Shown here: positions 1-64,000 of the stretch, piece after piece
Numbering within the stretch: the stretch's first letter is position 1
Layout of the letters: the number at the start of each line of letters is the position of its first letter
NCBI RefSeq assembly: GCF_900105025.1
Contig: NZ_LT629759.1
Span: 1,240,001-1,304,000, forward strand
From: Parafannyhessea umbonata
Lineage (GTDB): Bacteria; Actinomycetota; Coriobacteriia; Coriobacteriales; Atopobiaceae
DNA: 64,000 nt
Direction: 5' to 3'
Translations under genes and position numbers: made by a program
Notes under the pieces: model-generated
What the model was told of the DNA's origin: nothing
Databases searched by the model: none
Seen by the model: the letters and a program-made list of their open reading frames with translations, nothing else

Positions 1-831
1 ACCTCCAATGGCGGCGGCATCTGGAACGCCGCTGACATGACGCTGCCCGAAGGAGCTGCAATTTACAACAACGACGCCCCAATCTCAGGCGACGACATCT
101 ATTCCACCGGAAGCATTGCCTTCCCCAAGGCAGTCAAGGCACGTCTCGACGGCGAGCAGAACAACGTGTGTACCGACAAGATTGACGGCTGGTACGATGA
201 CTCCGCCAACAATCGTTGGGTGGGAGACATCCCAGCGAAGGGAACGACCGACGACATCCACGCCAAGTCGGTCAAACCCGGAGCGTACGACGTTACAGAG
301 GATACTCCCCTCGCCATCAAGGCTGCTCACACCTACGAAGACAGCCTCATATACGATAAGAACGCAGACGATGCCACAGGAGCCACGGACCCCAGCAATG
401 GCTCGTTGGATGAAGAGGGCCACTGGGTTAAAAGGGTAAGCGTTAGGAAGAACGGCTTCATCCGTGCTGGATACAGGTTCATCGGCTGGAACACGGCTGC
501 CGACGGTACTGGTGACTGGTATGGAGTTGTGGCAGCAGATTCCCTGGCAGCTAAGAACTCTCTGGATGTATACGAGCTCTTGGACGGCAAGGGAAACGAC
601 ATCCTGTACGCAATCTGGGAAAAACTACCAGAGCCACCTACCCCAACCCCGAAGCCACAAGCGACACCGAAGCCCGCAGCCGTCAAAGCTTCCGTAGCCA
701 CATCGAAGTCAGCTCTTCCAAAGACAGGTGATACCTCTGGAAGTGCGCAGGCCGCTGGCATCCTCGCGCTGATTGGAACGGCTCTTGCGGGGCTTTCCAG
801 GACAATAAGGCGCAGCAATCGCGCGGAGTAG
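1..831 (+). CDS. LPXTG cell-wall anchored surface protein, C-terminal part
   Basis: The reading frame is open from base 1, so the start lies outside the window. The tail is a sortase signal: LPKTG at 715-729, a hydrophobic Ala/Leu/Gly stretch, then a basic end (RTIRRSNRAE). A Pro/Thr/Lys-rich wall-spanning linker precedes it. Upstream, a GYRFIGWNTAADGTG segment matches the InlB B-repeat / Listeria-Bacteroides repeat style of bacterial adhesins. By family knowledge the protein would be exported and linked to peptidoglycan by a sortase. The ligand is unknown. The anchor is certain; the adhesin role is inferred. Confidence 0.85.
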   Translation, partial: TSNGGGIWNAADMTLPEGAAIYNNDAPISGDDIYSTGSIAFPKAVKARLDGEQNNVCTDKIDGWYDDSANNRWVGDIPAKGTTDDIHAKSVKPGAYDVTEDTPLAIKAAHTYEDSLIYDKNADDATGATDPSNGSLDEEGHWVKRVSVRKNGFIRAGYRFIGWNTAADGTGDWYGVVAADSLAAKNSLDVYELLDGKGNDILYAIWEKLPEPPTPTPKPQATPKPAAVKASVATSKSALPKTGDTSGSAQAAGILALIGTALAGLSRTIRRSNRAE

Positions 832-873
832 CTCGAGGTTTACGGAATAAGCCATCACGGTAGCAGCAGTAGT

Positions 874-906
874 GGGGGCGTCCAGTTGAGAAACCGGACG
901 TCCCCA
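874..906 (+). terminator. Hairpin after surface protein gene
   Basis: GGGGGCGTCC and GGACGTCCCC arms with a short loop lie 43 bases after the surface protein stop. No clear T-run follows, so termination is plausible only. The rest of 832-1098 shows no convincing gene. Confidence 0.4.
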
Positions 907-1098
907 TACAAATGTTCATAAACAATCTTATTAAGCTACGGCAGCGTCAGTCATCTATCGGAGCTAAAGCCAACATGATGACAAAAAAGAGAGACGCGAC
1001 ATTTCGAGAGGACTATCTAGGACAAATCGAAAGGGATGCAAGTTATCCGGCCTGTCTCCAGCAGAAAGTTGCGAGCATCCTTTCCGCGCCCGTTCTGT

Positions 1099-1365
1099 CT
1101 ACGAGAGCCCATACTCCTCGAGCAGGCTCCTCAGCTTTTCTGGATTGTCCTCGGCCTCGAAGAGCTCATTCCCGCGACCATCGGACGCAAGACGATACGC
1201 CAGCTCTATGCCCCTAGCATAGCCTTTATCGTATTCTTTTGCATAGCCTTCAACGTAGCCTTCGGCATAACCTTCAGCATAGCCTTCCTCATACCCCTTG
1301 TTGTAGGCGTCAGCAAGTTCGTTGCGGTACTTCTCGGACCAGAGCATCCTCAATACCTTCCTCAT
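1099..1365 (-). pseudogene. C-terminal remnant of a second Rpn-family nuclease
   Basis: The 88 residues match only the C-terminal tail of the adjacent full-length Rpn protein (shared RMLWSEKYRNE and LRSLLEEYG-like ends). They contain a run of GYAEGY-type short repeats typical of this family. The nuclease core is absent and sequence upstream of the first ATG (1366-1441) has lost frame, so this looks like the leftover of a tandem duplicate. Confidence 0.6.
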
Positions 1366-1441
1366 CTACGCCTCTTGCACAAACCGCATACAGCGCTGCA
1401 TATGCTTCGGGCAATGTCATGACCAAGCAATCCACGCAACA

Positions 1442-2245
1442 CTAGAGTCCATACTCCTCGAGAAGTCGCTTCATCCTCTCCGGGTCCCGCATTGCCTCTT
1501 CGAGCTCCTGCTCGCGACCATCCACCATAAGTCGATGCATCAACTCAACTGCCCTTGAGAAGCCCTTGGCTTTACCTTCGTCGAAGGCGTCTGCGAACTC
1601 GTTTCGGTATTTCTCGGACCAGAGCATCCTGAATCGCCTCCACCCGGGATCGTCGCGAAAGCCGCACACGGCGTCGTCCACGCTTCGGACGAAATCGCTA
1701 CCAATCACATTATCATCCCGCAGGTAGCTCATGAACGCGTCGAATCCGTCACCGAAGTCACCTCTGGTGCCCTCCGCGTTCACGAACACTATGCTCGTCC
1801 CATCCCCCAGCGGCTCGCCGTCCTGCTCGCACAACCGCAGGTAGTCGTAGCGCTTCCACCCCCGTCCAAACGGGTCGTGAGCGCAGATGAACAACACAAT
1901 GACGTTTTCCGCGTCGCCAAAGCGTTGGCCTCGGTCCAAGACGCTCGCGTCCACCAGCGAGAGGTACCTGCGCGCCCTTCGCGCAATGTCCGGGTCTGCG
2001 CCGTTCTGCATCTCCACGTCGTAGACGTTGCCGTCGACGTCCCGTACCAGCAGGTCCACTATTCCAGCCCGCGACGCTGGGCCAAAGTCCACAAGCTCCT
2101 GCCGCTCGACCATCCTGAGGTCCCTCACCTCGATCCCAAGGAGGACCTCCACCAGCCCACGACAGAGCCCCAGGTCCTGGAAGACAGTCCCGAACATGAA
2201 GTCGTCCGTGATTCCCATCGTGCTGAAGTCCAGTTCCTCACGCAT
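1442..2245 (-). CDS. Rpn family recombination-promoting nuclease / PD-(D/E)XK transposase-like protein
   Basis: The N-terminus (DDFMFGTVFQ) and the core VDLLVRDVDGNVYDVEMQ, with its D...E-x-Q active-site pattern, match the Rpn/PDDEXK transposase-like family. These are DNA endonucleases that promote RecA-independent recombination. The start at 2245 is preferred over the upstream ATG at 2302 because a GAGAGGGG ribosome site lies just before it. The C-terminus carries the GKAKGFSRAVELMHRL helix common in the family. A tail-only relic lies downstream. The in vivo role here is unknown. Confidence 0.8.
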   Translation of the reverse strand: MREELDFSTMGITDDFMFGTVFQDLGLCRGLVEVLLGIEVRDLRMVERQELVDFGPASRAGIVDLLVRDVDGNVYDVEMQNGADPDIARRARRYLSLVDASVLDRGQRFGDAENVIVLFICAHDPFGRGWKRYDYLRLCEQDGEPLGDGTSIVFVNAEGTRGDFGDGFDAFMSYLRDDNVIGSDFVRSVDDAVCGFRDDPGWRRFRMLWSEKYRNEFADAFDEGKAKGFSRAVELMHRLMVDGREQELEEAMRDPERMKRLLEEYGL

Positions 2246-2353
2246 CCCACGCCCCTCTCGTCGCGCCAACAGTGGGGGCATGATACAAAATCGGACTTGC
2301 ATCTACTTCGCATGCGTCTGGCGGAAGTCTTTCCAAATCCAGCTGTGGAGAAA

Positions 2354-2428
2354 TTATTAGGACAAATTCCTGTTTACTATCAGGCTCCAATCAGGTATAG
2401 TTCCACTAACAAGAAATTGTCCTAATAA
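2354..2428 (+). promoter_or_regulatory. dps promoter bracketed by a 12-bp inverted repeat
   Basis: A sigma-70-like promoter is visible: TTTACT at 2373-2378, 17 bases, TATAGT at 2396-2401. It sits between perfect inverted arms TTATTAGGACAA (2354-2365) and TTGTCCTAATAA (2417-2428). The arrangement suggests an operator for a redox, metal or starvation regulator, but no regulator is identified. Confidence 0.5.
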
Positions 2429-2467
2429 AGGCTGAGCCCAACGGGACACGACAGAAAGGATCCAACC

Positions 2468-2896
2468 ATGGAGTCCAAGCTCAACGCCCTTCTCGCCAAC
2501 CTCACCGTCGAGTACCACAAGCTCCAGAACCAGCACTGGTACGTGGCCGGAAGTGACTTCTTCCAGGCACATGCCCAGCTCGAGGAGCTCTACGACGGGC
2601 TGCTCCCCGCCATCGACGACGTTGCGGAACTCCTGCTGCAGCTGGGCGGAAAGCCCATCGCCTCGCTCGCAGAGGTCCTCTCCGCCGCCGACATCTCTGA
2701 GCGCGCGGACGAGCCGCTTGCAAGTGCCGAGGCCTTCGCAAGCGTACGCGAGGACTTCTCGCGCCTCCTCGAGCAGGTATCTGCAATAAAGGACGAGGCG
2801 GACGCGGAGTCCAACCACCTCGTGAGCGCCAAGATGGACGAGTACATCGCCAGCCTGTCCAAGACGCTGTGGATGCTTCGCCAGCAGGCGGCATAG
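2468..2896 (+). CDS. dps: Dps family ferritin-like DNA-protection protein
   Basis: This 142-residue protein is short for Dps but has the expected four-helix pattern. The ferroxidase-type residues are recognisable in YHKLQNQHWYV and the FFQAHAQLEELYDGL helix (H, H, D/E positions). Dps proteins form dodecamers that oxidise and store iron and shield DNA in oxidative stress. It is monocistronic, with a good ribosome site (GAAAGGA) before the ATG and a strong terminator after it. The upstream inverted repeat suggests regulated expression. Confidence 0.85.
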   Translation: MESKLNALLANLTVEYHKLQNQHWYVAGSDFFQAHAQLEELYDGLLPAIDDVAELLLQLGGKPIASLAEVLSAADISERADEPLASAEAFASVREDFSRLLEQVSAIKDEADAESNHLVSAKMDEYIASLSKTLWMLRQQAA

Positions 2897-2967
2897 CCTC
2901 GCAAGGCCGCAGGTGGACGGGTAAGTTTCCATCATCAACTCTTAGGAGCGCCAATAGCGCGAAAAGA

Positions 2968-3010
2968 GGGCGGGAGGCCAAGCAACATGCCGGCCTCCCG
3001 CCCGATTTTC
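2968..3010. terminator. Strong terminator between convergent dps and NADH oxidase genes
   Basis: GGGCGGGAGGCC pairs with GGCCTCCCGCCC, followed by GATTTTCC on the plus strand. It separates two convergent genes and may serve both. Confidence 0.75.
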
Positions 3011-3057
3011 CTACCCGTGACTGCGATCGCCACGCTCCGCACATAGGCGCGCCCGGC

Positions 3058-4410
3058 CTACTTTCCCAGCAGCGCGTTGTACGCCGCCATCGTGTAGTAG
3101 TTGTACGGCTGGTTGAAGTGCGGCAGGAAGAACACGTCGAGAAGCGCCAGGCGATCTATAGTGACACCCTCCTGAATCGCGAGCGAGAACATGTGGATGC
3201 CCGCGCTCATGTCGTAGGTAGACGCCATCTGCGCGCCAAGCACCTTGCGCGTGGTGCCGTCGTACACGATGCGCACCTTCACCTCAGGGTTGGCCGTCTC
3301 GACGAACGTCGCCTTCTGCACCTGCGCAAAGTCGCTCACCCGCGCGTCGTAGCCAGCAGCAAGCGCCTTCTTCTGCGTGAGGCCCGTCGCAACCATCTTC
3401 AGGTCGTAGATGCAGATGCCGGAAGACCCCTGCACGCCAATGCCGTCGATCGCGGTGCCACAGGCGTTGTGGGCGGCCACGATGCCGGAGCGCACGGCAT
3501 TCGTCGCAAGCGCGATGTAGGCCGGCTCACCGTCCGCCGCGTTATAGAAGCAGCTGGAGCAGTCGCCCGCCGCATAGACGCCGGGCTTCGACGTTTCCTG
3601 GTGATGGTCCACCAGCAGGGCCCCGTTCTGCATCATCTCGAAGCCGACGTAGCGGAACATCTGCGTGTTCGGCCTGAACCCGATGCACACGCATACCATG
3701 TCCGCCTCGTGCGTGCCCTTGTCGGTCACCACGCGCGTCACCTTGCCGCCCTCGCCCTCGTAGCGCAGGACGCGCTCGCCAAAGGCGAGGCCGATGCCAT
3801 GGTCTGCCAGGTTCTTCTCCATAAGTGCGCTGAACTCCGGGTCGAAGTTGCCTGCGACGCACGTGTCCATCATGTCGATGAGGGTCACGTCGCGGCCATT
3901 GCGCTGGAAGGCCTCCGCAAGCTCCACGCCAATGTAGCCGGCGCCCACCACCGCCACGCGGCGAATCGCGGGATCCTGCAGCTTGCGAACGACCTCCTCC
4001 GCCTGCTGGAAGAGCTTGACGCGCTGGATGTTCTGGAGGTCCATCCCCTCGACGGGCGGGATTATGGGCTCGGAGCCGGTGGCCAGTATCAGCTTGTCGT
4101 ACGGCTGGTCGATGGTGGTACCGTCCGCCGCGACCGCGTGCACCACGTGCGCGTAGTAGTCGATCGACTCCACGCGGGTCTCCATATGGACGGTCGCGCC
4201 CTTCGCCTCGAATCCCTCCTTCGTCTGGTAGAACAGGCCGTCCGGTTTGGAGATCTGTCCTCCGATCCACAGCGCCATGCCGCAGCCCAGGAAGCTGATG
4301 TTGCTGTTCTGGTCGAAGATCACGACCTCGTTTTCCGGGTAGTTGTCCAGGACGGTGTTTGCCGCGGCGGTACCCGCGTGGTTTGCGCCGACGATGACGA
4401 TCCTGCTCAT
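3058..4410 (-). CDS. nox: FAD-dependent NADH oxidase / CoA-disulfide reductase family
   Basis: This 450-residue flavoprotein has an N-terminal FAD-binding fold (IVGANHAGTAAA, residues 5-16). A single redox cysteine sits at C43 in SFLGCGMALW, as in water-forming NADH oxidases. The NAD(P)H-binding motif VVGAGYIGVELAEAF lies near residue 160, the second FAD motif VYAAGDCSS near 281, and a C-terminal dimerisation domain follows. The expected reaction is 2 NADH + O2 to 2 NAD+ + 2 H2O, which removes oxygen and regenerates NAD+ in a fermentative anaerobe. CoA-disulfide reductase cannot be excluded by sequence alone. Confidence 0.88.
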   Translation of the reverse strand: MSRIVIVGANHAGTAAANTVLDNYPENEVVIFDQNSNISFLGCGMALWIGGQISKPDGLFYQTKEGFEAKGATVHMETRVESIDYYAHVVHAVAADGTTIDQPYDKLILATGSEPIIPPVEGMDLQNIQRVKLFQQAEEVVRKLQDPAIRRVAVVGAGYIGVELAEAFQRNGRDVTLIDMMDTCVAGNFDPEFSALMEKNLADHGIGLAFGERVLRYEGEGGKVTRVVTDKGTHEADMVCVCIGFRPNTQMFRYVGFEMMQNGALLVDHHQETSKPGVYAAGDCSSCFYNAADGEPAYIALATNAVRSGIVAAHNACGTAIDGIGVQGSSGICIYDLKMVATGLTQKKALAAGYDARVSDFAQVQKATFVETANPEVKVRIVYDGTTRKVLGAQMASTYDMSAGIHMFSLAIQEGVTIDRLALLDVFFLPHFNQPYNYYTMAAYNALLGK

Positions 4411-4542
4411 GGTGGTGGTCTCCCTCCGTTGGCGCGGCAGTGGCCGACGCCGCCAAGACGTAGGCGACGCCCGGGGTGACGTATGGCCATCCCGACTGCC
4501 GCCATAATTGCTACCATATCAATAGCATTTATGGGAGGAGAC

Positions 4543-4573
4543 GTCTAGCGCCATCCGACAGGCGGCGCTAGAC
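4543..4573 (-). terminator. Hairpin downstream of dipeptidase gene
   Basis: GTCTAGCGCC and GGCGCTAGAC arms form a near-perfect stem between the dipeptidase stop and the nox promoter. There is no long T-run. Confidence 0.5.
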
Positions 4574-4626
4574 GCGCGTCATGCGGGGCAGATACTGCCA
4601 CGGGCGTCGGAACGGACGCCGCCGCA

Positions 4627-5670
4627 CTACCGCACCTCGTTGCGCTCGAAGAACTCCTGCGCGTTCTGGTAGAACATGCGCCGCGCGAGGTCCGTCCCAA
4701 AACGCGATGCCACGCGCGAGAAGAACGCGGGAACGTCGTCGCAGCGTGACAGCCAGGCGGGGGTGTCAGACCCGTCGAAGTCGCTGCCAAGGGCGAGGAC
4801 TTTCTCGCCCCCAAGGGAAAGGAAATGGTCGATGTGCCTGCTGAGCTGGTCAAACGTCACATCCTTGCCCGCAGGCACGTCCGCAATGAACGCACGGTAG
4901 TAGTTGATGCCCACCAGTCCGCCGTGGTCGCGGATCTCGCCAAACTGGGCATCCGTCAGGTTTCGCGGGTGCGGGCAAACGGCACGACTGTTGGAGTGGG
5001 ACGCCACGAACGGCCGCGTCGCCACGTGCAGCAGATCCGCAAAACCCGCATCGTTCAGGTGGCTCACGTCCACCACGATGCGGCGGCCTTCCAGGGCACG
5101 CACAGCCTCGCGACCGAAGGCTGACATGCCGTCGACCGTGTCGTTGCCAGACGCGATGTCGTTCTTACCGTTCCACGTGAGCGTCAGCATCTTCACGCCA
5201 TCCGCCGCAAGCTCGTCCACCACGGAAAGGTCGCGCCCGATGGGAGACCCGCTCTCCACCGTGAGCATCGCAGCGACGCTTCCCCACGCGTGGGCCGTCT
5301 GCGCGCTGCGGGCATCCTCGGTGCGCGCGAGGCTGCACGAGTTCGCTGCCGTCTGCCGCTTGAAGTAGTCCCTCACGTGGCGATAGAACTCCAGCGGCGT
5401 GTATGGTGTGTGCGAGAGGTCGTCCGGCACCCACACGGCATAGCATTGCGTCCAACCCCCGGGCGCCGCCTGGGCCATGCGTCCCGCCGCCAGAGCGAGG
5501 TCGTTTTCGACCATGTCTCCGCCAACGGTATTCGAGAGCTGCGTCGCGAACGGCTCGACGTCCCTCATGCACAGCGAGTCCAGGGTGTCGCAATGCAGGT
5601 CGAACACCCTCAGCCTGCGCAGTTCGTCCTCCACCTCGGGACTCTGGCGTTTCTCGTCACTCAGCGACAT
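4627..5670 (-). CDS. Membrane-dipeptidase-like peptidase, family M19
   Basis: This 347-residue TIM-barrel metallopeptidase has the M19 zinc ligands: FDLHCDTLD (H26, D28), LTVESG (E139), and later VDVSHLND and VASHSNSRAVCPHPRNL. The family hydrolyses dipeptides, including some D-residue dipeptides. No signal peptide is visible, so it is probably cytoplasmic. The start at 5670 is chosen because GAAGGGAG precedes it; the in-frame ATG at 5727 lacks a comparable site. It lies between nox and a UvrA-like gene, all minus strand but with separate spacing. Confidence 0.87.
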   Translation of the reverse strand: MSLSDEKRQSPEVEDELRRLRVFDLHCDTLDSLCMRDVEPFATQLSNTVGGDMVENDLALAAGRMAQAAPGGWTQCYAVWVPDDLSHTPYTPLEFYRHVRDYFKRQTAANSCSLARTEDARSAQTAHAWGSVAAMLTVESGSPIGRDLSVVDELAADGVKMLTLTWNGKNDIASGNDTVDGMSAFGREAVRALEGRRIVVDVSHLNDAGFADLLHVATRPFVASHSNSRAVCPHPRNLTDAQFGEIRDHGGLVGINYYRAFIADVPAGKDVTFDQLSRHIDHFLSLGGEKVLALGSDFDGSDTPAWLSRCDDVPAFFSRVASRFGTDLARRMFYQNAQEFFERNEVR

Positions 5671-5739
5671 GGCGCTCCCTTCAACGTGCCGACCGCTTGC
5701 AAATGTAGCACGACACCCCCTAGGCACAGCCCCGGCTTG

Positions 5740-8250
5740 TTAGAGGTAGCGGCCAGTAACGGAGCGCGTGCACGCCTTCGCCCCGAGGGGCGTTCCCGAG
5801 TACACGATCTCTCCTCCCGCCTCTCCTCCGCCGGGCCCCATGTCGATCATCCAGTCCGCGTTCGCGATCATGTCCAGGTCGTGCTCGATCACCACGACGG
5901 TCGCCCCATGCGCCACCAACGTGTCGAGCACTCCCTCGAGAACCTCCACGTCGTGGGGGTGAAGGCCGATCGTGGGCTCGTCGAACACGAAGAGCGCATC
6001 AGTCTGGTCGCGGCCCATCTCCCCCGCGAGCTTCAGTCGCTGAGCCTCGCCTCCGGAGAGCGCAGGCGTCGCCTCGCCAAGCGTCAGGTAGCCAAGCCCA
6101 AGGTCGTGCAGCACGCCAAGCTGGCCACGAACCTTCCTGAGAGATTCCACGCAGGATAGCGCCTCGTCGATGGTCATCGCCATGAGCTCGGGCAGGCTGT
6201 GCTCGCGCGGAGCGGGGGCATCCTTGCGAGCACGTGCGAGCGCCCTTCTCACCTGCCACGCCGCGCCAGAGAAGCGCGACCCGCGGCAGTCCGGGCAGGT
6301 CACCTCGACGTCCGGAAGAAACTGCACGTCAAGCGATATGGTTCCCGTTCCGTCGCATGTGGGACAACGCAGCGAACCGGTGTTGTACGAAAAGTCGCCC
6401 GTCCTCAGCCCGCGCGCCTTTGCATCTGCGGACTGCGCGAAGGCGCGACGGAGCTCGTCCATCACGCCGGAGTACGTCGCGACGGTGGAGCGGACGTTCG
6501 CGCCAATGGGCGTGGAGTCTATGCGGTGCACCCTCTGGATTCCGTCCGCGTCGAGCGACCTCACCTGCGGCGGCAGCGGCTGCCCCTGCGAGCTTGCCGC
6601 AAGGCCCGGCACCAGGCACTCGAGCACCATCGTGGTCTTGCCCGATCCAGAAACTCCCGTCACCACCGTAAGCGCGCCCCGGGGAATACGGACGGAAAGC
6701 GGACGCACGGTATGTACCGCCTCCGTCTCCATCGCAATCGCGCCCCGCGAGAAGAGCTCCTCCTCAGATCGGACGGCACGCAGGCGCTTCGGCTCTGTGG
6801 CCAGAAGGTACGGGGCGATGCGCGACGACGGACTGCCCTCGACCTCGGCGACGCTCCCCTGCGCCACAATCTGACCTCCGTCGGCACCGGACCCCGGCCC
6901 CACCTCGATCAGGTGGTCCGCATGCTTCAGCACGCGCACGTCGTGGTCCACCACGACCACCGAGTTTCCGTCCGCGAGAAGGTCGTCCATAACGCCAAGT
7001 AGCCCCTCCACGTTCGCGGGGTGCAATCCGATCGATGGCTCGTCCAGAACGTACAGCACGCCGGTCGTACGATTGCGCACGGCACGCGCAAGCTGCACCC
7101 TCTGACGCTCCCCCGTGGAGAGCGTGCTTCCCGCGCGGTCGAGCGAGAGGTATCCAAGCCCCAGTTCCTGCAGGCGCGCGATGGGCTCGTCCAGCGTAGC
7201 GATCACCACGTGCGCCATCGGCCTCACCTCCTCGGGCAGGCTCGGCTCCACCTGCGGAAGCCATGCGGCAAGCTCGTCCAGGGTCTTCTCGGTCGCCTCC
7301 GCCAGGTTTATGCCAAGCACCTGCGGGTCGCGCGCCCTTGCGGAAAGACGCGTCCCATGGCAGTCCGGACACGGCCCCTCCTTAAGGAACCGGGCGATGC
7401 GCTGGTAGGCGCTGTCGGTCTTTGCCTTCGCAAGCGCGTTCTCGACGGAGCGCGTCGCGGAGTAATACGTGAAGTCAAGCTCGGTGGCGGTGTTGGAGCT
7501 CTTCATCGGCACCACGACGTGGCGCTTCTCCGCCGGCCCATGAAACACAATCTCGCGCTCCTTGGGCGTAAGCTCCCGGAAGGGCACGTCGGTGCGCACC
7601 CCCATCTCGCGGCAGACGTCCTTCATGAGCGACCACATGAGCGTGCCCCACGGGGCAACGGCACCCTCGTCTATCGTCTTCGAATCGTCAGGCACAAGCG
7701 TCGACTCGTCCACCACGCGCATGATGCCGGTGCCTCCGCATGTGGGGCAGGCACCGTTGCCGTTGAACGCAAGATCCTCCGCCCCCTGCCCATAGAACGA
7801 GGCCCCGCACACGGGGCAGACCATGGGCTTCTCCAGCGCGACGTTCATCGACGGTGGCACCCTATGCCCATTAGGGCAGGTATACGAGCCAACGCGCGAG
7901 AAGAGCAGGCGCAGCGAGTTCAGAACCTCCGTCATGGTGCCAAAGGTGGACCTCACCCCGGGCACGGGCGGGCGCTGGTGCAACGCCAGGGCGGCGGGAA
8001 CGTACTTCACGAGGTCGACGTCCGCACGCGCCGCCTGCGTGAGGCGACGCCGCGTGTAGGTGGAAAGCGCCTCGAGGTAGCGACGCGAGCCCTCCGCGTA
8101 GAGCACCCCCAGCGCAAGCGAGCTCTTGCCCGATCCGGACACCCCTGCGATTCCCACTATCTTGTGCAGCGGAACCCTCACGTCAACCGAATGCAGGTTA
8201 TGCACCCTGGCGCCATAGACCTCGATCTCCTCTGGAATGCGTGCAACCAT
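5740..8250 (-). CDS. UvrA-like ABC ATPase (UvrA2/drug-resistance type)
   Basis: This 836-residue protein has two ABC ATPase modules: Walker A GVSGSGKSS near residue 35 and GVSGSGKTT in the second half, with signatures LSTGERQRVQLARA and LSGGEAQRLKLA. Two zinc modules are present (CPVCGASF...CPTCGGTG and CPTCDGTG...CPDCRGSRF). It is about 100 residues shorter than canonical UvrA (~940), and no uvrB or uvrC is adjacent. That fits UvrA paralogues linked to tolerance of DNA-binding drugs rather than the housekeeping repair subunit. The start at 8250 was chosen because the fold begins there (IEVYGARVHNLHSVDV). Confidence 0.85.
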   Translation of the reverse strand: MVARIPEEIEVYGARVHNLHSVDVRVPLHKIVGIAGVSGSGKSSLALGVLYAEGSRRYLEALSTYTRRRLTQAARADVDLVKYVPAALALHQRPPVPGVRSTFGTMTEVLNSLRLLFSRVGSYTCPNGHRVPPSMNVALEKPMVCPVCGASFYGQGAEDLAFNGNGACPTCGGTGIMRVVDESTLVPDDSKTIDEGAVAPWGTLMWSLMKDVCREMGVRTDVPFRELTPKEREIVFHGPAEKRHVVVPMKSSNTATELDFTYYSATRSVENALAKAKTDSAYQRIARFLKEGPCPDCHGTRLSARARDPQVLGINLAEATEKTLDELAAWLPQVEPSLPEEVRPMAHVVIATLDEPIARLQELGLGYLSLDRAGSTLSTGERQRVQLARAVRNRTTGVLYVLDEPSIGLHPANVEGLLGVMDDLLADGNSVVVVDHDVRVLKHADHLIEVGPGSGADGGQIVAQGSVAEVEGSPSSRIAPYLLATEPKRLRAVRSEEELFSRGAIAMETEAVHTVRPLSVRIPRGALTVVTGVSGSGKTTMVLECLVPGLAASSQGQPLPPQVRSLDADGIQRVHRIDSTPIGANVRSTVATYSGVMDELRRAFAQSADAKARGLRTGDFSYNTGSLRCPTCDGTGTISLDVQFLPDVEVTCPDCRGSRFSGAAWQVRRALARARKDAPAPREHSLPELMAMTIDEALSCVESLRKVRGQLGVLHDLGLGYLTLGEATPALSGGEAQRLKLAGEMGRDQTDALFVFDEPTIGLHPHDVEVLEGVLDTLVAHGATVVVIEHDLDMIANADWMIDMGPGGGEAGGEIVYSGTPLGAKACTRSVTGRYL

Positions 8251-8410
8251 ACCCAGCCACCAATCCGCCCGTACGTCTTTCAAACGATTGTAGCGTACGA
8301 AATGGATTCGAACAAGCGTTCGTTTCAATTTCTCGACGCAAAGGGGAGGGCCGCGCATGGCGGCCCTCCGGCAAGGGAAGCCGTTCTTCTCCCCCGCGGT
8401 CCCGCTGTCG

Positions 8411-8866
8411 CTACCAACGCAGCGACAGACACGTGATGGAGCCGTCGATCTTCTCGAACTCCGTCATCTCGACCTCGATGATCTTGTGGCCCCAGGCCTC
8501 GAGCTGCGCCCTCACGCGCGGGTAGCCCTTCGCCATCACCACGTAGTCGTTGATGCGCACGCAGTCCGCGCCGTACGCCTCCTCCTCCGGCACCTCGAAT
8601 ATGTTGAACTGCCCGCACCGGTAGGCCGGCTTCGTCTTGAACTCGCCGCTTACCAGCAGATTTCCGTCCTCCACGTACGTTCCGCCCATCTTGAGGTGCA
8701 AGATGTGCTCCACGGGGACCCGCTCGGCGGTGTAGCCCCACTCCGCAAGAAAGCCGCTAAACTGGCGGAATCCCTCGTCGTTGGTGCAGCGCGAGCGGCC
8801 GACGGCGCCGCGCTGCAGGATTACGTGCGCGACGTGCACTGGTCCCTGGACAACGTGAGGTTCGCG
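8411..8866 (-). pseudogene. 5'-truncated dimethylarginine dimethylaminohydrolase (DDAH) homologue
   Basis: The C-terminal half matches bacterial DDAH / arginine-deiminase superfamily enzymes: RTNDEGF-like start, catalytic His region VEHILHLKMGG, NLLVSGEF, PEEEAYGADC and a C-terminal DGSITCLSLRW with the catalytic Cys. The N-terminal half, including the substrate Asp/Glu loop, is missing. Upstream in-frame sequence to 9034 does not resemble the family. It is most likely a decaying gene. 8867-9083 shows no gene. Confidence 0.65.
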
Positions 8867-9083
8867 GCCTGGTAGCGAGGGCAATGTAGATTCTGACGCC
8901 CGCAGGGCCCCAGACGCCCCTGCGGACAGACGGCGCGAAGGATGGCAGCACGCACTTCTCGCCCATTCAGCATGCACTTCTCCCCTAGCCAATTGAGGAG
9001 AAATCGTTTTGCTTGCTTTCGCGCTTGCCAGCACGGCGCGTTTGCCATAGAGTGTTATCCCGTCGCGTCGCGACGAGCTATTC

Positions 9084-9158
9084 GGGCGTTTAGCTCAGGG
9101 GGAGAGCGCTTCCCTGACACGGAAGAGGTCAGAAGTTCAAATCTTCTAACGCCCACCA
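9084..9158 (+). tRNA. tRNA-Val (anticodon GAC)
   Basis: A full cloverleaf is readable: acceptor GGGCGTT pairs with AACGCCC, D-loop TAGCTCAGGGGGAGAGC, anticodon arm CTTCC-CTGACAC-GGAAG with GAC at the centre, T-arm GTTCAAATC, discriminator A and an encoded CCA (9156-9158). Its 3' half (45 bases) is repeated in inverse orientation at 50,785-50,829 beside an integrase. Confidence 0.95.
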
Positions 9159-9166
9159 CACATTCG

Positions 9167-9200
9167 CAGCCCAGAGGCAATGTCTCTGGGCTGTTTTCTT
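9167..9200 (+). terminator. Terminator of tRNA-Val
   Basis: CAGCCCAGAG pairs with CTCTGGGCTG, followed by TTTTCTTTT. A closely related hairpin follows the tRNA fragment at 50,749-50,777 on the other strand. Confidence 0.85.
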
Positions 9201-9216
9201 TTAGGTCCCCGGGCCG

Positions 9217-9951
9217 CTAGTACAGGAAGCGGCGGTCGTGCTTTGCCATCGTGCGTACGACCGGGAACACGATGAGGTAGATGACGGCCACCACCAGCAG
9301 AAACGTGGCATCCCCACTGCCAAAGAGCGTCGCGGTGGAATCGTAGAGCCCATGCAGCAGCACGGAGAGCAGATATCCGCAAGCGATGCACAGGCCCGCG
9401 CCAATGTGGTGCCCGCGGACCGAGAGGAGCTTCGCCTCCCCGTAAAGGAAGCCGAACACGACGGCAAAGCCCATGTGCGCCGGGATCGCCATCATGGCGC
9501 GACCCAGCAGCACGCCGGGCCCGTAGGCGAGGCCGTACGTCACGTTTTCCGCCGCGGCGAAGCCGAGCGACGTGGCGACCGCGTACACCACGCCATCGTA
9601 CCTGCAGTTGAAGTTGGGGTCGTGCCACGTGGCACGCGCCATGAGCACGTACTTGCACGCCTCCTCTATCACGCCGACGACGGCGAAGTCGGAAAGCAGT
9701 AAGAACCACGGGTCCTGCCGCCCAAGGCCGGAAAGCAGGCCGAACGCGTCCATCCCCACCTGCTCGAGCACGGAGGCAACGAGCGCCGCGACGACCCCGC
9801 GCCAGAAAAGCGCAAGCAGGAGCCCCGCAGGCTCACGCTCCAGCGTATCGAGGCTGTAGACGTAGCGCATGAGCGCCGCAGCCGGCCCGACCGCCAGCAC
9901 CAGGAAGACCGCGAGGTAGAGCGTCAAGCCGTTTGACAGCAGGAAGAACAT
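9217..9951 (-). CDS. PrsW-type intramembrane metalloprotease
   Basis: This 244-residue protein has about seven hydrophobic segments. It carries the glutamic-protease/abortive-infection-like motifs of PrsW: VIEEACKY (EExxK), FAAAENVTY and the later AHMGFA and LLHGLYDST histidines. PrsW cleaves membrane-bound anti-sigma factors in Bacillus; the target here is unknown. It ends 15 bases past the tRNA-Val terminator and is convergent with that tRNA. Confidence 0.88.
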   Translation of the reverse strand: MFFLLSNGLTLYLAVFLVLAVGPAAALMRYVYSLDTLEREPAGLLLALFWRGVVAALVASVLEQVGMDAFGLLSGLGRQDPWFLLLSDFAVVGVIEEACKYVLMARATWHDPNFNCRYDGVVYAVATSLGFAAAENVTYGLAYGPGVLLGRAMMAIPAHMGFAVVFGFLYGEAKLLSVRGHHIGAGLCIACGYLLSVLLHGLYDSTATLFGSGDATFLLVVAVIYLIVFPVVRTMAKHDRRFLY

Positions 9952-10095
9952 GGAACCTCCTCCGCACGATGCCTTAGACCGGTTTGTACCCCTTTCGGCT
10001 GCGAAGGTGACTCGTCACAGGGGGGGGGCATCGGCCGAGGACGCGGCCCTTCTCGCCCGGTAGCCCTTCTCGCCCGCAGCCGTGCGCTCTTCCGG

Positions 10096-10935
10096 CTACT
10101 CCTGCGAGAAGTACGCGACCGCGATGGCGCCGGGACCGGCGTGCGTGCCGATGGTGGCTCCCACGCTGCAGATGGGCAGCGCGTCCACGATGCCCTCCCA
10201 CAGGTCGCTGGAGTCGCGCACGTACTTCTTCAGCATGGGCTCGCCGCCTGCGGTGTACGCAAGGCAGAACGGCATCGCGAAGTCGATGGGGTGCTCTCCC
10301 ACAAGCTCTACCAGCAAGTTCCTTGCGTTCTTGGAGCCGCGCGCCTTGCCCAGCAGCCCCACCTCGCCGTTTGCCATGGTCACGACGGGCTTCAGTGCAA
10401 GCAGCGCACCCGCCGCCGCTGCCGCGGACCCAATGCGTCCGCCGCGCCGCAGGTACTCAAGGGTGTCCAGCAGGGCGAGCATGTGCACGCGCGAGCGCGC
10501 CCGCTCAAGCTGCGACGCGATGTCCGCCGCCGGAAGGCCGCGCTCCGCAAGCATGAGCGCGTACTCAACCAGCACGCGCTCGCCGATGCAAGCGTTGAGC
10601 GAGTCGACCACGCGCACGCCGTCGCGCCCCTCCGCCGCGATGCACGCGCTCTGGCATGTTGCAGAAACCTTTGAGGAAAGCGTCACGACCACGACGTCCT
10701 CCCCCGCCGCCTGTGCCTCGTCGTACGCCTGCGCGAACACGCCCGGCGACACCGCGCCCGTGCTGGGAGGCTCGTCGGACTCCACCAGCAGGTCATAGAA
10801 CCGCTCGTGCGTGAGGTCGACCCCGTCGTGGTACACGGTGTTGCCAAACGCCACCGTCATGGGAAGCACGGTAAGGTTGGGGTTGGGGAAGTCCACGATG
10901 TCCGATGCGGAGTCCGTGATGATGCGAGTGGCCAT
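10096..10935 (-). CDS. DegV family fatty-acid-binding protein
   Basis: The 279 residues begin MATRIITDSASDI, the classic DegV N-terminus, and include the lipid-binding STGAVSPGVFAQAYD loop and the C-terminal IGTHAGPGAIAVAYF end. DegV/FakB proteins bind a fatty acid and present it to a FakA kinase for phospholipid synthesis. No fakA is in the window. The start at 10935 has AAAGGAG just upstream; a longer reading from 11007 lacks this. Confidence 0.9.
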   Translation of the reverse strand: MATRIITDSASDIVDFPNPNLTVLPMTVAFGNTVYHDGVDLTHERFYDLLVESDEPPSTGAVSPGVFAQAYDEAQAAGEDVVVVTLSSKVSATCQSACIAAEGRDGVRVVDSLNACIGERVLVEYALMLAERGLPAADIASQLERARSRVHMLALLDTLEYLRRGGRIGSAAAAAGALLALKPVVTMANGEVGLLGKARGSKNARNLLVELVGEHPIDFAMPFCLAYTAGGEPMLKKYVRDSSDLWEGIVDALPICSVGATIGTHAGPGAIAVAYFSQE

Positions 10936-11034
10936 GGCCGCTCCTTTCGCGCCCTGGTTCTTGGTCTTTAGGTTGTATTTCTGATGCCGTCGCGACACCG
11001 GCGCCAACGTGGCTCGCGCCGTCCGTACCGCAGG

Positions 11035-11487
11035 CTAGATGCGCTCGAGCGACTCCAGCACCTGCGTCAGCCACGTGTACATGCGCTCGCGCTCCTCGGG
11101 GCCTATGTCCGCGCTCGCCTCGGCGACGACGTCGTTTATGATCTGGTCCATCTCGAGCGCCGCCTTGCGGCCGGCCGCCGTGAGCGTCACCGGGGCACGG
11201 TACCTGGACCCGCGCACCTTGGCGTCCTCGCTTGCGTGGCCGCGCTCGACCAGACCCTGCGCCTCCAGCCTAGAGACGATGCGCGTCACGGCCGCACGAT
11301 CCTGCCGCATCAGACGCGCCAGGTCCGCCTCCGCAAGGTCCCCGTCCGCGTGAGCGAGGTAGTACAGGACCATGGTGTCGGTTCCACGCAGGCCAAGCGA
11401 CGCCATCTTCTGCGTCTTTATGCGGCCGACCTCCTTGTTGAGCGCATAGATCACGCCCACGAAGTTCTCGAACCTCTCGTTAGCCAC
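11035..11487 (-). CDS. MarR family transcriptional regulator
   Basis: It has a winged-helix DNA-binding core: LRGTDTMVLYYLAHADGDLAEADLARLM, recognition helix RAAVTRIVSRLEAQGLVER, wing SRYRAPVTLTAAG, and a C-terminal dimer helix. The GTG at 11487 is chosen because AGGGGAG precedes it. A longer in-frame ATG at 11568 exists and cannot be excluded. It is divergent from the yoaK-like gene, with a perfect palindrome between them that may be its operator. Confidence 0.85.
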   Translation of the reverse strand: MANERFENFVGVIYALNKEVGRIKTQKMASLGLRGTDTMVLYYLAHADGDLAEADLARLMRQDRAAVTRIVSRLEAQGLVERGHASEDAKVRGSRYRAPVTLTAAGRKAALEMDQIINDVVAEASADIGPEERERMYTWLTQVLESLERI

Positions 11488-11573
11488 GCTCTTCTCCCCT
11501 GCTCGGTCCCTCGCGGGCGGGACTCTCCGCCCAGCGGACATGTCCGATTCTACCATGCGCGCACGCATGCCCT

Positions 11574-11589
11574 TGTTGACTTGTCAACA
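11574..11589. promoter_or_regulatory. Palindromic operator, probable MarR site
   Basis: TGTTGAC-TT-GTCAACA is a perfect 7+7 palindrome with a 2-base spacer, sized for a MarR dimer. It lies in the divergent marR/yoaK region. A related half (GTCAACATCTTCAACA) recurs at about 11,629-11,645. Confidence 0.6.
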
Positions 11590-11881
11590 TAATAGCAGCA
11601 GTCTCCGGAACCACATCCATTGTTGCGATGTCAACATCTTCAACACAATCGGGATGCCCGGCACCATGGCGAGAAGGACGCGGCACATTGGTCGCCGCCT
11701 CATGCGCAGAAAAGACCTTTGCGACTATCCGCAGCGCTACTTTCGCAACAATTTCGCTACCGTCTGCCGTATCAATCTTGACTGTAGTATCTTTCTCTCT
11801 TGTCTATCAGTTGTCTTGCCAAGCGTCACGACGCAACGCACAACGCCGGCGAGCGGCCACCGCCAACAGAAGGAAGCAAGC

Positions 11882-12580
11882 ATGAACCTGCTCAGGAAGC
11901 GCGCACCTCAGACATCGGAGTCCGTCTGGCTCGCAATGGTCCTCGCCTGCTCCGGCGGCCTCATGGACGCGTACTCCTTTCTGGGGCGCGACAAGGTCTT
12001 CGCCAACGCGCAGACCGGAAACCTCCTGCTCCTGGGCGTGAACATCTCTACCGGCACGTGGCAGAACGTGCCGCACTACCTCTGCCCCATTCTCGGCTTC
12101 GCGGCAGGCTGCGCCATCGCGCACGAGATTCGCCTCCACAAGGGCCGCGGCATGCACTGGCGCCAGATCGTCGTCGCGATCGAGGCCATCCTGCTCGTCG
12201 CGGTCTCGCTCATGCCGGGATCCGTCAACCTCGTCGCCAACAGCCTCACGTCCCTTGCCTGCGGCATGCAGGTGCAGGCGTTCCGCAAGCTGCACGGCCG
12301 CCCGTTCGCCACGACCATGTGCATCGGCAACCTACGCAGCGGGACGCAGGCACTCGTAAGCTACGTGCACCAGCGCCGTCGCCGCGACCTCCGCACCGCG
12401 TTTCTGTACTACCTCGTGATCCTCACCTTCGTCTGCGGCGCGATCCTTGGCAACTTCCTGCTGGGCGCGTTCTCCCTGCACGCGATCATGGCAAGCAGCC
12501 TGTTGCTTCTTGTTGCCTTCGCCCTCATGTTCGAGGACCGCGAGCACGAGCGTTCCTCGGCGCAGACGCAGGCAAGGTAA
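11882..12580 (+). CDS. YoaK family (DUF1275) small membrane protein
   Basis: This 232-residue protein has about six transmembrane helices. The family pattern is visible in ACSGGLMDAYSFLGRDKVFANAQTGNLLLLG, the later FRKLHGRPFATTMCIGNLRSG and a C-terminal hydrophobic pair. The function of DUF1275 is not firmly known; transport is suspected. The start at 11882 follows GAAGGAAGC. It is divergent from the MarR gene and probably controlled by it. Confidence 0.85.
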   Translation: MNLLRKRAPQTSESVWLAMVLACSGGLMDAYSFLGRDKVFANAQTGNLLLLGVNISTGTWQNVPHYLCPILGFAAGCAIAHEIRLHKGRGMHWRQIVVAIEAILLVAVSLMPGSVNLVANSLTSLACGMQVQAFRKLHGRPFATTMCIGNLRSGTQALVSYVHQRRRRDLRTAFLYYLVILTFVCGAILGNFLLGAFSLHAIMASSLLLLVAFALMFEDREHERSSAQTQAR

Positions 12581-12798
12581 CCCAGGGGGCCACCCGTCCG
12601 CACCCTTGCGCTTCTCCTTCGCACTCCCGCGCTTCTCGGCCGCGCGCCCGCGCTTGTCACGCGCAAGATGCCGCCCGCGCATCTTGCAGACATCTGCTTC
12701 TATAACGGGGTATAACGAATCTGTTCATGGCACAGCCCGGCCGCGCTGCCGGGCGTCGCGGCGCAACCAGGCGCCGCGGCCGGACCCTAAGGAGCAGC

Positions 12799-13959
12799 AT
12801 GTACAACTTCACGTTCCACGTCCCCACCACCATCCACTTCGGCAAGGGACAGATCTCTCACCTGGCAGAGCTCGCCAGCTACGGCAACCGCGCGCTGCTG
12901 TGCTACGGCGGCGGCTCCATCAAGCGCAACGGCATCTACGACCAGGCGCTCTCCATCCTTAAGGACGCCGGCGTCCAGGTGTTCGAGCTCGCGGGCGTCG
13001 AGCCCAACCCGCGCATCCAGACCGTGCGCCGCGGCGTCGAGCTCTGCCACCAGAACGACGTCCAGATGGTCCTCGCCATCGGCGGCGGCTCTACCATCGA
13101 CTGCGCCAAGGTGGTCGCCGCCGGCGCAAAGTACGATGGCGACGCGTGGGACCTCGTGATCAAGCCGGAGCTCATCAAGGACGCACTCCCGATCTTCTCG
13201 GTCCTCACCCTTTCCGCCACGGGATCGGAAATGGATGCGTTTGCCGTTATATCGGATATGACCAAGAACGAGAAGTGGGGCACCGCCGGCGAGTCGCTTA
13301 AGCCCACCATGTCCGTGCTCGACCCCACGTACACGTTCTCCGTCCCGGCGCGCCAGACCGCTGCCGGCACCGCAGATATGATGAGCCACACCTTCGAGAA
13401 CTACTTCAGCATGGATGAGGGCGCCTACGTGCAAAAACGCATGGCAGAGGGCCTGCTTAAGACCATGATCCACTACGGTCCCATCGCGCTTGCCCATCCG
13501 GACGACTACGACGCGCGCGCCAACCTCATGTGGGCGGCCAGCCACGCTATAAACGGCCTGGTGGGAGACGGCTGCTCCCCCGCGTGGTGCGTCCACCCCA
13601 TGGAGCACGAGCTCTCCGCGTTTTATGACATAACTCATGGCGAGGGACTTGCGATCCTCACGCCCGCGTGGATGGAGCACGTGCTGAGCGCGGACACCGT
13701 CGCGCTCTTCGCCGCATACGGCCGCAACGTCTGGGGCCTCACCGGCACGGAGGACGAGGCCGTCGCGCGCGAGGCCATCGTCCGCACGCGCGAGTTCTTC
13801 ACTCAGACCATGCACATGCCTGCGACCCTTCGTGAGGTGGGCATCACGGACGAGAAGAACTTCGAGGTCATGGCCCAGAAGGCCGCCGATGGCTGCAAGG
13901 GTTCCTTCGTCCCGCTGTCGAAGGACGACATCATCGAGATCTATCGCGCCGCACTGTAG
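12799..13959 (+). CDS. Iron-containing alcohol dehydrogenase (butanol dehydrogenase type)
   Basis: This 386-residue group III alcohol dehydrogenase has nucleotide-binding segment GGGSTIDCAK near residue 96, LSATGSEMD, and the metal site with HPMEHELSAFYDITHGEGLAIL. The family (BdhA/YqhD) reduces aldehydes to alcohols with NAD(P)H, which fits a fermentative host. The start at 12799 follows AAGGAGCAGC. Confidence 0.9.
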   Translation: MYNFTFHVPTTIHFGKGQISHLAELASYGNRALLCYGGGSIKRNGIYDQALSILKDAGVQVFELAGVEPNPRIQTVRRGVELCHQNDVQMVLAIGGGSTIDCAKVVAAGAKYDGDAWDLVIKPELIKDALPIFSVLTLSATGSEMDAFAVISDMTKNEKWGTAGESLKPTMSVLDPTYTFSVPARQTAAGTADMMSHTFENYFSMDEGAYVQKRMAEGLLKTMIHYGPIALAHPDDYDARANLMWAASHAINGLVGDGCSPAWCVHPMEHELSAFYDITHGEGLAILTPAWMEHVLSADTVALFAAYGRNVWGLTGTEDEAVAREAIVRTREFFTQTMHMPATLREVGITDEKNFEVMAQKAADGCKGSFVPLSKDDIIEIYRAAL

Positions 13960-14080
13960 CGCCACAGGCGAGCTTCCCGCATGACCGACGTCATGCGCTT
14001 AGCAGAAACGTGCAAGGCAAAGCGTTAGCACTTCGCCCCGGTCATGGCATCAACCATGGCCGGGACGTTCTTCTCGCAAG

Positions 14081-14125
14081 CTTGCACTTGCCTTTCTTGC
14101 ACTTGCCTTGCTTGCACTTGCCTTT
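14081..14125. repeat. 15-bp tandem repeat, three copies
   Basis: CTTGCACTTGCCTTT, then the same with a final G, then the first form again, at 14081, 14096 and 14111. Read on the minus strand it would encode (K/Q)GKCK three times. The region 13960-14138 has no confident gene. Confidence 0.8.
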
Positions 14126-14138
14126 CGCGCGCGAGACG

Positions 14139-14306
14139 TCAGCGACTGCGCCCGTGGCCATACCTGCGATAGCGACGGTCGCGACGCCCAAAGATGTTCC
14201 TGGACTCCATCGCGTCCGAGCCGTCACCCACCACCACAATCAGAAACAGCAGGCCGCTCACCGCTACGAACAAGAGGTTCTCGACAAACTCCCTGGCGAA
14301 TTCCAT
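14139..14306 (-). CDS. Small single-pass membrane protein, unknown
   Basis: This 55-residue candidate has a transmembrane segment (LLFVAVSGLLFLIVVV) and an Arg/Tyr-rich cytoplasmic tail. ATG at 14306 follows GGGAGCAACC. An overlapping minus-strand frame continues through the 15-bp repeats into a KGKCK-rich tail, so a frameshifted longer gene is possible. I do not recognise a family. Confidence 0.35.
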   Translation of the reverse strand: MEFAREFVENLLFVAVSGLLFLIVVVGDGSDAMESRNIFGRRDRRYRRYGHGRSR

Positions 14307-14480
14307 GGTTGCTCCCATCTTTCCGCGCCGCCGGACACGGCGCATTCCCTTTGACGACCATATGGTCTTACAGGGGCGACGGAGCTGCCATAGGCGCAGC
14401 TTACGGCCACCTTACGAGTTCGTAAGGTTCGTGCGCAGCGGTGGGCGGGCGGAGCACCAGGGCGCGAGTGCGGTGCGGCA

Positions 14481-15206
14481 CTACCCGCGACGGCGCGCGT
14501 CCTCGTTCACGCGGGCGTTCCAGTCCAACGGAATGCAGCCGACGCGCGCGCCGCACGTCACTTCCGACACGGCGTCGTATGCCAGGTCCACGCCGCCGCG
14601 GTCGCATACGTACTGCGCAACGCGATCCTCGCAGATGCCTATCCGCCCCGCTTCTGCAATCGCGTCGATGTTGGCCCCCAAGAAGACGAACTCCCAACCC
14701 TGGCGCTTGCATGCGCCGACCATGCGTCGCACGCGGTCGTATGTGTAGCTATGGCTCGCGTTCTCGAGCCCGTCCGTTATGACCACAACCACCACGTGCT
14801 CCGCGCGCCACCCGTCCGGCTGGCAAGACTGAACCAGCGCCGTATGCTTGATGGCGCCGCCAAGCGCGTCCAGAAGCGCGGTGCATCCGCCCGGCTGGTA
14901 GTCGTCCGGACCAAGCGGCTCCACCTCGCTGATGGGACGACGGTCGCACGCGACGCGGGCCTCGTCGCTGAAGAACACCACGGACACGTTGGCTTCGCCG
15001 TCCAGGCGCCGGTTCTTCTCGAGCGTGGCATTGAACCCGCCCACGGTGTCGTCTCGCAAGGCATACATTGAGCCGCTCTCGTCCACCACGAAAACCAGCT
15101 CCGTCAAACCGGGCCTCACGCGCCCGCTCGGCTCCGGGACGTCGCGGTCAACCCTACCGCCTCCATACCGATTGCGAGTTCCGTTTCCATACCCATGCCG
15201 TGACAT
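14481..15206 (-). CDS. von Willebrand factor A (VWA) domain protein
   Basis: This 241-residue protein is almost entirely a VWA domain. It has the MIDAS metal site DESGSMY (DxSxS), a Thr in the GGCTALLDALG loop and ITDGLENAS. A Gly/Arg-rich N-terminus precedes it. No signal peptide is seen. The start at 15206 has GGAGGGAG upstream. It lies just downstream of the macro-HTH gene on the same strand. Function unknown; VWA domains usually mediate metal-dependent protein contacts. Confidence 0.82.
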   Translation of the reverse strand: MSRHGYGNGTRNRYGGGRVDRDVPEPSGRVRPGLTELVFVVDESGSMYALRDDTVGGFNATLEKNRRLDGEANVSVVFFSDEARVACDRRPISEVEPLGPDDYQPGGCTALLDALGGAIKHTALVQSCQPDGWRAEHVVVVVITDGLENASHSYTYDRVRRMVGACKRQGWEFVFLGANIDAIAEAGRIGICEDRVAQYVCDRGGVDLAYDAVSEVTCGARVGCIPLDWNARVNEDARRRG

Positions 15207-15362
15207 GATGCGCTCCCTCCTGCGGGCGTCCCACCTCTGGCCTCGTGCTGGCACGAGTCTAGGCGGCGCGAAGGCGCCATGGGTAAACTGCGAGGCTACA
15301 TAGCAGGACCTTGCAAATCCGCAGGCCAGGGACCCGTTTGCCACATCGCGGCAAACGCAGTG

Positions 15363-16523
15363 TCATGCCACGCCCAGCAGCTGCTGGCCATGGCAGAAGA
15401 GCTCGTAGTTGATGCGATCGACGTCATACACACGATGCGATATAAAGTACTCAACTATCACGTCAAACTTGCTGTTGTGAGCGAGCGCATAGCCGGCACG
15501 CGCCAGAAGCGTCTGCGTCTGGTCAAGGTCGAGCTCCAGCGCCACGGCGAGCGCTAGGATCACGCGCTTGCTGGGATTCAGCCTGCCGGATCGCAACTTG
15601 CTGAAATACTGGCGCGTCAGGTTCGCGCGGCCGTACACCTGCGCGTCCGTCATCCCGCGCGCGTCGATCATGGAAAGCAGCGTCTCGCTGAACGACGCGT
15701 CGAGGTTCGCCAGCAGGTCGTCCAGCTCGTCCCCGAAGACGGCGCCGCCGCCCAGGCATGCCGCGCCCCTGTAGTCCGGTTCCTCAACCGCCACCGCGGG
15801 CTCGGCCACTGCCTCGGGCTCCTCGGTCACCGGCGCAGATTCCTCAAGCGCCTCGGGCGGCACCCCTCCGGGCGAGAAGGACTCGTCATCCGTAGTCGCA
15901 TCCGCATGCCAGCGGCACTCGCGTTTGGGCCGGCGCCTGGGATCGCGACGCTCGGCCTCGTCCACGTAGCGCTGGTCGATGTACTCCTCGAGCCCTAGGT
16001 CGAGCGCTCGGGCCTCGCGCGTGGACTCGCGGTCGAAGAGCACGAGGTAGACCTCTATGTCTGCGCGACCATCCGGCACCGCGTCAAACCACGAGCGAAT
16101 CGCAGTGATTGCGTCCGCAATCGCCATTCCTCTTGGGTAGCCGAAGGCGCCGGAAGAGATCAGCGGGAACGCAACGGAGTTCGCGCCATGCGAAGCCGCC
16201 ACGTCGAGCGAGTTTTGGTAGCACCGCGCGAGCAGCGATCTAAGGTGCGTCCGCCAACCGGCATCGACGGAGCCTTCCGGCCAGTGCGGGCCCACCGTGT
16301 GTATGACCCACCGCGCAGGCAGGTCGAAGCCGGGGGTCGCGATTGCTTTGCCACATTCTACACGGCCGGCCTTGTGACATGCCGCCTCCATGCGGCGGGC
16401 ACCGGCGGCACGAAAGATCGCGGCAGACGCCCCTCCGTCTGCAGAGAGGCCCTCGTCAGTGGGGCTGACGAGGGCATCGACCCGCATGCGGGTTATGTCT
16501 TGGCGAACCAGCGTGAGCGGCAT
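15363..16523 (-). CDS. Macro domain (ADP-ribose-binding) fused to a C-terminal HTH-like domain
   Basis: Residues 1-175 are a macro domain: VDALVSPTDEGLSADGGASAAIFRAAG, VIHTVGPHWPEG and FPLISSGAFGYPRGMA, the loops that bind ADP-ribose or related ligands. An acidic Pro/Glu linker spans about 195-265. Residues 285-386 look like an HTH/Cro-type domain (ARGMTDAQVYGRANLTRQYFSKLRSGR). Such fusions suggest sensing of ADP-ribose or NAD metabolites linked to DNA binding or stress. ATG at 16523 follows GGGGGAAGC. The VWA gene follows after 156 bases. Confidence 0.8.
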   Translation of the reverse strand: MPLTLVRQDITRMRVDALVSPTDEGLSADGGASAAIFRAAGARRMEAACHKAGRVECGKAIATPGFDLPARWVIHTVGPHWPEGSVDAGWRTHLRSLLARCYQNSLDVAASHGANSVAFPLISSGAFGYPRGMAIADAITAIRSWFDAVPDGRADIEVYLVLFDRESTREARALDLGLEEYIDQRYVDEAERRDPRRRPKRECRWHADATTDDESFSPGGVPPEALEESAPVTEEPEAVAEPAVAVEEPDYRGAACLGGGAVFGDELDDLLANLDASFSETLLSMIDARGMTDAQVYGRANLTRQYFSKLRSGRLNPSKRVILALAVALELDLDQTQTLLARAGYALAHNSKFDVIVEYFISHRVYDVDRINYELFCHGQQLLGVA

Positions 16524-16572
16524 GCTTCCCCCAAAGGCGCGGCATTCGAGCCACGCTCGTACAATGCCCGGC

Positions 16573-17202
16573 CTAGAAGCCCAGGCTGTCGTTCACCAGG
16601 ATCACGTGCATGCGGCCAGGGTGATGGTTGAAGCGCGTGATGAGGAAGTTGCAGCAGATGGTGTCCCCGGACTTGCAGTTGGCGCACGCGCCGGTCTTGC
16701 AGCACGGCGTGTTCAGGTTGAAGCGCTGCGCGTTGATCGGCGCGGCTACGTTGCGTGCACGCTTGATGGCGCCGTCCAGGTCGCCGCACACCTTGTTCAT
16801 GCCCACGATGAAGAGCACGTGGCGCGGGCCCTGCGCGATGGCGCTCACGCGGTTGGAGTTGCCGTCGATGTTCACGATCACGCCGTCGTTCGTGATGGCA
16901 TTCGCGCTTGCGACGAACACGTCCGCGTCATATGCCGCAAGCATGGCGGCGCGCTTGTCCTTCATCTTGTCACGGTCGATAAAGTTGTAGTTGCCGGCGC
17001 CCAGGGCATCGGTCAGGCCGATCTCGCGCGCGCTGGTGCAGCCGCCCATGGTGACGGTCGAGCCCTCGCCGATGAACGCGAGCGCCTCCTGGAGCGCCTC
17101 CTCCCTGGTGGCCGCATACTCCGCGGTGATGTTCCTTCGGCCAAGGCCCTTGATGACGGTCTGGGCCAAGAGCTCGTTGCGCTTGGTGAGGTTCTGATCC
17201 AT
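16573..17202 (-). CDS. LUD domain protein (lactate utilisation-like)
   Basis: The 209 residues match the LUD (DUF162, LutC/LutB-like) fold: TVTMGGCTSAREIG, VFVASANAITNDGVIVNIDGNSNRV, GPRHVLFIVGMNKV. A Cys-rich tail (CCKTGACANCKSGDTICC) could hold an iron-sulfur cluster. LUD proteins act in lactate oxidation in some bacteria, but no lutA or lutB partner is here. The start at 17202 follows GGAGGCAACC; a longer reading to 17256 is unlikely. Confidence 0.85.
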   Translation of the reverse strand: MDQNLTKRNELLAQTVIKGLGRRNITAEYAATREEALQEALAFIGEGSTVTMGGCTSAREIGLTDALGAGNYNFIDRDKMKDKRAAMLAAYDADVFVASANAITNDGVIVNIDGNSNRVSAIAQGPRHVLFIVGMNKVCGDLDGAIKRARNVAAPINAQRFNLNTPCCKTGACANCKSGDTICCNFLITRFNHHPGRMHVILVNDSLGF

Positions 17203-17581
17203 GGTTGCCTCCAGTGCTCGTGACGCGCCGTCCGCGCGCCGTGCCGTTGCTTGCACACGATTCTACGCGCAGGGCACAGGGCAAGCCGGCCTCTTTCCCA
17301 CGTGGAATCCGCGATTGGAGAGCTCACAAGGTCGCAAAAGCCATCGCGCAGGTTCTGCCGCCGCGTACAAACAGCGACTCATGGAGAGAAGCCCAAAAAC
17401 CCAAGCCGCACCAAAATGCGAAGAGCCTGTAACAAGGTGGCCCTTCTCGCGCGCCCGCGGCCGCGCCGCGCGTACCATGCAACGACCCGCCCAAGACGCG
17501 GATTCGGTCCGCCGCAAGGCGGCCCACAACCAGGCCAGCAGCCAGATTCACAACCAGACCCACAGCCAGAGGGAGGTGCGC

Positions 17582-18355
17582 ATGAGGAGGGAGGTCCTTT
17601 CGGCCGCGTGGCCGGTCATGGTGTCGTACGTCGCCGTCGGCCTGCCGTGCGGCGTGCTCGCCGCGAAGGCCGGCATGGGGCCGCTCCAGAACTTCGTGCT
17701 CGCCCTCACGTTCCTTTCCGGAGGCGGGCAGTTCATGATGAGCAACCTGTGGCTCGCCGGCGTCCCTCTGGGCTCGATCGTGGCGTCCGTCGCCGCGGTG
17801 TCCACCCGCTTCGCGCTCTACTCCGCCTCGCTCGCCCCCTACCTGGAGCGCTTCGGGCGGCGCAGCGCGCTCGCCATCTCGTGCTGCTACACGGAGGAGG
17901 CATACGGCATCACGCTCAATAAGCTCGCGTCGGGCGCCCCGTGGTCCGCGCAAGACGCCCTCGCGCTCAACCTCTGCGTGCAGCTCACGTGGGCCGCGTC
18001 GTGCGCGGCCGGCGCGGCACTCGGGACCGTCGTGAACGTCCCCACCGCCATCGCGGGCTTCGCGATGACGTCGCTCTTCATCTACCTGCTGTACGCCCAG
18101 CCGCACACCCGCCCCACGGCAGCGGCGGCAGCGGCGGCCGCGGCGGCGGCGCTCACGGTCGCCGCGTGCAAGTGGGCGGGAGCCGCGGGAGTCGCCGTTC
18201 CCCTCGCCGCGCTTGTGGGTGTCGCGGCCGGACTTGCCGCGGGGGCGCTTCCCCGTGCGCGCCACGCGCACCACGAAGACCCCAACCACAAGCACCCCGC
18301 AGCCACGGCCGCGGCGGCGCACGCGCCCACGGGCGAGAAGGGCGGCCCCCAATGA
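17582..18355 (+). CDS. azlC: AzlC family branched-chain amino-acid exporter, large subunit
   Basis: This 257-residue integral membrane protein opens with AAWPVMVSYVAVGLPCGVLAAKAGMG and FLSGGGQFM, hallmarks of AzlC. A very Ala-rich helix (18,120-18,170) and a His-rich tail follow. AzlCD pairs export branched-chain amino acids or analogues. GGGAGGTGCGC precedes the ATG. Its stop overlaps the azlD start (ATGA at 18352-18355), indicating translational coupling. Confidence 0.88.
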   Translation: MRREVLSAAWPVMVSYVAVGLPCGVLAAKAGMGPLQNFVLALTFLSGGGQFMMSNLWLAGVPLGSIVASVAAVSTRFALYSASLAPYLERFGRRSALAISCCYTEEAYGITLNKLASGAPWSAQDALALNLCVQLTWAASCAAGAALGTVVNVPTAIAGFAMTSLFIYLLYAQPHTRPTAAAAAAAAAAALTVAACKWAGAAGVAVPLAALVGVAAGLAAGALPRARHAHHEDPNHKHPAATAAAAHAPTGEKGGPQ

Positions 18356-18675
18356 CCCAATCCCAGTTCCTTGTCCTGTGGCTGTCCTCGTTCGCGTTCA
18401 TCCTGGCGTGCCGCATGCTGCCGGCGCTCGCGCTCCGGGGGCGCCCGCTCTCGCCGCGCGTGACGGAGGCCCTTGGCTACATACCACCGGCAGCGTTCGC
18501 CGCGCTCGTCGCAAACGACCTGCTCTCCCCCACCATGTTCGAAGCGGGCGTCTGGCCCGGCCTCATGCCCGTCGCCGCCGCTGGCGTCGTCGTGCTCGTG
18601 GCATGGCGTACGCAATCCATGCTGTGGTGCTGCGTCTCTGGCGTCGCGGCGTACGTGCTGCTCTCGCTTATCTAG
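18352..18675 (+). CDS. azlD: AzlD family branched-chain amino-acid exporter, small subunit
   Basis: This 107-residue protein has three to four membrane helices and the AzlD signature LACRMLPALALRGRPLSPRV followed by LGYIPPAAFAALVANDLL. It overlaps azlC by four bases and would form the exporter with it. Confidence 0.88.
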   Translation: MTQSQFLVLWLSSFAFILACRMLPALALRGRPLSPRVTEALGYIPPAAFAALVANDLLSPTMFEAGVWPGLMPVAAAGVVVLVAWRTQSMLWCCVSGVAAYVLLSLI

Positions 18676-18791
18676 CGCCGCCGTCACGCGTGCCACCAGC
18701 ACTACCGCACCGGACACCCGCTGACCCCACCTGCCGGCTGCGCCCGCCGGCCCCACCAACCCGCAACCCACCGCCCGCAAAGGAGACCCGC

Positions 18792-19724
18792 ATGAAAGAC
18801 CTGCAAGACATCTGCAAGATCGCCGTGGTGCAGTCGCGTCCCAAGCCGTTCGACCGCGACGCCTGCCTCGCCGGCGCCGTCGAGGCAATCGAGCGCGTCG
18901 CCCAGGAGCGCCCGAGCAACCTCGTCGTCCTGCCCGAGTTGCTCATCCCCGGCTACCCACACGGTCTGACCTTCGGCTTCGTCGTGGGCGCCCGAGAGCC
19001 TGGCAGCCGCGAGCTCTGGAAGCGCTACTACGACGGTTCCGTGGTGGTCGGCGGCCCGGAGTGCCAGGCCTTAGCGGACGCCGCCAGGCGCACGGGGACG
19101 TGGGTGAGCGTCGGCGTGTCGGAGCGCGACGCTACGTCCGGAACTCTCTACAACAGCAACCTGGTATTCTCGCCCAAGGGGCGCCTCGACGCGCTCCACC
19201 GCAAGCTAAAGCCCACCGGGGCGGAGCGCCTGGTGTGGGGCGACGCGCAGGACCACTACTTCCCCGTGAGCCAGACGCCGTGGGGTCCCATGGGCACGCT
19301 CATCTGCTGGGAGAACTTCATGCCCCTCGCGCGCGCCGCGCTGTACCAGAAGGGCGTCAGCATCTACCTCGCGCCCAATACCAACTGCAATCCCGAGTGG
19401 CAGGCCACGGTGCAGCACATCGCAATCGAGGGCCGCTGCTACGTGGTAAACTGTGCGCCCTACATCGTGCGCGAGGACTACCCGGCGGACCTCCGCTCAA
19501 CGGACGAGGTCAGCCGTCTGCCAGAGGTCGTCTACCGCGGCGGCAGCTGCGTGGTCGACCCCGCCGGCCACTACGTTCCCGGCGCGGAGCCCCTGTGGGA
19601 TACCGACGGCATCCTGTACGCCACGCTCGACATGCAGCAGGTAGCTGCAAGCAAGTGGGAGTTCGACCCCATCGGCCACTACGCCCGACCAGACGCCGTG
19701 CGCCTCGAGGTAAACGACATCTAG
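18792..19724 (+). CDS. Carbon-nitrogen hydrolase (nitrilase / cyanide hydratase type)
   Basis: This 310-residue enzyme has the catalytic triad: Glu in VVLPELLIPGYP, Lys in HRKLKPTGAERLVWG, and Cys in GTLICWENFMPLAR. The HRKLKPTGAER segment is typical of true nitrilases, which convert nitriles to acids and ammonia. It begins after AAGGAGACCCGC. No partner gene is evident; it directly precedes the trailer end of the CRISPR array. Confidence 0.88.
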   Translation: MKDLQDICKIAVVQSRPKPFDRDACLAGAVEAIERVAQERPSNLVVLPELLIPGYPHGLTFGFVVGAREPGSRELWKRYYDGSVVVGGPECQALADAARRTGTWVSVGVSERDATSGTLYNSNLVFSPKGRLDALHRKLKPTGAERLVWGDAQDHYFPVSQTPWGPMGTLICWENFMPLARAALYQKGVSIYLAPNTNCNPEWQATVQHIAIEGRCYVVNCAPYIVREDYPADLRSTDEVSRLPEVVYRGGSCVVDPAGHYVPGAEPLWDTDGILYATLDMQQVAASKWEFDPIGHYARPDAVRLEVNDI

Positions 19725-19847
19725 CCCACGGGCGAGAAGAACCGCGTACGTTATTCCCGCTCATCCGGAACGAAAAACTCCGAAGGAGCTTCCCACGAAC
19801 GGGAGGTCCCTTCGGGGCAACTGATGTGCGCCACATTTCCCTAAAAG

Positions 19848-22800
19848 AACCGTCCCCCGCGTATGCGGGGAGCACTCTGCCGCCACCATAGCGACGGCGG
19901 TGTTGTCGGGATCATCCCCGCGTAAGCGAGGAGCACTAGCCCAGCTTCAGGTTGTCGAGCATCGTGTAGGGATCATCCCCGCGCATGCGGGGAGCACATC
20001 GCCCGCGGGACGTCAGGCGCGATACAGCGGGGATCATCCCCGCGTATGCGGGGAGCACGGGAGCTTGAGCCCCGTGGCGGTGACAGCCCCGGGATCATCC
20101 CCGCGTATGCGGGGAGCACGACGAGACGCCGCACGTGACGCTGCCGATGGTAGGATCATCCCCGCGTATGCGGGGAGCACGAGCGACGCGATGGCCTTGG
20201 ACACATCCAATGCGGGATCATCCCCGCGTATGCGGGGAGCACAGCATCAAGGCCGGCGACAAGAAGAAGGGCGAAGGATCATCCCCGCGTATGCGGGGAG
20301 CACATGCCCTCATCCGTGAGTAGCTCCACGGCGTCGGGATCATCCCCGCGTATGCGGGGAGCACTTGGAAGGTGTCGGCGTTGCCGCCAGCGACGGCGGG
20401 ATCATCCCCGCGTATGCGGGGAGCACTTGCGCCACGCGCTCTACCTTTGGCGTGTACGAGGATCATCCCCGCGTATGCGGGGAGCACTCCAGCAGGTGGG
20501 TGAGCTGCCAGTCCGTGGAGGGATCATCCCCGCGTATGCGGGGAGCACATCGACGCGAAGGCCGAGAGTGAAGAGGAATGGGGATCATCCCCGCGTATGC
20601 GGGGAGCACACGGACCGCAACCCGAAGGCGACGGACCACTGGTGATCATCCCCGCGTATGCGGGGAGCACTGCCTTTACGAGTGGTCGAACGCCTTAGAC
20701 GCCGGATCATCCCCGCGTATGCGGGGAGCACCCAAATCCGCCCATATCGCCGCCGATTACGGCGGGATCATCCCCGCGTATGCGGGGAGCACGCTAGATG
20801 CCGATGACCGTTAGCTCGTAAATCGGGATCATCCCCGCGTATGCGGGGAGCACCACGACCTTCTGGCGCTCCAGTTCCTTCTTGAGGGATCATCCCCGCG
20901 TATGCGGGGAGCACTGTATGTCCTTGCGGTACCTCACCGTCACGCCGGGATCATCCCCGCGTATGCGGGGAGCACCTTGCCAGATGCCACGCACGATGTC
21001 ACCACCGAGGATCATCCCCGCGTATGCGGGGAGCACACTAGCCCGACTGGGGACGAGAGCTGCACGGCGGGATCATCCCCGCGTATGCGGGGAGCACTCT
21101 TGAGACTGATATAGTTCTTGCCAAATGACGGGATCATCCCCGCGTATGCGGGGAGCACAACGTCTCGCTTTCGAACGCGGTGTTCAACGAGGGATCATCC
21201 CCGCGTATGCGGGGAGCACGGAACGACCTTCGAAACCGCATCGGAAATGCCGGGATCATCCCCGCGTATGCGGGGAGCACTACGACAAGGCGAGGGCGCA
21301 CAAGCACGACGCAGGATCATCCCCGCGTATGCGGGGAGCACTCCTCCTGCGAAGGCTCCCCAAACTTTACCTTGGGATCATCCCCGCGTATGCGGGGAGC
21401 ACGTGCCCTCAAGCTCCGTAGTTGTAAACTCAACGGGATCATCCCCGCGCATGCGGGGAGCACTAGACGCCGACCGAGTCGGTGATCGTGCCGTCGGGAT
21501 CATCCCCGCGCATGCGGGGAGCACGACTCGCTTAAAAAGTTCGAGTCTACCATGAAGGGATCATCCCCGCGCATGCGGGGAGCACCTGACCTGCCCGTCG
21601 GAGAGGGCCTCGTTGAAGGGATCATCCCCGCGCATGCGGGGAGCACGGACACCTCGGCGGAGATGGACGACCTGCCGAGGGGATCATCCCCGCGCATGCG
21701 GGGAGCACGAGCCGAGTGGCTGGCACGACGGCGCGCTCGAGGGATCATCCCCGCGCATGCGGGGAGCACGAGCTGAAGCTGGTGACCTGTTGCATGTAGT
21801 CGGGATCATCCCCGCGCATGCGGGGAGCACTTGTACGGAAGGTTCTGGACGAAGCTCACGATGGGATCATCCCCGCGCATGCGGGGAGCACGCCACGGCG
21901 CGCTTGGTGATGTGGCGAATCGTGGGATCATCCCCGCGCATGCGGGGAGCACCAGAGTTCGAGCGCCAGAAGCTCATCCCCGAGGGGATCATCCCCGCGC
22001 ATGCGGGGAGCACTCATGCGCGACCAATGGGGTTCGAACGGATTCATGGGATCATCCCCGCGCATGCGGGGAGCACTCACCATGTCATATACGACGTGTG
22101 TGAATGTGTGGATCATCCCCGCGCATGCGGGGAGCACACCGACACCGGGGTAGATTGGCACGACCTCACGGGATCATCCCCGCGCATGCGGGGAGCACGC
22201 GCCAGCACGGCACACGCCTGGCGTGGCGTCCGGATCATCCCCGCGCATGCGGGGAGCACTGGACTCTACAACGGTTTCGTTCATCTTCTTAGGGATCATC
22301 CCCGCGCATGCGGGGAGCACCGCGTATTTCCCAAGTCCCAGAACCTTGTCTAGGGATCATCCCCGCGCATGCGGGGAGCACTTGTTCAGGAACTGCGAGC
22401 CCGCCCGCTGTGCGGGATCATCCCCGCGCATGCGGGGAGCACTCGGTGGCCCATGTCGTGGCCCATGAAAAACTGGGATCATCCCCGCGCATGCGGGGAG
22501 CACTGCGGACGTGTGACTGGGCGGGCGAGCGCATCGGGATCATCCCCGCGCATGCGGGGAGCACGCAGCCGCGCTCGTGGTGTCGCGCAGGCGGTTGGGA
22601 TCATCCCCGCGCATGCGGGGAGCACTCCGCCCCGGCGTCATGAGGCCACATAAGCCCGGGATCATCCCCGCGCATGCGGGGAGCACAGTGCGTCATCTGG
22701 ACGGACAGCTCCTTGCTCGGGATCATCCCCGCGCATGCGGGGAGCACCCAGAGCCGGTGTCGGTGATGCCGCCCGTAGTGGGATCATCCCCGCGCATGCG

Positions 22801-23174
22801 GGGAGCACATTGGAGACGTCATGAAAAAGTCGGACCTCACGGGATCATCCCCGCGCATGCGGGGAGCACTACACGGACGCAGAGCTTGACCAGATAAAGC
22901 AGGGATCATCCCCGCGCATGCGGGGAGCACTGGCGAAAGAGTGCGGGATAAGCCCCAGCGCTGGGATCATCCCCGCGCATGCGGGGAGCACTCATGTGCT
23001 CCTTCGTCGGATTGCCCCTCTTCAGGATCATCCCCGCGCATGCGGGGAGCACCAGAGCATCCTGAGCACCCAGACCGCCGCAGAGGGATCATCCCCGCGC
23101 ATGCGGGGAGCACCCACCCCGCCGCCGCTGCCGTATGCGCTGGTCGGGATCATCCCCGCGCATGCGGGGAGCAC
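19848..23174 (-). CRISPR. Type I-E CRISPR array, 55 repeats and 54 spacers
   Basis: A 28-base repeat recurs every 61 bases; plus-strand starts run 19848, 19909, 19970 ... 23147. Four intervals are longer (62 at 20215, 20399 and 21681; 63 at 22049). By repeat polarity (GTGCTCCCC...GGGGATGATCC on the minus strand) and cas position, transcription is leftward from the leader at 23,175. The leftmost repeat (19848) has a degenerate GG-side end and the second (19909) has TAAGCGAG substitutions, as expected at a trailer. Repeats 4-26 have CGCGTATG in the loop and repeats 27-55 have CGCGCATG. The base next to each repeat (minus-strand 3' side) is nearly always C, consistent with a PAM-derived base. 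Confidence 0.98.
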
Positions 23175-23308
23175 ACTTCACGAAGTGCATCGCAGCGATA
23201 GTAAAGCCCAATTCGTATACGGTTGTCAAGGTTCGGCCAACCAGTAGTTGCTACAACATTTCATATCTGTAGCTACGTGTTGCAGGCAAAGAGCCACCCG
23301 CATCCTGG
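23175..23308 (-). promoter_or_regulatory. CRISPR leader
   Basis: This 134-bp non-coding stretch lies between cas2 and the first intact repeat. It is less GC-rich than its surroundings and should contain the array promoter and integration signals. No individual motif could be assigned. Confidence 0.65.
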
Positions 23309-23668
23309 CTACCTGCCATACTTCCTGGCAGCCCTAAACTTGCTAGCGTTGCTCCAACCTGTCGGCGCAGTGCCAAGGAACTTCGCGTCCTCCGTTCCGT
23401 TTGGCCTCTTGATCAACTCCACGCCATCGCAGTCGACGGGCTCCCAGTCGGGCTGAAAGGTCCTGAACGCCAGATGCTGCTCATTGTCGGCCGAGTACGC
23501 CATAATCGCCCTACCGTTGCGGACCGATTGCAGGATTCTGTCCCACAATCCATCTCGAACCCTCGCAGAGACGTGCCCCACAAACACCCCCGGAGATATC
23601 TCCAGCAGCCACATCGTCAGGTCGCCGCGCAGTCCCACTGGGCAGGATGTCAACACAACCACGACCAC
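23309..23668 (-). CDS. cas2: CRISPR-associated endoribonuclease Cas2, type I-E
   Basis: This 119-residue protein has the Cas2e signature GLRGDLTMWLLEISPGVFVGHVSARVRDGLW. Cas2 bridges two Cas1 dimers during spacer integration. It uses a GTG start two bases after the cas1 stop, so the two are coupled. It is the last cas gene, followed by the leader. Confidence 0.95.
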   Translation of the reverse strand: MVVVVLTSCPVGLRGDLTMWLLEISPGVFVGHVSARVRDGLWDRILQSVRNGRAIMAYSADNEQHLAFRTFQPDWEPVDCDGVELIKRPNGTEDAKFLGTAPTGWSNASKFRAARKYGR

Positions 23669-23670
23669 TG

Positions 23671-24678
<1,008 letters not shown>

Positions 24679-24723
24679 GACGCCCCTCCCAATCAAACTA
24701 TCTATCCAGTTGTGCGACAGCGG

Positions 24724-25407
24724 CTAGCCAACGGGCATGATCGTCATGAGCCCGCAGCCAAAGCCCTTCGCCCTCCCGATGCCGTGACAGAGCGCCTGCC
24801 TCAGGAGCTGCGGGTCCTTCACGACCAGCGCGCCGTCAAACATCGCAGTGTCAATCGTGACCTTCGAGCCGTTGCGCCGGAACTCCTCGGCATGGCGCTG
24901 GGACACCACAACGGAGCTCGACCCGTCGGGCTCGCAGGCAAGCTCGAAGCCGTTCCGCGCGGAGCGCGCCTCGAGCCACTCCAGCTGCTGGGCAACCGTG
25001 ACGTGCCCCTGGATCTTGCCCACGACCGCGGGGTTGTCCCTTCTCCCCTTGTCTGTGGCAACCTTCCTCGCTGGGTTCGCCTTAAGACGAAAGCGCCAGA
25101 CCTGGCCAGCCACAAGCGCGTCCAGCACGGGAGCGTAATCCTTTGTCTCGCCCGGAGCTGCAGACGGCCAACCACATTGCTCCGCGATGTGCGAGAAGTC
25201 CGGTCGCTCTGGGCTGACGACGTAGAGCCAAGTTCCGCCGTGCTGACCGTACGAGTCGACCCTCCACAGGATCCTCCCCTCGTCGCAGTCCCTCGTCGTG
25301 CCAGGCGGAAACGCGTTCTCCACCGCGGCGTGCATCCTGTATGGGGAGGCCAGCAGCCTGGCGGCGTCCCTGCGCGCCGTGTTCAGCGGCAGTCTAGAAA
25401 TGTACAA
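24724..25407 (-). CDS. cas6e: Cas6e pre-crRNA endonuclease (CasE)
   Basis: The 227 residues begin LYISRLPLNTARRDAARLLASPYRMHAAVENAFP, the Cas6e start with the catalytic-region His, and end with the glycine-rich GIGRAKGFGCGLMTIMPV loop. It cleaves repeat hairpins and remains in Cascade. A TTG start at 25407 is proposed because it aligns with the family N-terminus and lies after GAGGGGAGGACGGACC. Longer frames would run into cas5. Confidence 0.93.
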   Translation of the reverse strand: MYISRLPLNTARRDAARLLASPYRMHAAVENAFPPGTTRDCDEGRILWRVDSYGQHGGTWLYVVSPERPDFSHIAEQCGWPSAAPGETKDYAPVLDALVAGQVWRFRLKANPARKVATDKGRRDNPAVVGKIQGHVTVAQQLEWLEARSARNGFELACEPDGSSSVVVSQRHAEEFRRNGSKVTIDTAMFDGALVVKDPQLLRQALCHGIGRAKGFGCGLMTIMPVG

Positions 25408-25423
25408 GGTCCGTCCTCCCCTC

Positions 25424-26155
25424 TCAGAAGAATCCCATGGGGTCGTGCGGGGGCACCGCCTCGTGCCTCCTGCCAGAGGCGGCACCCACATGGTCCGCGC
25501 CCGAAAGCTGCCCCAAAGGCACCCTAAAGCGATAGACGCCCCTGCTGGCATACGTGCGTCCCGCGCCGCTGAAGCTCACGGGATAATCCGTCTGGCTCTC
25601 CGCGGGATCGCCCTCGCGCGCATCGCACGCCACCTCGAGCTCGGACAGCCATCTGTGGTTGCGTCGATACCCCTTGGACGCAATCCAGGGCTCCGCCGCA
25701 AGCGCCTCCCTTACGCCTACGTACCGGTCAGTCACTCCCATCGAGGGCGACACATCGGGAGGGCAGGAGCGCCTTCCCAGGTAAAGCGGCCAGTGAGGGT
25801 TTCTGAGCGCGTGGTCGATGACTTCAAGCTGCTCACGAGGCCCAGCCAGCGCAACGAGGAACTTTGCGTCCGCAAGGTAGTAACGGTAGGAAAGCGGCAT
25901 CGACTTGCCCCTCCCCTCCGACGGCCTCTCGGTCTGGAAGTCGACCATCAGGCTGCCTGGCTGGTCTGCCCTGACGCCATACTCAAGCTGTGCCAGGTCG
26001 TCCAGGACATCCTCCCTCGAGCGTCCAAGAGCGGACGCCAGCATCCCCACGACGCCGCTCTTTGTGGGCTCCGTCCGCGTCGTCCTCCTCACAAAGCGGG
26101 AGGAGTCACCCCAGGACTGCATGGGCCCAGAAAGCCTCAGCAAAAGGACCGCCAT
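25424..26155 (-). CDS. cas5e: Cascade subunit Cas5e (CasD)
   Basis: This 243-residue protein starts with LLLRLSGPMQSWGDSSRFVRRTT, the conserved Cas5e opening, and continues with PTKSGVVGMLASALGR. Cas5e holds the crRNA 5' handle. Its ATG overlaps the cas7 stop (TAATG at 26153-26157). Confidence 0.95.
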   Translation of the reverse strand: MAVLLLRLSGPMQSWGDSSRFVRRTTRTEPTKSGVVGMLASALGRSREDVLDDLAQLEYGVRADQPGSLMVDFQTERPSEGRGKSMPLSYRYYLADAKFLVALAGPREQLEVIDHALRNPHWPLYLGRRSCPPDVSPSMGVTDRYVGVREALAAEPWIASKGYRRNHRWLSELEVACDAREGDPAESQTDYPVSFSGAGRTYASRGVYRFRVPLGQLSGADHVGAASGRRHEAVPPHDPMGFF

Positions 26156-27291
26156 TACTCCTCACCGGCCTGCACCACATCCAGCACGCGCGCACTGACT
26201 TCCTCGAGCATCTGGGGAATCGTCACCTCGCTGCCAAACTCGCGCAGGGCGTCGGTACCTCCGTCGAGCGCGCACCACCACGAATCCACGGGCGCGTCGC
26301 CGTACGCCTTCGAGAACTCGCCGAGCTTCTTCGCAAGGGCATCCTCCGCCTGATGGGAAATCGAAACCCCCTCACGCGGGGTGACCGGCTCCTCGAACGC
26401 AGAGACGCCGTTGACCGGCTGGTCATCCCTCAGCGCCACAAGCACGGCACTCGGCAACGTACGGTTCGCAAACGTGTTCTGCTTGCCCGTGGGCATGGAC
26501 CTCACAAATGCCGAGAGGAACGACCTCGCGCCCTCGGCAGTCGCCTTGGCATCGCCCAGCTGCTTGGAGAGCGAGTCAAGGCAGACGGTCGCATACCTGT
26601 ACAGCGTCGAGGAGTTGAAGCCGATGGTGTCGAGCATTGCCGCACCCGCGTTGTCGTCCGCGGAGCAGTCGTCCACTGCGGTGAAGTAGTCGTACTCCTG
26701 GGTCACCTTGTCGACCGATATGGCATGCGCCACCTGGGAGCTCGCGTCGGTGTTGAGGTCTGGGGCATCCGCAAGCATCCTGCCAAACAGCGCGATGTCC
26801 AGCGCCTGGGCACCGTGGAACGCGGCAGAGACCTTCTTCTTCAGCTCCTTCGTGGGCTTCGAGATGTCCTCCCCCGCCTCGTGCGCGTCTATCGCGATGC
26901 CCGCGAGCTTCGTGACCTCCGAGCGTGCGATGAAGATGAGGTACTGCGAGACTGTCGAACCCGCCTCGGAGCCCGTACGCGTGGACTTCTCGACCTTCAC
27001 GCCCGTTACCTGCAGAACCGCGCTGGCAAGTCCTTCCGCCTCGTCCGCAAGGTCAGGCCGCTGGGACTTGATCTCGTCGGCTATGAGGCCAACCGCGTGC
27101 TTCGTCCTCACGCCAAGCCCCTCGGGGTTCAACGTCTGGGCAAACTCCTCGCGCATCGCGTGCTTCCACGCCTGGCTCGAGACGCGGGAGCGCAGGTAGC
27201 CACCATAGATCGCAGTCTTGGGGGTGCCGGTGTCGTCCCTGTTGATGTCGCAAGGGGGAACGTTCTGGATTGCGTAGATGTCTAGGTACAT
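26155..27291 (-). CDS. cas7e: Cascade backbone subunit Cas7e (CasC/Cse4)
   Basis: This 378-residue protein begins MYLDIYAIQNVPPCDINRDD and GTPKTAIYGGYLRSRVSSQAWKHAMR, diagnostic of Cas7e. Six copies line the crRNA in Cascade. The start at 27291 is chosen over 27369 because the family begins here and GGAGGAAACC precedes it. It overlaps cas5e. Confidence 0.96.
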   Translation of the reverse strand: MYLDIYAIQNVPPCDINRDDTGTPKTAIYGGYLRSRVSSQAWKHAMREEFAQTLNPEGLGVRTKHAVGLIADEIKSQRPDLADEAEGLASAVLQVTGVKVEKSTRTGSEAGSTVSQYLIFIARSEVTKLAGIAIDAHEAGEDISKPTKELKKKVSAAFHGAQALDIALFGRMLADAPDLNTDASSQVAHAISVDKVTQEYDYFTAVDDCSADDNAGAAMLDTIGFNSSTLYRYATVCLDSLSKQLGDAKATAEGARSFLSAFVRSMPTGKQNTFANRTLPSAVLVALRDDQPVNGVSAFEEPVTPREGVSISHQAEDALAKKLGEFSKAYGDAPVDSWWCALDGGTDALREFGSEVTIPQMLEEVSARVLDVVQAGEE

Positions 27292-27302
27292 GGTTTCCTC
27301 CG

Positions 27303-27935
27303 TTACTCGTCCGCGTCCTTGGTTGCTTCTTTGTTCCCGTCCGCCGCCCTGTAGTAGTCCTGAGCCCATCTCATGAACACGGCACTTCGGGTCTCGTCAA
27401 ACTGAATCTGGAACAGGTCCGAGGCAAGCCTCCCAAAGTCAAGCTGGATCACGCTCTTGGATGCCTTCATCAGCTGGACGAGGGCTCGCATCGCGGTCTG
27501 CACCCCGTCAAAGTCGTTGGCTGCCTCGACCATGGCCATACGTCTCCGGACCCCCGGAGCGCCGCTGCCGTTCTTCTCCAGCGATATTGCTCGGCACGCG
27601 CTTCCAAAGGAAACGTTGCGCTTCACGTCCTTCTGGAGCACCGCGACAGGCACGCTCTTGGACTGTTGGAGCATCGCGTAGTAGCGCAGGGCTGCCTTGA
27701 CACTGCTCAGCCCCTTCTCCTCCTCGTAGGGACTCAACTCGGGAAATCCCTCAAACAGGTCGTCGCCAATGGACATCCAGGACGTGTCCCGCGACGTGCC
27801 AAGCCTTCTCAGGCGAGCGAGGCTCGCCCTCGACGACGAGAGCCCCGCCAGGTAGCCGGACTGCAGCTTCAGCACCTTCCCGTTCGTGCACGCGGCGATC
27901 GCGCTCGCAGACCTCTGTATGGACACCCCTCTCAC
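27303..27935 (-). CDS. cse2: Cascade small subunit Cse2 (Cas11e/CasB)
   Basis: This 210-residue mostly helical protein has SYLAGLSSSRASLARLRRLG and later SFGSACRAISLEKNG, matching Cse2. A dimer stabilises the R-loop. It has a GTG start at 27935 overlapping the cse1 stop (GTGA). Confidence 0.92.
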   Translation of the reverse strand: MRGVSIQRSASAIAACTNGKVLKLQSGYLAGLSSSRASLARLRRLGTSRDTSWMSIGDDLFEGFPELSPYEEEKGLSSVKAALRYYAMLQQSKSVPVAVLQKDVKRNVSFGSACRAISLEKNGSGAPGVRRRMAMVEAANDFDGVQTAMRALVQLMKASKSVIQLDFGRLASDLFQIQFDETRSAVFMRWAQDYYRAADGNKEATKDADE

Positions 27936-29653
27936 ATCCTCTCAGACTCGGCCGCATCCTCGTGCGGTCCAACCTTGCCCTTGCCTTCCTCGGCGGGGCC
28001 AGGCCCAATCACCCCAAGCACCTTGTTCAGCTCTGCGGACAGAATGGCCAGGGCCCTTCCGACCGTCATGGAGTCGTGCTCGTCAAAGTACGACCTATCG
28101 CTGCTCTCCACGTACTCGCTGGCTGCCGCGCGAATCTTCCGATGCACATCGTCCTTCCACGCCTTGCAGTACTTGCCAACAGGGTCGGTGCCAGAGGGGA
28201 ATCCCGCCAAGCGAGCCCTGCACATGCCATCGAGCTCCGAATACGCCAGTTCCCTTACGCGCGTCCGCTCCGACATCGCCACAGCCTTCGAGGACTTGTC
28301 CCCCGCCGCGCGCTGAATGTTCGACACGCAGTTGACAAGTTTCGACACGGCCTCGTCGGTCTTCTCGATGACCTTCAGAGCCTGGGTGCACTCATTGGAG
28401 TCGTGATCAAGAAGAGAAACGCTCAGGTCGAACCTGTCGTCAATGCCATCCGAGAACACGCTGCTCTGCGTTCCGTACTCCATGCCCTGCGTGTGAATCG
28501 CGACGGTAGGCATCGCGTCCTGCGAGATGACGTGTTCGTCGCACAGCCTCTCGAACCACCTTACGACGCCAGGACGCGGGTCCCTCCCACTGAAGGAGAC
28601 TATGGATGCGAGACCGCGCCATGCCTGCCTGGAAGGGTCGTGCGCCTGCGGCATGAGCGGTACGTAAGGAAGTCCCAGCTTCTTCTGCTGCGTCTGGCTC
28701 TCCCTCCACGCCGTCATCGGCTCCGACCCGCTGGCATCGATCACGCGGGGGATGTCGCCGTAGCAGCTCACGACGCCGATGACTACCGTTCCCTCTTCGT
28801 TGGGAACCAGCCGCATGCGACGGCTCTGCCACGTGTACGACTGCACGGGGCCGTACGGCTCCCCAGGAAGTGGGTCCCTGTGGTCGGGGGTCGTCTCGTC
28901 CTTCTCCCATGGCGGAACGTCCTCCTCGCAGCCAACTATGGGGACGCCGCTCCTGCGGTCGTCAAACAGCACCCAGTTGAGCATCAGGGTCTCGAAGAGG
29001 CTCTTACCCTCAAGGTAGATGCCACCTTCCGCGCCGAGCATGCCCGTACCCACGGCACCCTTAGGCGCATATGCCTTGCCGGCCTTGGCGCCGGAGTATC
29101 CCTTCACGGGAGTCTTGATGCCGGCGGTCGCGTAAGACTGCTGGAAGACAAGGCACCTTGCGGCTTCGGCAAAGCTCAGGCTCTGGAGCCTATTCCTGTC
29201 CCTCATGGAGAAAAGAAACTTCTCTTCCTTTGGTACGTCAGCCACCAGCTCGCCGATGCCATCTGGCTCCCTTCCGGCGTACTCGAGTCCAGGTACCTGG
29301 TAGAACGGGTGGTGCGCATCAAAGATGTCAAAGCGGTCGCGAAACGTGTCGAGGTACCCGTGGATTGCCTCCAGGTCGAAGTGCCCCCTCTTCCAGATTG
29401 CGGCCCACTCCTTCATCAAGGCCGACTCATCGTCGCCATCTGATAAGGGTTGCGAGCGATAGAGCACCGCCAGCAGGAGGCGAATAATGGGCAGCACTTG
29501 CTGAGCCTGGTCGCCTTCAATCTCTCGTATCCGCCCTGCATCACGCAGCGCCTCCTCCAGCGAGACGGCACCGAGCTTCCCGTCGATGTAGGCAACCGGT
29601 ATCCAAGGCTCGTCAACAAGGTTGAAGTGCGCCTCCCTCTGCAGATTCTGCAT
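27932..29653 (-). CDS. cse1: Cascade large subunit Cse1 (Cas8e/CasA)
   Basis: This 573-residue protein begins with AHFNLVDEPWIPVAYIDG and has DRFDIFDAHHPFYQVPG, both conserved in Cas8e. This subunit reads the PAM and recruits Cas3. ATG at 29653 has a perfect GGAAGGAGG site. It follows cas3 after a 199-base leader with repeat-like hairpins. Confidence 0.96.
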   Translation of the reverse strand: MQNLQREAHFNLVDEPWIPVAYIDGKLGAVSLEEALRDAGRIREIEGDQAQQVLPIIRLLLAVLYRSQPLSDGDDESALMKEWAAIWKRGHFDLEAIHGYLDTFRDRFDIFDAHHPFYQVPGLEYAGREPDGIGELVADVPKEEKFLFSMRDRNRLQSLSFAEAARCLVFQQSYATAGIKTPVKGYSGAKAGKAYAPKGAVGTGMLGAEGGIYLEGKSLFETLMLNWVLFDDRRSGVPIVGCEEDVPPWEKDETTPDHRDPLPGEPYGPVQSYTWQSRRMRLVPNEEGTVVIGVVSCYGDIPRVIDASGSEPMTAWRESQTQQKKLGLPYVPLMPQAHDPSRQAWRGLASIVSFSGRDPRPGVVRWFERLCDEHVISQDAMPTVAIHTQGMEYGTQSSVFSDGIDDRFDLSVSLLDHDSNECTQALKVIEKTDEAVSKLVNCVSNIQRAAGDKSSKAVAMSERTRVRELAYSELDGMCRARLAGFPSGTDPVGKYCKAWKDDVHRKIRAAASEYVESSDRSYFDEHDSMTVGRALAILSAELNKVLGVIGPGPAEEGKGKVGPHEDAAESERM

Positions 29654-29683
29654 GCATCCTCCTTCCATTAGATTGACGTCCAG

Positions 29684-29760
29684 CTTTCAGCCCCGCAGAT
29701 GCGGGGATCAAATCAACCCGTCAAGCTAATACGGGTCATCCCCAGACCTGGGTCGCCCCA
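29684..29760 (-). promoter_or_regulatory. Degenerate CRISPR-repeat pair in the cse1 5' leader (possible crRNA-like element)
   Basis: Read on the minus strand, 29760-29733 ends in GGGGATGACCC, 10 of 11 bases of the true repeat 3' handle, and carries a CCCAG/CTGGG mini-stem. A 21-nt pseudo-spacer (29732-29712) follows. Then 29711-29684 matches the array repeat at about 20 of 28 positions, with a perfect CCCCGCA/TGCGGGG stem (29691-29706). Cas6e could in principle process this. An independent terminator/attenuator is the alternative. Confidence 0.5.
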
Positions 29761-29852
29761 AAATCAATTGCCAATACACCCCCTCCTAAACTCGCTGGGG
29801 ACCAATCAGGTTCTGGTGCCATCTTATATCTCAACTATTATCTTGAAGTAAT

Positions 29853-32800
29853 TTATTCCTGAACGGTAGCCAATCCTCCGCGACGGGTATACCTCAGCCG
29901 TTTGCCAAGAAGCTCGCACTCATACACGCCGGGCTCCGACTCCTCCATGGGCAGCAGCAACCTCCCAGCCAGCCACGGCGACTCCTGCCAGCATCTCACG
30001 TAGTTCACGCACCCACGCTCAAGCTCCTCGATGCAACCGTCCAGTTTGTCTGTTGGGCAGATTGATATCGGGAGCCTGACGGCACACTCGGCAAGCAGCA
30101 GAGACTCCTCGCGCGAGGGCTCGCATTCCGTCGGCAGCACGGACCCTGCGGCAACGGACCCATTCCCCACCCAGGGGAGAAGGGCGATCTCGCCATCCTG
30201 CAGCTTCCTCACCAAGAGCACCTCGATGGTTTCCTGCGTGTCTCGAACGGCCCTGTTGCCGCGGTCGCTATCGCGTGGATCCTCGCCAACCGACATCTTG
30301 TCCGCAAGGTTCACGAGGGTCCAGTCGTTCTTCTTCGCATACGCAAGGTCCTGCAGCAGGCACGTCCGAGCACGTTGCACCTTTGCGTCGTTTCTCGCCT
30401 TCCGGTCGCGCTGTGCCGTTAGATAGGCCTCTCCCCAGCGCTCTGGTACGATCCGCTCGACCTGGTCGGAGTAGGCTTCCCGAACCAGATGGGGAATGTC
30501 GCGCGGAAGCAGAATGTCCGCCCCGGAACACTCGGTCGTCATCCCCAGCACGGAGAGGCTCTCCATGAGAGTCGCCACGTCGTACACGTTCGTCACGCCC
30601 TTGGCAAATGTCGGCCTTCCGCCATCGATCGCGTCGATGCCACGAACGTAGCAGCACGCCTCGCGCAGCATCTTGGGCCTCTCGCACTCGTCCTCTCCCC
30701 TCTTGTGCCGATGGGTCCTGCCAAGCCGCTGCAGCAGCAGGTCGATGGGGGCAACGTCCGTCACAAGCAGGTCAAAGTCGATGTCCAGGGACTGCTCCAA
30801 AACCTGAGTGCCCACAACAATGCGCGTATGCGGGCGCCGCCCATTCCCAACACTCGCGGCGGGACCAAGCTCGCTGCGCAGCACCTCCTCCGTACTCATT
30901 CGGTCAAGGTCGATAAACCTCGAGTGGTCCAGCGTCACAACGTCTTCGCCAAATACCTCGGCAAGGGCACGCTCCGCCTCCTGAGCACGCCCCACGGTGT
31001 CGCAAATCACTCCCGCGCATCCGCCGTCGCGCAGCCTATCCCGCAGCAACTCGACCAAGGTGTCAACGGAGTCGTCAATCAACTTCAGCGACACGGGCAC
31101 GCTTCGGCTGGATGCCTCCGCACCCACGCACAGGGCTTTGGTGCCGTCCGTATAGGTGATCTGGGGATACCCAACGTGCGGAACACTTGCCTTGGCCGGC
31201 GCCGCCGCTCCAGCTGATGCCGCCACGCCCTGCTTCTTCCTCAGGTAGGCGGGGGTCTTCGTCGCATGACGTTGCTCTCCTCCACCAGGCGCCGACGCCT
31301 TCTCGGACAGCCTTCTTCCCGACAGGTATGCCTCCACCATGCGCTCGCGCTGCCCGTCCGGAAGCGTCGCAGAAAGCAGCACCGTCGGGACCCGCCAATA
31401 GCCAAGCCACTGCAGGATCACATCCAGATACTGCCTCATGTACAGGTCGTACGCGTGACACTCGTCAACCACCACAGCCTTGTTGGCCAGCGCAAGCTGC
31501 CTTAGCGAGAGGTGCCTCATGTGGAGCGCGCCCATCAGCACCTGGTCGACGGTACACACAACAAAGTTCGACAGCATGCCCTTCTTCCGGCCGTACATCC
31601 ACGCGGAGACCGTCGCACCCTCAGACTCGAACTCGCGCGCATCACCCTCGCGAGCATTTCCCACAAGGCTCCTATGCCGCCGGGACTCCCTCACGAGTCC
31701 CTGGAACTCCTCGTTCAGGCCCGCCTTGCCGTGCGCAAGATAGATGTCCTTCTCCTCGAGGCTCCCGTCGCGCGGAAGCCTGTCGAGCCACTTGCGCACG
31801 CGCGCGAACATCGCGTCCGTCGTCGCCATTGTGGGCAGCGCCACGCAGACGCCGCCCAGTCCCCGGCGGTACGCCAAGAGCTCCGCGGCAACCAACGCGG
31901 CCTCCGTCTTGCCCTCGCCCATAGGCGCCTCGATCACCAGCAGACCGGGGTCCTTCGCATCCCATGCAACCTGCTCGGCAGCCCTTTGTATGGGCCTCGG
32001 CTCAATGCCGGCAGGCAGGCCAAACCTATGGCAGAAGAACTCCCCAAACGGCTCCACACAGGGCCTCTGCTCCGACCATGGCGCAGGAATATGCGCCATG
32101 GCCCAGGCGCGCTCCAGCCTGCGGCGCAGCGTCGCAACGTCCATGCCGTCGTCCACGTCGCAGACGTCGAGCAGCTCAAACAGGTCGCTATCGCTCGCCA
32201 GCCAGTCGCTGATGATCACCATACCCGTAAGCAGGCTCTCCACCGCAACGTCAAGCCTTAGCCGCACAAGGCGGCCAAGCCGCTCGTCGTCAATCTTCGC
32301 AAGCCACGCGGCATAGCCCACGAGCTCGTCCTGGGCTTCCTCCCAGGCCTCGTGACCTTCTCCGCCCCACCCCAGCGCGAGCAGGTCATGACTGCCGTCA
32401 CGCAAGCGCGTCCGCGCGGGAAAGTTCCCATGGTGGGCGCCAACGATGCTGGAAAGCGATCGCACCCCAGATGCTCCGCAATCCGGGGCGACGTGCCGGG
32501 CAAGGTACTTCTCCAGAATCAGCTCTCCGGCAATTGGATGCGTAGGGTCCCGCTTCCCCACCAGGTCACGATTCAGCACGAACCCCGCACGTTCGGGCTT
32601 CCAGGCTATGCCACGGTTATCGCTCCAGCCAAACGGCACGCCCTTCGCCTGGAACACCGGCGTCGCCTTCCCAACGTCGTGCGCGCCCGCGAGGAACACC
32701 AGAAGGGACCTGGCCAATGCTTCGTCCCCGCCATCCTCACCGCCGACCGCCCGAGCGACAACCTCCCTCGTCGCCTCAGGAAGCCAGCAATCCCACAGTC

Positions 32801-32933
32801 TGCCAGCCACCCCAGCGGCGTCAGCCAGGTGCACGTACAGCGGGAGCCAGCACTCACCCTCACCGTAATCCGACTTGCCCCACAGCGACCTCGCCGCCGC
32901 GGACAAGTTTCCAAACCCATCGGAACCCGTCAT
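29853..32933 (-). CDS. cas3: Cas3 nuclease-helicase, type I-E
   Basis: This 1026-residue protein has an N-terminal HD nuclease (GAHDVGKATPVFQ, H85-D86). A superfamily 2 helicase follows: Walker A APMGEGKTEA near residue 335, DECH near 492, LLSATLP and motif VI LLLQRLGRTHRH. Cas3 unwinds and degrades the target after Cascade binding. ATG at 32933 follows AAGGGACGAG. It is first in the locus and separated from cse1 by 199 bases, so may be transcribed independently. Confidence 0.96.
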   Translation of the reverse strand: MTGSDGFGNLSAAARSLWGKSDYGEGECWLPLYVHLADAAGVAGRLWDCWLPEATREVVARAVGGEDGGDEALARSLLVFLAGAHDVGKATPVFQAKGVPFGWSDNRGIAWKPERAGFVLNRDLVGKRDPTHPIAGELILEKYLARHVAPDCGASGVRSLSSIVGAHHGNFPARTRLRDGSHDLLALGWGGEGHEAWEEAQDELVGYAAWLAKIDDERLGRLVRLRLDVAVESLLTGMVIISDWLASDSDLFELLDVCDVDDGMDVATLRRRLERAWAMAHIPAPWSEQRPCVEPFGEFFCHRFGLPAGIEPRPIQRAAEQVAWDAKDPGLLVIEAPMGEGKTEAALVAAELLAYRRGLGGVCVALPTMATTDAMFARVRKWLDRLPRDGSLEEKDIYLAHGKAGLNEEFQGLVRESRRHRSLVGNAREGDAREFESEGATVSAWMYGRKKGMLSNFVVCTVDQVLMGALHMRHLSLRQLALANKAVVVDECHAYDLYMRQYLDVILQWLGYWRVPTVLLSATLPDGQRERMVEAYLSGRRLSEKASAPGGGEQRHATKTPAYLRKKQGVAASAGAAAPAKASVPHVGYPQITYTDGTKALCVGAEASSRSVPVSLKLIDDSVDTLVELLRDRLRDGGCAGVICDTVGRAQEAERALAEVFGEDVVTLDHSRFIDLDRMSTEEVLRSELGPAASVGNGRRPHTRIVVGTQVLEQSLDIDFDLLVTDVAPIDLLLQRLGRTHRHKRGEDECERPKMLREACCYVRGIDAIDGGRPTFAKGVTNVYDVATLMESLSVLGMTTECSGADILLPRDIPHLVREAYSDQVERIVPERWGEAYLTAQRDRKARNDAKVQRARTCLLQDLAYAKKNDWTLVNLADKMSVGEDPRDSDRGNRAVRDTQETIEVLLVRKLQDGEIALLPWVGNGSVAAGSVLPTECEPSREESLLLAECAVRLPISICPTDKLDGCIEELERGCVNYVRCWQESPWLAGRLLLPMEESEPGVYECELLGKRLRYTRRGGLATVQE

Positions 32934-33146
32934 GGTCTCGTCCCTTTTGCGCCCGCAAAGTCGGCGCACACGCCATTGCCAACTGTCCCCCTAGACTGTG
33001 ACACATCGAGTGGACATTAATTCGGGACGAGAAGAACTTCTCCGCGTCTGGTGGCGGCGGCAACTTCGGCCTTCGATCTTCTCGACATGCGTCGTTATGA
33101 CCAGCAGTACAGAAAGCTCGGCGCAGGGATCGTTGGACCTGTAAAA

Positions 33147-33183
33147 GCATCGGGACCAAGGCCGAAGCCATTGGTCCCGATGC
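33147..33183. terminator. Perfect 13-bp hairpin upstream of the IS30 element
   Basis: GCATCGGGACCAA pairs with TTGGTCCCGATGC around a 12-base loop. It could be a terminator; there is no T-run. 32934-33146 otherwise holds only the expected cas3 promoter region. Confidence 0.4.
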
Positions 33184-33205
33184 ATCGGCAACGCCTATTG
33201 CCTGG

Positions 33206-34291
33206 TGTGAATCCACACTCCGAGTGCAACGGAATATCGCAAGGTAGGCGGCCCATCGCCGTCCCAACATGGTGCTTGCGAACAGTCACGAGGAGGTGGC
33301 GATGGACCGCTACGGCCATCTTGGCATCACCGAGCGCGAGGATATCATGCTGCTCTGGCGCGACGGGGAGGGCGTCAGCCAGATCGCGCGCGAGATCGGC
33401 AGGGACAAGTCGACGGTGTCGAGGGAGATGCGCCGCAACGGCTGGGCGAACCCCAGGACGGACAGGCCCTCCTACCGGGCCTCGACGGCGCAGAAGAGGG
33501 CGAGGTGCCGCAGGCCGCACCTGCTGGACGACCCCGGGACCAGGGCGCTCGTGGCGCGCCTCGTGCGCGACGAGAAGTGATCCCCCGAGCAGGTCGCCGG
33601 CAGGCTCGCCAGGGAGGACCCCGTGCGCTCGGTGAGCGACACGACGACATGCCGCGCGATCGCCAGGGGCGACCTCGACCGGGAGATGCCGGGCGGCCGG
33701 CGCGGCGCTTCCTCAGGCACCACGGCAGGAGGCGCCACGCGTCGGGCAAGCCCAAGGGCGCGTACGGGGCGCACGTCACGCACGAGATGTTCGAGCGCCC
33801 GCCCGTCGTGGCGCGCAGGTCCCGCATCGGGGACTGGGAGGGGGACACCGTCGCCGGCTGCGAGGGCGGGGCGTGCCTGGTGACGCAGGTCGACAGGAGG
33901 TCCGGCTACCTCATGGGCGGCAAGGCGGCCCACAAGACGAGCGCCGAGGTGGGAGGGGCCACCATGGGCTCCCTCGCCGGGATGGTGGTGCGCTCCATCA
34001 CGGTCGACCGCGGAAGCGAGTTCGCGTGCGCCACGAGCCTGCAGGAGGGCCCGGGCGCGCCCGTCTGCCTCTGCGACTCCCACCAGCCGTGGCAGAGGGG
34101 CACCAACGAGAACACCAACGGGCTCCTGAGGGACTGGTTCCCGAAGGGAGAGGAGCCTCGACGACGTCACCGACGAGGAGGTCCGGGAGGCGTACGATTC
34201 CCTCAACCACAGACCCCGCAAGCGCCTGGCGTGGAGGTGCCCCTGCGAAGTTTACTCTCGCCGATCGTTGCACTTGCTGTGAGGATTCACA
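33206..34291 (+). mobile_element. IS30-family insertion sequence, inactivated
   Basis: Imperfect terminal inverted repeats are visible: TGTGAATCCACAC...AGTGCAACG at 33206-33231, and on the other strand TGTGAATCCTCACAGC-AAGTGCAACG at 34291-34266. They bracket a broken IS30-type transposase. The element separates cas3 from the HEPN/DUF262 pair. No clear target duplication was found. Confidence 0.75.
33302..34255 (+). pseudogene. IS30 family transposase, broken
   Basis: The N-terminal HTH is intact (LGITEREDIMLLW, GVSQIAREIGRDKSTVSREMRRN). A TGA stop then interrupts at 33578 (DEK*SPEQVAGRL). The frame later shifts to give the catalytic core RRSRIGDWEGDTVAG, ITVDRGSEFA and HQPWQRGTNENTNGLLRDWFPKG. 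A second shift restores DDVTDEEVREAYDSLNHRPRKRL. One stop and two frameshifts make it inactive. Confidence 0.85.
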
Positions 34292-34325
34292 ACGGAAACT
34301 GCTAGCGAAGACAGCGAATCGCTCA

Positions 34326-34874
34326 TTAATACTCTTTGCAAAGACTATTGTCTGCATCGCCTGAAGGCTTGAAGTAATCAATGAACCAGTCGGACACTTG
34401 TAAGGTAGCCCTGTAAAACTGAAGCGCTCTTCTTGGCGTTACATTGTCATTATCTCCATGGGCTATTCTTCCGCGTTCCTTAACCATTGAACCTATTTCT
34501 GCTGATAGATCAATTGTATCCTTTCCGTTTGCCATATAACTTAAAAAAGCTCCACTTGCTACATTTGAAATCGATGACAGGATTCTCTTTAGATTATCGG
34601 GGTTTGGATTCTGCCATTTCTTGTACTGACTACGGGCATAGTCGGAAACAACAGATTCAGAATGACGCTCAATAAAGCATAGTATGCATGAGCTGGAAGT
34701 AACCTCCAGATGTCCTGAGCAGCGAATGACGAGAAGCTTTGCAAGATTTGAGACAACATCATCGTTGCAACTCTCCCGCTGCTCCAGCAATGATTGTACA
34801 AGACACTCCAGATCATCGAGACGCTGCATCGATTGCCGGACTTCATAGGGTGGCCATTCTTGTACTTCTGTCAT
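34326..34874 (-). CDS. HEPN-domain protein (MAE_28990/RiboL-PSP-like), predicted RNase toxin
   Basis: This 182-residue all-helical protein has an RGRIAHGDND motif near the C-terminus, the R-x4-H signature of HEPN ribonucleases. An N-terminal helical section starts at DDLECLVQSLLEQRESCNDDVVSNLAKLLVIRCSG. Its ATG overlaps the stop of the DUF262 gene (TAATG at 34872-34876), so the two are translationally coupled. GC content is visibly lower than in neighbours, suggesting transfer. By family knowledge HEPN proteins often cleave tRNA or other RNA in phage defence; that role is inferred here. Confidence 0.72.
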   Translation of the reverse strand: MTEVQEWPPYEVRQSMQRLDDLECLVQSLLEQRESCNDDVVSNLAKLLVIRCSGHLEVTSSSCILCFIERHSESVVSDYARSQYKKWQNPNPDNLKRILSSISNVASGAFLSYMANGKDTIDLSAEIGSMVKERGRIAHGDNDNVTPRRALQFYRATLQVSDWFIDYFKPSGDADNSLCKEY

Positions 34875-35998
34875 TAGCTTAATGCCTTGCAAACTAATGA
34901 AATTCTTTTATGTACCTGAGCTTCATCCGAGGTAGCGCTGGTGACCGAATCAACATACTCTTTATTACGGTTAAGCCTATCTAATAGTTGGCGTATAGAA
35001 CTAGCATTAAGCCCATTTCCATCATGCAGTGCATGCATGCAGCCAATCATTATTGATTCTGCCCGCGCGGTATTTAACTGCTTGCGATCAGTCATAAAGA
35101 AAGGGTGTGACACATCGCTTGCAGCGATAATATCCGCTGTTTTATCAAACAGACCCAAGGCTGTTGTTAATTCAGACTGAGAGGCATCACGGTATTTATC
35201 GGCAAAGCTGTTGAGGAACCCCCCAAGGGGTTTCGTGTAGGACTGTTCCTCTAGATATAGTGCGATGATTCGTAATACCAACTCATGGTCTCTGAACCGT
35301 TTATTCAACTGCACGGATCCATACAGCTTGCGCCAGGATGGCCTAATATTTGAGCAGTCCACAAGATTCATCAGCTCGCCATTGTATAGTGCCATGCGAA
35401 TTTCATGTGGCGTAAGTTGCGTACCTCCAGAATTCAAACGCTTGAATACATCGTATACAGCATTTTTTGATTCAGGCCTGTTGTCCAGCACGATTACAGT
35501 GGTGGTAATATATGTGTTATCTATTATTCGGCGATATTGCTCCGGTAGTTCATCATATGAAAGGCCATCGAATTTCGATCCAGCTAGTCTAAGCCGGTAT
35601 TTTTTATCACCATTAAAACCGGAATAGAAACGCCTAAGCGTCTCAAGGCGCTGCTGGCCATCGAGGACAAGAAGACGCCTGTCTGCCTGCTGTACAAGAA
35701 ATAAACCCGGAATTGGATATTCGAGTAGAAGAGATTCAACGAAAAGATCCATTTGCTTTTTATTCCAAACAAATCCCCTTTGAAAGGAGTTGAGATCACA
35801 GACGCCCTGCTCTGCAGATGTCATTCGTATGCGAGGAACCAGAATATCTTTATTCTCCAGTCGGCCCACAAGCCCTTTGACATCAAAATCTTGGCTCCGA
35901 AACGTAATGGGTGCGGCCGCCGGCTGCGGTTCTTCAAGTTCTTCTTTTTCTTCGGGAGTAAGATACGTCTCGTCGCCTTCGTAATCAATGTTGGTCAT
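34874..35998 (-). CDS. DUF262 domain protein (ParB/GmrS-like N-terminal domain)
   Basis: This 374-residue protein has the DUF262 motifs: FQRGFVWNKKQMDLFVESLL, YPIPGLFLV and the active-site DGQQRLETLRRFY, followed by FKRLNSGGTQLTPHEIRMALYNGE. DUF262 is a ParB-like NTPase/nuclease fold used in GmrSD (modified-DNA restriction) and SspE (phosphorothioation-sensing defence). Here the usual C-terminal DUF1524/HNH nuclease is missing; the partner is an overlapping HEPN gene. ATG at 35998 follows GGAGGAGCCGA. The pair is AT-richer than the flanking IS elements. Confidence 0.8.
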   Translation of the reverse strand: MTNIDYEGDETYLTPEEKEELEEPQPAAAPITFRSQDFDVKGLVGRLENKDILVPRIRMTSAEQGVCDLNSFQRGFVWNKKQMDLFVESLLLEYPIPGLFLVQQADRRLLVLDGQQRLETLRRFYSGFNGDKKYRLRLAGSKFDGLSYDELPEQYRRIIDNTYITTTVIVLDNRPESKNAVYDVFKRLNSGGTQLTPHEIRMALYNGELMNLVDCSNIRPSWRKLYGSVQLNKRFRDHELVLRIIALYLEEQSYTKPLGGFLNSFADKYRDASQSELTTALGLFDKTADIIAASDVSHPFFMTDRKQLNTARAESIMIGCMHALHDGNGLNASSIRQLLDRLNRNKEYVDSVTSATSDEAQVHKRISLVCKALS

Positions 35999-36255
35999 TC
36001 GGCTCCTCCAGCCTTGTATTAAGTAGCGAATCGCAGAAGGCCGCTCAATGCGGATGCGGCTCTGAAATCTGAGCTACGAGCCATACGTTTGCCCCTCCAT
36101 CATTCTAACCTTTTGAATAGCCGACCAGCGTACGGACAGAGCATGCTGTCTCGGATGTGTTTAGTCAAGCCTGGCTTTCGGTTTTGAGCATGGATTTCTT
36201 TCGGGTCCGTGCACGAAAGTTTTTCGGGTTTCGTCACGGGCCCGCCGGCGCCTCC

Positions 36256-37020
36256 CTACCTTCCCGACTTCCCGAGCATCAGGCTCTCCTCCAGCCTGTG
36301 GCTCGGGCCCCCGAACTCCACGAGCCTGCCGTGGTGCGCGACGCGGTCGACGATCGCCGCTGCGAGCTTGTCGTCCGCGAAGACGGTGCCCCACCTGCCG
36401 GACTCGACGTTGGCGGCGGATATGACGCTCCTCCTCTCGTAGCTCTCGGATATCACCTGGCAGGGCAGCCTCGCCCCGTCCACGTCGAAGGGCGCGTAGC
36501 CGAATTCGTCCAGGACCAGGAGCCTCGCCTTGGCCACGTCGGCGAGCAGCCTGTCGAGCGTCCCCTCGCGCTTGGCCTTGCCCAGCCGCGGCACCAGCTG
36601 GGCCGTCTGCCAGAACCCCGCGGGGTAGCCCGCGGACGTCGCGGCGATCCCGAGCGCGGTGGCCATGTGGGTCTTCCCGCGCCCCGTCTGCCCGTAGAAC
36701 ACGAGGTCCTCCGCGTCGCGCACGAACGCCAGGGAGCACATGTCCTCGCGACCCCAGTCGTCGGGGAACGCCACATTCGACCAGTCGAACCCCTCGATCG
36801 ACTTCGGCACGGGGAACCTCGCCTGCCTGAGCAGGCGCGCCCGCTTCGCCCTGTCGCGGTGGGCGATCTCCGACTCGAGCATCGACGTGCATGCCGCGAC
36901 CTGGCCGGGCGTCGCGGAGCCGAGGAAGGCGGCGATGGTGTCGCCGGATATGAAGAGCGCCCTGGCGGCGTCGCGGAAGGCCGCCTGCGCGGCCTCACGC
37001 TCCGAGCTCGTCTGCGGCAT
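36256..37020 (-). CDS. istB: IS21-A helper ATPase IstB
   Basis: This 254-residue AAA+ protein has Walker A GQTGRGKTHMATAL, Walker B RLLVLDEFGYAPFD and the IstB end DRVAHHGRLVEFGGPSHRLE. It overlaps the 3' end of its istA and would regulate transposition. It appears intact although its istA partner is interrupted. Confidence 0.9.
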   Translation of the reverse strand: MPQTSSEREAAQAAFRDAARALFISGDTIAAFLGSATPGQVAACTSMLESEIAHRDRAKRARLLRQARFPVPKSIEGFDWSNVAFPDDWGREDMCSLAFVRDAEDLVFYGQTGRGKTHMATALGIAATSAGYPAGFWQTAQLVPRLGKAKREGTLDRLLADVAKARLLVLDEFGYAPFDVDGARLPCQVISESYERRSVISAANVESGRWGTVFADDKLAAAIVDRVAHHGRLVEFGGPSHRLEESLMLGKSGR

Positions 37021-37277
37021 GGCGGTCGCCTCCCTCGAGCAGCCTCAGCGCCCCGTCGTAGACGCCCAGGTCGACCTCCTCGTCGTACTCGATGTTGATT
37101 TTCAATAGGAACTGCGCGGATGTCGCACGGGGACCTGACCACCGTACGCATCGGGAATTGAGCAGTATTCGCATGGGGGCCGTGCCCGGGCCGCGCAAGG
37201 GGCACGGCCCCCGCTATGTTTCCTCCGGGCGGGATTGATGATGAGTCGGACGAGGCCCGCCCGGAGAGGAAGGAAGG

Positions 37278-38741
37278 ATGACCGTGCCCCTTGACACAAG
37301 ACAGGCTATCAGGGAACTGGACGCCGGTGGTGCGTCCAGGTCGCAGATAGCGCGCGAGCTCCATGTGAGCCGCAACACCGTCCGCAAGTACGCGGACATG
37401 GAGGACATGTCGCCGGCCGCGCCCGTGAGCGCGAGGCCGCACCCCGCGATCGACGCCGACGCCGCGTGGGTGGACTCCGTCCTGGAGGCCGACCTCGGCG
37501 CGCCCAGGAAGCAGCGCCACACGGCGAAGAGGATCTACGACAGGCTGGTGGAGGAGCGCGGCTACGCGGGCTCCTACTCGACCGTGTGCCGATACGTGGG
37601 CGAGTGGAGGCGCGGGCACTCGCGCTCCCCGCGCGAGGGCTACCTCGAGCTCGCCTGGGAGCCCGGCACCGCGCAGGTCGACTACGGGTCGTTCCGCGCG
37701 GTCGTCGCGGGCGTCCCGCGCACCCTCAGGCTCCTCGTCGTGACGCTGCCCCACTCGAACGCCCGCTTCTGCGTGGCAATGGAGCTCGAGAGGTCCGAGT
37801 GCCTCTGCTGGGGCCTGCGCCTCGTCTTCGAGTGGGCCGGGCGGGCCCCGCGCGTCCTCGTGCTCGACAACGCCACGGAGGCCGGGCGCATGCTCCGCGG
37901 CATCGTCACCGAGTCCGAGCTGTTCTCGCACTTCAGGGCCCACTACCGCTGCGAGGTCCGCTTCTGCAACCCGCACTCCGGCAACGAGAAGGGCTCCGTC
38001 GAGAACGCCGTGGGGTTCCTCCGCCGGAACCTGCTCGTCCCCGTGCCCGAGGCCGCCTCGGTCGACGAGCTCAACGAGGGGCTCAGGGCCGGCTGCGAGC
38101 GGATCAACGCCGGCGCGAGGAACAGGGCCGGGGCGCCCACGCCGGAGGCGCTCCGCGAGGACCTCGCCGGGATGCTGGCCCTGCCGGGCGCGCCCTTCGA
38201 CGCGGTCAGGTGGACGCACGCGCGCGCCGACAAGCGCGGCTACGTGCGCGTGGACGGCAACCTCTACTGCGTCGGGCCCGCCTGGCACGACCGCGAGCTC
38301 GTGGTGGGCGTGCGCGCCAGGTCGGTCGAGGTCCTCGCCGACCGGGGCAGGCGCGTCGCCACGCTCGCGCGCAGCTTCGGTGAGGGCGAGACCGTGAGGA
38401 ACCCGGCGTCGCTGATCCCGGCGCTGGTGGCGAGGCCGAGGGCCTTCGGGGAGTCGACCATCAGGCGCGACATGCCCGGGGCGCTCGTGGGAGAGCTCGA
38501 CCGCTGCGACAAGGCCGGGAGGAGGAAGGCCCTCAGGGCGATAGGGAGGGCGTCCGAGCACTCCGGCTTCGGCGCCGCCTGCGAGGCGGCCGCGAGGATC
38601 TTCGCGGGCGGCAGGGTCCCGGACGACGCGTCCTGCGACGCGCTCGCGAGGCGCGTGGCCGCGGGCGGCCCCGAGCCGGGGCAGGCCGACCTCGCCGTCT
38701 ACGACGGCTTCCTCGGGGAGGCGGCGCGGGATGCAGAGTAG
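37278..38741 (+). CDS. istA: IS21-B transposase IstA, copy 1
   Basis: This 487-residue transposase has HTH ASRSQIARELHVSRNTVRKYA and DDE core residues in AQVDYGSFRA, VLDNATEAG and HSGNEKGSVENAVG. GGAAGGAAGG lies before the ATG. A GCCGTGCCC/GGGCACGGC hairpin lies upstream. The end overlaps istB by 11 bases. It appears intact. Confidence 0.95.
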   Translation: MTVPLDTRQAIRELDAGGASRSQIARELHVSRNTVRKYADMEDMSPAAPVSARPHPAIDADAAWVDSVLEADLGAPRKQRHTAKRIYDRLVEERGYAGSYSTVCRYVGEWRRGHSRSPREGYLELAWEPGTAQVDYGSFRAVVAGVPRTLRLLVVTLPHSNARFCVAMELERSECLCWGLRLVFEWAGRAPRVLVLDNATEAGRMLRGIVTESELFSHFRAHYRCEVRFCNPHSGNEKGSVENAVGFLRRNLLVPVPEAASVDELNEGLRAGCERINAGARNRAGAPTPEALREDLAGMLALPGAPFDAVRWTHARADKRGYVRVDGNLYCVGPAWHDRELVVGVRARSVEVLADRGRRVATLARSFGEGETVRNPASLIPALVARPRAFGESTIRRDMPGALVGELDRCDKAGRRKALRAIGRASEHSGFGAACEAAARIFAGGRVPDDASCDALARRVAAGGPEPGQADLAVYDGFLGEAARDAE

Positions 38742-39489
38742 CGCGAGCGTGGCGGACGCGGTCGTGGAGGCCGGCAAGAGGTGCTCGCTCACGAAGTCCG
38801 TGCTCGCGGAGTGGGCCAGGAGGGGCACGCCCAGGCAGGTCGAGTACCTCCTCGGCTACCTCGAGGCCGAGGGCGCGAGCAGGGACGCCTCGAAGAGGGC
38901 GCAGCTCCTGAGGAGGTGCGCCCTGCCGCAGGCCAAGACCTTCGAGGGCTACGACTGGTCGTGCGTGTCCTGGCCGGACGGCTTCGGCAGGGACGACCTG
39001 CTCTCGCTGTCGTTCCTGGGCGGCCGCGAGGACCTCGTGCTCATGGGCGACGTCGGCACGGGCAAGACCCACATGGCCGAGGCGCTCTGCGTGCTGGCGT
39101 GCCAGTCGGCGCGGCCCGCGCGCTTCTTCACCGCCTCCTCGCTCGTCGGCAGGCTGCGCCGGGCCCGCGACGAGGGCAGGCTCGACCGCGAGCTCGCCCA
39201 GGTCGGCCGTGCCGAGCTGCTGGTCGTCGACGAGCTCGGGTTCCTCCCGCTCGACGTCGACGGGGCCAGGCTGCTCTTCCAGGTGGTCTCGCAGGCCTAC
39301 GAGACGCAGTCCGTCGTCTTCACGACCAACCTGGAGTTCTCGAGGTGGGGGTCCGTCTTCGGCGACGACCAGATGGCCGCGGCCGTGATCGACCGCGTCG
39401 TCCACCACGGCAGGCTCCTCCAGTTCAGGGGCGAGTCCTACCGCGTGAGGCACGCGCTGATGTCCCCGGACGGGGGCGGCGCGGAGTAG
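38731..39489 (+). CDS. istB: IS21-B helper ATPase IstB, copy 1
   Basis: This 252-residue AAA+ protein has GDVGTGKTHMAEAL (Walker A), LLVVDELGFLPLD (Walker B) and the C-terminal VIDRVVHHGRLLQFRGESYR of IstB. It starts inside the end of istA, giving coupled translation. Confidence 0.95.
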   Translation: MQSSASVADAVVEAGKRCSLTKSVLAEWARRGTPRQVEYLLGYLEAEGASRDASKRAQLLRRCALPQAKTFEGYDWSCVSWPDGFGRDDLLSLSFLGGREDLVLMGDVGTGKTHMAEALCVLACQSARPARFFTASSLVGRLRRARDEGRLDRELAQVGRAELLVVDELGFLPLDVDGARLLFQVVSQAYETQSVVFTTNLEFSRWGSVFGDDQMAAAVIDRVVHHGRLLQFRGESYRVRHALMSPDGGGAE

Positions 39490-41228
39490 GCGGTCCGGCG
39501 GCCGCGCCCGAAGCGGCGGAGGGCGGGCCCCGCGAGAATTGCGCAGGGCCCGCCCAAGTCAAGTGAGAAATCCGCTCAAATCCCGATGCGATATTCGCTC
39601 AAGAACTATTGACATAACACAGTACTCGACGCGCTCGTCGCCCGCGGCGGCCCTGGCAGCCGACAGCGCGACGCTCGCGCGATCGAGGCCGCCCGTCGAC
39701 GCGAGCGAGCGCGACATGCCCTCCACGGCGGCGGCCCAGCCGCGCTCGGCGCTCTCGTCGCGCAGCACCCTCAGGTCGGCGGCGAGGTCTGCCGGGCGCT
39801 CGGAGTCCAGGAACGACACGAGCTCCGCCGGCAGCGACGCCCTGACGCTCGAGTCCCTCCAACCCGCGGGCCTCGCGCACAGCAGCCTGAGCTGCAGGGT
39901 CGGATCGGAGCTGTCGGTCGGGGCCTCGCCCCACTCGCGCTCGTAGGTGGCGACCACCTCCCCGGTCGAGGCGTCGCAGACCGTGACGTCGAAGGCGCCC
40001 AGGGCGACGTCGACCCGGCGGCGCGCGTAGGCGGGCCCGGCCGAGTAGCGGTGGGGGCCGCCTACGGTGAAGGTGCCCTGCTTGTTGCACGTCCTGGTCT
40101 CCCACCTCACACACGAGAACGCGGCCGGCGGCAGCGGCGAGAGCGCGTCTTTGTCCTCCCCGAACAGCTCGAGCTCGGGCGTGCCGAGCCTGTAGTGGCG
40201 CTTGCCCGCGCTGAGGTCGAGGCAGTCCCCGAGCAGCCTGCGGTTGAACGCGGAGACGTCGTGGAACGACGGGACGGGCACGAAGAGGTTCCTCCTGTGG
40301 CACCCGACCTTGTTCTCGACATTGCCCTTCTCGTTGCCCGAGTAGGGGTTGGTGAAGGTGTAGTCGAGCCCGTAGTGCGCCGCGAAGCGCCGGAAGAGCT
40401 CCGAGAGCCTGACCTCGCCCCCGACGCGCCTGCCGACCTCGGTGGCGTTGTCGAAGACGGCCCTCCTCGGCACGCCGCCCGCGAACTCGAAGACGTTGCG
40501 GAGCCCCTGGCAGACGCACTCGGACGTCTCGCCCCAGAACACCTGGGTGAGCCCCACGTTGGAGTGCGGGAAGGTGACGGTCAGGTACTTGCCCCTGGTG
40601 AGGACGCCACGCACCCTGAAGTCCGCCTCCCCGAAGTCGACCTGGACCTCGCCGGGCAGCCAGCTCAGCGTAAGGAAGCCCTCGGCGTCCCTGCGGTCAC
40701 GCTCCCTGGCCATCTCCTCGCGGCGGCGCCTGACGTAGCGCTGCACGGTTGAGTAGGAGCCGTCGTAGCCCAGCTCGTCCCGAAGCCTCACATACACCCT
40801 CACGGCCGTGTGGCGCTGCTTACGCCAGTTCCTGCAGTCGTCGTCGAGCCAGGAGTCTATCGTCCCCTCGTAGGGGGCGAGCACCTCGCTCTCGGGCTTC
40901 CTCCTCCTCGGGGGCTCGGGCGACAGGTCGTCCATCCTGGCGTACTTCCTCGCAGTGGGCTCCGACACGCCGACCGCCCTCGCGATCGCCGCAATCGGCT
41001 CGCCACGCCGCGCCCTCCTGCGTATATCCTCTATCTTGTCCACGCCGATCATTTCCCCTCTGGCCCTCCTCACGTCGTAAACCGAAGCAACGACATGTTG
41101 GGCCAATCGCGGGATGGTCGGCGTGCCCATGCACGAACCAGTAATTTTTTCGTGCTCAGACCCGAAACTTTCCGACGCTCAAACCCGCAAATAAGACGCT
41201 ATCAAACACAGACGTCAAAGAGCTAAAC

Positions 41229-41364
41229 ACCGCTCACGGTCGGTAAGGGGCCGCTCGGGGAAGTCCCGAGCGGCCCTAATCTCCTCCCGCCACGGCCGCA
41301 GCCAAGCCCTCCCGCGGCCGCCCTCCCCGCCGTCAGGAACACCTGGCGACGGCGGGGAGGGAAA
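41229..41364. repeat. 136-bp direct repeat, copy 1
   Basis: This sequence is nearly identical to 53,512-53,648 in the same orientation, with only a few mismatches. It contains two strong hairpins: GGCCGCTCGGG/CCCGAGCGGCC and CTCCCCGCCGTC/GACGGCGGGGAG. No coding potential is evident. It may be a shared 3' end of related mobile elements or a structured RNA. Confidence 0.85.
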
Positions 41365-41379
41365 GCGCCCTGTCGGAGG

Positions 41380-41548
41380 CTAGCCCTCGTTCGCGGGCCC
41401 GTCCGTGGCGACCGCCTCCAGGCCGAACTCGCGCACGGCCACAGCCTGCCACATGCGCGCGGCTGCCGGCACGATGGCCTGTTCAAAGAGAGTGCTGGCC
41501 TCCCTGAGCTCGTCGACCAACCCGTCGTCGACGCTCGAGCGGACGCTT
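41380..41548 (-). pseudogene. 3' remnant of an unknown gene
   Basis: An open frame of about 55 codons (VDDGLVDELREASTLFEQA ... FGLEAVATDGPANEG) ends at TAG 41382-41380. It has high-GC codon use and no start. It is cut at about 41,549 where the restriction locus begins. Family not recognised. Confidence 0.4.
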
Positions 41549-41556
41549 AGTGTCCC

Positions 41557-42828
41557 CTAGGTTCTCTTACGTTTTGAGCTCTCAGGCGAGTAGAGGTTGA
41601 ATGCCTGTACAGTTGTATGCATGAGCCTGCCATCCTCTGAGTTCTGAATCAGGCAGCTCCACTGTGCTGATTGGGGAGATCGAGCGACTTGTGCAGCCCT
41701 CTCGTCGAGCGCGTTACCAATCTCTCGAATGACCTTTTGATAGTCAGCCACATGCTTGTTGAAGATGATTACGGAGACCTTGGTGTCTCGCCAGGTCGTG
41801 TATGAGAAAAGCTGCTCCACGGCTTTAAGAAAAGCGGATTTGCCACGCCAGACCTTGCATTCGGCAATGTAGGCGGCATGGTTCTCATAGGGGATGTAGA
41901 TGTCGGTCTTTCCCCTGTTTCGAAACGTCTCGCCCGTCGCGTTTTCGTAGTGGGAGTTGAGGAGCCCGAGAATCATCTGACGCAAATCCTCCTCATCGTG
42001 AACCGCATATGTCGCAGGTGATGTCTCCCACGTGGAACAGCAGCCGTCAATGATTTCAATGATGTGCTTGTAATCAGCATCATTGATGGCGTAGGCAGGT
42101 CCTTCACCAGCTTTTGCATCCGGCACTGGCTTGTTGAATACGATTCGTTTTCTGACGAGCGGGATTGGCTTCGCCACGGGTGCGCCCTCGATTCGGTTGA
42201 GAGGTAGGTTGAGGGACTGGCGAAGGGTCGCGAACTTATTAATGGACGTAATCCGCTTGTCAACCTCCGTCTCCACGTTGGCTCTGAGCCCTGCGTTGAA
42301 CTGAATCGTATCCCTTGCGGAGTATTCCATCTCTTTCGCGAAGGCTTGGATTTCGTCCTCGAAGTAATTCGTGATGGAGTCCCCGCTAACGTTTCGAAGC
42401 TCGTTCTCCATCGAGAGGTGTAGGTAGCCAATGCCATTCTGACCGGGTCTCTCCATCCGAGTCACAGTAAAATCTCGCAAGGTACTGCAAGAGGGGATGT
42501 ACTTGAGAAGCTCGACATTGCCGGAGAAGCAAACCTTGCAACTGGCGCGAACGCCGGGGACATCAAAGTACTCAGGCTCACCAAGGGCTGCGGCTCCAGG
42601 CCACGGGTTGCGACGCTTCACTGTCTTCTCTGCAAGCTGATCTATCTCCAGCGTATCTGGGTAGAGCGCGAGCGGGTCAAGCTCGTATCTCGACGTGAAG
42701 TAGTCGATCCAGCCGTCACGGTCGGTCTTGTCCACCTCCTGGGGCGATAGAGCCGCAATCTCCCCTCTCATGGCCTTGAGATGAGCCTTGAAGAACTCAC
42801 TGAGATAAGGACCGTTGAACAACTCCAA
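41557..42828 (-). CDS. Predicted PD-(D/E)XK nuclease-like protein following hsdR
   Basis: This 423-residue protein has a C-terminal segment GKTDIYIPYENHAAYIAECKVWRGKSAF ... QLFSYTTWRDTKVSVIIF, matching the D...E-x-K core of PD-(D/E)XK nucleases. The N-terminal 250 residues are not recognised. TTG at 42828 is the likely start (GGAAGGG upstream), 28 bases after hsdR. Position as fourth enzyme gene of the type I operon suggests an accessory nuclease; this is inferred. Confidence 0.62.
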   Translation of the reverse strand: MELFNGPYLSEFFKAHLKAMRGEIAALSPQEVDKTDRDGWIDYFTSRYELDPLALYPDTLEIDQLAEKTVKRRNPWPGAAALGEPEYFDVPGVRASCKVCFSGNVELLKYIPSCSTLRDFTVTRMERPGQNGIGYLHLSMENELRNVSGDSITNYFEDEIQAFAKEMEYSARDTIQFNAGLRANVETEVDKRITSINKFATLRQSLNLPLNRIEGAPVAKPIPLVRKRIVFNKPVPDAKAGEGPAYAINDADYKHIIEIIDGCCSTWETSPATYAVHDEEDLRQMILGLLNSHYENATGETFRNRGKTDIYIPYENHAAYIAECKVWRGKSAFLKAVEQLFSYTTWRDTKVSVIIFNKHVADYQKVIREIGNALDERAAQVARSPQSAQWSCLIQNSEDGRLMHTTVQAFNLYSPESSKRKRT

Positions 42829-42856
42829 TGAGAATCCCTTCCAGAAACTCTAGCCG

Positions 42857-45800
42857 CTAGACGTCTGCGACCTGCTGCCGAGCGTGTTCGTCCACATCAA
42901 AGCCACCTTGAATCAAGAAGTCACGGAGCAGATTGTCGAGAAGTCGGAAGACATATCGATCCCTGAGAGAATGGCCAGCAATGCTGGCGAAGAAGGTCCG
43001 CGCCTTATCAAGGTCCGAGGAAGCCCTGAGCTCATCAAATCTTCCATGGGCGTTGAGGTTGCCTTCCGTGAGGTGCAGCCGAAGCATCTCATTGAGCAAC
43101 TTTTCGTCAACTCCAGTCGCCTCCACGAGGCGAGCGACATTGCCCTCCTCGGTGCCACGCCTGTACTCGTTAATATAGTCGCGCAGTGTCCAACCTGGAT
43201 GAAGCTCAGCGTCGCCCGCCTGGATGTCTTGGATTAGCGTTTGCGCATAGCCTTGGTCAACTGAGGAGAGCTTCCCGAACTCTGCGTGAAGCTCGTTCAG
43301 GTTCCGCTCTACCTCCTCGGGAGAAACGCCTTGCTGGTCAAGAGACTTGAGCCACTTCTTGAACTTCGACTCCATGTACACGGTGTCTATGTGCCCCGTA
43401 TCGATGGCTGTGAGGTGCGAATCTATTTCGAAGGGCACCTCCTCCCCACCTGATCCATTGCCTTCGAAGAGCTCCTTGTACCGTTGCGCAAGCACAAGGT
43501 AGGTCGTCTCGTCAAAGCACAGCTTTGCGCTGCTGGCATCGTTCACCCGGGGTGTATGCTCTTGGTATAAGGGCGTTTCGAGGAGTTGACCCTCCGCATC
43601 GAACCAGTACTCGAGCTGGTCCCAGTGAAACCCCTGGACTTGCGCTGCCTCCAGATGCTTGTTGAGCATTTGGAAAAGCTTGGCGAACTCCTTTTGTGCG
43701 GCCATGTCCTTGGGGTTTTCCAAAAAGTTGGATATTCCGGCTTCCTCGAAGACCTTGTCTATCAAGAGGAACGTAGCGTTCATGGCCTCGATGTTCTTGT
43801 CGAGCTTTTGCACAAAGAGCTCGAAGGGTCTCTCTCCGGAGTACATCTTGATTGCGGCGTCGATGTTTGCCTGCATCGTGTGAGGCTTGCGGTAGTAGCG
43901 GATGTTGCCGAAGGGCTTCTCGGGACCGAATACGCGGTTCGTTCGTGAGAATGCCTGGATCACACGCTCGTATTCCAGTACCTTGTCCAGGTAGAGGGTG
44001 TTGACCCACTTTGAGTCGAAGCCTGTCAGGAGCTGGTCAACCACAATCACGAGGTTCAGCTGTTTGAGAGGTTCGCGATCGATGTGGAGGTAGGGCTTCT
44101 TGTGCGCGAGCCGCTTGATCACGTCCTTCTTGAATCCGGCATGCGTGCTTATGGTGAAGGTCTTGTCGAAGAGGTTGTTGTAGTCCTCGATGACTTCAGC
44201 CAGGCCGTCCTCCTTGAATGCTTGGCCGCCCGTGTTGTCTATGTTCGGGTCAACGACGACCGTGGCACGCAGGCCGGGCTTTTCGCGCTTGATTAGCCGG
44301 TAGTACTCGATGGCCTCGGCTATCGAGGAGGTGGCGAGGATGGCGTGGAACATCGACCCGCGCGAGAGCGTTACCCAATGGTCCAACAGGTCCTTGACGA
44401 CCGCCTCGCGGTGCTCATCCCTGTCGTACTGCTCTCTGCCCACATACCATTCGATGCCGTGTACGGTCTTTCCGCTCTCTCCATCGACCGTATCCGCCAT
44501 AGGGACGTCGTTCATGTAGCGGTAGTAGATCTTAGCCTTGCGCTTATCGGAGACGGCCTCCTCTTCGGTGGCGGCCTTGGCCTTTTCTAGCGCGACGGCG
44601 CGACGAAGGTCGAAGTCGTCGTAAGTGAGCACCTTCACGAGATCGAAGCCGAGCACATTGCCGTCGCGCAGGCCGTCCGCCATCAGGTAGGCGTGAAGCT
44701 GGTTGCCAAATACGTCCGCCGTCGTGCTCTGCTTCTTGGCGTTCTCCTTGTAAATCGGGGTCCCGGTGAAGCCAAAGAGTAGAGCGTGGGGGAAGGTGAG
44801 CCTAATGGCACTCATCATGTTCCCGAAAGTGGACCGGTGGCATTCGTCGACGATGATGACGATGTGCTTCTTGTTGATGCGATCGAGCTGCGCGGGGCTT
44901 GCCAGGGGCTCGTCGCCATCGGCGTCCGCGCGCGAGAGCTTCTGGATAGAGGTCACGATGAGCGTATCCCGTGCGTCGTCGCTTTCCAAGAGCGAGACGA
45001 GCGTTGCCGTGTCCTCGGTGTCGTTTACTGTCTCCGTCTCGTTGGCGAAGTCGCGGTATTCGCCGAGCGACTGCGTACCGAGATCTATCCGGTCAACGAG
45101 GAAGATGACCTTGTGCGCCTGTTTGTTCGCCGAGATGAGCTGCGCTGCCTTGAAGGAAGTCATGGTCTTGCCCGATCCGGTGGTGTGGGCAATGAAGCCA
45201 CCCAGCGGGTGCGGGGCCATCCAATCGCAGTGGACGGTGCGCCGTTCTATCGCAGAGACCGCATGGTACTGGTAGCTGCGCAGGACCTTCAGTATGCCGT
45301 CGCCATCGTCTGCCACGGTGTAGAACCCGACCATCTTGTGTGCCATGGGAATCGAGAGCAGGTTCTCTGCGATGAGCTTCCAGTCATTCTGGTGCTCGTT
45401 GTTGAAGTCCGCCCAGTGGAACATGTAGTCGGTGTTGAAGTAGCCATCGGCATCGAGCCCATCGCGCCCGGGGTTGGCGAAGTAGAGGGTCTCGCTGGGA
45501 TTCATGGCCAAGAAGATTTGCACCATCGAGAAGATACCGCTGTCGAATATGCCCTCGTGCGCGTACTTCTCTATCTGGTGCACGGCTTGGGACACGTCTA
45601 CGCCAGATGACTTGAGCTCTATGTGGATGACGGGCATGCCGTTGATGAGCAGAAGGACATCGCCGCGCCGATCTGGGAGGATGTTCCTCCTTGTGGTGAA
45701 GATGGGTTGCTCCGCTATCTGGTAGTAGGATTCGCCGTTAGCTATCTGCTTCCGGTCGTAAATCTTGAGGGAGACCTCATGCCCGTCGTCACGTTTGATG

Positions 45801-46075
45801 GCTATGGACCCAGCATTGATGAGCCTGTTCACCTCGGCAGGAGTCATACAGCGGTTTACCTGGTCGAGAATCTGCTGCATCTCCGTCTTTGTGAGTTCCG
45901 TCCCATTGAGCCTATCCATGTCCGAGTTCATACTCGTGAGAATCCGTCGCCAGTTCTCGACGAGGTCGTTTTCCGTGGGATAGCGGAGGGGTTCGCCCGT
46001 CCATCCCTTGTCACGCCTCAGGATGTTGACGAGATCGTCCTCGAACTCCAACTCGTCACCGTAGGTCTTTGCCAT
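42857..46075 (-). CDS. hsdR: Type I restriction enzyme subunit R
   Basis: This 1072-residue protein has an N-terminal PD-(D/E)XK nuclease (DVLLLINGMPVIHIELKSSG near 154). SF2 translocase motifs follow: TTGSGKTMTSFKAA near 299, IVDECHRSTFGN near 410, GFTGTPIY, DQLLTGFDSKWVNTLYLDK and IQAFSRTNRVFG. It cuts DNA after ATP-driven translocation when the recognition site is unmodified. It is eleven bases downstream of hsdS. Confidence 0.95.
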   Translation of the reverse strand: MAKTYGDELEFEDDLVNILRRDKGWTGEPLRYPTENDLVENWRRILTSMNSDMDRLNGTELTKTEMQQILDQVNRCMTPAEVNRLINAGSIAIKRDDGHEVSLKIYDRKQIANGESYYQIAEQPIFTTRRNILPDRRGDVLLLINGMPVIHIELKSSGVDVSQAVHQIEKYAHEGIFDSGIFSMVQIFLAMNPSETLYFANPGRDGLDADGYFNTDYMFHWADFNNEHQNDWKLIAENLLSIPMAHKMVGFYTVADDGDGILKVLRSYQYHAVSAIERRTVHCDWMAPHPLGGFIAHTTGSGKTMTSFKAAQLISANKQAHKVIFLVDRIDLGTQSLGEYRDFANETETVNDTEDTATLVSLLESDDARDTLIVTSIQKLSRADADGDEPLASPAQLDRINKKHIVIIVDECHRSTFGNMMSAIRLTFPHALLFGFTGTPIYKENAKKQSTTADVFGNQLHAYLMADGLRDGNVLGFDLVKVLTYDDFDLRRAVALEKAKAATEEEAVSDKRKAKIYYRYMNDVPMADTVDGESGKTVHGIEWYVGREQYDRDEHREAVVKDLLDHWVTLSRGSMFHAILATSSIAEAIEYYRLIKREKPGLRATVVVDPNIDNTGGQAFKEDGLAEVIEDYNNLFDKTFTISTHAGFKKDVIKRLAHKKPYLHIDREPLKQLNLVIVVDQLLTGFDSKWVNTLYLDKVLEYERVIQAFSRTNRVFGPEKPFGNIRYYRKPHTMQANIDAAIKMYSGERPFELFVQKLDKNIEAMNATFLLIDKVFEEAGISNFLENPKDMAAQKEFAKLFQMLNKHLEAAQVQGFHWDQLEYWFDAEGQLLETPLYQEHTPRVNDASSAKLCFDETTYLVLAQRYKELFEGNGSGGEEVPFEIDSHLTAIDTGHIDTVYMESKFKKWLKSLDQQGVSPEEVERNLNELHAEFGKLSSVDQGYAQTLIQDIQAGDAELHPGWTLRDYINEYRRGTEEGNVARLVEATGVDEKLLNEMLRLHLTEGNLNAHGRFDELRASSDLDKARTFFASIAGHSLRDRYVFRLLDNLLRDFLIQGGFDVDEHARQQVADV

Positions 46076-46086
46076 GGGTATTGCTC

Positions 46087-47289
46087 CTAAACAAACATGC
46101 TCGAAAGCAGGGCATTCTTTACGTGTCCCAATGCCTCGCAGAGCCTTCTCCTTGCATCGAGCGACCTATCGAATGCGGCGAAGAAGTCTGCAATGGCTCG
46201 CTGTTCCTCAAAGGAGGGAACAAGAATCCAGTATTCGAGCATCTCGTCCACCCTGAGCGTCTTGTTGCGCCCAGCTCCGCTGGGAGAGGCGAGCCACAGG
46301 TGGTGACGGAAGCGCGGGTCAAGCAGAGCATATCGGTAGAAGTCTGGGCATTGCCCGTCGTTGAAGGAAAATTGAGGGAAACGGTGAGAGACGAGAGCAA
46401 TGGTGTCGGCCTCACTCGTGATCGCTATCGCCTGTTCCCATGCGAAGACGATGTTCACGATGAGGTTGTTCGGACCCACTTCACGAAGCTCGGTCTCACC
46501 GATGGCTTGTTCAGCGGGCACGTCTTGGAGGAACGTACCCTTCGCGAAGCTCCGGACGCCAAGGCGAACGTATCCGTCGGTGGGGGTGGGGATGCGATGG
46601 TCGAAGGGGGTGACGAGGCTGCCAAGCTGTTTGGAATGCCAGGGCTTGGTGAACTCCGCGAAGCGAATGCTGGGAAGCGTCTCTCCCGGCTGCGGAAACA
46701 TGCTCTGCATGAGGGAGGCGCGGACTTTCTCGAGTCGGTCGCACTCACGCTGATGAAGGGTGATAAGGGAATCGAGGTGAGTGAAGAGGCTGCCGATGGC
46801 TACTTGTTCGGGCATATCCGGAAGATATATTGCGCCCTTAAGGAGCTCGCCAGGAACCAGCTCTGTCATCAAAGTGCCACGTTTGGTAGAGCGTATGAAA
46901 AGGGGTTTCCAAGCATCTGAGTCTTGCAGGTAGTATTTCCAAAAGGGCACACAGACCTCGGAAACTGGCCTAAGAGTGCGGAACCGAGAGGACATAATGC
47001 CTTTTCCAATGTCGTTTATGACGAGTTTCCCGTAGGAATGTCCCTTTGTGCGGTTGCCCTCAAAGGCCATATCACCATAGTTGAGAACCTTATATGCGGG
47101 AAGTGAATCTGCAGAGGCGCCATTTCCCTCCGGATTCCAAGACATCGAGGAAACCGAGATGGTTTTCTCCACCCCTATCGATCCGTCGACGTTCTTTTGG
47201 TCGCTGACCGTATACAGCTCCCCCAACTTACGCTGTTCCCAAGGGTCAGTGAAGCCGGAAAAGCGAATCGATGGCACGTTGCCGCTCAT
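46087..47289 (-). CDS. hsdS: Type I specificity subunit S
   Basis: This 400-residue protein has two target-recognition domains. The repeated pattern is visible in PSIRFSGFTDPWEQRKLGEL at the start and PSIRFAEFTKPWHSKQLGSL near residue 207, each ending with a conserved helix (ITLHQRECDRLEKVRASLMQSMF; LDARRRLCEALGHVKNALLSSMF). It determines a bipartite recognition site. Its start overlaps the hsdM stop by four bases. Confidence 0.95.
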   Translation of the reverse strand: MSGNVPSIRFSGFTDPWEQRKLGELYTVSDQKNVDGSIGVEKTISVSSMSWNPEGNGASADSLPAYKVLNYGDMAFEGNRTKGHSYGKLVINDIGKGIMSSRFRTLRPVSEVCVPFWKYYLQDSDAWKPLFIRSTKRGTLMTELVPGELLKGAIYLPDMPEQVAIGSLFTHLDSLITLHQRECDRLEKVRASLMQSMFPQPGETLPSIRFAEFTKPWHSKQLGSLVTPFDHRIPTPTDGYVRLGVRSFAKGTFLQDVPAEQAIGETELREVGPNNLIVNIVFAWEQAIAITSEADTIALVSHRFPQFSFNDGQCPDFYRYALLDPRFRHHLWLASPSGAGRNKTLRVDEMLEYWILVPSFEEQRAIADFFAAFDRSLDARRRLCEALGHVKNALLSSMFV

Positions 47290-50177
47290 TTGGACTCACC
47301 TCCCAGGACTGATTCGAGTTCGTGAAGGGCAGCAGTTTGTTTGCCTGTACCGGTGAGACGGGGAATCATGTCGCAAAGGCTCTCGTCAGCAACTTCTCTC
47401 TCCCCCGCGAGGGCAGAGAGGGTGACGGAATACTTGGCATCCAGGTCGCGGATGGACTTCACGAGACCGTCAATCACCTGGCCAGGCACAGCATTGATGT
47501 CGTTGATGATTGGCTGCACCCAGTGAAGATAGAGCAGGCTCCTTGCCTCGTCATCACCGAGCGACTCGATGGCCTCCTTTGTCCTTGCTGTGAGCTCGGC
47601 GGATGCCTGCTTGGCATCTGCGTTGGCCTTTTTCCTCTCGTCGTTCAATCTCGCAACCCTGCGAAGCTTGCCAAGCAACGAGTCCTCCTCGTCTGGCATG
47701 CCTTCGATTAGGTCGGAAACGCGCTCCTTGACACGCGAGGCGGCGTACACACCTCCCGTAGCCTTCATGCTGTCCCACCGGACATCGTTATGGTTGGAGA
47801 TGAAGTCGACCTTCTCGCGCTTTGCCTTGTCCTTGGCGGCCTTTCTGCTCTGTTTGTCGCCTTTCGGGATGTCCTTCAGGACGGCACTCTGTTCCTTGAG
47901 AAGGTCGAGGTATTTCATAAGGGTGTCGATTTCATCGTTGTCCTCGGCCGCCAGTCGGGTGATGCTCTCATACAAGGTCTTGTATGCGAAGTCGCTGCAA
48001 TCCTCATTCGTGTAATCGCCCTCGCGCTCCTCCTCGTCTAGTGAGTCGAAGATCTCGTCGATGGACGACGTCGCTGAGGCCGCCTTCTCGTTCAAAGTGC
48101 GGATTGCCGCTAGATCTGCAGGAAACTTTGTTTCCTGCACGAGCGAGAAAGGTAGGATGTGGCCCACCCAAGGTTCTTTGGCGTCCACGACCTCGCGTTC
48201 CTCATCATCACCGTTGTCATTCTTTACTTTCTTGAGGACGAGATGCTGGTCGACTTTTCTGACAGCGTCTTGGCCTTCGCTCTGAATGAGCTCGATGTCG
48301 CCGGCGATGCCCTGCTCATCGTCCCTTCCACTCCAATGGAGGTCTAGCTTCTGATAGAGGGAATAGCGGTCAACGAGGGGGACTTCTCCGAGCCTGTCGA
48401 ATACGTCATCTGCAATGGCATTCTCCTCAGAGCTGAGGTCAACGGTCTGCACATGATTGACGAGAGAATCCTCCAGCTTTTCAGCAAAGCCTGCGAAGGC
48501 ACTCCGGTATGTCTGGGCGAAGCCCGAGACGCTTGGGTGGGAGCGCACGAGATGGTCAAGGTTCTGCTGGCGGAGCTGACAGTACCCGTCTTTATCGAGA
48601 AATACGGACTCTCGCAGGCCGGGTAGGGCCTCCCAGTAATTATTCAGGTCATCGAGTTCGGTAGTCGGGATGCCACCGAACATGGTCGCATAGAGGTCCC
48701 ATCGCTCCGGCCGCTCGGTCGCGTCGACGTAGCGGGGGATATTGAGGTTGTAGTCGTTGCGGACGATCTCGTCTTTTGGCACGACTCGGCAAAGCCCGGG
48801 AATGTCCCGGCGCGCCTTGTAGGCATCGACGATGCGCTTGACGTCGGCGGCGCGGAGCCGGTTCTTGGTGCCGCTCTTTTCGAAGTGCTTTGAGGCATCG
48901 ATGATCAGTACGCTGCCGTCCCCGCGGCTGCCCTTGGCTTCGTCGTGCCTCGTGAGGACCATCACGATCGTGGGAATACTCGTTCCATAGAAGATGTCGG
49001 GCGGGAGCCCGATGATAGCCGAGATTTCATTCCGATCGACGAGGGCTCTGCGAATGTCCCCCTCGGAATCCCCTCGGAAGAGGACGCCATGCGGGAGCAC
49101 GATGGTCAGTATGCCGCCGGGTTTGAGGTGATACAGGTTGTGAAGGAGGAAGGCATAGTCGGCCTTGCCCTTGGGAGCGATGCCGTACCCATCGAAGCGG
49201 GGATCGCCCTCCCGGTCCTTAGCGTTCCAGGACTGCGAATAGGGAGGGTTGCTCATACAAGCATCCACGCGCAACGGCTCGTCTGAGTAGAACGAATCTG
49301 CTTCCTGCTTGTCATCAGCGCGAAGCGGCCAGTCCTCCTCCAAGGTGTCGGCATTGCGGGTTACGATGTTCGCTGGTTTGATGCCGTGCATGACAAGGTT
49401 CATGCGAGTCAGGTTGTAGGTATTGCTCTTCAGCTCCTGGGCATAGTAGCGGATGCCCTCGGGGTTCCCGCTTTCCTGTGCGATAGCGGCACCAACCGTT
49501 ATGAGTAGTGAAGCAGACCCAGAAGTAGGGTCATAGATGCTGAGTTCGTCCCTTCCCCTCAAGTTGTAGGCGATAATTTGACTCATCACATTTGCAACCT
49601 CGTGCGGGGTGTAGAACTCCCCGGCCTTCTTACCTGCATTACCGGCAAAGTTCCGAATCAGGTATTCATAGATGTAGCCAAGCACGTCATAGCCTTGCTT
49701 GTCGTCCATGGGAATGGGCTGTATGAGCGCAAGGAGGTCAGAGACCGCTTTGGTCTGTTGCCCGATTGTGGAGCCGAGATTCGATAAGCCCGATTCCAAC
49801 GTCCGAAAGATACCCTCGTAGGTATCACGGTAGTTGGGAGAGATATTTCTGCTGAACGCGGAGAGGGCAATCCGCACGTTGTCCACGCTGAAGTCGGAAC
49901 CGCTAGCAAGCCAGGTGGAGTAGAGGTTCTGATAGGAGATGAAGTAACCGAGGTTGTTCCGGATGTGCTCCGCATCCTCGGTATTGTCCTCGTTGAGATC
50001 CTGCTCCAAGTCCTCGTGAGTCCACTTTTCGGACAAGCAGAACCGTTCCTCTTGCTCGCTGAGGAAGCGGTAGAAAATGAATCCGAGAATGTAGTCCTTG
50101 TATTCGGAAGCCTCAATTTTGGAACGCATCTTGTTTGCTGCACGCCAGATGCGGCGGGCGAGCTGTTGCTTGTTCAT
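47286..50177 (-). CDS. hsdM: Type I DNA adenine methyltransferase subunit M, unusually long
   Basis: At 963 residues it is much longer than ordinary HsdM (~500-550). The N-terminal half is standard: GEFYTPHEVANVM, SAM site DPTSGSASLLI near 217, catalytic NPPYSQSW near 310, then LPHGVLFRGDSEGDIR. The second half includes charged helices (KGDKQSRKAAKDKAKREK; long coiled-coil near 880) like those in longer M subunits. It modifies adenine at the site chosen by HsdS and is coupled to hsdS. Confidence 0.93.
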   Translation of the reverse strand: MNKQQLARRIWRAANKMRSKIEASEYKDYILGFIFYRFLSEQEERFCLSEKWTHEDLEQDLNEDNTEDAEHIRNNLGYFISYQNLYSTWLASGSDFSVDNVRIALSAFSRNISPNYRDTYEGIFRTLESGLSNLGSTIGQQTKAVSDLLALIQPIPMDDKQGYDVLGYIYEYLIRNFAGNAGKKAGEFYTPHEVANVMSQIIAYNLRGRDELSIYDPTSGSASLLITVGAAIAQESGNPEGIRYYAQELKSNTYNLTRMNLVMHGIKPANIVTRNADTLEEDWPLRADDKQEADSFYSDEPLRVDACMSNPPYSQSWNAKDREGDPRFDGYGIAPKGKADYAFLLHNLYHLKPGGILTIVLPHGVLFRGDSEGDIRRALVDRNEISAIIGLPPDIFYGTSIPTIVMVLTRHDEAKGSRGDGSVLIIDASKHFEKSGTKNRLRAADVKRIVDAYKARRDIPGLCRVVPKDEIVRNDYNLNIPRYVDATERPERWDLYATMFGGIPTTELDDLNNYWEALPGLRESVFLDKDGYCQLRQQNLDHLVRSHPSVSGFAQTYRSAFAGFAEKLEDSLVNHVQTVDLSSEENAIADDVFDRLGEVPLVDRYSLYQKLDLHWSGRDDEQGIAGDIELIQSEGQDAVRKVDQHLVLKKVKNDNGDDEEREVVDAKEPWVGHILPFSLVQETKFPADLAAIRTLNEKAASATSSIDEIFDSLDEEEREGDYTNEDCSDFAYKTLYESITRLAAEDNDEIDTLMKYLDLLKEQSAVLKDIPKGDKQSRKAAKDKAKREKVDFISNHNDVRWDSMKATGGVYAASRVKERVSDLIEGMPDEEDSLLGKLRRVARLNDERKKANADAKQASAELTARTKEAIESLGDDEARSLLYLHWVQPIINDINAVPGQVIDGLVKSIRDLDAKYSVTLSALAGEREVADESLCDMIPRLTGTGKQTAALHELESVLGGESK

Positions 50178-50230
50178 GGAGTGAAATCCTTCATCACGTT
50201 AACGGGTGTTCAGTACCGCTAATCCAACGT

Positions 50231-50446
50231 TTAGTGAGAGTCACTGGCATCTGCGGTGAGACGTTGGATGGCGCATAGTCTTATGAAGGCGGAGAAGCTC
50301 ATCCCGGAGAGTGATGCCTCTTCAGTGATGGCGGCTTTGAGATTGGCCGGAATGCGAACGGTCGTGGTCGACATCTCTCCTTGCGTCAAATAGGACTGAA
50401 TGGTGGTCCGATCAGCGCCGTTCTCGACAAGCTCGCGATAGCTCAT
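50231..50446 (-). CDS. Ribbon-helix-helix (CopG/Arc-type) DNA-binding protein
   Basis: In this 71-residue protein STTTVRIPANLKAAITEEASLSGMSFSAFIRLCAIQRL is a clear RHH domain, preceded by a short N-terminal helix. AGGAGATGAG precedes the ATG at 50446. It is the first gene of the restriction-modification operon, so it is a likely autoregulator or controls the timing of hsd expression. Confidence 0.75.
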   Translation of the reverse strand: MSYRELVENGADRTTIQSYLTQGEMSTTTVRIPANLKAAITEEASLSGMSFSAFIRLCAIQRLTADASDSH

Positions 50447-50748
50447 GTCTCATCTCCTATGGCGTATCGAATACATAGGATTGCATTCTAACATGCAAAT
50501 GGATTATCCGTGGAAGAGACGAGAGACTCCTATCTTTCACCCCGACGCTTTAGTTTTCGGACTTCCGGCGGGCAGACTCTCCCCATGAGCCAGGGACGCC
50601 TCGGGACCCCAGCCATTTGAATTGCTCCCCTCTCTCTTCTCGAGTGTTTATGTCTGGCAAATGTGGAAGCAATGAGGAGAGGGCTCAACAGAAATCCGAG
50701 CCAAAAAGTGTGTACCAAAAACGCGTACCAAATGTGTACCAAAAGAAA
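50447..50748. other. Intergenic region upstream of the restriction operon
   Basis: No gene is supported. It should hold the restriction-operon promoter near 50,460-50,520. Three GTACCAAA copies lie at 50,709-50,746, close to the att core. Confidence 0.5.
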
Positions 50749-50777
50749 GCAGCTCAGAGACGATGCCTCTGAGCTGC
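50749..50777 (-). terminator. Terminator beside the tRNA-Val fragment
   Basis: GCAGCTCAGAG pairs with CTCTGAGCTGC; on the minus strand it is followed by TTTCTTTT. It strongly resembles the terminator of the intact tRNA-Val at 9,167, so this flank is probably the original downstream region of a tRNA-Val gene. Confidence 0.75.
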
Positions 50778-50784
50778 GAGTTTA

Positions 50785-50829
50785 TGGTGGGCGTTAGAAG
50801 ATTTGAACTTCTGACCTCTTCCGTGTCAG
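50785..50829 (-). other. Attachment site: 45-bp 3' half of tRNA-Val(GAC)
   Basis: The minus strand reads CTGACACGGAAGAGG ... AACGCCCACCA, identical to the tRNA-Val 3' half from the anticodon loop to CCA. The 5' half is absent and replaced by unrelated sequence. This is the typical distal att scar of an element inserted into a tRNA gene. The integrase begins 267 bases to the right. Confidence 0.85.
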
Positions 50830-51095
50830 AACGCTTATATGGGGTATCCGCATCGTGCTCATTCATGCCAAATCGTGCCAAAAGGGCTGGTAGACAGGCC
50901 AGATGACCGTCCACCCAGTATCATTTCGTGTCGAGCTTAACCGGGTTGCGTGCACTCCGCGTGCACTCTTCGCGTGCACCCGCGTGCACTCGGGGCGGAG
51001 GGTAGCTTTTCGCATACATGGCCCCTCCACTTGCAGGTTCCGAACGCCGGGGAGCCGACGGGGGCGCCCGCAGCAGCGTGGCATGGAGGCAGGGG

Positions 51096-52334
51096 ATGTA
51101 CCAGGTAAAAGAAGACATCTGGTCCGAAGGGTCGCTGATAGACCTCGGCAACGGCCGCTGGAAGTGCCGATACTCCCGCACGGAAGACGGCAAGAGGCAC
51201 CAGACCACCCGCAGCTTCCGAGCGTCGGGGAAGCGCGCCGCGAGGAGGAGGGCAGACGAGATACGAAAGGAGCTCGACGACGAGGTGCGCAGGCAGGAGC
51301 TCCCCCTAGGCATCACGAGGGAGGACATGTTCGTGCCCACCTTTCTCGAGCGCTACATCCGCTCGCTCGAGAGCGGGGCGGGCATCGCCCAGACCACCGC
51401 TGCGAACTACCGCCACTGCGCGAAGCACGTCTCGCGCTACCTGAGCGCCATGCGGATAGACGAGATCACCGGGGACACCATCCTCCAGATGCAGGCGGCG
51501 CTCCTGGAAGATGGGCTCTGCAACAACACGGTCGCCAAAGCACATCGCTTCCTCAAGCAGGCGCTCCAGTACGCGGCGGACAGCGGGATCATCGAGCGGA
51601 GCCCCTTCACGAGGCGGATCAAGCCGCCGAAGCGCGAGGCGAGGGAGCCAAACGCACTCGACGCCGACGGGCGCGAGAGGCTGCTACTCGCACTCGACTC
51701 CATGCAGGACACCGAGGTGACGCTCGCGATAAGGCTGGGGCTCGCCTGCGGGCTGCGTAGGGAGGAGATGTGCGGCCTCAGGTGGAGGGACGTCGACCTC
51801 GACCACGGCGTCCTGCGGGTGAGGGTCGCAGTCTGCCAGTGCGAGGGCAAGGCCGTGGTGAAGGAGCCCAAGACGCCAACGAGCCGACGCGAGGTCCCGC
51901 TCGAGCCGGACCTGGCGTCGAGGCTCGCGAGGCGCAGGCGCCGCCTCGTCACGCTGCTGGGCGGAGGGCCAGAGGCAATAGAGGACCTCTACGTCCTGGG
52001 CGACTCCAGCAGCGCATTCTACTACCCAGACCGCCTCACGAAGGAGTTCGCCTCCATCGCGAAGATGCTCGACCTGGTGGGCACCACCGGGAGGAGGGTG
52101 ACGCTGCACGACCTCAGGCACACCTACGCCACCTACCTCGTCGCCGCGGGCACCGACATCAAGACGGTGAGCTCGCTCATGGGCCACGCGAACGCGGCGA
52201 TGACGCTCAACACCTACGCGAGCGCCGACCCGCACGCGAGGAGGTCCGCCGCCAGGACGATCGCCGAGCAGATGGCGGCAAGACCCGGCAGCGGACAGGA
52301 CGAAGGGAGCGAGACGATGCTGCGCGTCGTGTAG
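51096..52334 (+). CDS. int: Tyrosine recombinase / site-specific integrase
   Basis: This 412-residue phage-type integrase has an N-terminal AP2-like arm-binding domain (GNGRWKCRYSRTEDGKRHQTTRSF), a core-binding SAM-like domain (IAQTTAANYRHCAKHVSRYL) and a catalytic domain. Catalytic residues appear in GLACGLRREEM (Arg), LHDLRHTYATYLV (His-x-x-Arg), SLMGHAN (His) and LNTYAS (nucleophile Tyr). ATG at 51096 follows GGAGGCAGGGG. It probably acts on the adjacent tRNA-Val att site. Confidence 0.94.
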   Translation: MYQVKEDIWSEGSLIDLGNGRWKCRYSRTEDGKRHQTTRSFRASGKRAARRRADEIRKELDDEVRRQELPLGITREDMFVPTFLERYIRSLESGAGIAQTTAANYRHCAKHVSRYLSAMRIDEITGDTILQMQAALLEDGLCNNTVAKAHRFLKQALQYAADSGIIERSPFTRRIKPPKREAREPNALDADGRERLLLALDSMQDTEVTLAIRLGLACGLRREEMCGLRWRDVDLDHGVLRVRVAVCQCEGKAVVKEPKTPTSRREVPLEPDLASRLARRRRRLVTLLGGGPEAIEDLYVLGDSSSAFYYPDRLTKEFASIAKMLDLVGTTGRRVTLHDLRHTYATYLVAAGTDIKTVSSLMGHANAAMTLNTYASADPHARRSAARTIAEQMAARPGSGQDEGSETMLRVV

Positions 52335-52475
52335 CCGGGCGGCTGTGTCCCCTTTCTGGTGGGGAACGCACGGGAAGCCCGGGAAACGCAGCGCCCCGAG
52401 GCGACGGCCGCACACTTCGGCATGCGACGTAACGTCTCGGCATGGCACGGAATCTCGAAGGAGGAGGTACGCGAG

Positions 52476-52706
52476 ATGGACAGGAAGCCGACGGGCCCCA
52501 CGGAGAGGTCGCTTTCGGACACGTCGCCGCTCTGCGACAGGCCCGAATGGCTCGGGCCAAGGGACATCCAAGAGGTGTTCGGCGTCGGGAGGACGAAGAG
52601 CTACCAGCTGATCAATGCCCTCCCGCACATCCGTGTTGGCGGGCTCCTCAGGGTCAACAGGAGGACCGTGCAGAAGGAGCTCCTCGACAAGGGTAGGCTT
52701 CCGTAG
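52476..52706 (+). CDS. Excisionase-like helix-turn-helix protein
   Basis: This 76-residue protein has WLGPRDIQEVFGVGRTKSYQLINALPHIRVGGLLRVNRRTVQKEL, a MerR/excisionase-type winged helix. GGAGGAGG precedes the ATG. Downstream of the integrase, such proteins usually control excision direction. A longer upstream reading to 52359 is less likely. Confidence 0.75.
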   Translation: MDRKPTGPTERSLSDTSPLCDRPEWLGPRDIQEVFGVGRTKSYQLINALPHIRVGGLLRVNRRTVQKELLDKGRLP

Positions 52707-53097
52707 ATGTGAACGACAACTCGTACGTGTGACTAATCCATCGCGCAGAGTCATATTTCAATCGGAGAATCGCCGCGGGGACGCGTGACGCATCGGTCAC
52801 GCGTCCCCGCTTCTCTTCAGAGAGCAGCGTTTCCGACACGCCGCTGCGCCGGGGACTGTGAGGGGTCCCCTGTCCTCGCGCCCCGTCGAAAACGCAAAGG
52901 GCAAGGGCATGACCTCCGGGCCCCCGTTGGGACCAAGGTAGCACAGGGGGCAAGCACCTCTTCCCGCCCCCTGGCGCCACGCCACCGCGGAGCCCGCAGC
53001 GCCACGCCCGCAAGGGCGCGGCCCCCGCGTCGCCGTGGCTTGCTCCCTGGGCCCCAACGGGGGCAAAGGGAGCCCCCACGTCCTAGGGAGGTCAGCC
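52707..53097. other. 391-bp intergenic region with one strong hairpin
   Basis: No gene is supported. It holds the perfect inverted repeat at 52,775-52,810 and ends with the ribosome site of the next gene. GC-rich overlapping open frames here have no family-like content. Confidence 0.6.
52775..52817 (+). terminator. Perfect 15-bp inverted repeat, probable terminator
   Basis: GCGGGGACGCGTGAC, six-base loop, GTCACGCGTCCCCGC, then TTCTCTT. It lies 69 bases after the excisionase-like gene. Confidence 0.7.
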
Positions 53098-53487
53098 ATG
53101 ACCAGCACAAGCGAGAGCCAGGCCGCAACGACCATGACCGAGGAGGAGCTCCGCCAGACGGCACTCGGGCTCTGCACGGACTACCTGCAAGGGAGGGGCC
53201 TGCGCGACGTCCACGCCGACGGCGACCGCATCGTGGCCACGGACGGCGGCGAGACCGTCCTCGTAACCGTCAGGGCGACCATGGAGCCGGGCTCCGAGGC
53301 CCTGCCGACGCTCGACCTCGAGGACGAGGACGTCGCCGCCATGCGCCGCGCGTGCCTCCTCTACCTCGCAGACCACGGCGACGTGGACGCAATCCGCCAC
53401 GACGCCATATCCATCGCCATAACGGGAGAGCGCCGTGCGAAGCTGCGCCACCTCGTGGGGGTCTGGCAGTGGGCGGAGCGCATGTGA
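53098..53487 (+). CDS. Hypothetical protein on integrated element
   Basis: This 129-residue acidic protein has a TEEELRQTALGLCTDYLQGRGL helix, then a beta-rich UPF0102-like pattern (DGDRIVATDGGETVLVTVRA) and a C-terminal helix ending GVWQWAERM. The pattern resembles small DNA-associated accessory proteins, but I cannot name a family. AGGGAGGTCAGCC precedes the ATG. It lies just before the 136-bp repeat copy. Confidence 0.6.
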   Translation: MTSTSESQAATTMTEEELRQTALGLCTDYLQGRGLRDVHADGDRIVATDGGETVLVTVRATMEPGSEALPTLDLEDEDVAAMRRACLLYLADHGDVDAIRHDAISIAITGERRAKLRHLVGVWQWAERM

Positions 53488-53511
53488 CCTAGGACGTCTA
53501 GACGATAAAAA

Positions 53512-53648
53512 ACCGCTCACGGTCGGAAAGGGGCCGCTCGGGGAAGTCCCGAGTGGCCCCAATCTCCTCCCGCCACGGCCGCAGCCAAGCCCTCCCGCGG
53601 CCGCCCTCCCCGCCGTCAGGAACACCTAACGACGGCGGGGAGGGGAAA
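53512..53648. repeat. 136-bp direct repeat, copy 2
   Basis: Same hairpin-rich sequence as 41,229-41,364, in the same orientation. This copy lies directly after the 129-residue hypothetical gene. Small differences include GAGTGGCCC in place of GAGCGGCCC and CTAACGAC in place of CTGGCGAC. Confidence 0.85.
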
Positions 53649-53690
53649 TGGCAACCACCGACTCGCTAGGTGAGTGGGTAGGTCGTATTC

Positions 53691-54296
53691 TTATCTATCT
53701 TTACGAAGCCGTCTGTACACGACCTCGAACTGCTTGACGCGACGAAACTCCGGCATCCCCGCCTCCACGCAGAACGCGTCGCCGGCATCGAAGCGCTGCC
53801 ATATGTCCAGCCCGCGGTCGAGCATCACGTCCCACTGGCAGTTTATCCTCACGTGCCGCGCGTGGATGGTGTGTGACTCGTCCAGCTCGTAGGTAAAATT
53901 CAGCCCCATCGGCCTCGTGGCGTCCGCGATCTGGTCCAGGTAGTACGTCTGCTTGGAGTCCGGGAAGTCGTCGGGCGCGGTCAGCAGGTGCACCTGAATC
54001 TCCGGCACCCGGTAGTCGAAGTGCCTCAGGATAACCTCGAGCAGCTCCATCAGGTTGCGGCACTGGTAGAACTGGCGAATGTAGGGATCAGTAATGTCAA
54101 CCTCCCGCACGCCATCGAGGTACGGGCCAAGGAGCGTCTCGTACGAGACGCCGCGCTGGTTCTCGCGGAACTCCTTGTGCCCCTCGAAGAGCCTGGAATC
54201 CGCCGGCGCCTGGGAAGAACTTGTCTCGGTCGGTGTAGAAGCAGACGCTGCCACCGACGCCGCTGATGCATCCTCGCCGAGAATGCTCATGTACGG
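53691..54296 (-). pseudogene. 3' fragment with MIT_C / phospholipase-D-like domain (BrxL-like tail)
   Basis: About 200 codons contain LFEGHKEFRENQRGVSYETLLGPYLDGVREVDITDPYIRQFYQCRNLMELLEV and a C-terminal DRGLDIWQRFDAGDAFCVE. I recognise this as the MIT_C-like tail carried by larger Lon-like (BrxL-type) proteins. The upstream part is missing. High-GC coding stops at about 54,296 where low-GC DNA of the tet(W) insert begins, so the gene was probably cut by that insertion. Confidence 0.55.
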
Positions 54297-54617
54297 TAAG
54301 GAAGCAAGCAACCGAAAACAAGAGATAGACCGCCAGCACTACACTATTCCGAACCAAAGACCAAAAGATAAGCATTGTGGGAAAATCTAAACTTTTGGAT
54401 TTTCCTACAATGCCAACTACGGCGGAATCCCTCCCACTCCTTATATCTTTCTGTATACATTGAATTTGTATTTAGTAAAATGCAGACAACACCACGGATC
54501 GGCTTTTGGTTGGACAATTCCAACCAAACACCACAGCAGACAGCAGAAAACATTCTGAACGCTAGGAAGCCGGTATGATTGTTACATATAAGGGGAAGAA
54601 AAATTTCTTTTAGGTAC
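54297..54617. other. Low-GC left flank of the tet(W) insert
   Basis: A near-perfect inverted repeat (GCATTGTGGGAAAATC at 54,372-54,387 with GATTTTCCTACAATGC at 54,398-54,413) and a second (TTGGTTGGA/TCCAACCAA near 54,505-54,526) are present. A 32-codon frame (54,480-54,578) is visible but unsupported. No recognisable gene. Confidence 0.5.
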
Positions 54618-54646
54618 TTGTTTTCCTAAAACTGATGTGATATAAT
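54618..54646 (+). promoter_or_regulatory. tet(W) promoter
   Basis: TTGTTT at 54,618-54,623, a 17-base spacer, and TATAAT at 54,641-54,646. Transcription would start about 25 bases before the leader peptide. Confidence 0.75.
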
Positions 54647-54675
54647 AATTCAAGTCCAGAAAAGGAGTAAAAAAT

Positions 54676-54699
54676 ATGCGGCAAGGTATTCTTAAATAA
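54676..54699 (+). CDS. tet(W) leader peptide
   Basis: ATG at 54,676 after AAAGGAG encodes only MRQGILK before TAA. It lies in the 5' leader ahead of a terminator hairpin, as for other ribosomal-protection tet genes. Ribosome stalling or tRNA supply here would affect attenuation. Confidence 0.65.
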   Translation: MRQGILK

Positions 54700-54864
54700 A
54701 ACTATAATCAAATAGTGGGAACAAAGGATTATGATAGTCCCTTTTGTAGGGGCTTAGTTTTTTGTACCCAATTTAAGAATACTTTTGCCTTATCAATTTT
54801 GACATATCCCCAAAAACAGCACTCACAAACAGGTGTATGCTGTATATGTGTATGTCCGCAAATT

Positions 54865-54903
54865 ATCCCCAGTGGTAAAAGTATTTTACTGCTGGGGATT
54901 TTT
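54865..54903 (+). terminator. tet(W) attenuator hairpin
   Basis: ATCCCCAGTGGTAAAA pairs with TTTTACTGCTGGGGAT and is followed by TTTTT, a textbook intrinsic terminator 34 bases before the tet(W) ATG. Confidence 0.8.
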
Positions 54904-54937
54904 ATGCCCTTCGGGGCAGTAAAGGGAGGACAATCAC

Positions 54938-56857
54938 ATGAAAATAATCAATATTGGAATTCTTGCCCATGTAGACGCTGGAAAGACGACCTTGACGGAG
55001 AGCCTGCTATATGCCAGCGGAGCCATTTCAGAACCGGGGAGCGTCGAAAAAGGGACAACGAGGACGGACACCATGTTTTTGGAGCGGCAGCGTGGGATTA
55101 CCATTCAAGCGGCAGTCACTTCCTTCCAGTGGCACAGATGTAAAGTCAACATTGTGGATACGCCCGGCCACATGGATTTTTTGGCGGAGGTGTACCGCTC
55201 TTTGGCTGTTTTAGATGGGGCCATCTTGGTGATCTCCGCTAAAGATGGCGTGCAGGCCCAGACCCGTATTCTGTTCCATGCCCTGCGGAAAATGAACATT
55301 CCCACCGTTATCTTTATCAACAAGATCGACCAGGCTGGCGTTGATTTGCAGAGCGTGGTTCAGTCTGTTCGGGATAAGCTCTCCGCCGATATTATCATCA
55401 AGCAGACGGTGTCGCTGTCCCCGGAAATAGTCCTGGAGGAAAATACCGACATAGAAGCATGGGATGCGGTCATCGAAAATAACGATAAATTATTGGAAAA
55501 GTATATCGCAGGAGAACCAATCAGCCGGGAAAAACTTGTGCGGGAGGAACAGCGGCGGGTTCAAGACGCCTCCCTGTTCCCGGTCTATTATGGCAGCGCC
55601 AAAAAGGGCCTTGGCATTCAACCGTTGATGGATGCGGTGACAGGGCTGTTCCAACCGATTGGGGAACAGGGGAGCGCCGCCCTATGCGGCAGCGTTTTCA
55701 AGGTGGAGTATACAGATTGCGGCCAGCGGCGTGTCTATCTACGGCTATACAGCGGAACGCTGCGCCTGCGGGATACGGTGGCCCTGGCCGGGAGAGAAAA
55801 GCTGAAAATCACAGAGATGCGTATTCCATCCAAAGGGGAAATTGTTCGGACAGACACCGCTTATCCGGGTGAAATTGTTATCCTTCCCAGCGACAGCGTG
55901 AGGTTAAACGATGTATTAGGGGACCCAACCCGGCTCCCTCGTAAAAGGTGGCGTGAGGACCCCCTCCCCATGCTGCGGACGTCGATTGCGCCGAAAACGG
56001 CAGCGCAAAGAGAACGGCTGCTGGACGCTCTTACGCAACTTGCGGATACTGACCCGCTTTTGCGCTGCGAGGTGGATTCCATCACCCATGAGATCATTCT
56101 TTCTTTTTTGGGCCGGGTGCAGTTGGAGGTTGTTTCCGCTTTGCTGTCGGAAAAATACAAGCTTGAAACAGTGGTAAAGGAACCCACCGTCATTTATATG
56201 GAGCGGCCGCTCAAAGCAGCCAGCCACACCATCCATATCGAGGTGCCGCCCAACCCGTTTTGGGCATCCATCGGACTGTCTGTTACACCACTCCCGCTTG
56301 GCTCCGGTGTACAATACGAGAGCCGGGTTTCGCTGGGATACTTGAACCAGAGTTTTCAAAACGCTGTCAGGGATGGTATCCGTTACGGGCTGGAGCAGGG
56401 CTTGTTCGGCTGGAACGTAACGGACTGTAAGATTTGCTTTGAATACGGGCTTTATTACAGTCCGGTCAGCACGCCGGCGGACTTCCGCTCATTGGCCCCG
56501 ATTGTATTGGAACAGGCATTGAAGGAATCAGGGACGCAACTGCTGGAACCTTATCTCTCCTTCACCCTCTATGCGCCCCGGGAATATCTTTCCAGGGCTT
56601 ATCATGATGCACCGAAATACTGTGCCACCATCGAAACGGTCCAGGTAAAAAAGGATGAAGTTGTCTTTACTGGCGAGATTCCCGCCCGCTGTATACAGGC
56701 ATACCGTACTGATCTGGCCTTTTACACCAACGGGCAGAGCGTATGCCTTACAGAACTGAAAGGGTATCAGGCCGCTGTCGGCAAGCCAGTCATCCAGCCC
56801 CGCCGTCCAAACAGCCGCCTGGACAAGGTGCGCTATATGTTTCAGAAGGTAATGTAA
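54938..56857 (+). CDS. tet(W): Ribosomal protection protein Tet(W), tetracycline resistance
   Basis: This 639-residue EF-G-like GTPase has G1 [13 protein letters not shown] (10-22), G3 DTPGHMDF, G4 INKID near 128, and the C-terminal loop that removes tetracycline from the ribosome. Length and sequence match Tet(W) throughout, as far as recognition by eye allows. Base composition is far lower in GC than in the host genes, in line with a Firmicutes origin. It is controlled by the leader peptide and attenuator upstream. It lies 112 bases left of an ISL3 copy. Confidence 0.96.
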
Positions 56858-56907
56858 AGATACATAATCGTCAAGACGGCAACAATCAGAAGTTATGGAG
56901 GGTAACA

Positions 56908-56969
56908 ATGGAATATAGTAAGGAAGATTTAATGGAAGCAAAAAAGCAAATGAAGTGGCTGAGTTTGTT
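56908..56969 (+). pseudogene. 5' fragment of the small gene downstream of tet(W)
   Basis: MEYSKEDLMEAKKQMKWL is the start of a short conserved protein often seen after ribosomal-protection tet genes. It is truncated by the ISL3 left end at 56,970. AGTTATGGAGGG precedes the ATG. Confidence 0.65.
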
Positions 56970-58535
56970 GAGGCTTCGGTAGTTTGTGTGACAAGGGGCT
57001 AGCCTAGGCAGCAACGCTCTTCGCTCCCTTCACGCCCTTCTTCCTCGCCTTCACCGGGCGACCCGGGAGCTGGGGCTGGCAGTCGCCGCACCTGAGCATG
57101 AGCAGGGCCACGAGGTTGTCGGTGTTGCGGAAGCCGTAGCCCATCCTCACCGTCACCTTGATCTTGTTGTTGATGGCCTCTACGCGCCCGTTGCTGATGC
57201 CGAGCTCGACTGCGGCGATGATGTCGTCGCGCCGGCGGCGCACCTTCTTCTCCACGGCGACGACCTTGGCGATCTTGCAGTAGGCGGCCCTGTGCATCCA
57301 GTCGTCGAGCAGCTCGGCGGCCTCGGAGCCGTCGGCTGCCCGGAAGACGGCCCGCAGGTCCTCCTTGAGCTCCCAGGCCCTGACCAGCCGCGAGCCGGCC
57401 CTCTTCTTGAGCGCCTCGAGCCTCGCCCTCTGGCCGTCGGTGAGGTCCTCGGGGTTCTTCACGAGCGCGTAGCGGCTGCCCTTGATGGAGGCCTCCTCCT
57501 CCTCGAGCGCCCTGACCTCCTCGGGCGGCAGCTCGCCTTTGGCAGGCCTGCCGCGCTTGCCCTCGGGCCTGGGCCTGGCGGCCCTGGCGGCGGCCCTGGC
57601 GGCGTTCCACTCCTCGCAGCGCACGGCGTCGAGCGCGTCGTTCATCCACTGGACCACGTGGAAGGGGTCCATGACCCACCTCGCGTTGGGGCAGCGGCGC
57701 TTGACCAGCTGCCTTATCCACCTCGCGCCGTCGGCGGTCACCACCTCTATGGCGCGCCTCTGCTCGCGCGTGAGCTCGTCGAGGAACAGGTTGAGCACGT
57801 CCTTGCCGGTGCCCTCGTGCGCCCAGATGAGGCAGCCGCGGTCGTGGTCGACGACCACCGTGACGTACTTGTGGCCCTTCTTGTACGACGTCTCGTCGAT
57901 GCCGATGCGGCGCACGCCGTCGAACCTCGAGGCGCCGCGCGCGGCCTCCAGCTCGGCGTAGACGCGCCTGCACACGCCGCCCACGCTGTGCCACTCGACG
58001 CGGGCGAGCTCGGAGACCGCCGAGGCGGTGCAGCGGACCGCCAGCCACGCCACCCAGTCCTCGAAGTCGCGCGTGAAGCGCGCCCCGTGCCGCGCCCAGG
58101 GGACGGCCTCGGTGCGCACGCCGTGCTCCGGGCAGCGCACCCTGCAGGGCGCGTACTCCAGGTAGCAGGCCGAGCGCGCCAGGTCCATCGCCCTCCACAG
58201 CCTGGGGGCCCCGCGGTTCGCCATGTCGTAGAAGTCGCAGGCCCTGCCGCATACGGGGCAGCGGCGCTGCTCGCGCTTGTAGGGCCGGACGCTCACGACG
58301 ATGCGCTCGGCCTCGATGCGCGCGCCCAGGACGACCGTGCGGGCCAGACCGAGGGCGAGAAGTAGTAGACTCTTCATGCGTCACACCTCTTCGGTTGTCT
58401 GAATTTGGCTTAGCAATCATAGGCGGATGACGCGGAAACGGCCCCTCCCGGGGCCGTTTCAGTTCCAGATCGTTGTTTTCGCCCGCTGAGCTGGGCCTAT
58501 GCCGGAATCTCTCCCACAGAAACCACCGAAGAGCC
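56970..58535 (-). mobile_element. ISL3-family insertion sequence, copy 1 (intact)
   Basis: Ends GAGGCTTCGGTAGTTTGTGTG (left) and the inverse of GGCTCTTCGGTGGTTTCTGTG (right) form imperfect inverted repeats around one transposase. Flanking octamers do not match, so insertion was not a simple one-step event here. Confidence 0.85.
57004..58377 (-). CDS. ISL3 family transposase, copy 1
   Basis: This 457-residue transposase has an N-terminal zinc finger (CPVCGRACDFYD ... CRVRCPEHG), HTH region, and ISL3 DDE core: GIDETSYKKGHKYVTVVVDHD, VTADGARWIRQ/VMDPFHVVQWMN and the late SNGRVEAINNKIKV. It appears intact. Copy 2 at 61,403 differs by at least one base (EEEEASI here, EEEAASI there). Confidence 0.93.
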   Translation of the reverse strand: MKSLLLLALGLARTVVLGARIEAERIVVSVRPYKREQRRCPVCGRACDFYDMANRGAPRLWRAMDLARSACYLEYAPCRVRCPEHGVRTEAVPWARHGARFTRDFEDWVAWLAVRCTASAVSELARVEWHSVGGVCRRVYAELEAARGASRFDGVRRIGIDETSYKKGHKYVTVVVDHDRGCLIWAHEGTGKDVLNLFLDELTREQRRAIEVVTADGARWIRQLVKRRCPNARWVMDPFHVVQWMNDALDAVRCEEWNAARAAARAARPRPEGKRGRPAKGELPPEEVRALEEEEASIKGSRYALVKNPEDLTDGQRARLEALKKRAGSRLVRAWELKEDLRAVFRAADGSEAAELLDDWMHRAAYCKIAKVVAVEKKVRRRRDDIIAAVELGISNGRVEAINNKIKVTVRMGYGFRNTDNLVALLMLRCGDCQPQLPGRPVKARKKGVKGAKSVAA

Positions 58536-58569
58536 CATTTTTTTGTGTAAAAAGGACGAGTGAAATATA

Positions 58570-58755
58570 ATGCTTAAAAAATATTGGATAAAATGTCCGA
58601 TTTGTAACGGAAAGACGAGAGTTCAAGTATTTCATAATACTGTATTAAAAGATTTTCCTCTTTTCTGCCCTAAATGCAAATTGACGCATATCATTGATGT
58701 AGAAAAATTAGAGATTGTAATCAAAAATACAGAAAAACAAACTTTTATTATTTAG
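58570..58755 (+). CDS. Cysteine-rich KTR-type zinc-ribbon protein
   Basis: This 61-residue protein has two CxxC knuckles: CPICNGKTRVQV and CPKCKLTHIIDVEKLEI. This is the cysteine-rich KTR family, commonly next to resistance genes on mobile elements of Firmicutes. Low GC. Function unknown; a role in nucleic-acid binding is only suspected. Its 3' part lies in the 152-bp repeat. Confidence 0.8.
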   Translation: MLKKYWIKCPICNGKTRVQVFHNTVLKDFPLFCPKCKLTHIIDVEKLEIVIKNTEKQTFII

Positions 58756-58869
58756 AAGAAAGGATATAAAAATGAAACGTTTACCTAAATATACGCCTGC
58801 GGAAGTACGGAATGATCCATACGGATTTACTTACAAAGAAATGTCGGAAGTTATTGGCGAGAATGAAGC
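58718..58869 (+). repeat. 152-bp direct repeat, copy 1
   Basis: Identical to 60,256-60,407 (offset 1,538). It covers the end of the KTR gene, the ribosome site and first 33 codons of the radical-SAM methyltransferase gene. Sequences diverge immediately outside. Confidence 0.95.
58772..58869 (+). pseudogene. Duplicated 5' end of the RlmN/Cfr-family gene
   Basis: MKRLPKYTPAEVRNDPYGF and the next residues up to GENEA match the start of the complete gene at 60,310. The frame then enters unrelated sequence. Non-functional by-product of the insertion. Confidence 0.9.
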
Positions 58870-58937
58870 CTCCTTTTTTCACCTGCTGAAGGTTATCAAT
58901 CTTCTTATTGAGTATCTCGGCATTCTTTCTTCTGCCA

Positions 58938-59105
58938 ATGCCCTGGCGGGCAGATCCACCCCCCTTTCGGCTGGTTCGGGGGCACAGGCATGCCCTGACG
59001 GGCAGATCCACCGCCCTTTCGGCTGGTTCGGGGTCGCAGGCATGCCCTGGCGGGCAGATCAGCGCCTTTTCGGCAGGTTCGGGGGCGCAGGCATGCCCTG
59101 ACAGA
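58938..59105. repeat. 52-bp tandem repeat, about three copies
   Basis: Units starting ATGCCCTG(G/A)CGGGCAGATC occur at 58,938, 58,990 and 59,042, with a partial at 59,093. Each contains CCTTTCGGCTGGTTCGGGG and a GGCATGCC palindrome. High GC inside a low-GC context; no coding role seen. Confidence 0.85.
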
Positions 59106-59323
59106 CGGCTGCATTGCCCATATGCGTTTTGCGCGCGAGGACCCTGTTGCTCCTGTCAAAAGCGTGGCGAAATGAAGTGGCCCAAAAGAGGGCAGCAGAA
59201 TACCGAAATCCCAGCTTGAAATAGCTCAGCTATTTGTCACTGTGCGGTTCTGCCTGCTATGATTAGCCATGCACTGCTGGGGAAGACTCATCCGCTAGAA
59301 TTGCTTGGACGAAAGGAGACGCA

Positions 59324-60229
59324 ATGGTACTCGACAGATACGCGCGATTTGCTGACAGCGCCGACGTGCTCTCTTGCCCCCTTTGCCACAGCGCCCTGAA
59401 GCTGCAGGAAGGGAGCCTCGTATGTCCGAAGAGGCACTGCTTCGATATCGCAAAGCAGGGGTACGTAAACCTTCTAGGGCCCTCCAGGCAGTCAGCCCAC
59501 TACAGCAAAGAATCCTTTGAGAGCCGCATGGCAATCCTGGAGGCAGGGTATTACGACCACGTGAAAGAAGCCGTCCTCACCGCGGTAGGAAGGGCCCTTT
59601 CCCCAAGCGAGGGTCCTGCAGCTGTGAACGCGACGCCATTCCGCGTGCTCGACGCGGGATGCGGAGAAGGCTTCTATGCACGTGCAATCCGAGAAAACCT
59701 CTGTGTCGACGTGGTGGCGTTTGACCTCTCAAAAGACGCCATGCTGATGGCGGCCCGCCACGATTCCAGAAAGGCGGTCAAATGGCTGGTTGGCGACCTG
59801 ACGAACATCCCCGTGCTGAAAGGCTCCATCAACTGCGTGGTGGACGTATTCGCTCCCTCGAACTACGACGAATTCAAGCGCGTTCTCACCCCAACCAGAA
59901 ACGCCTCCGCGCCAGGAGTGCTGGTCAAAGTGGTTCCAGGCAGCAATCATCTTACGGAGCTGCGCCACCTTGCTGAAGGATCTTTGCGCAGCAAGGAATA
60001 CTCAAACCAGCTGGTGACCGATTGCTTTGAGAAGCACTTCAAGATGACCGACCGCATCAAGGTGACGCGCACCTTCGAGATGTCCGAAAGGGACGTCCGC
60101 GTGTTCGCCGAGATGACGCCGCTGCTGTTCGGCATCGACGCGGAGTCCCTAAATCTATCGCGTGTGAAAAGCATCACCATCGAGGCTGAATTGCTGGTGG
60201 GCACCCCTCGCTCCCAAGGCCCTTCATGA
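59324..60229 (+). CDS. RlmA-type 23S rRNA (guanine-N1) methyltransferase
   Basis: This 301-residue protein has an N-terminal zinc site (CPLCHSAL ... CPKRHCFDIAKQGYVNLL), the hallmark of RlmA/TlrB enzymes. The SAM-binding VLDAGCGEGFYARAI follows near residue 107, with DLSKDAMLMAARH. RlmA methylates G745 or G748 of 23S rRNA; the TlrB branch contributes to resistance to tylosin-like macrolides. AAGGAGACGCA precedes the ATG. Moderate-high GC and its position within the repeat-bounded insert show separate acquisition. Resistance is possible, not proven. Confidence 0.85.
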   Translation: MVLDRYARFADSADVLSCPLCHSALKLQEGSLVCPKRHCFDIAKQGYVNLLGPSRQSAHYSKESFESRMAILEAGYYDHVKEAVLTAVGRALSPSEGPAAVNATPFRVLDAGCGEGFYARAIRENLCVDVVAFDLSKDAMLMAARHDSRKAVKWLVGDLTNIPVLKGSINCVVDVFAPSNYDEFKRVLTPTRNASAPGVLVKVVPGSNHLTELRHLAEGSLRSKEYSNQLVTDCFEKHFKMTDRIKVTRTFEMSERDVRVFAEMTPLLFGIDAESLNLSRVKSITIEAELLVGTPRSQGPS

Positions 60230-60255
60230 GCTCAGCCAGCTCATCATCCTCTTAA

Positions 60256-60407
60256 TAATCAAAAATACAGAAAAACAAACTTTTATTATTTAGAAGAAAG
60301 GATATAAAAATGAAACGTTTACCTAAATATACGCCTGCGGAAGTACGGAATGATCCATACGGATTTACTTACAAAGAAATGTCGGAAGTTATTGGCGAGA
60401 ATGAAGC
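60256..60407 (+). repeat. 152-bp direct repeat, copy 2
   Basis: Second copy of 58,718-58,869. It bounds the 1,386-bp rlmA-bearing insert on its right and supplies the start of the complete methyltransferase gene. Confidence 0.95.
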
Positions 60408-61293
60408 AAAAGCCTTATATGAAGAATTATATAAGCAATTACCACGCAAAAAAAATCTATCAATGTTGGTAAAAAATATTTGCAAAAGCAGTGATACTGA
60501 AAAGTATGTTTACGAACTGAAAGACAACAAATACATTGAAACGGTTTTTATCAAGCGGCGAGATGGTGGAACTGTTTGCGTGAGCACACAAGTCGGTTGT
60601 CCTGTTGGTTGTATTTTTTGTGAGTCCGGGCGAAATGGCTTTGTTCGTAATCTAACATCGTCAGAAATCGTACAACAGATTATATTGTTGCGTCGAAAAG
60701 TAAACCGTATCGTTTTTATGGGTATGGGAGAGCCTTTATTCAATTATGACAACTTGATAAAAGCAATCCATATTCTCCGAGATAGATATGGGCTCAACTT
60801 TCCAACCGACGGCATTACCATATCAACAGTTGGTCCGGTCGATCAATTAAAAAAATTGCGCGAGGAACATCTTAAAATTCAGTTGACAATATCTTTACAC
60901 GCAGCAACACAATCTGCAAGAAATCGTATTATTCCTCACATGCGCATATATGCTATTGAAGATGTTGTTAAGCAAGCCTTATCCTATTCTGAAAGGCATA
61001 ATCGCAAAATTGTCTTTGCGTATTTGCTTTTACCGGGTATAAATGACCGGCCCTCAGATGTAAGACAACTTGCAAAATGGTTTCGGGGCAAAAAAGTTAT
61101 GATTAACGTGTTACAATACAACCCAACAAGCAATTCAAGAATTAAAGCACCACAGAAACGGGAAATAGTTGCATTCAAACATCAATTAGAGCAAGCAGGA
61201 CTTGAAGTTACTATAAGAGTTTCTCATGGCAGAGAGATTAACGCGGCTTGTGGACAGTTAGCTAACACATATAATAAATTCAAAAAAAAATGA
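60310..61293 (+). CDS. Radical-SAM 23S rRNA methyltransferase of the RlmN/Cfr family
   Basis: This 327-residue protein has the cluster motif GCPVGCIFCESG (C97, C101, C104), then MGMGEPLFNYDN, TISTVGPVDQL and ISLHAATQSARN. A late conserved Cys sits in HGREINAACGQLA. RlmN methylates C2 of A2503; Cfr methylates C8 and gives resistance to phenicols, lincosamides, oxazolidinones and related drugs. The divergent N-terminus and low-GC mobile setting mean it is not the housekeeping rlmN. Whether it confers Cfr-type resistance cannot be read from the sequence. AGAAAGGATATAAA precedes the ATG. Confidence 0.82.
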   Translation: MKRLPKYTPAEVRNDPYGFTYKEMSEVIGENEAKALYEELYKQLPRKKNLSMLVKNICKSSDTEKYVYELKDNKYIETVFIKRRDGGTVCVSTQVGCPVGCIFCESGRNGFVRNLTSSEIVQQIILLRRKVNRIVFMGMGEPLFNYDNLIKAIHILRDRYGLNFPTDGITISTVGPVDQLKKLREEHLKIQLTISLHAATQSARNRIIPHMRIYAIEDVVKQALSYSERHNRKIVFAYLLLPGINDRPSDVRQLAKWFRGKKVMINVLQYNPTSNSRIKAPQKREIVAFKHQLEQAGLEVTIRVSHGREINAACGQLANTYNKFKKK

Positions 61294-61321
61294 TTAAAAG
61301 TGCCAGACGCATAGACGCAGA

Positions 61322-61367
61322 GCCGATAACGCATTAGGTCAAAAACCTATGTGTTATCGGCTTTTTT
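61322..61367 (+). terminator. Terminator of the RlmN/Cfr-family gene
   Basis: GCCGATAACGCATTAGGT pairs with ACCTATGTGTTATCGGC and is followed by TTTTTT. ISL3 copy 2 begins two bases later. Confidence 0.9.
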
Positions 61368-61368
61368 A

Positions 61369-62279
61369 GAGGCTTCGGTAGTTTGTGTGACAAGGGGCTA
61401 GCCTAGGCAGCAACGCTCTTCGCTCCCTTCACGCCCTTCTTCCTCGCCTTCACCGGGCGACCCGGGAGCTGGGGCTGGCAGTCGCCGCACCTGAGCATGA
61501 GCAGGGCCACGAGGTTGTCGGTGTTGCGGAAGCCGTAGCCCATCCTCACCGTCACCTTGATCTTGTTGTTGATGGCCTCTACGCGCCCGTTGCTGATGCC
61601 GAGCTCGACTGCGGCGATGATGTCGTCGCGCCGGCGGCGCACCTTCTTCTCCACGGCGACGACCTTGGCGATCTTGCAGTAGGCGGCCCTGTGCATCCAG
61701 TCGTCGAGCAGCTCGGCGGCCTCGGAGCCGTCGGCTGCCCGGAAGACGGCCCGCAGGTCCTCCTTGAGCTCCCAGGCCCTGACCAGCCGCGAGCCGGCCC
61801 TCTTCTTGAGCGCCTCGAGCCTCGCCCTCTGGCCGTCGGTGAGGTCCTCGGGGTTCTTCACGAGCGCGTAGCGGCTGCCCTTGATGGAGGCCGCCTCCTC
61901 CTCGAGCGCCCTGACCTCCTCGGGCGGCAGCTCGCCTTTGGCAGGCCTGCCGCGCTTGCCCTCGGGCCTGGGCCTGGCGGCCCTGGCGGCGGCCCTGGCG
62001 GCGTTCCACTCCTCGCAGCGCACGGCGTCGAGCGCGTCGTTCATCCACTGGACCACGTGGAAGGGGTCCATGACCCACCTCGCGTTGGGGCAGCGGCGCT
62101 TGACCAGCTGCCTTATCCACCTCGCGCCGTCGGCGGTCACCACCTCTATGGCGCGCCTCTGCTCGCGCGTGAGCTCGTCGAGGAACAGGTTGAGCACGTC
62201 CTTGCCGGTGCCCTCGTGCGCCCAGATGAGGCAGCCGCGGTCGTGGTCGACGACCACCGTGACGTACTTGTGGCCCTTC
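61369..62279 (-). mobile_element. ISL3-family insertion sequence, copy 2, interrupted
   Basis: Near-identical to the first 911 bases of copy 1 (left end GAGGCTTCGG). It is cut at 62,279 by IS21-B copy 2; the remainder should lie beyond the window. Confidence 0.92.
61403..62279 (-). pseudogene. ISL3 transposase C-terminal part, copy 2
   Basis: About 292 codons from KKGHKYVTVVVDHDRG to KGAKSVAA match copy 1. The N-terminal zinc finger and first catalytic Asp are missing here because of the IS21-B insertion. Confidence 0.93.
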
Positions 62280-62464
62280 TGTTGATTTTCAATAGGAACT
62301 GCGCGGATGTCGCACGGGGACCTGACCACCGTACGCATCGGGAATTGAGCAGTATTCGCATGGGGGCCGTGCCCGGGCCGCGCAAGGGGCACGGCCCCCG
62401 CTATGTTTCCTCCGGGCGGGATTGATGATGAGTCGGACGAGGCCCGCCCGGAGAGGAAGGAAGG

Positions 62465-63928
62465 ATGACCGTGCCCCTTGACACAAGACAGGCTATCAGG
62501 GAACTGGACGCCGGTGGTGCGTCCAGGTCGCAGATAGCGCGCGAGCTCCATGTGAGCCGCAACACCGTCCGCAAGTACGCGGACATGGAGGACATGTCGC
62601 CGGCCGCGCCCGTGAGCGCGAGGCCGCACCCCGCGATCGACGCCGACGCCGCGTGGGTGGACTCCGTCCTGGAGGCCGACCTCGGCGCGCCCAGGAAGCA
62701 GCGCCACACGGCGAAGAGGATCTACGACAGGCTGGTGGAGGAGCGCGGCTACGCGGGCTCCTACTCGACCGTGTGCCGATACGTGGGCGAGTGGAGGCGC
62801 GGGCACTCGCGCTCCCCGCGCGAGGGCTACCTCGAGCTCGCCTGGGAGCCCGGCACCGCGCAGGTCGACTACGGGTCGTTCCGCGCGGTCGTCGCGGGCG
62901 TCCCGCGCACCCTCAGGCTCCTCGTCGTGACGCTGCCCCACTCGAACGCCCGCTTCTGCGTGGCAATGGAGCTCGAGAGGTCCGAGTGCCTCTGCTGGGG
63001 CCTGCGCCTCGTCTTCGAGTGGGCCGGGCGGGCCCCGCGCGTCCTCGTGCTCGACAACGCCACGGAGGCCGGGCGCATGCTCCGCGGCATCGTCACCGAG
63101 TCCGAGCTGTTCTCGCACTTCAGGGCCCACTACCGCTGCGAGGTCCGCTTCTGCAACCCGCACTCCGGCAACGAGAAGGGCTCCGTCGAGAACGCCGTGG
63201 GGTTCCTCCGCCGGAACCTGCTCGTCCCCGTGCCCGAGGCCGCCTCGGTCGACGAGCTCAACGAGGGGCTCAGGGCCGGCTGCGAGCGGATCAACGCCGG
63301 CGCGAGGAACAGGGCCGGGGCGCCCACGCCGGAGGCGCTCCGCGAGGACCTCGCCGGGATGCTGGCCCTGCCGGGCGCGCCCTTCGACGCGGTCAGGTGG
63401 ACGCACGCGCGCGCCGACAAGCGCGGCTACGTGCGCGTGGACGGCAACCTCTACTGCGTCGGGCCCGCCTGGCACGACCGCGAGCTCGTGGTGGGCGTGC
63501 GCGCCAGGTCGGTCGAGGTCCTCGCCGACCGGGGCAGGCGCGTCGCCACGCTCGCGCGCAGCTTCGGTGAGGGCGAGACCGTGAGGAACCCGGCGTCGCT
63601 GATCCCGGCGCTGGTGGCGAGGCCGAGGGCCTTCGGGGAGTCGACCATCAGGCGCGACATGCCCGGGGCGCTCGTGGGAGAGCTCGACCGCTGCGACAAG
63701 GCCGGGAGGAGGAAGGCCCTCAGGGCGATAGGGAGGGCGTCCGAGCACTCCGGCTTCGGCGCCGCCTGCGAGGCGGCCGCGAGGATCTTCGCGGGCGGCA
63801 GGGTCCCGGACGACGCGTCCTGCGACGCGCTCGCGAGGCGCGTGGCCGCGGGCGGCCCCGAGCCGGGGCAGGCCGACCTCGCCGTCTACGACGGCTTCCT
63901 CGGGGAGGCGGCGCGGGATGCAGAGTAG
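62465..63928 (+). CDS. istA: IS21-B transposase IstA, copy 2
   Basis: The 487 residues appear identical to copy 1 at 37,278, with the same HTH and DDE motifs (AQVDYGS, VLDNATE, NEKGSVENA). Identity suggests recent transposition. The gene is complete. Confidence 0.95.
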   Translation: MTVPLDTRQAIRELDAGGASRSQIARELHVSRNTVRKYADMEDMSPAAPVSARPHPAIDADAAWVDSVLEADLGAPRKQRHTAKRIYDRLVEERGYAGSYSTVCRYVGEWRRGHSRSPREGYLELAWEPGTAQVDYGSFRAVVAGVPRTLRLLVVTLPHSNARFCVAMELERSECLCWGLRLVFEWAGRAPRVLVLDNATEAGRMLRGIVTESELFSHFRAHYRCEVRFCNPHSGNEKGSVENAVGFLRRNLLVPVPEAASVDELNEGLRAGCERINAGARNRAGAPTPEALREDLAGMLALPGAPFDAVRWTHARADKRGYVRVDGNLYCVGPAWHDRELVVGVRARSVEVLADRGRRVATLARSFGEGETVRNPASLIPALVARPRAFGESTIRRDMPGALVGELDRCDKAGRRKALRAIGRASEHSGFGAACEAAARIFAGGRVPDDASCDALARRVAAGGPEPGQADLAVYDGFLGEAARDAE

Positions 63929-64000
63929 CGCGAGCGTGGCGGACGCGGTCGTGGAGGCCGGCAAGAGGTGCTCGCTCACGAAGTCCGTGCTCGCGGAGTG
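63918..64000 (+). CDS. istB: IS21-B helper ATPase IstB, copy 2 (5' part)
   Basis: The first ~27 codons (MQSSASVADAVVEAGKRC...) match istB copy 1; the window ends within the gene. Confidence 0.93.
   Translation, partial: MQSSASVADAVVEAGKRCSLTKSVLAE

Follow-up and report, generated by a model that had tools for sequence, protein, structure and literature searches.

A degenerate repeat pair between cas3 and cse1 as a putative CreR-type guide for self-repression of type I-E Cascade in Coriobacteriia and Bifidobacterium

A pair of degenerate CRISPR repeats (psiR1 and psiR2) enclosing a short pseudo-spacer is located between cas3 and cse1 of a type I-E CRISPR-Cas locus in Parafannyhessea umbonata, within a window of 64,000 nt, the whole stretch of DNA that was analysed. 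This element, designated creR, is very likely a CreR-type mini-CRISPR, the guide of which would let Cascade repress its own operon. At the sequence level the reading is backed by the anatomy of the element, its conservation, the PAM, guide–target co-variation and covariation of a hairpin, and from these we infer a promoter in the window, transcription of the element, processing by Cas6e, loading, repression, non-cleavage and release. An autoregulatory guide in an actinobacterial type I-E locus had been put forward in the initial annotation, and it is strongly supported by conservation, guide–target co-variation and the PAM. CreR, or cas-regulating RNA, was reportedly described by Liu et al. 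in 2023 (Cell Host Microbe 31:1481).

The genome holding the window is a single contig of 2.35 Mb. The type I-E locus is complete and lies on the minus strand in the order cas3, cse1, cse2, cas7e, cas5e, cas6e, cas1e and cas2e, followed by a CRISPR array (Table 1), each cas gene scoring above an NCBIfam model cut-off. The distance from the cas3 stop codon to the likely start of cse1, the first gene of the Cascade operon and the proposed target of repression, is about 200 nt. An Rfam scan of the window gave one match only, to a tRNA elsewhere, and none at the element. Transposase-like open frames (IS30- and IS21-like, by eye) are present upstream of cas3, at 33,095-41,130.

Table 1. Features of the type I-E locus, creR and its putative target, numbered from the first letter of the window
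Feature	Positions	Strand	Remarks
cas3	29,853-32,969	-	TIGR01587 and TIGR01596 above cut-off; stop codon next to the target
Target	29,833-29,835 (PAM AAC) and 29,836-29,848 (protospacer)	+	protospacer TATTATCTTGAAG; 11/13 match to the guide
Possible -10 box TATAAG of a creR-cse1 promoter	29,823-29,828	-	4 nt from the PAM; weak candidate assignment
psiR1, degenerate first repeat	29,733-29,760	-	16/28 identical to the array repeat; hairpin decayed
Pseudo-spacer (guide), 20 nt	29,712-29,731	-	starts TATTAGCTTGACG (13-mer at 29,719-29,731)
psiR2, degenerate second repeat	29,684-29,711	-	20/28 identical to the array repeat; hairpin at 29,691-29,706
cse1 (casA)	27,932-29,653	-	TIGR02547, 168.8 bits, above cut-off (scanned as 27,932-29,668)
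cse2, cas7e, cas5e, cas6e	24,724-27,935	-	TIGR02548, TIGR01869, TIGR01868 and TIGR01907, all above cut-off
cas1e and cas2e	23,309-24,696	-	TIGR03638 and TIGR01873 above cut-off
Canonical CRISPR array, 54 repeats	19,909-23,174	-	repeat GTGCTCCCCGCAT[A/G]CGCGGGGATGATCC

Comparison with the array repeat confirmed that two repeat-like elements lie in array orientation between cas3 and cse1, as had been noticed initially. When the gap was shuffled 1000 times with its dinucleotides preserved, the best 28-mer matched the array repeat at 14.3 positions on average and never at more than 18. The identity of psiR2 (20/28) is therefore beyond chance, and the overall identity of psiR1 (16/28) is within the shuffle range, so that psiR1 is recognised by its handle, its place and its conservation. 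The features that have been kept are just those that one crRNA needs. psiR1 retains the crRNA 5′ handle, ATGACCCG at 29,732-29,739, and the 10/11 match reported for it could be reproduced (GGGGATGACCC versus GGGGATGATCC); psiR2 has kept the hairpin, which would be bound by Cas6e, and has lost the handle that follows. The psiR2 hairpin is thus present as first described, but the 'perfect 7 bp' stem ascribed to it needs a 2-nt loop, and RNA folding gave 6 bp with a 4-nt loop. The pseudo-spacer is 21 nt long, as reported, or 20 nt if the eighth handle base is counted as handle. This pair differs from a canonical type I-E array, with its near-identical 28-29 nt repeats at a spacing of 61 nt, in the divergence of its two repeats and in its 20-21 nt spacer; the 54 repeats of the real array are near-identical. 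What is found instead is the arrangement of a CreR, two degenerate repeats around a pseudo-spacer, close to cas genes and outside the array.

Repeats as degenerate as these, with psiR1 within chance, might also be the remnant of a decayed array or an ordinary attenuator hairpin, without a guide function. In keeping with this, the leader fold (29,669-29,770) is not unusually stable (z -1.60), and a sigma70 consensus scan of 29,600-29,950 called neither a promoter nor a terminator. A remnant or attenuator is nevertheless extremely unlikely in view of the relatives described below, in which the place and anatomy of the element are conserved in 27 loci, the guides co-vary with their targets and the hairpin covaries.

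Evidence on the PAM that is independent of the element came from the array. The base after the 28-nt array repeat is C in 45/54 copies and T in 6/54 (51/54 together); the corresponding base in E. coli comes from the PAM. When phage records were searched with the array, 163 of them matched, and the protospacers of two array spacers (19,937-19,969 and 20,363-20,398) are preceded by AAC in all three records read (L114-L116), in a tape-measure gene. These phage matches are weak (E 2e-4 to 2e-2) and the phages infect other hosts, so that the matched sequences can at most be homologues of the true sources. Taken with this reservation, base 29 of the array and the spacer-matched phage protospacers point to AAC as the probable PAM. 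The array repeats vary at one loop base, which is G in 30/54 and A in 24/54; it is G in the six copies inspected at the cas2 side and A in most of the eight inspected at the far end.

The guide in the window has an AAC-flanked partner next to the cas3 stop codon (Table 1). When all guide-like pairs in the gap were scanned with positions 6 and 12 ignored, the guide TATTAGCTTGACG and the site TATTATCTTGAAG formed the top pair, and positions 6 and 12 are the only mismatches among the first 13. The PAM plus the site, with these two positions left free, matched the genome once, at this site. An AAC- or AAT-flanked site without mismatches at the other 11 positions was obtained in 0/5000 dinucleotide shuffles of the gap, two shuffles having one mismatch. 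When the PAM was ignored and all 13 positions were counted, 5/2000 shuffles equalled the two mismatches of the window, and over the first 14 nt, again ignoring the PAM, the target ties with another site at three mismatches. The case made by the window is thus strong through the PAM and the register, and the relatives settle the question. As in a CreR, the guide has partial complementarity to a site that carries a PAM and lies immediately upstream of the cognate cas operon. A different partner had been named initially, GTATTGGC at 29,770-29,777 on the minus strand. This sequence is present, but 7/8 matches such as this are expected about 0.2 times in the gap by simple arithmetic, and it was rejected because it has no AAC/AAT PAM and is far outscored by the site at 29,833-29,848.

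Cse1 homologues were found in 33 of the 395 genomes of the order, 31 of them with loci (G382 and G233 added no new loci), and 80 loci were kept from a named collection including Olsenella, Parafannyhessea, Thermophilibacter, Collinsella, Enorma and Bifidobacterium. The loci were obtained by an alignment query of contigs, a first contig scan with a single-protein query having found nothing, and records of the same genomes as L003-L013 and L019-L026 were counted once. The element was called by a rule that requires the handle NTGNNCCN and a downstream hairpin and ignores the target; the rule was composed after relatives and targets had been inspected by eye. Among 40 loci examined (31 of the order and nine of Bifidobacterium), 25 were called by this rule, and L020 and L022 were added on widening the spacer length, giving 27/40. 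These comprise 20/31 loci of the order, all from Coriobacteriia, and 7/9 Bifidobacterium loci. Within the order, the positive loci are exactly the 20 with a Cse1 of 44% or more identity to that of the window, and the rule failed in the other 11 (L014-L018 and L027-L032) and in Bifidobacterium L043 and L044. L027 has a long gap with a handle-like piece, as judged by eye. Two candidates were present in L053, of which the one with the handle ATGACCCT was taken. The guide is about 20-21 nt long in most loci; the creR spacers of L020 and L022 (Collinsella) are about 32-33 nt, not about 20 nt.

Handle base -5, which is outside the rule, is A in 24/27 loci. In an alignment of 26 loci, from which L025 was omitted because its second repeat has another sequence, the psiR2 hairpin is paired in 99.4% of cells compared with at most 60.3% in slid versions, a percentage favoured by construction, since the hairpin is part of the finding rule and the anchor was set to maximise pairing. 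The evidence for the hairpin is for this reason not the percentage but the double-sided changes, which were seen at 4/6 pairs (16 cells). The sequence 3′ of psiR2 is not conserved in the relatives, as expected if nothing downstream is used.

The initial annotation had suggested aligning the cas3-cse1 gaps of related loci for covariation and a conserved pseudo-spacer. The anatomy and the hairpin covariation were indeed found in the relatives, but the pseudo-spacer sequence differs between them, with 25 distinct 8-mers among the 27 guides and a median pairwise identity of 4/13. Each of the 27 guides nevertheless has an AAC- or AAT-flanked partner that lies in the cas3-cse1 gap of the same locus or at its border. 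When the PAM was ignored, the best 14-nt match was an antisense-strand site after AAC (21 loci) or AAT (five loci) in 26/27 loci; the window is the locus where such a site ties, and L023 too has a second site with equal mismatches. When the PAM was required, the numbers of mismatched loci at positions 1 to 20 were 0, 1, 4, 0, 0, 19, 0, 0, 7, 3, 4, 16, 3, 7, 7, 12, 10, 18, 12 and 14. Position 6 is thus mismatched in 19/27 loci and position 12 in 16/27, and positions 1, 4, 5, 7 and 8 in 0/27. Together, positions 6 and 12 are mismatched in 35/54 cases versus 22/297 for the remaining positions up to 13 (Fisher p=8e-20, a nominal value, as the loci are related). The sites had been picked by total mismatches over positions 1-13, so that their choice is not biased toward mismatches at 6 or 12. 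The match rates at these two positions, 8/27 and 11/27, are fairly near the 1/4 that unconstrained bases would give. In the type I-E Cascade of E. coli, every sixth base is flipped out and unpaired, according to the accessible part of PMC5904413.

The pairing is specific to each locus. At most one mismatch outside positions 6 and 12 was found for 23/27 guides in their own loci compared with 7/702 swapped guides, and for 0/270 comparisons of the guides with ten loci lacking creR (L017 omitted). A pair scan blind to positions 6 and 12 ranked the guide and its AAC/AAT-flanked site first in 14/20 Coriobacteriia loci with the element; among the 11 loci without it, one, L018, likewise gave an AAC-flanked pair at the top, with two mismatches. 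A mismatch at seed position 3 is common to four Coriobacteriia guides (L010, L011, L013 and L026). In L010/L049 (Thermophilibacter mediterraneus) it is accompanied by one TAG in the cse1 match, and this locus is possibly decaying.

Two layouts were found. In the seven Bifidobacterium loci (L041, L042, L045, L046, L047, L053 and L081), creR precedes the target, which matches 17-19 of the 20 guide bases, and the PAM end of the target is 68-83 nt downstream of the first base of the guide. The layout is reversed in the 20 Coriobacteriia loci, where the target comes first and the guide begins 22-163 nt after it. In Bifidobacterium, a hexamer with at least 4/6 matches to TATAAT, including A2 and T6, starts 21 nt after the PAM in 7/7 loci, and in 6/7 the PAM is overlapped by a -35 element matching at 5/6 or better, with 17-nt spacing (read from the sequences); the target there clearly appears to adjoin a sigma70-like cas promoter. 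In Coriobacteriia, a -10-like hexamer of at least 4/6 is found 4 nt from the PAM in 8/20 loci, but an offset of -1 also gives 8/20, and the -10 assignment is weak. Because creR is downstream of the target in Coriobacteriia, a shared promoter and joint repression of the guide and the Cascade mRNA are probable; the guide and the Cascade genes would then be on one shared, repressed transcript.

These layouts also bear on the idea that the element is a Cas6e-binding hairpin in the cse1 leader, such that cutting or occupying the mRNA sets Cascade expression with no role for a guide. The covariation of the psiR2 hairpin and its position between the target and cse1 in the 20 Coriobacteriia loci would suit such a hairpin. 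However, it would be left unexplained why the psiR1 handle is conserved, why the guide matches are flanked by a PAM and why mismatches fall at positions 6 and 12, and in the seven Bifidobacterium loci the element is upstream of the apparent promoter and not in a leader, which makes this explanation improbable. Action of Cas6e on the mRNA may instead be a side effect of creR.

In the mechanism proposed for the CreR-type guide, Cas6e would use the psiR2 hairpin to cut the transcript, and the 5′ handle would come from the psiR1 side. The product would be a short RNA resembling a crRNA, its guide about 20 nt long. This RNA would load into Cascade, and with about 11 bp (positions 1-5, 7-11 and 13) the complex would bind the site with the AAC PAM (29,833-29,848), which lies between cas3 and the leader of creR and cse1. 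Neither the extent of this pairing nor the length of the guide would be enough to license cleavage by Cas3, so that Cascade is proposed to act as a repressor; when bound, it would block transcription of the cse1-cse2-cas7-cas5-cas6 operon. Repression would ease in the presence of abundant ordinary crRNAs or of an anti-CRISPR that disables Cascade. For E. coli Cascade, PMC5904413 states in the part available that a 5 bp seed plus the PAM is enough for binding, and cites work in which six PAM-distal mismatches greatly reduced promoter repression. Given the latter loss, repression with 11-13 bp may be weak.

A fuller picture is offered tentatively, with somewhat less than even confidence. In Coriobacteriia, creR would lie within the 5′ leader of the operon that it represses, so that guide and effector would come from one promoter and both would shut it off, and excision by Cas6e would also trim the Cascade mRNA. 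The 27 co-evolving pairs would then be a natural record of the Cascade positions needed for repression (1, 2, 4, 5, 7 and 8, then 10, 11 and 13), with 6 and 12, and perhaps 18, drifting almost freely.

RNA-guided self-repression is an already known kind of regulation, and the element described here would be a further case, with an unusually clear evolutionary footprint. CreRs mediate autorepression in types I-B, I-E and V-A through partial promoter complementarity, according to the available portions of PMC13131331 and PMC12737573; the former, a review, does not fit the initial view that CreA and CreR are described mainly in I-B/I-F-like settings. By its anatomy and target, the present element can be filed as a putative CreR: its RNA would be crRNA-like, and its guide is partly complementary to a PAM-flanked site at a cas operon. 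The AAC/AAT PAM, the unconstrained positions 6 and 12 and the two layouts are documented for the present element. A short guide is also found in truncated-spacer crRNAs, which are engineered and of type I-B: in Haloarcula hispanica, a 24-bp spacer repressed its target gene while interference and primed adaptation were gone, as stated in the part of PMC10989794 consulted.

CreA, from haloarchaeal CreTA, is likewise a degenerate repeat pair that guides Cascade to repress transcription (PMC9458426, in part). The repeat anatomy is the same, with psiR1 more diverged than psiR2, and an addiction module in which the guide represses a small toxin gene, instead of or besides the cas genes, could be considered on this ground. 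However, the target of CreA is a toxin gene, whereas the target here is the cas3-cse1 gap. The interval from target to guide is 22 nt in L009 and 39 nt in L008, with no room for a conserved small gene, and judged by these intervals there is no toxin gene under the targeted promoter in these two loci. Such a module is very improbable. Mimicry of CRISPR repeats is also a feature of phage solitary-repeat RNA anti-CRISPRs (Racrs; PMC10651486, in part), and capture of one could account for this likeness. The chance of this is negligible, as the present element has two repeats, a guide that matches the adjoining gap and the same place in 27 cas loci.

No description of the element in Coriobacteriia or Bifidobacterium was found in titles and abstract openings of the published literature, searched mostly where it is open without subscription, and it is not claimed to be unpublished. 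As a CreR, the element would add loci of Coriobacteriia and Bifidobacterium to the examples of type I-E Cascade repressing itself through an RNA guide, and its proposed target is specific and can be tested. From evolution alone, the linked changes in guide and target would expose the flipped-out positions of Cascade, and they would provide a natural measure of the small amount of pairing that regulation retains.

The combination of handle and hairpin used here is a simple route to further cases. A stricter version of the rule, applied to 111 loci with the remaining collection loci among them, was passed by 28, duplicates from the same genome included. L060 (Nocardioides albidus) passed but was dropped, its gap from the upstream open frame to cse1 holding a long perfect palindrome and not creR. 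Another 20 loci were inspected, in 14 of which the upstream open frame is less than 75 nt away; the remaining six (L124, L129, L134, L136, L137 and L138) were read by eye only, and L141 and L142 were left out. The gaps of L138 and L067, from other actinobacteria, contain repeat-like hairpins upstream of cse1 that may be further creR candidates.
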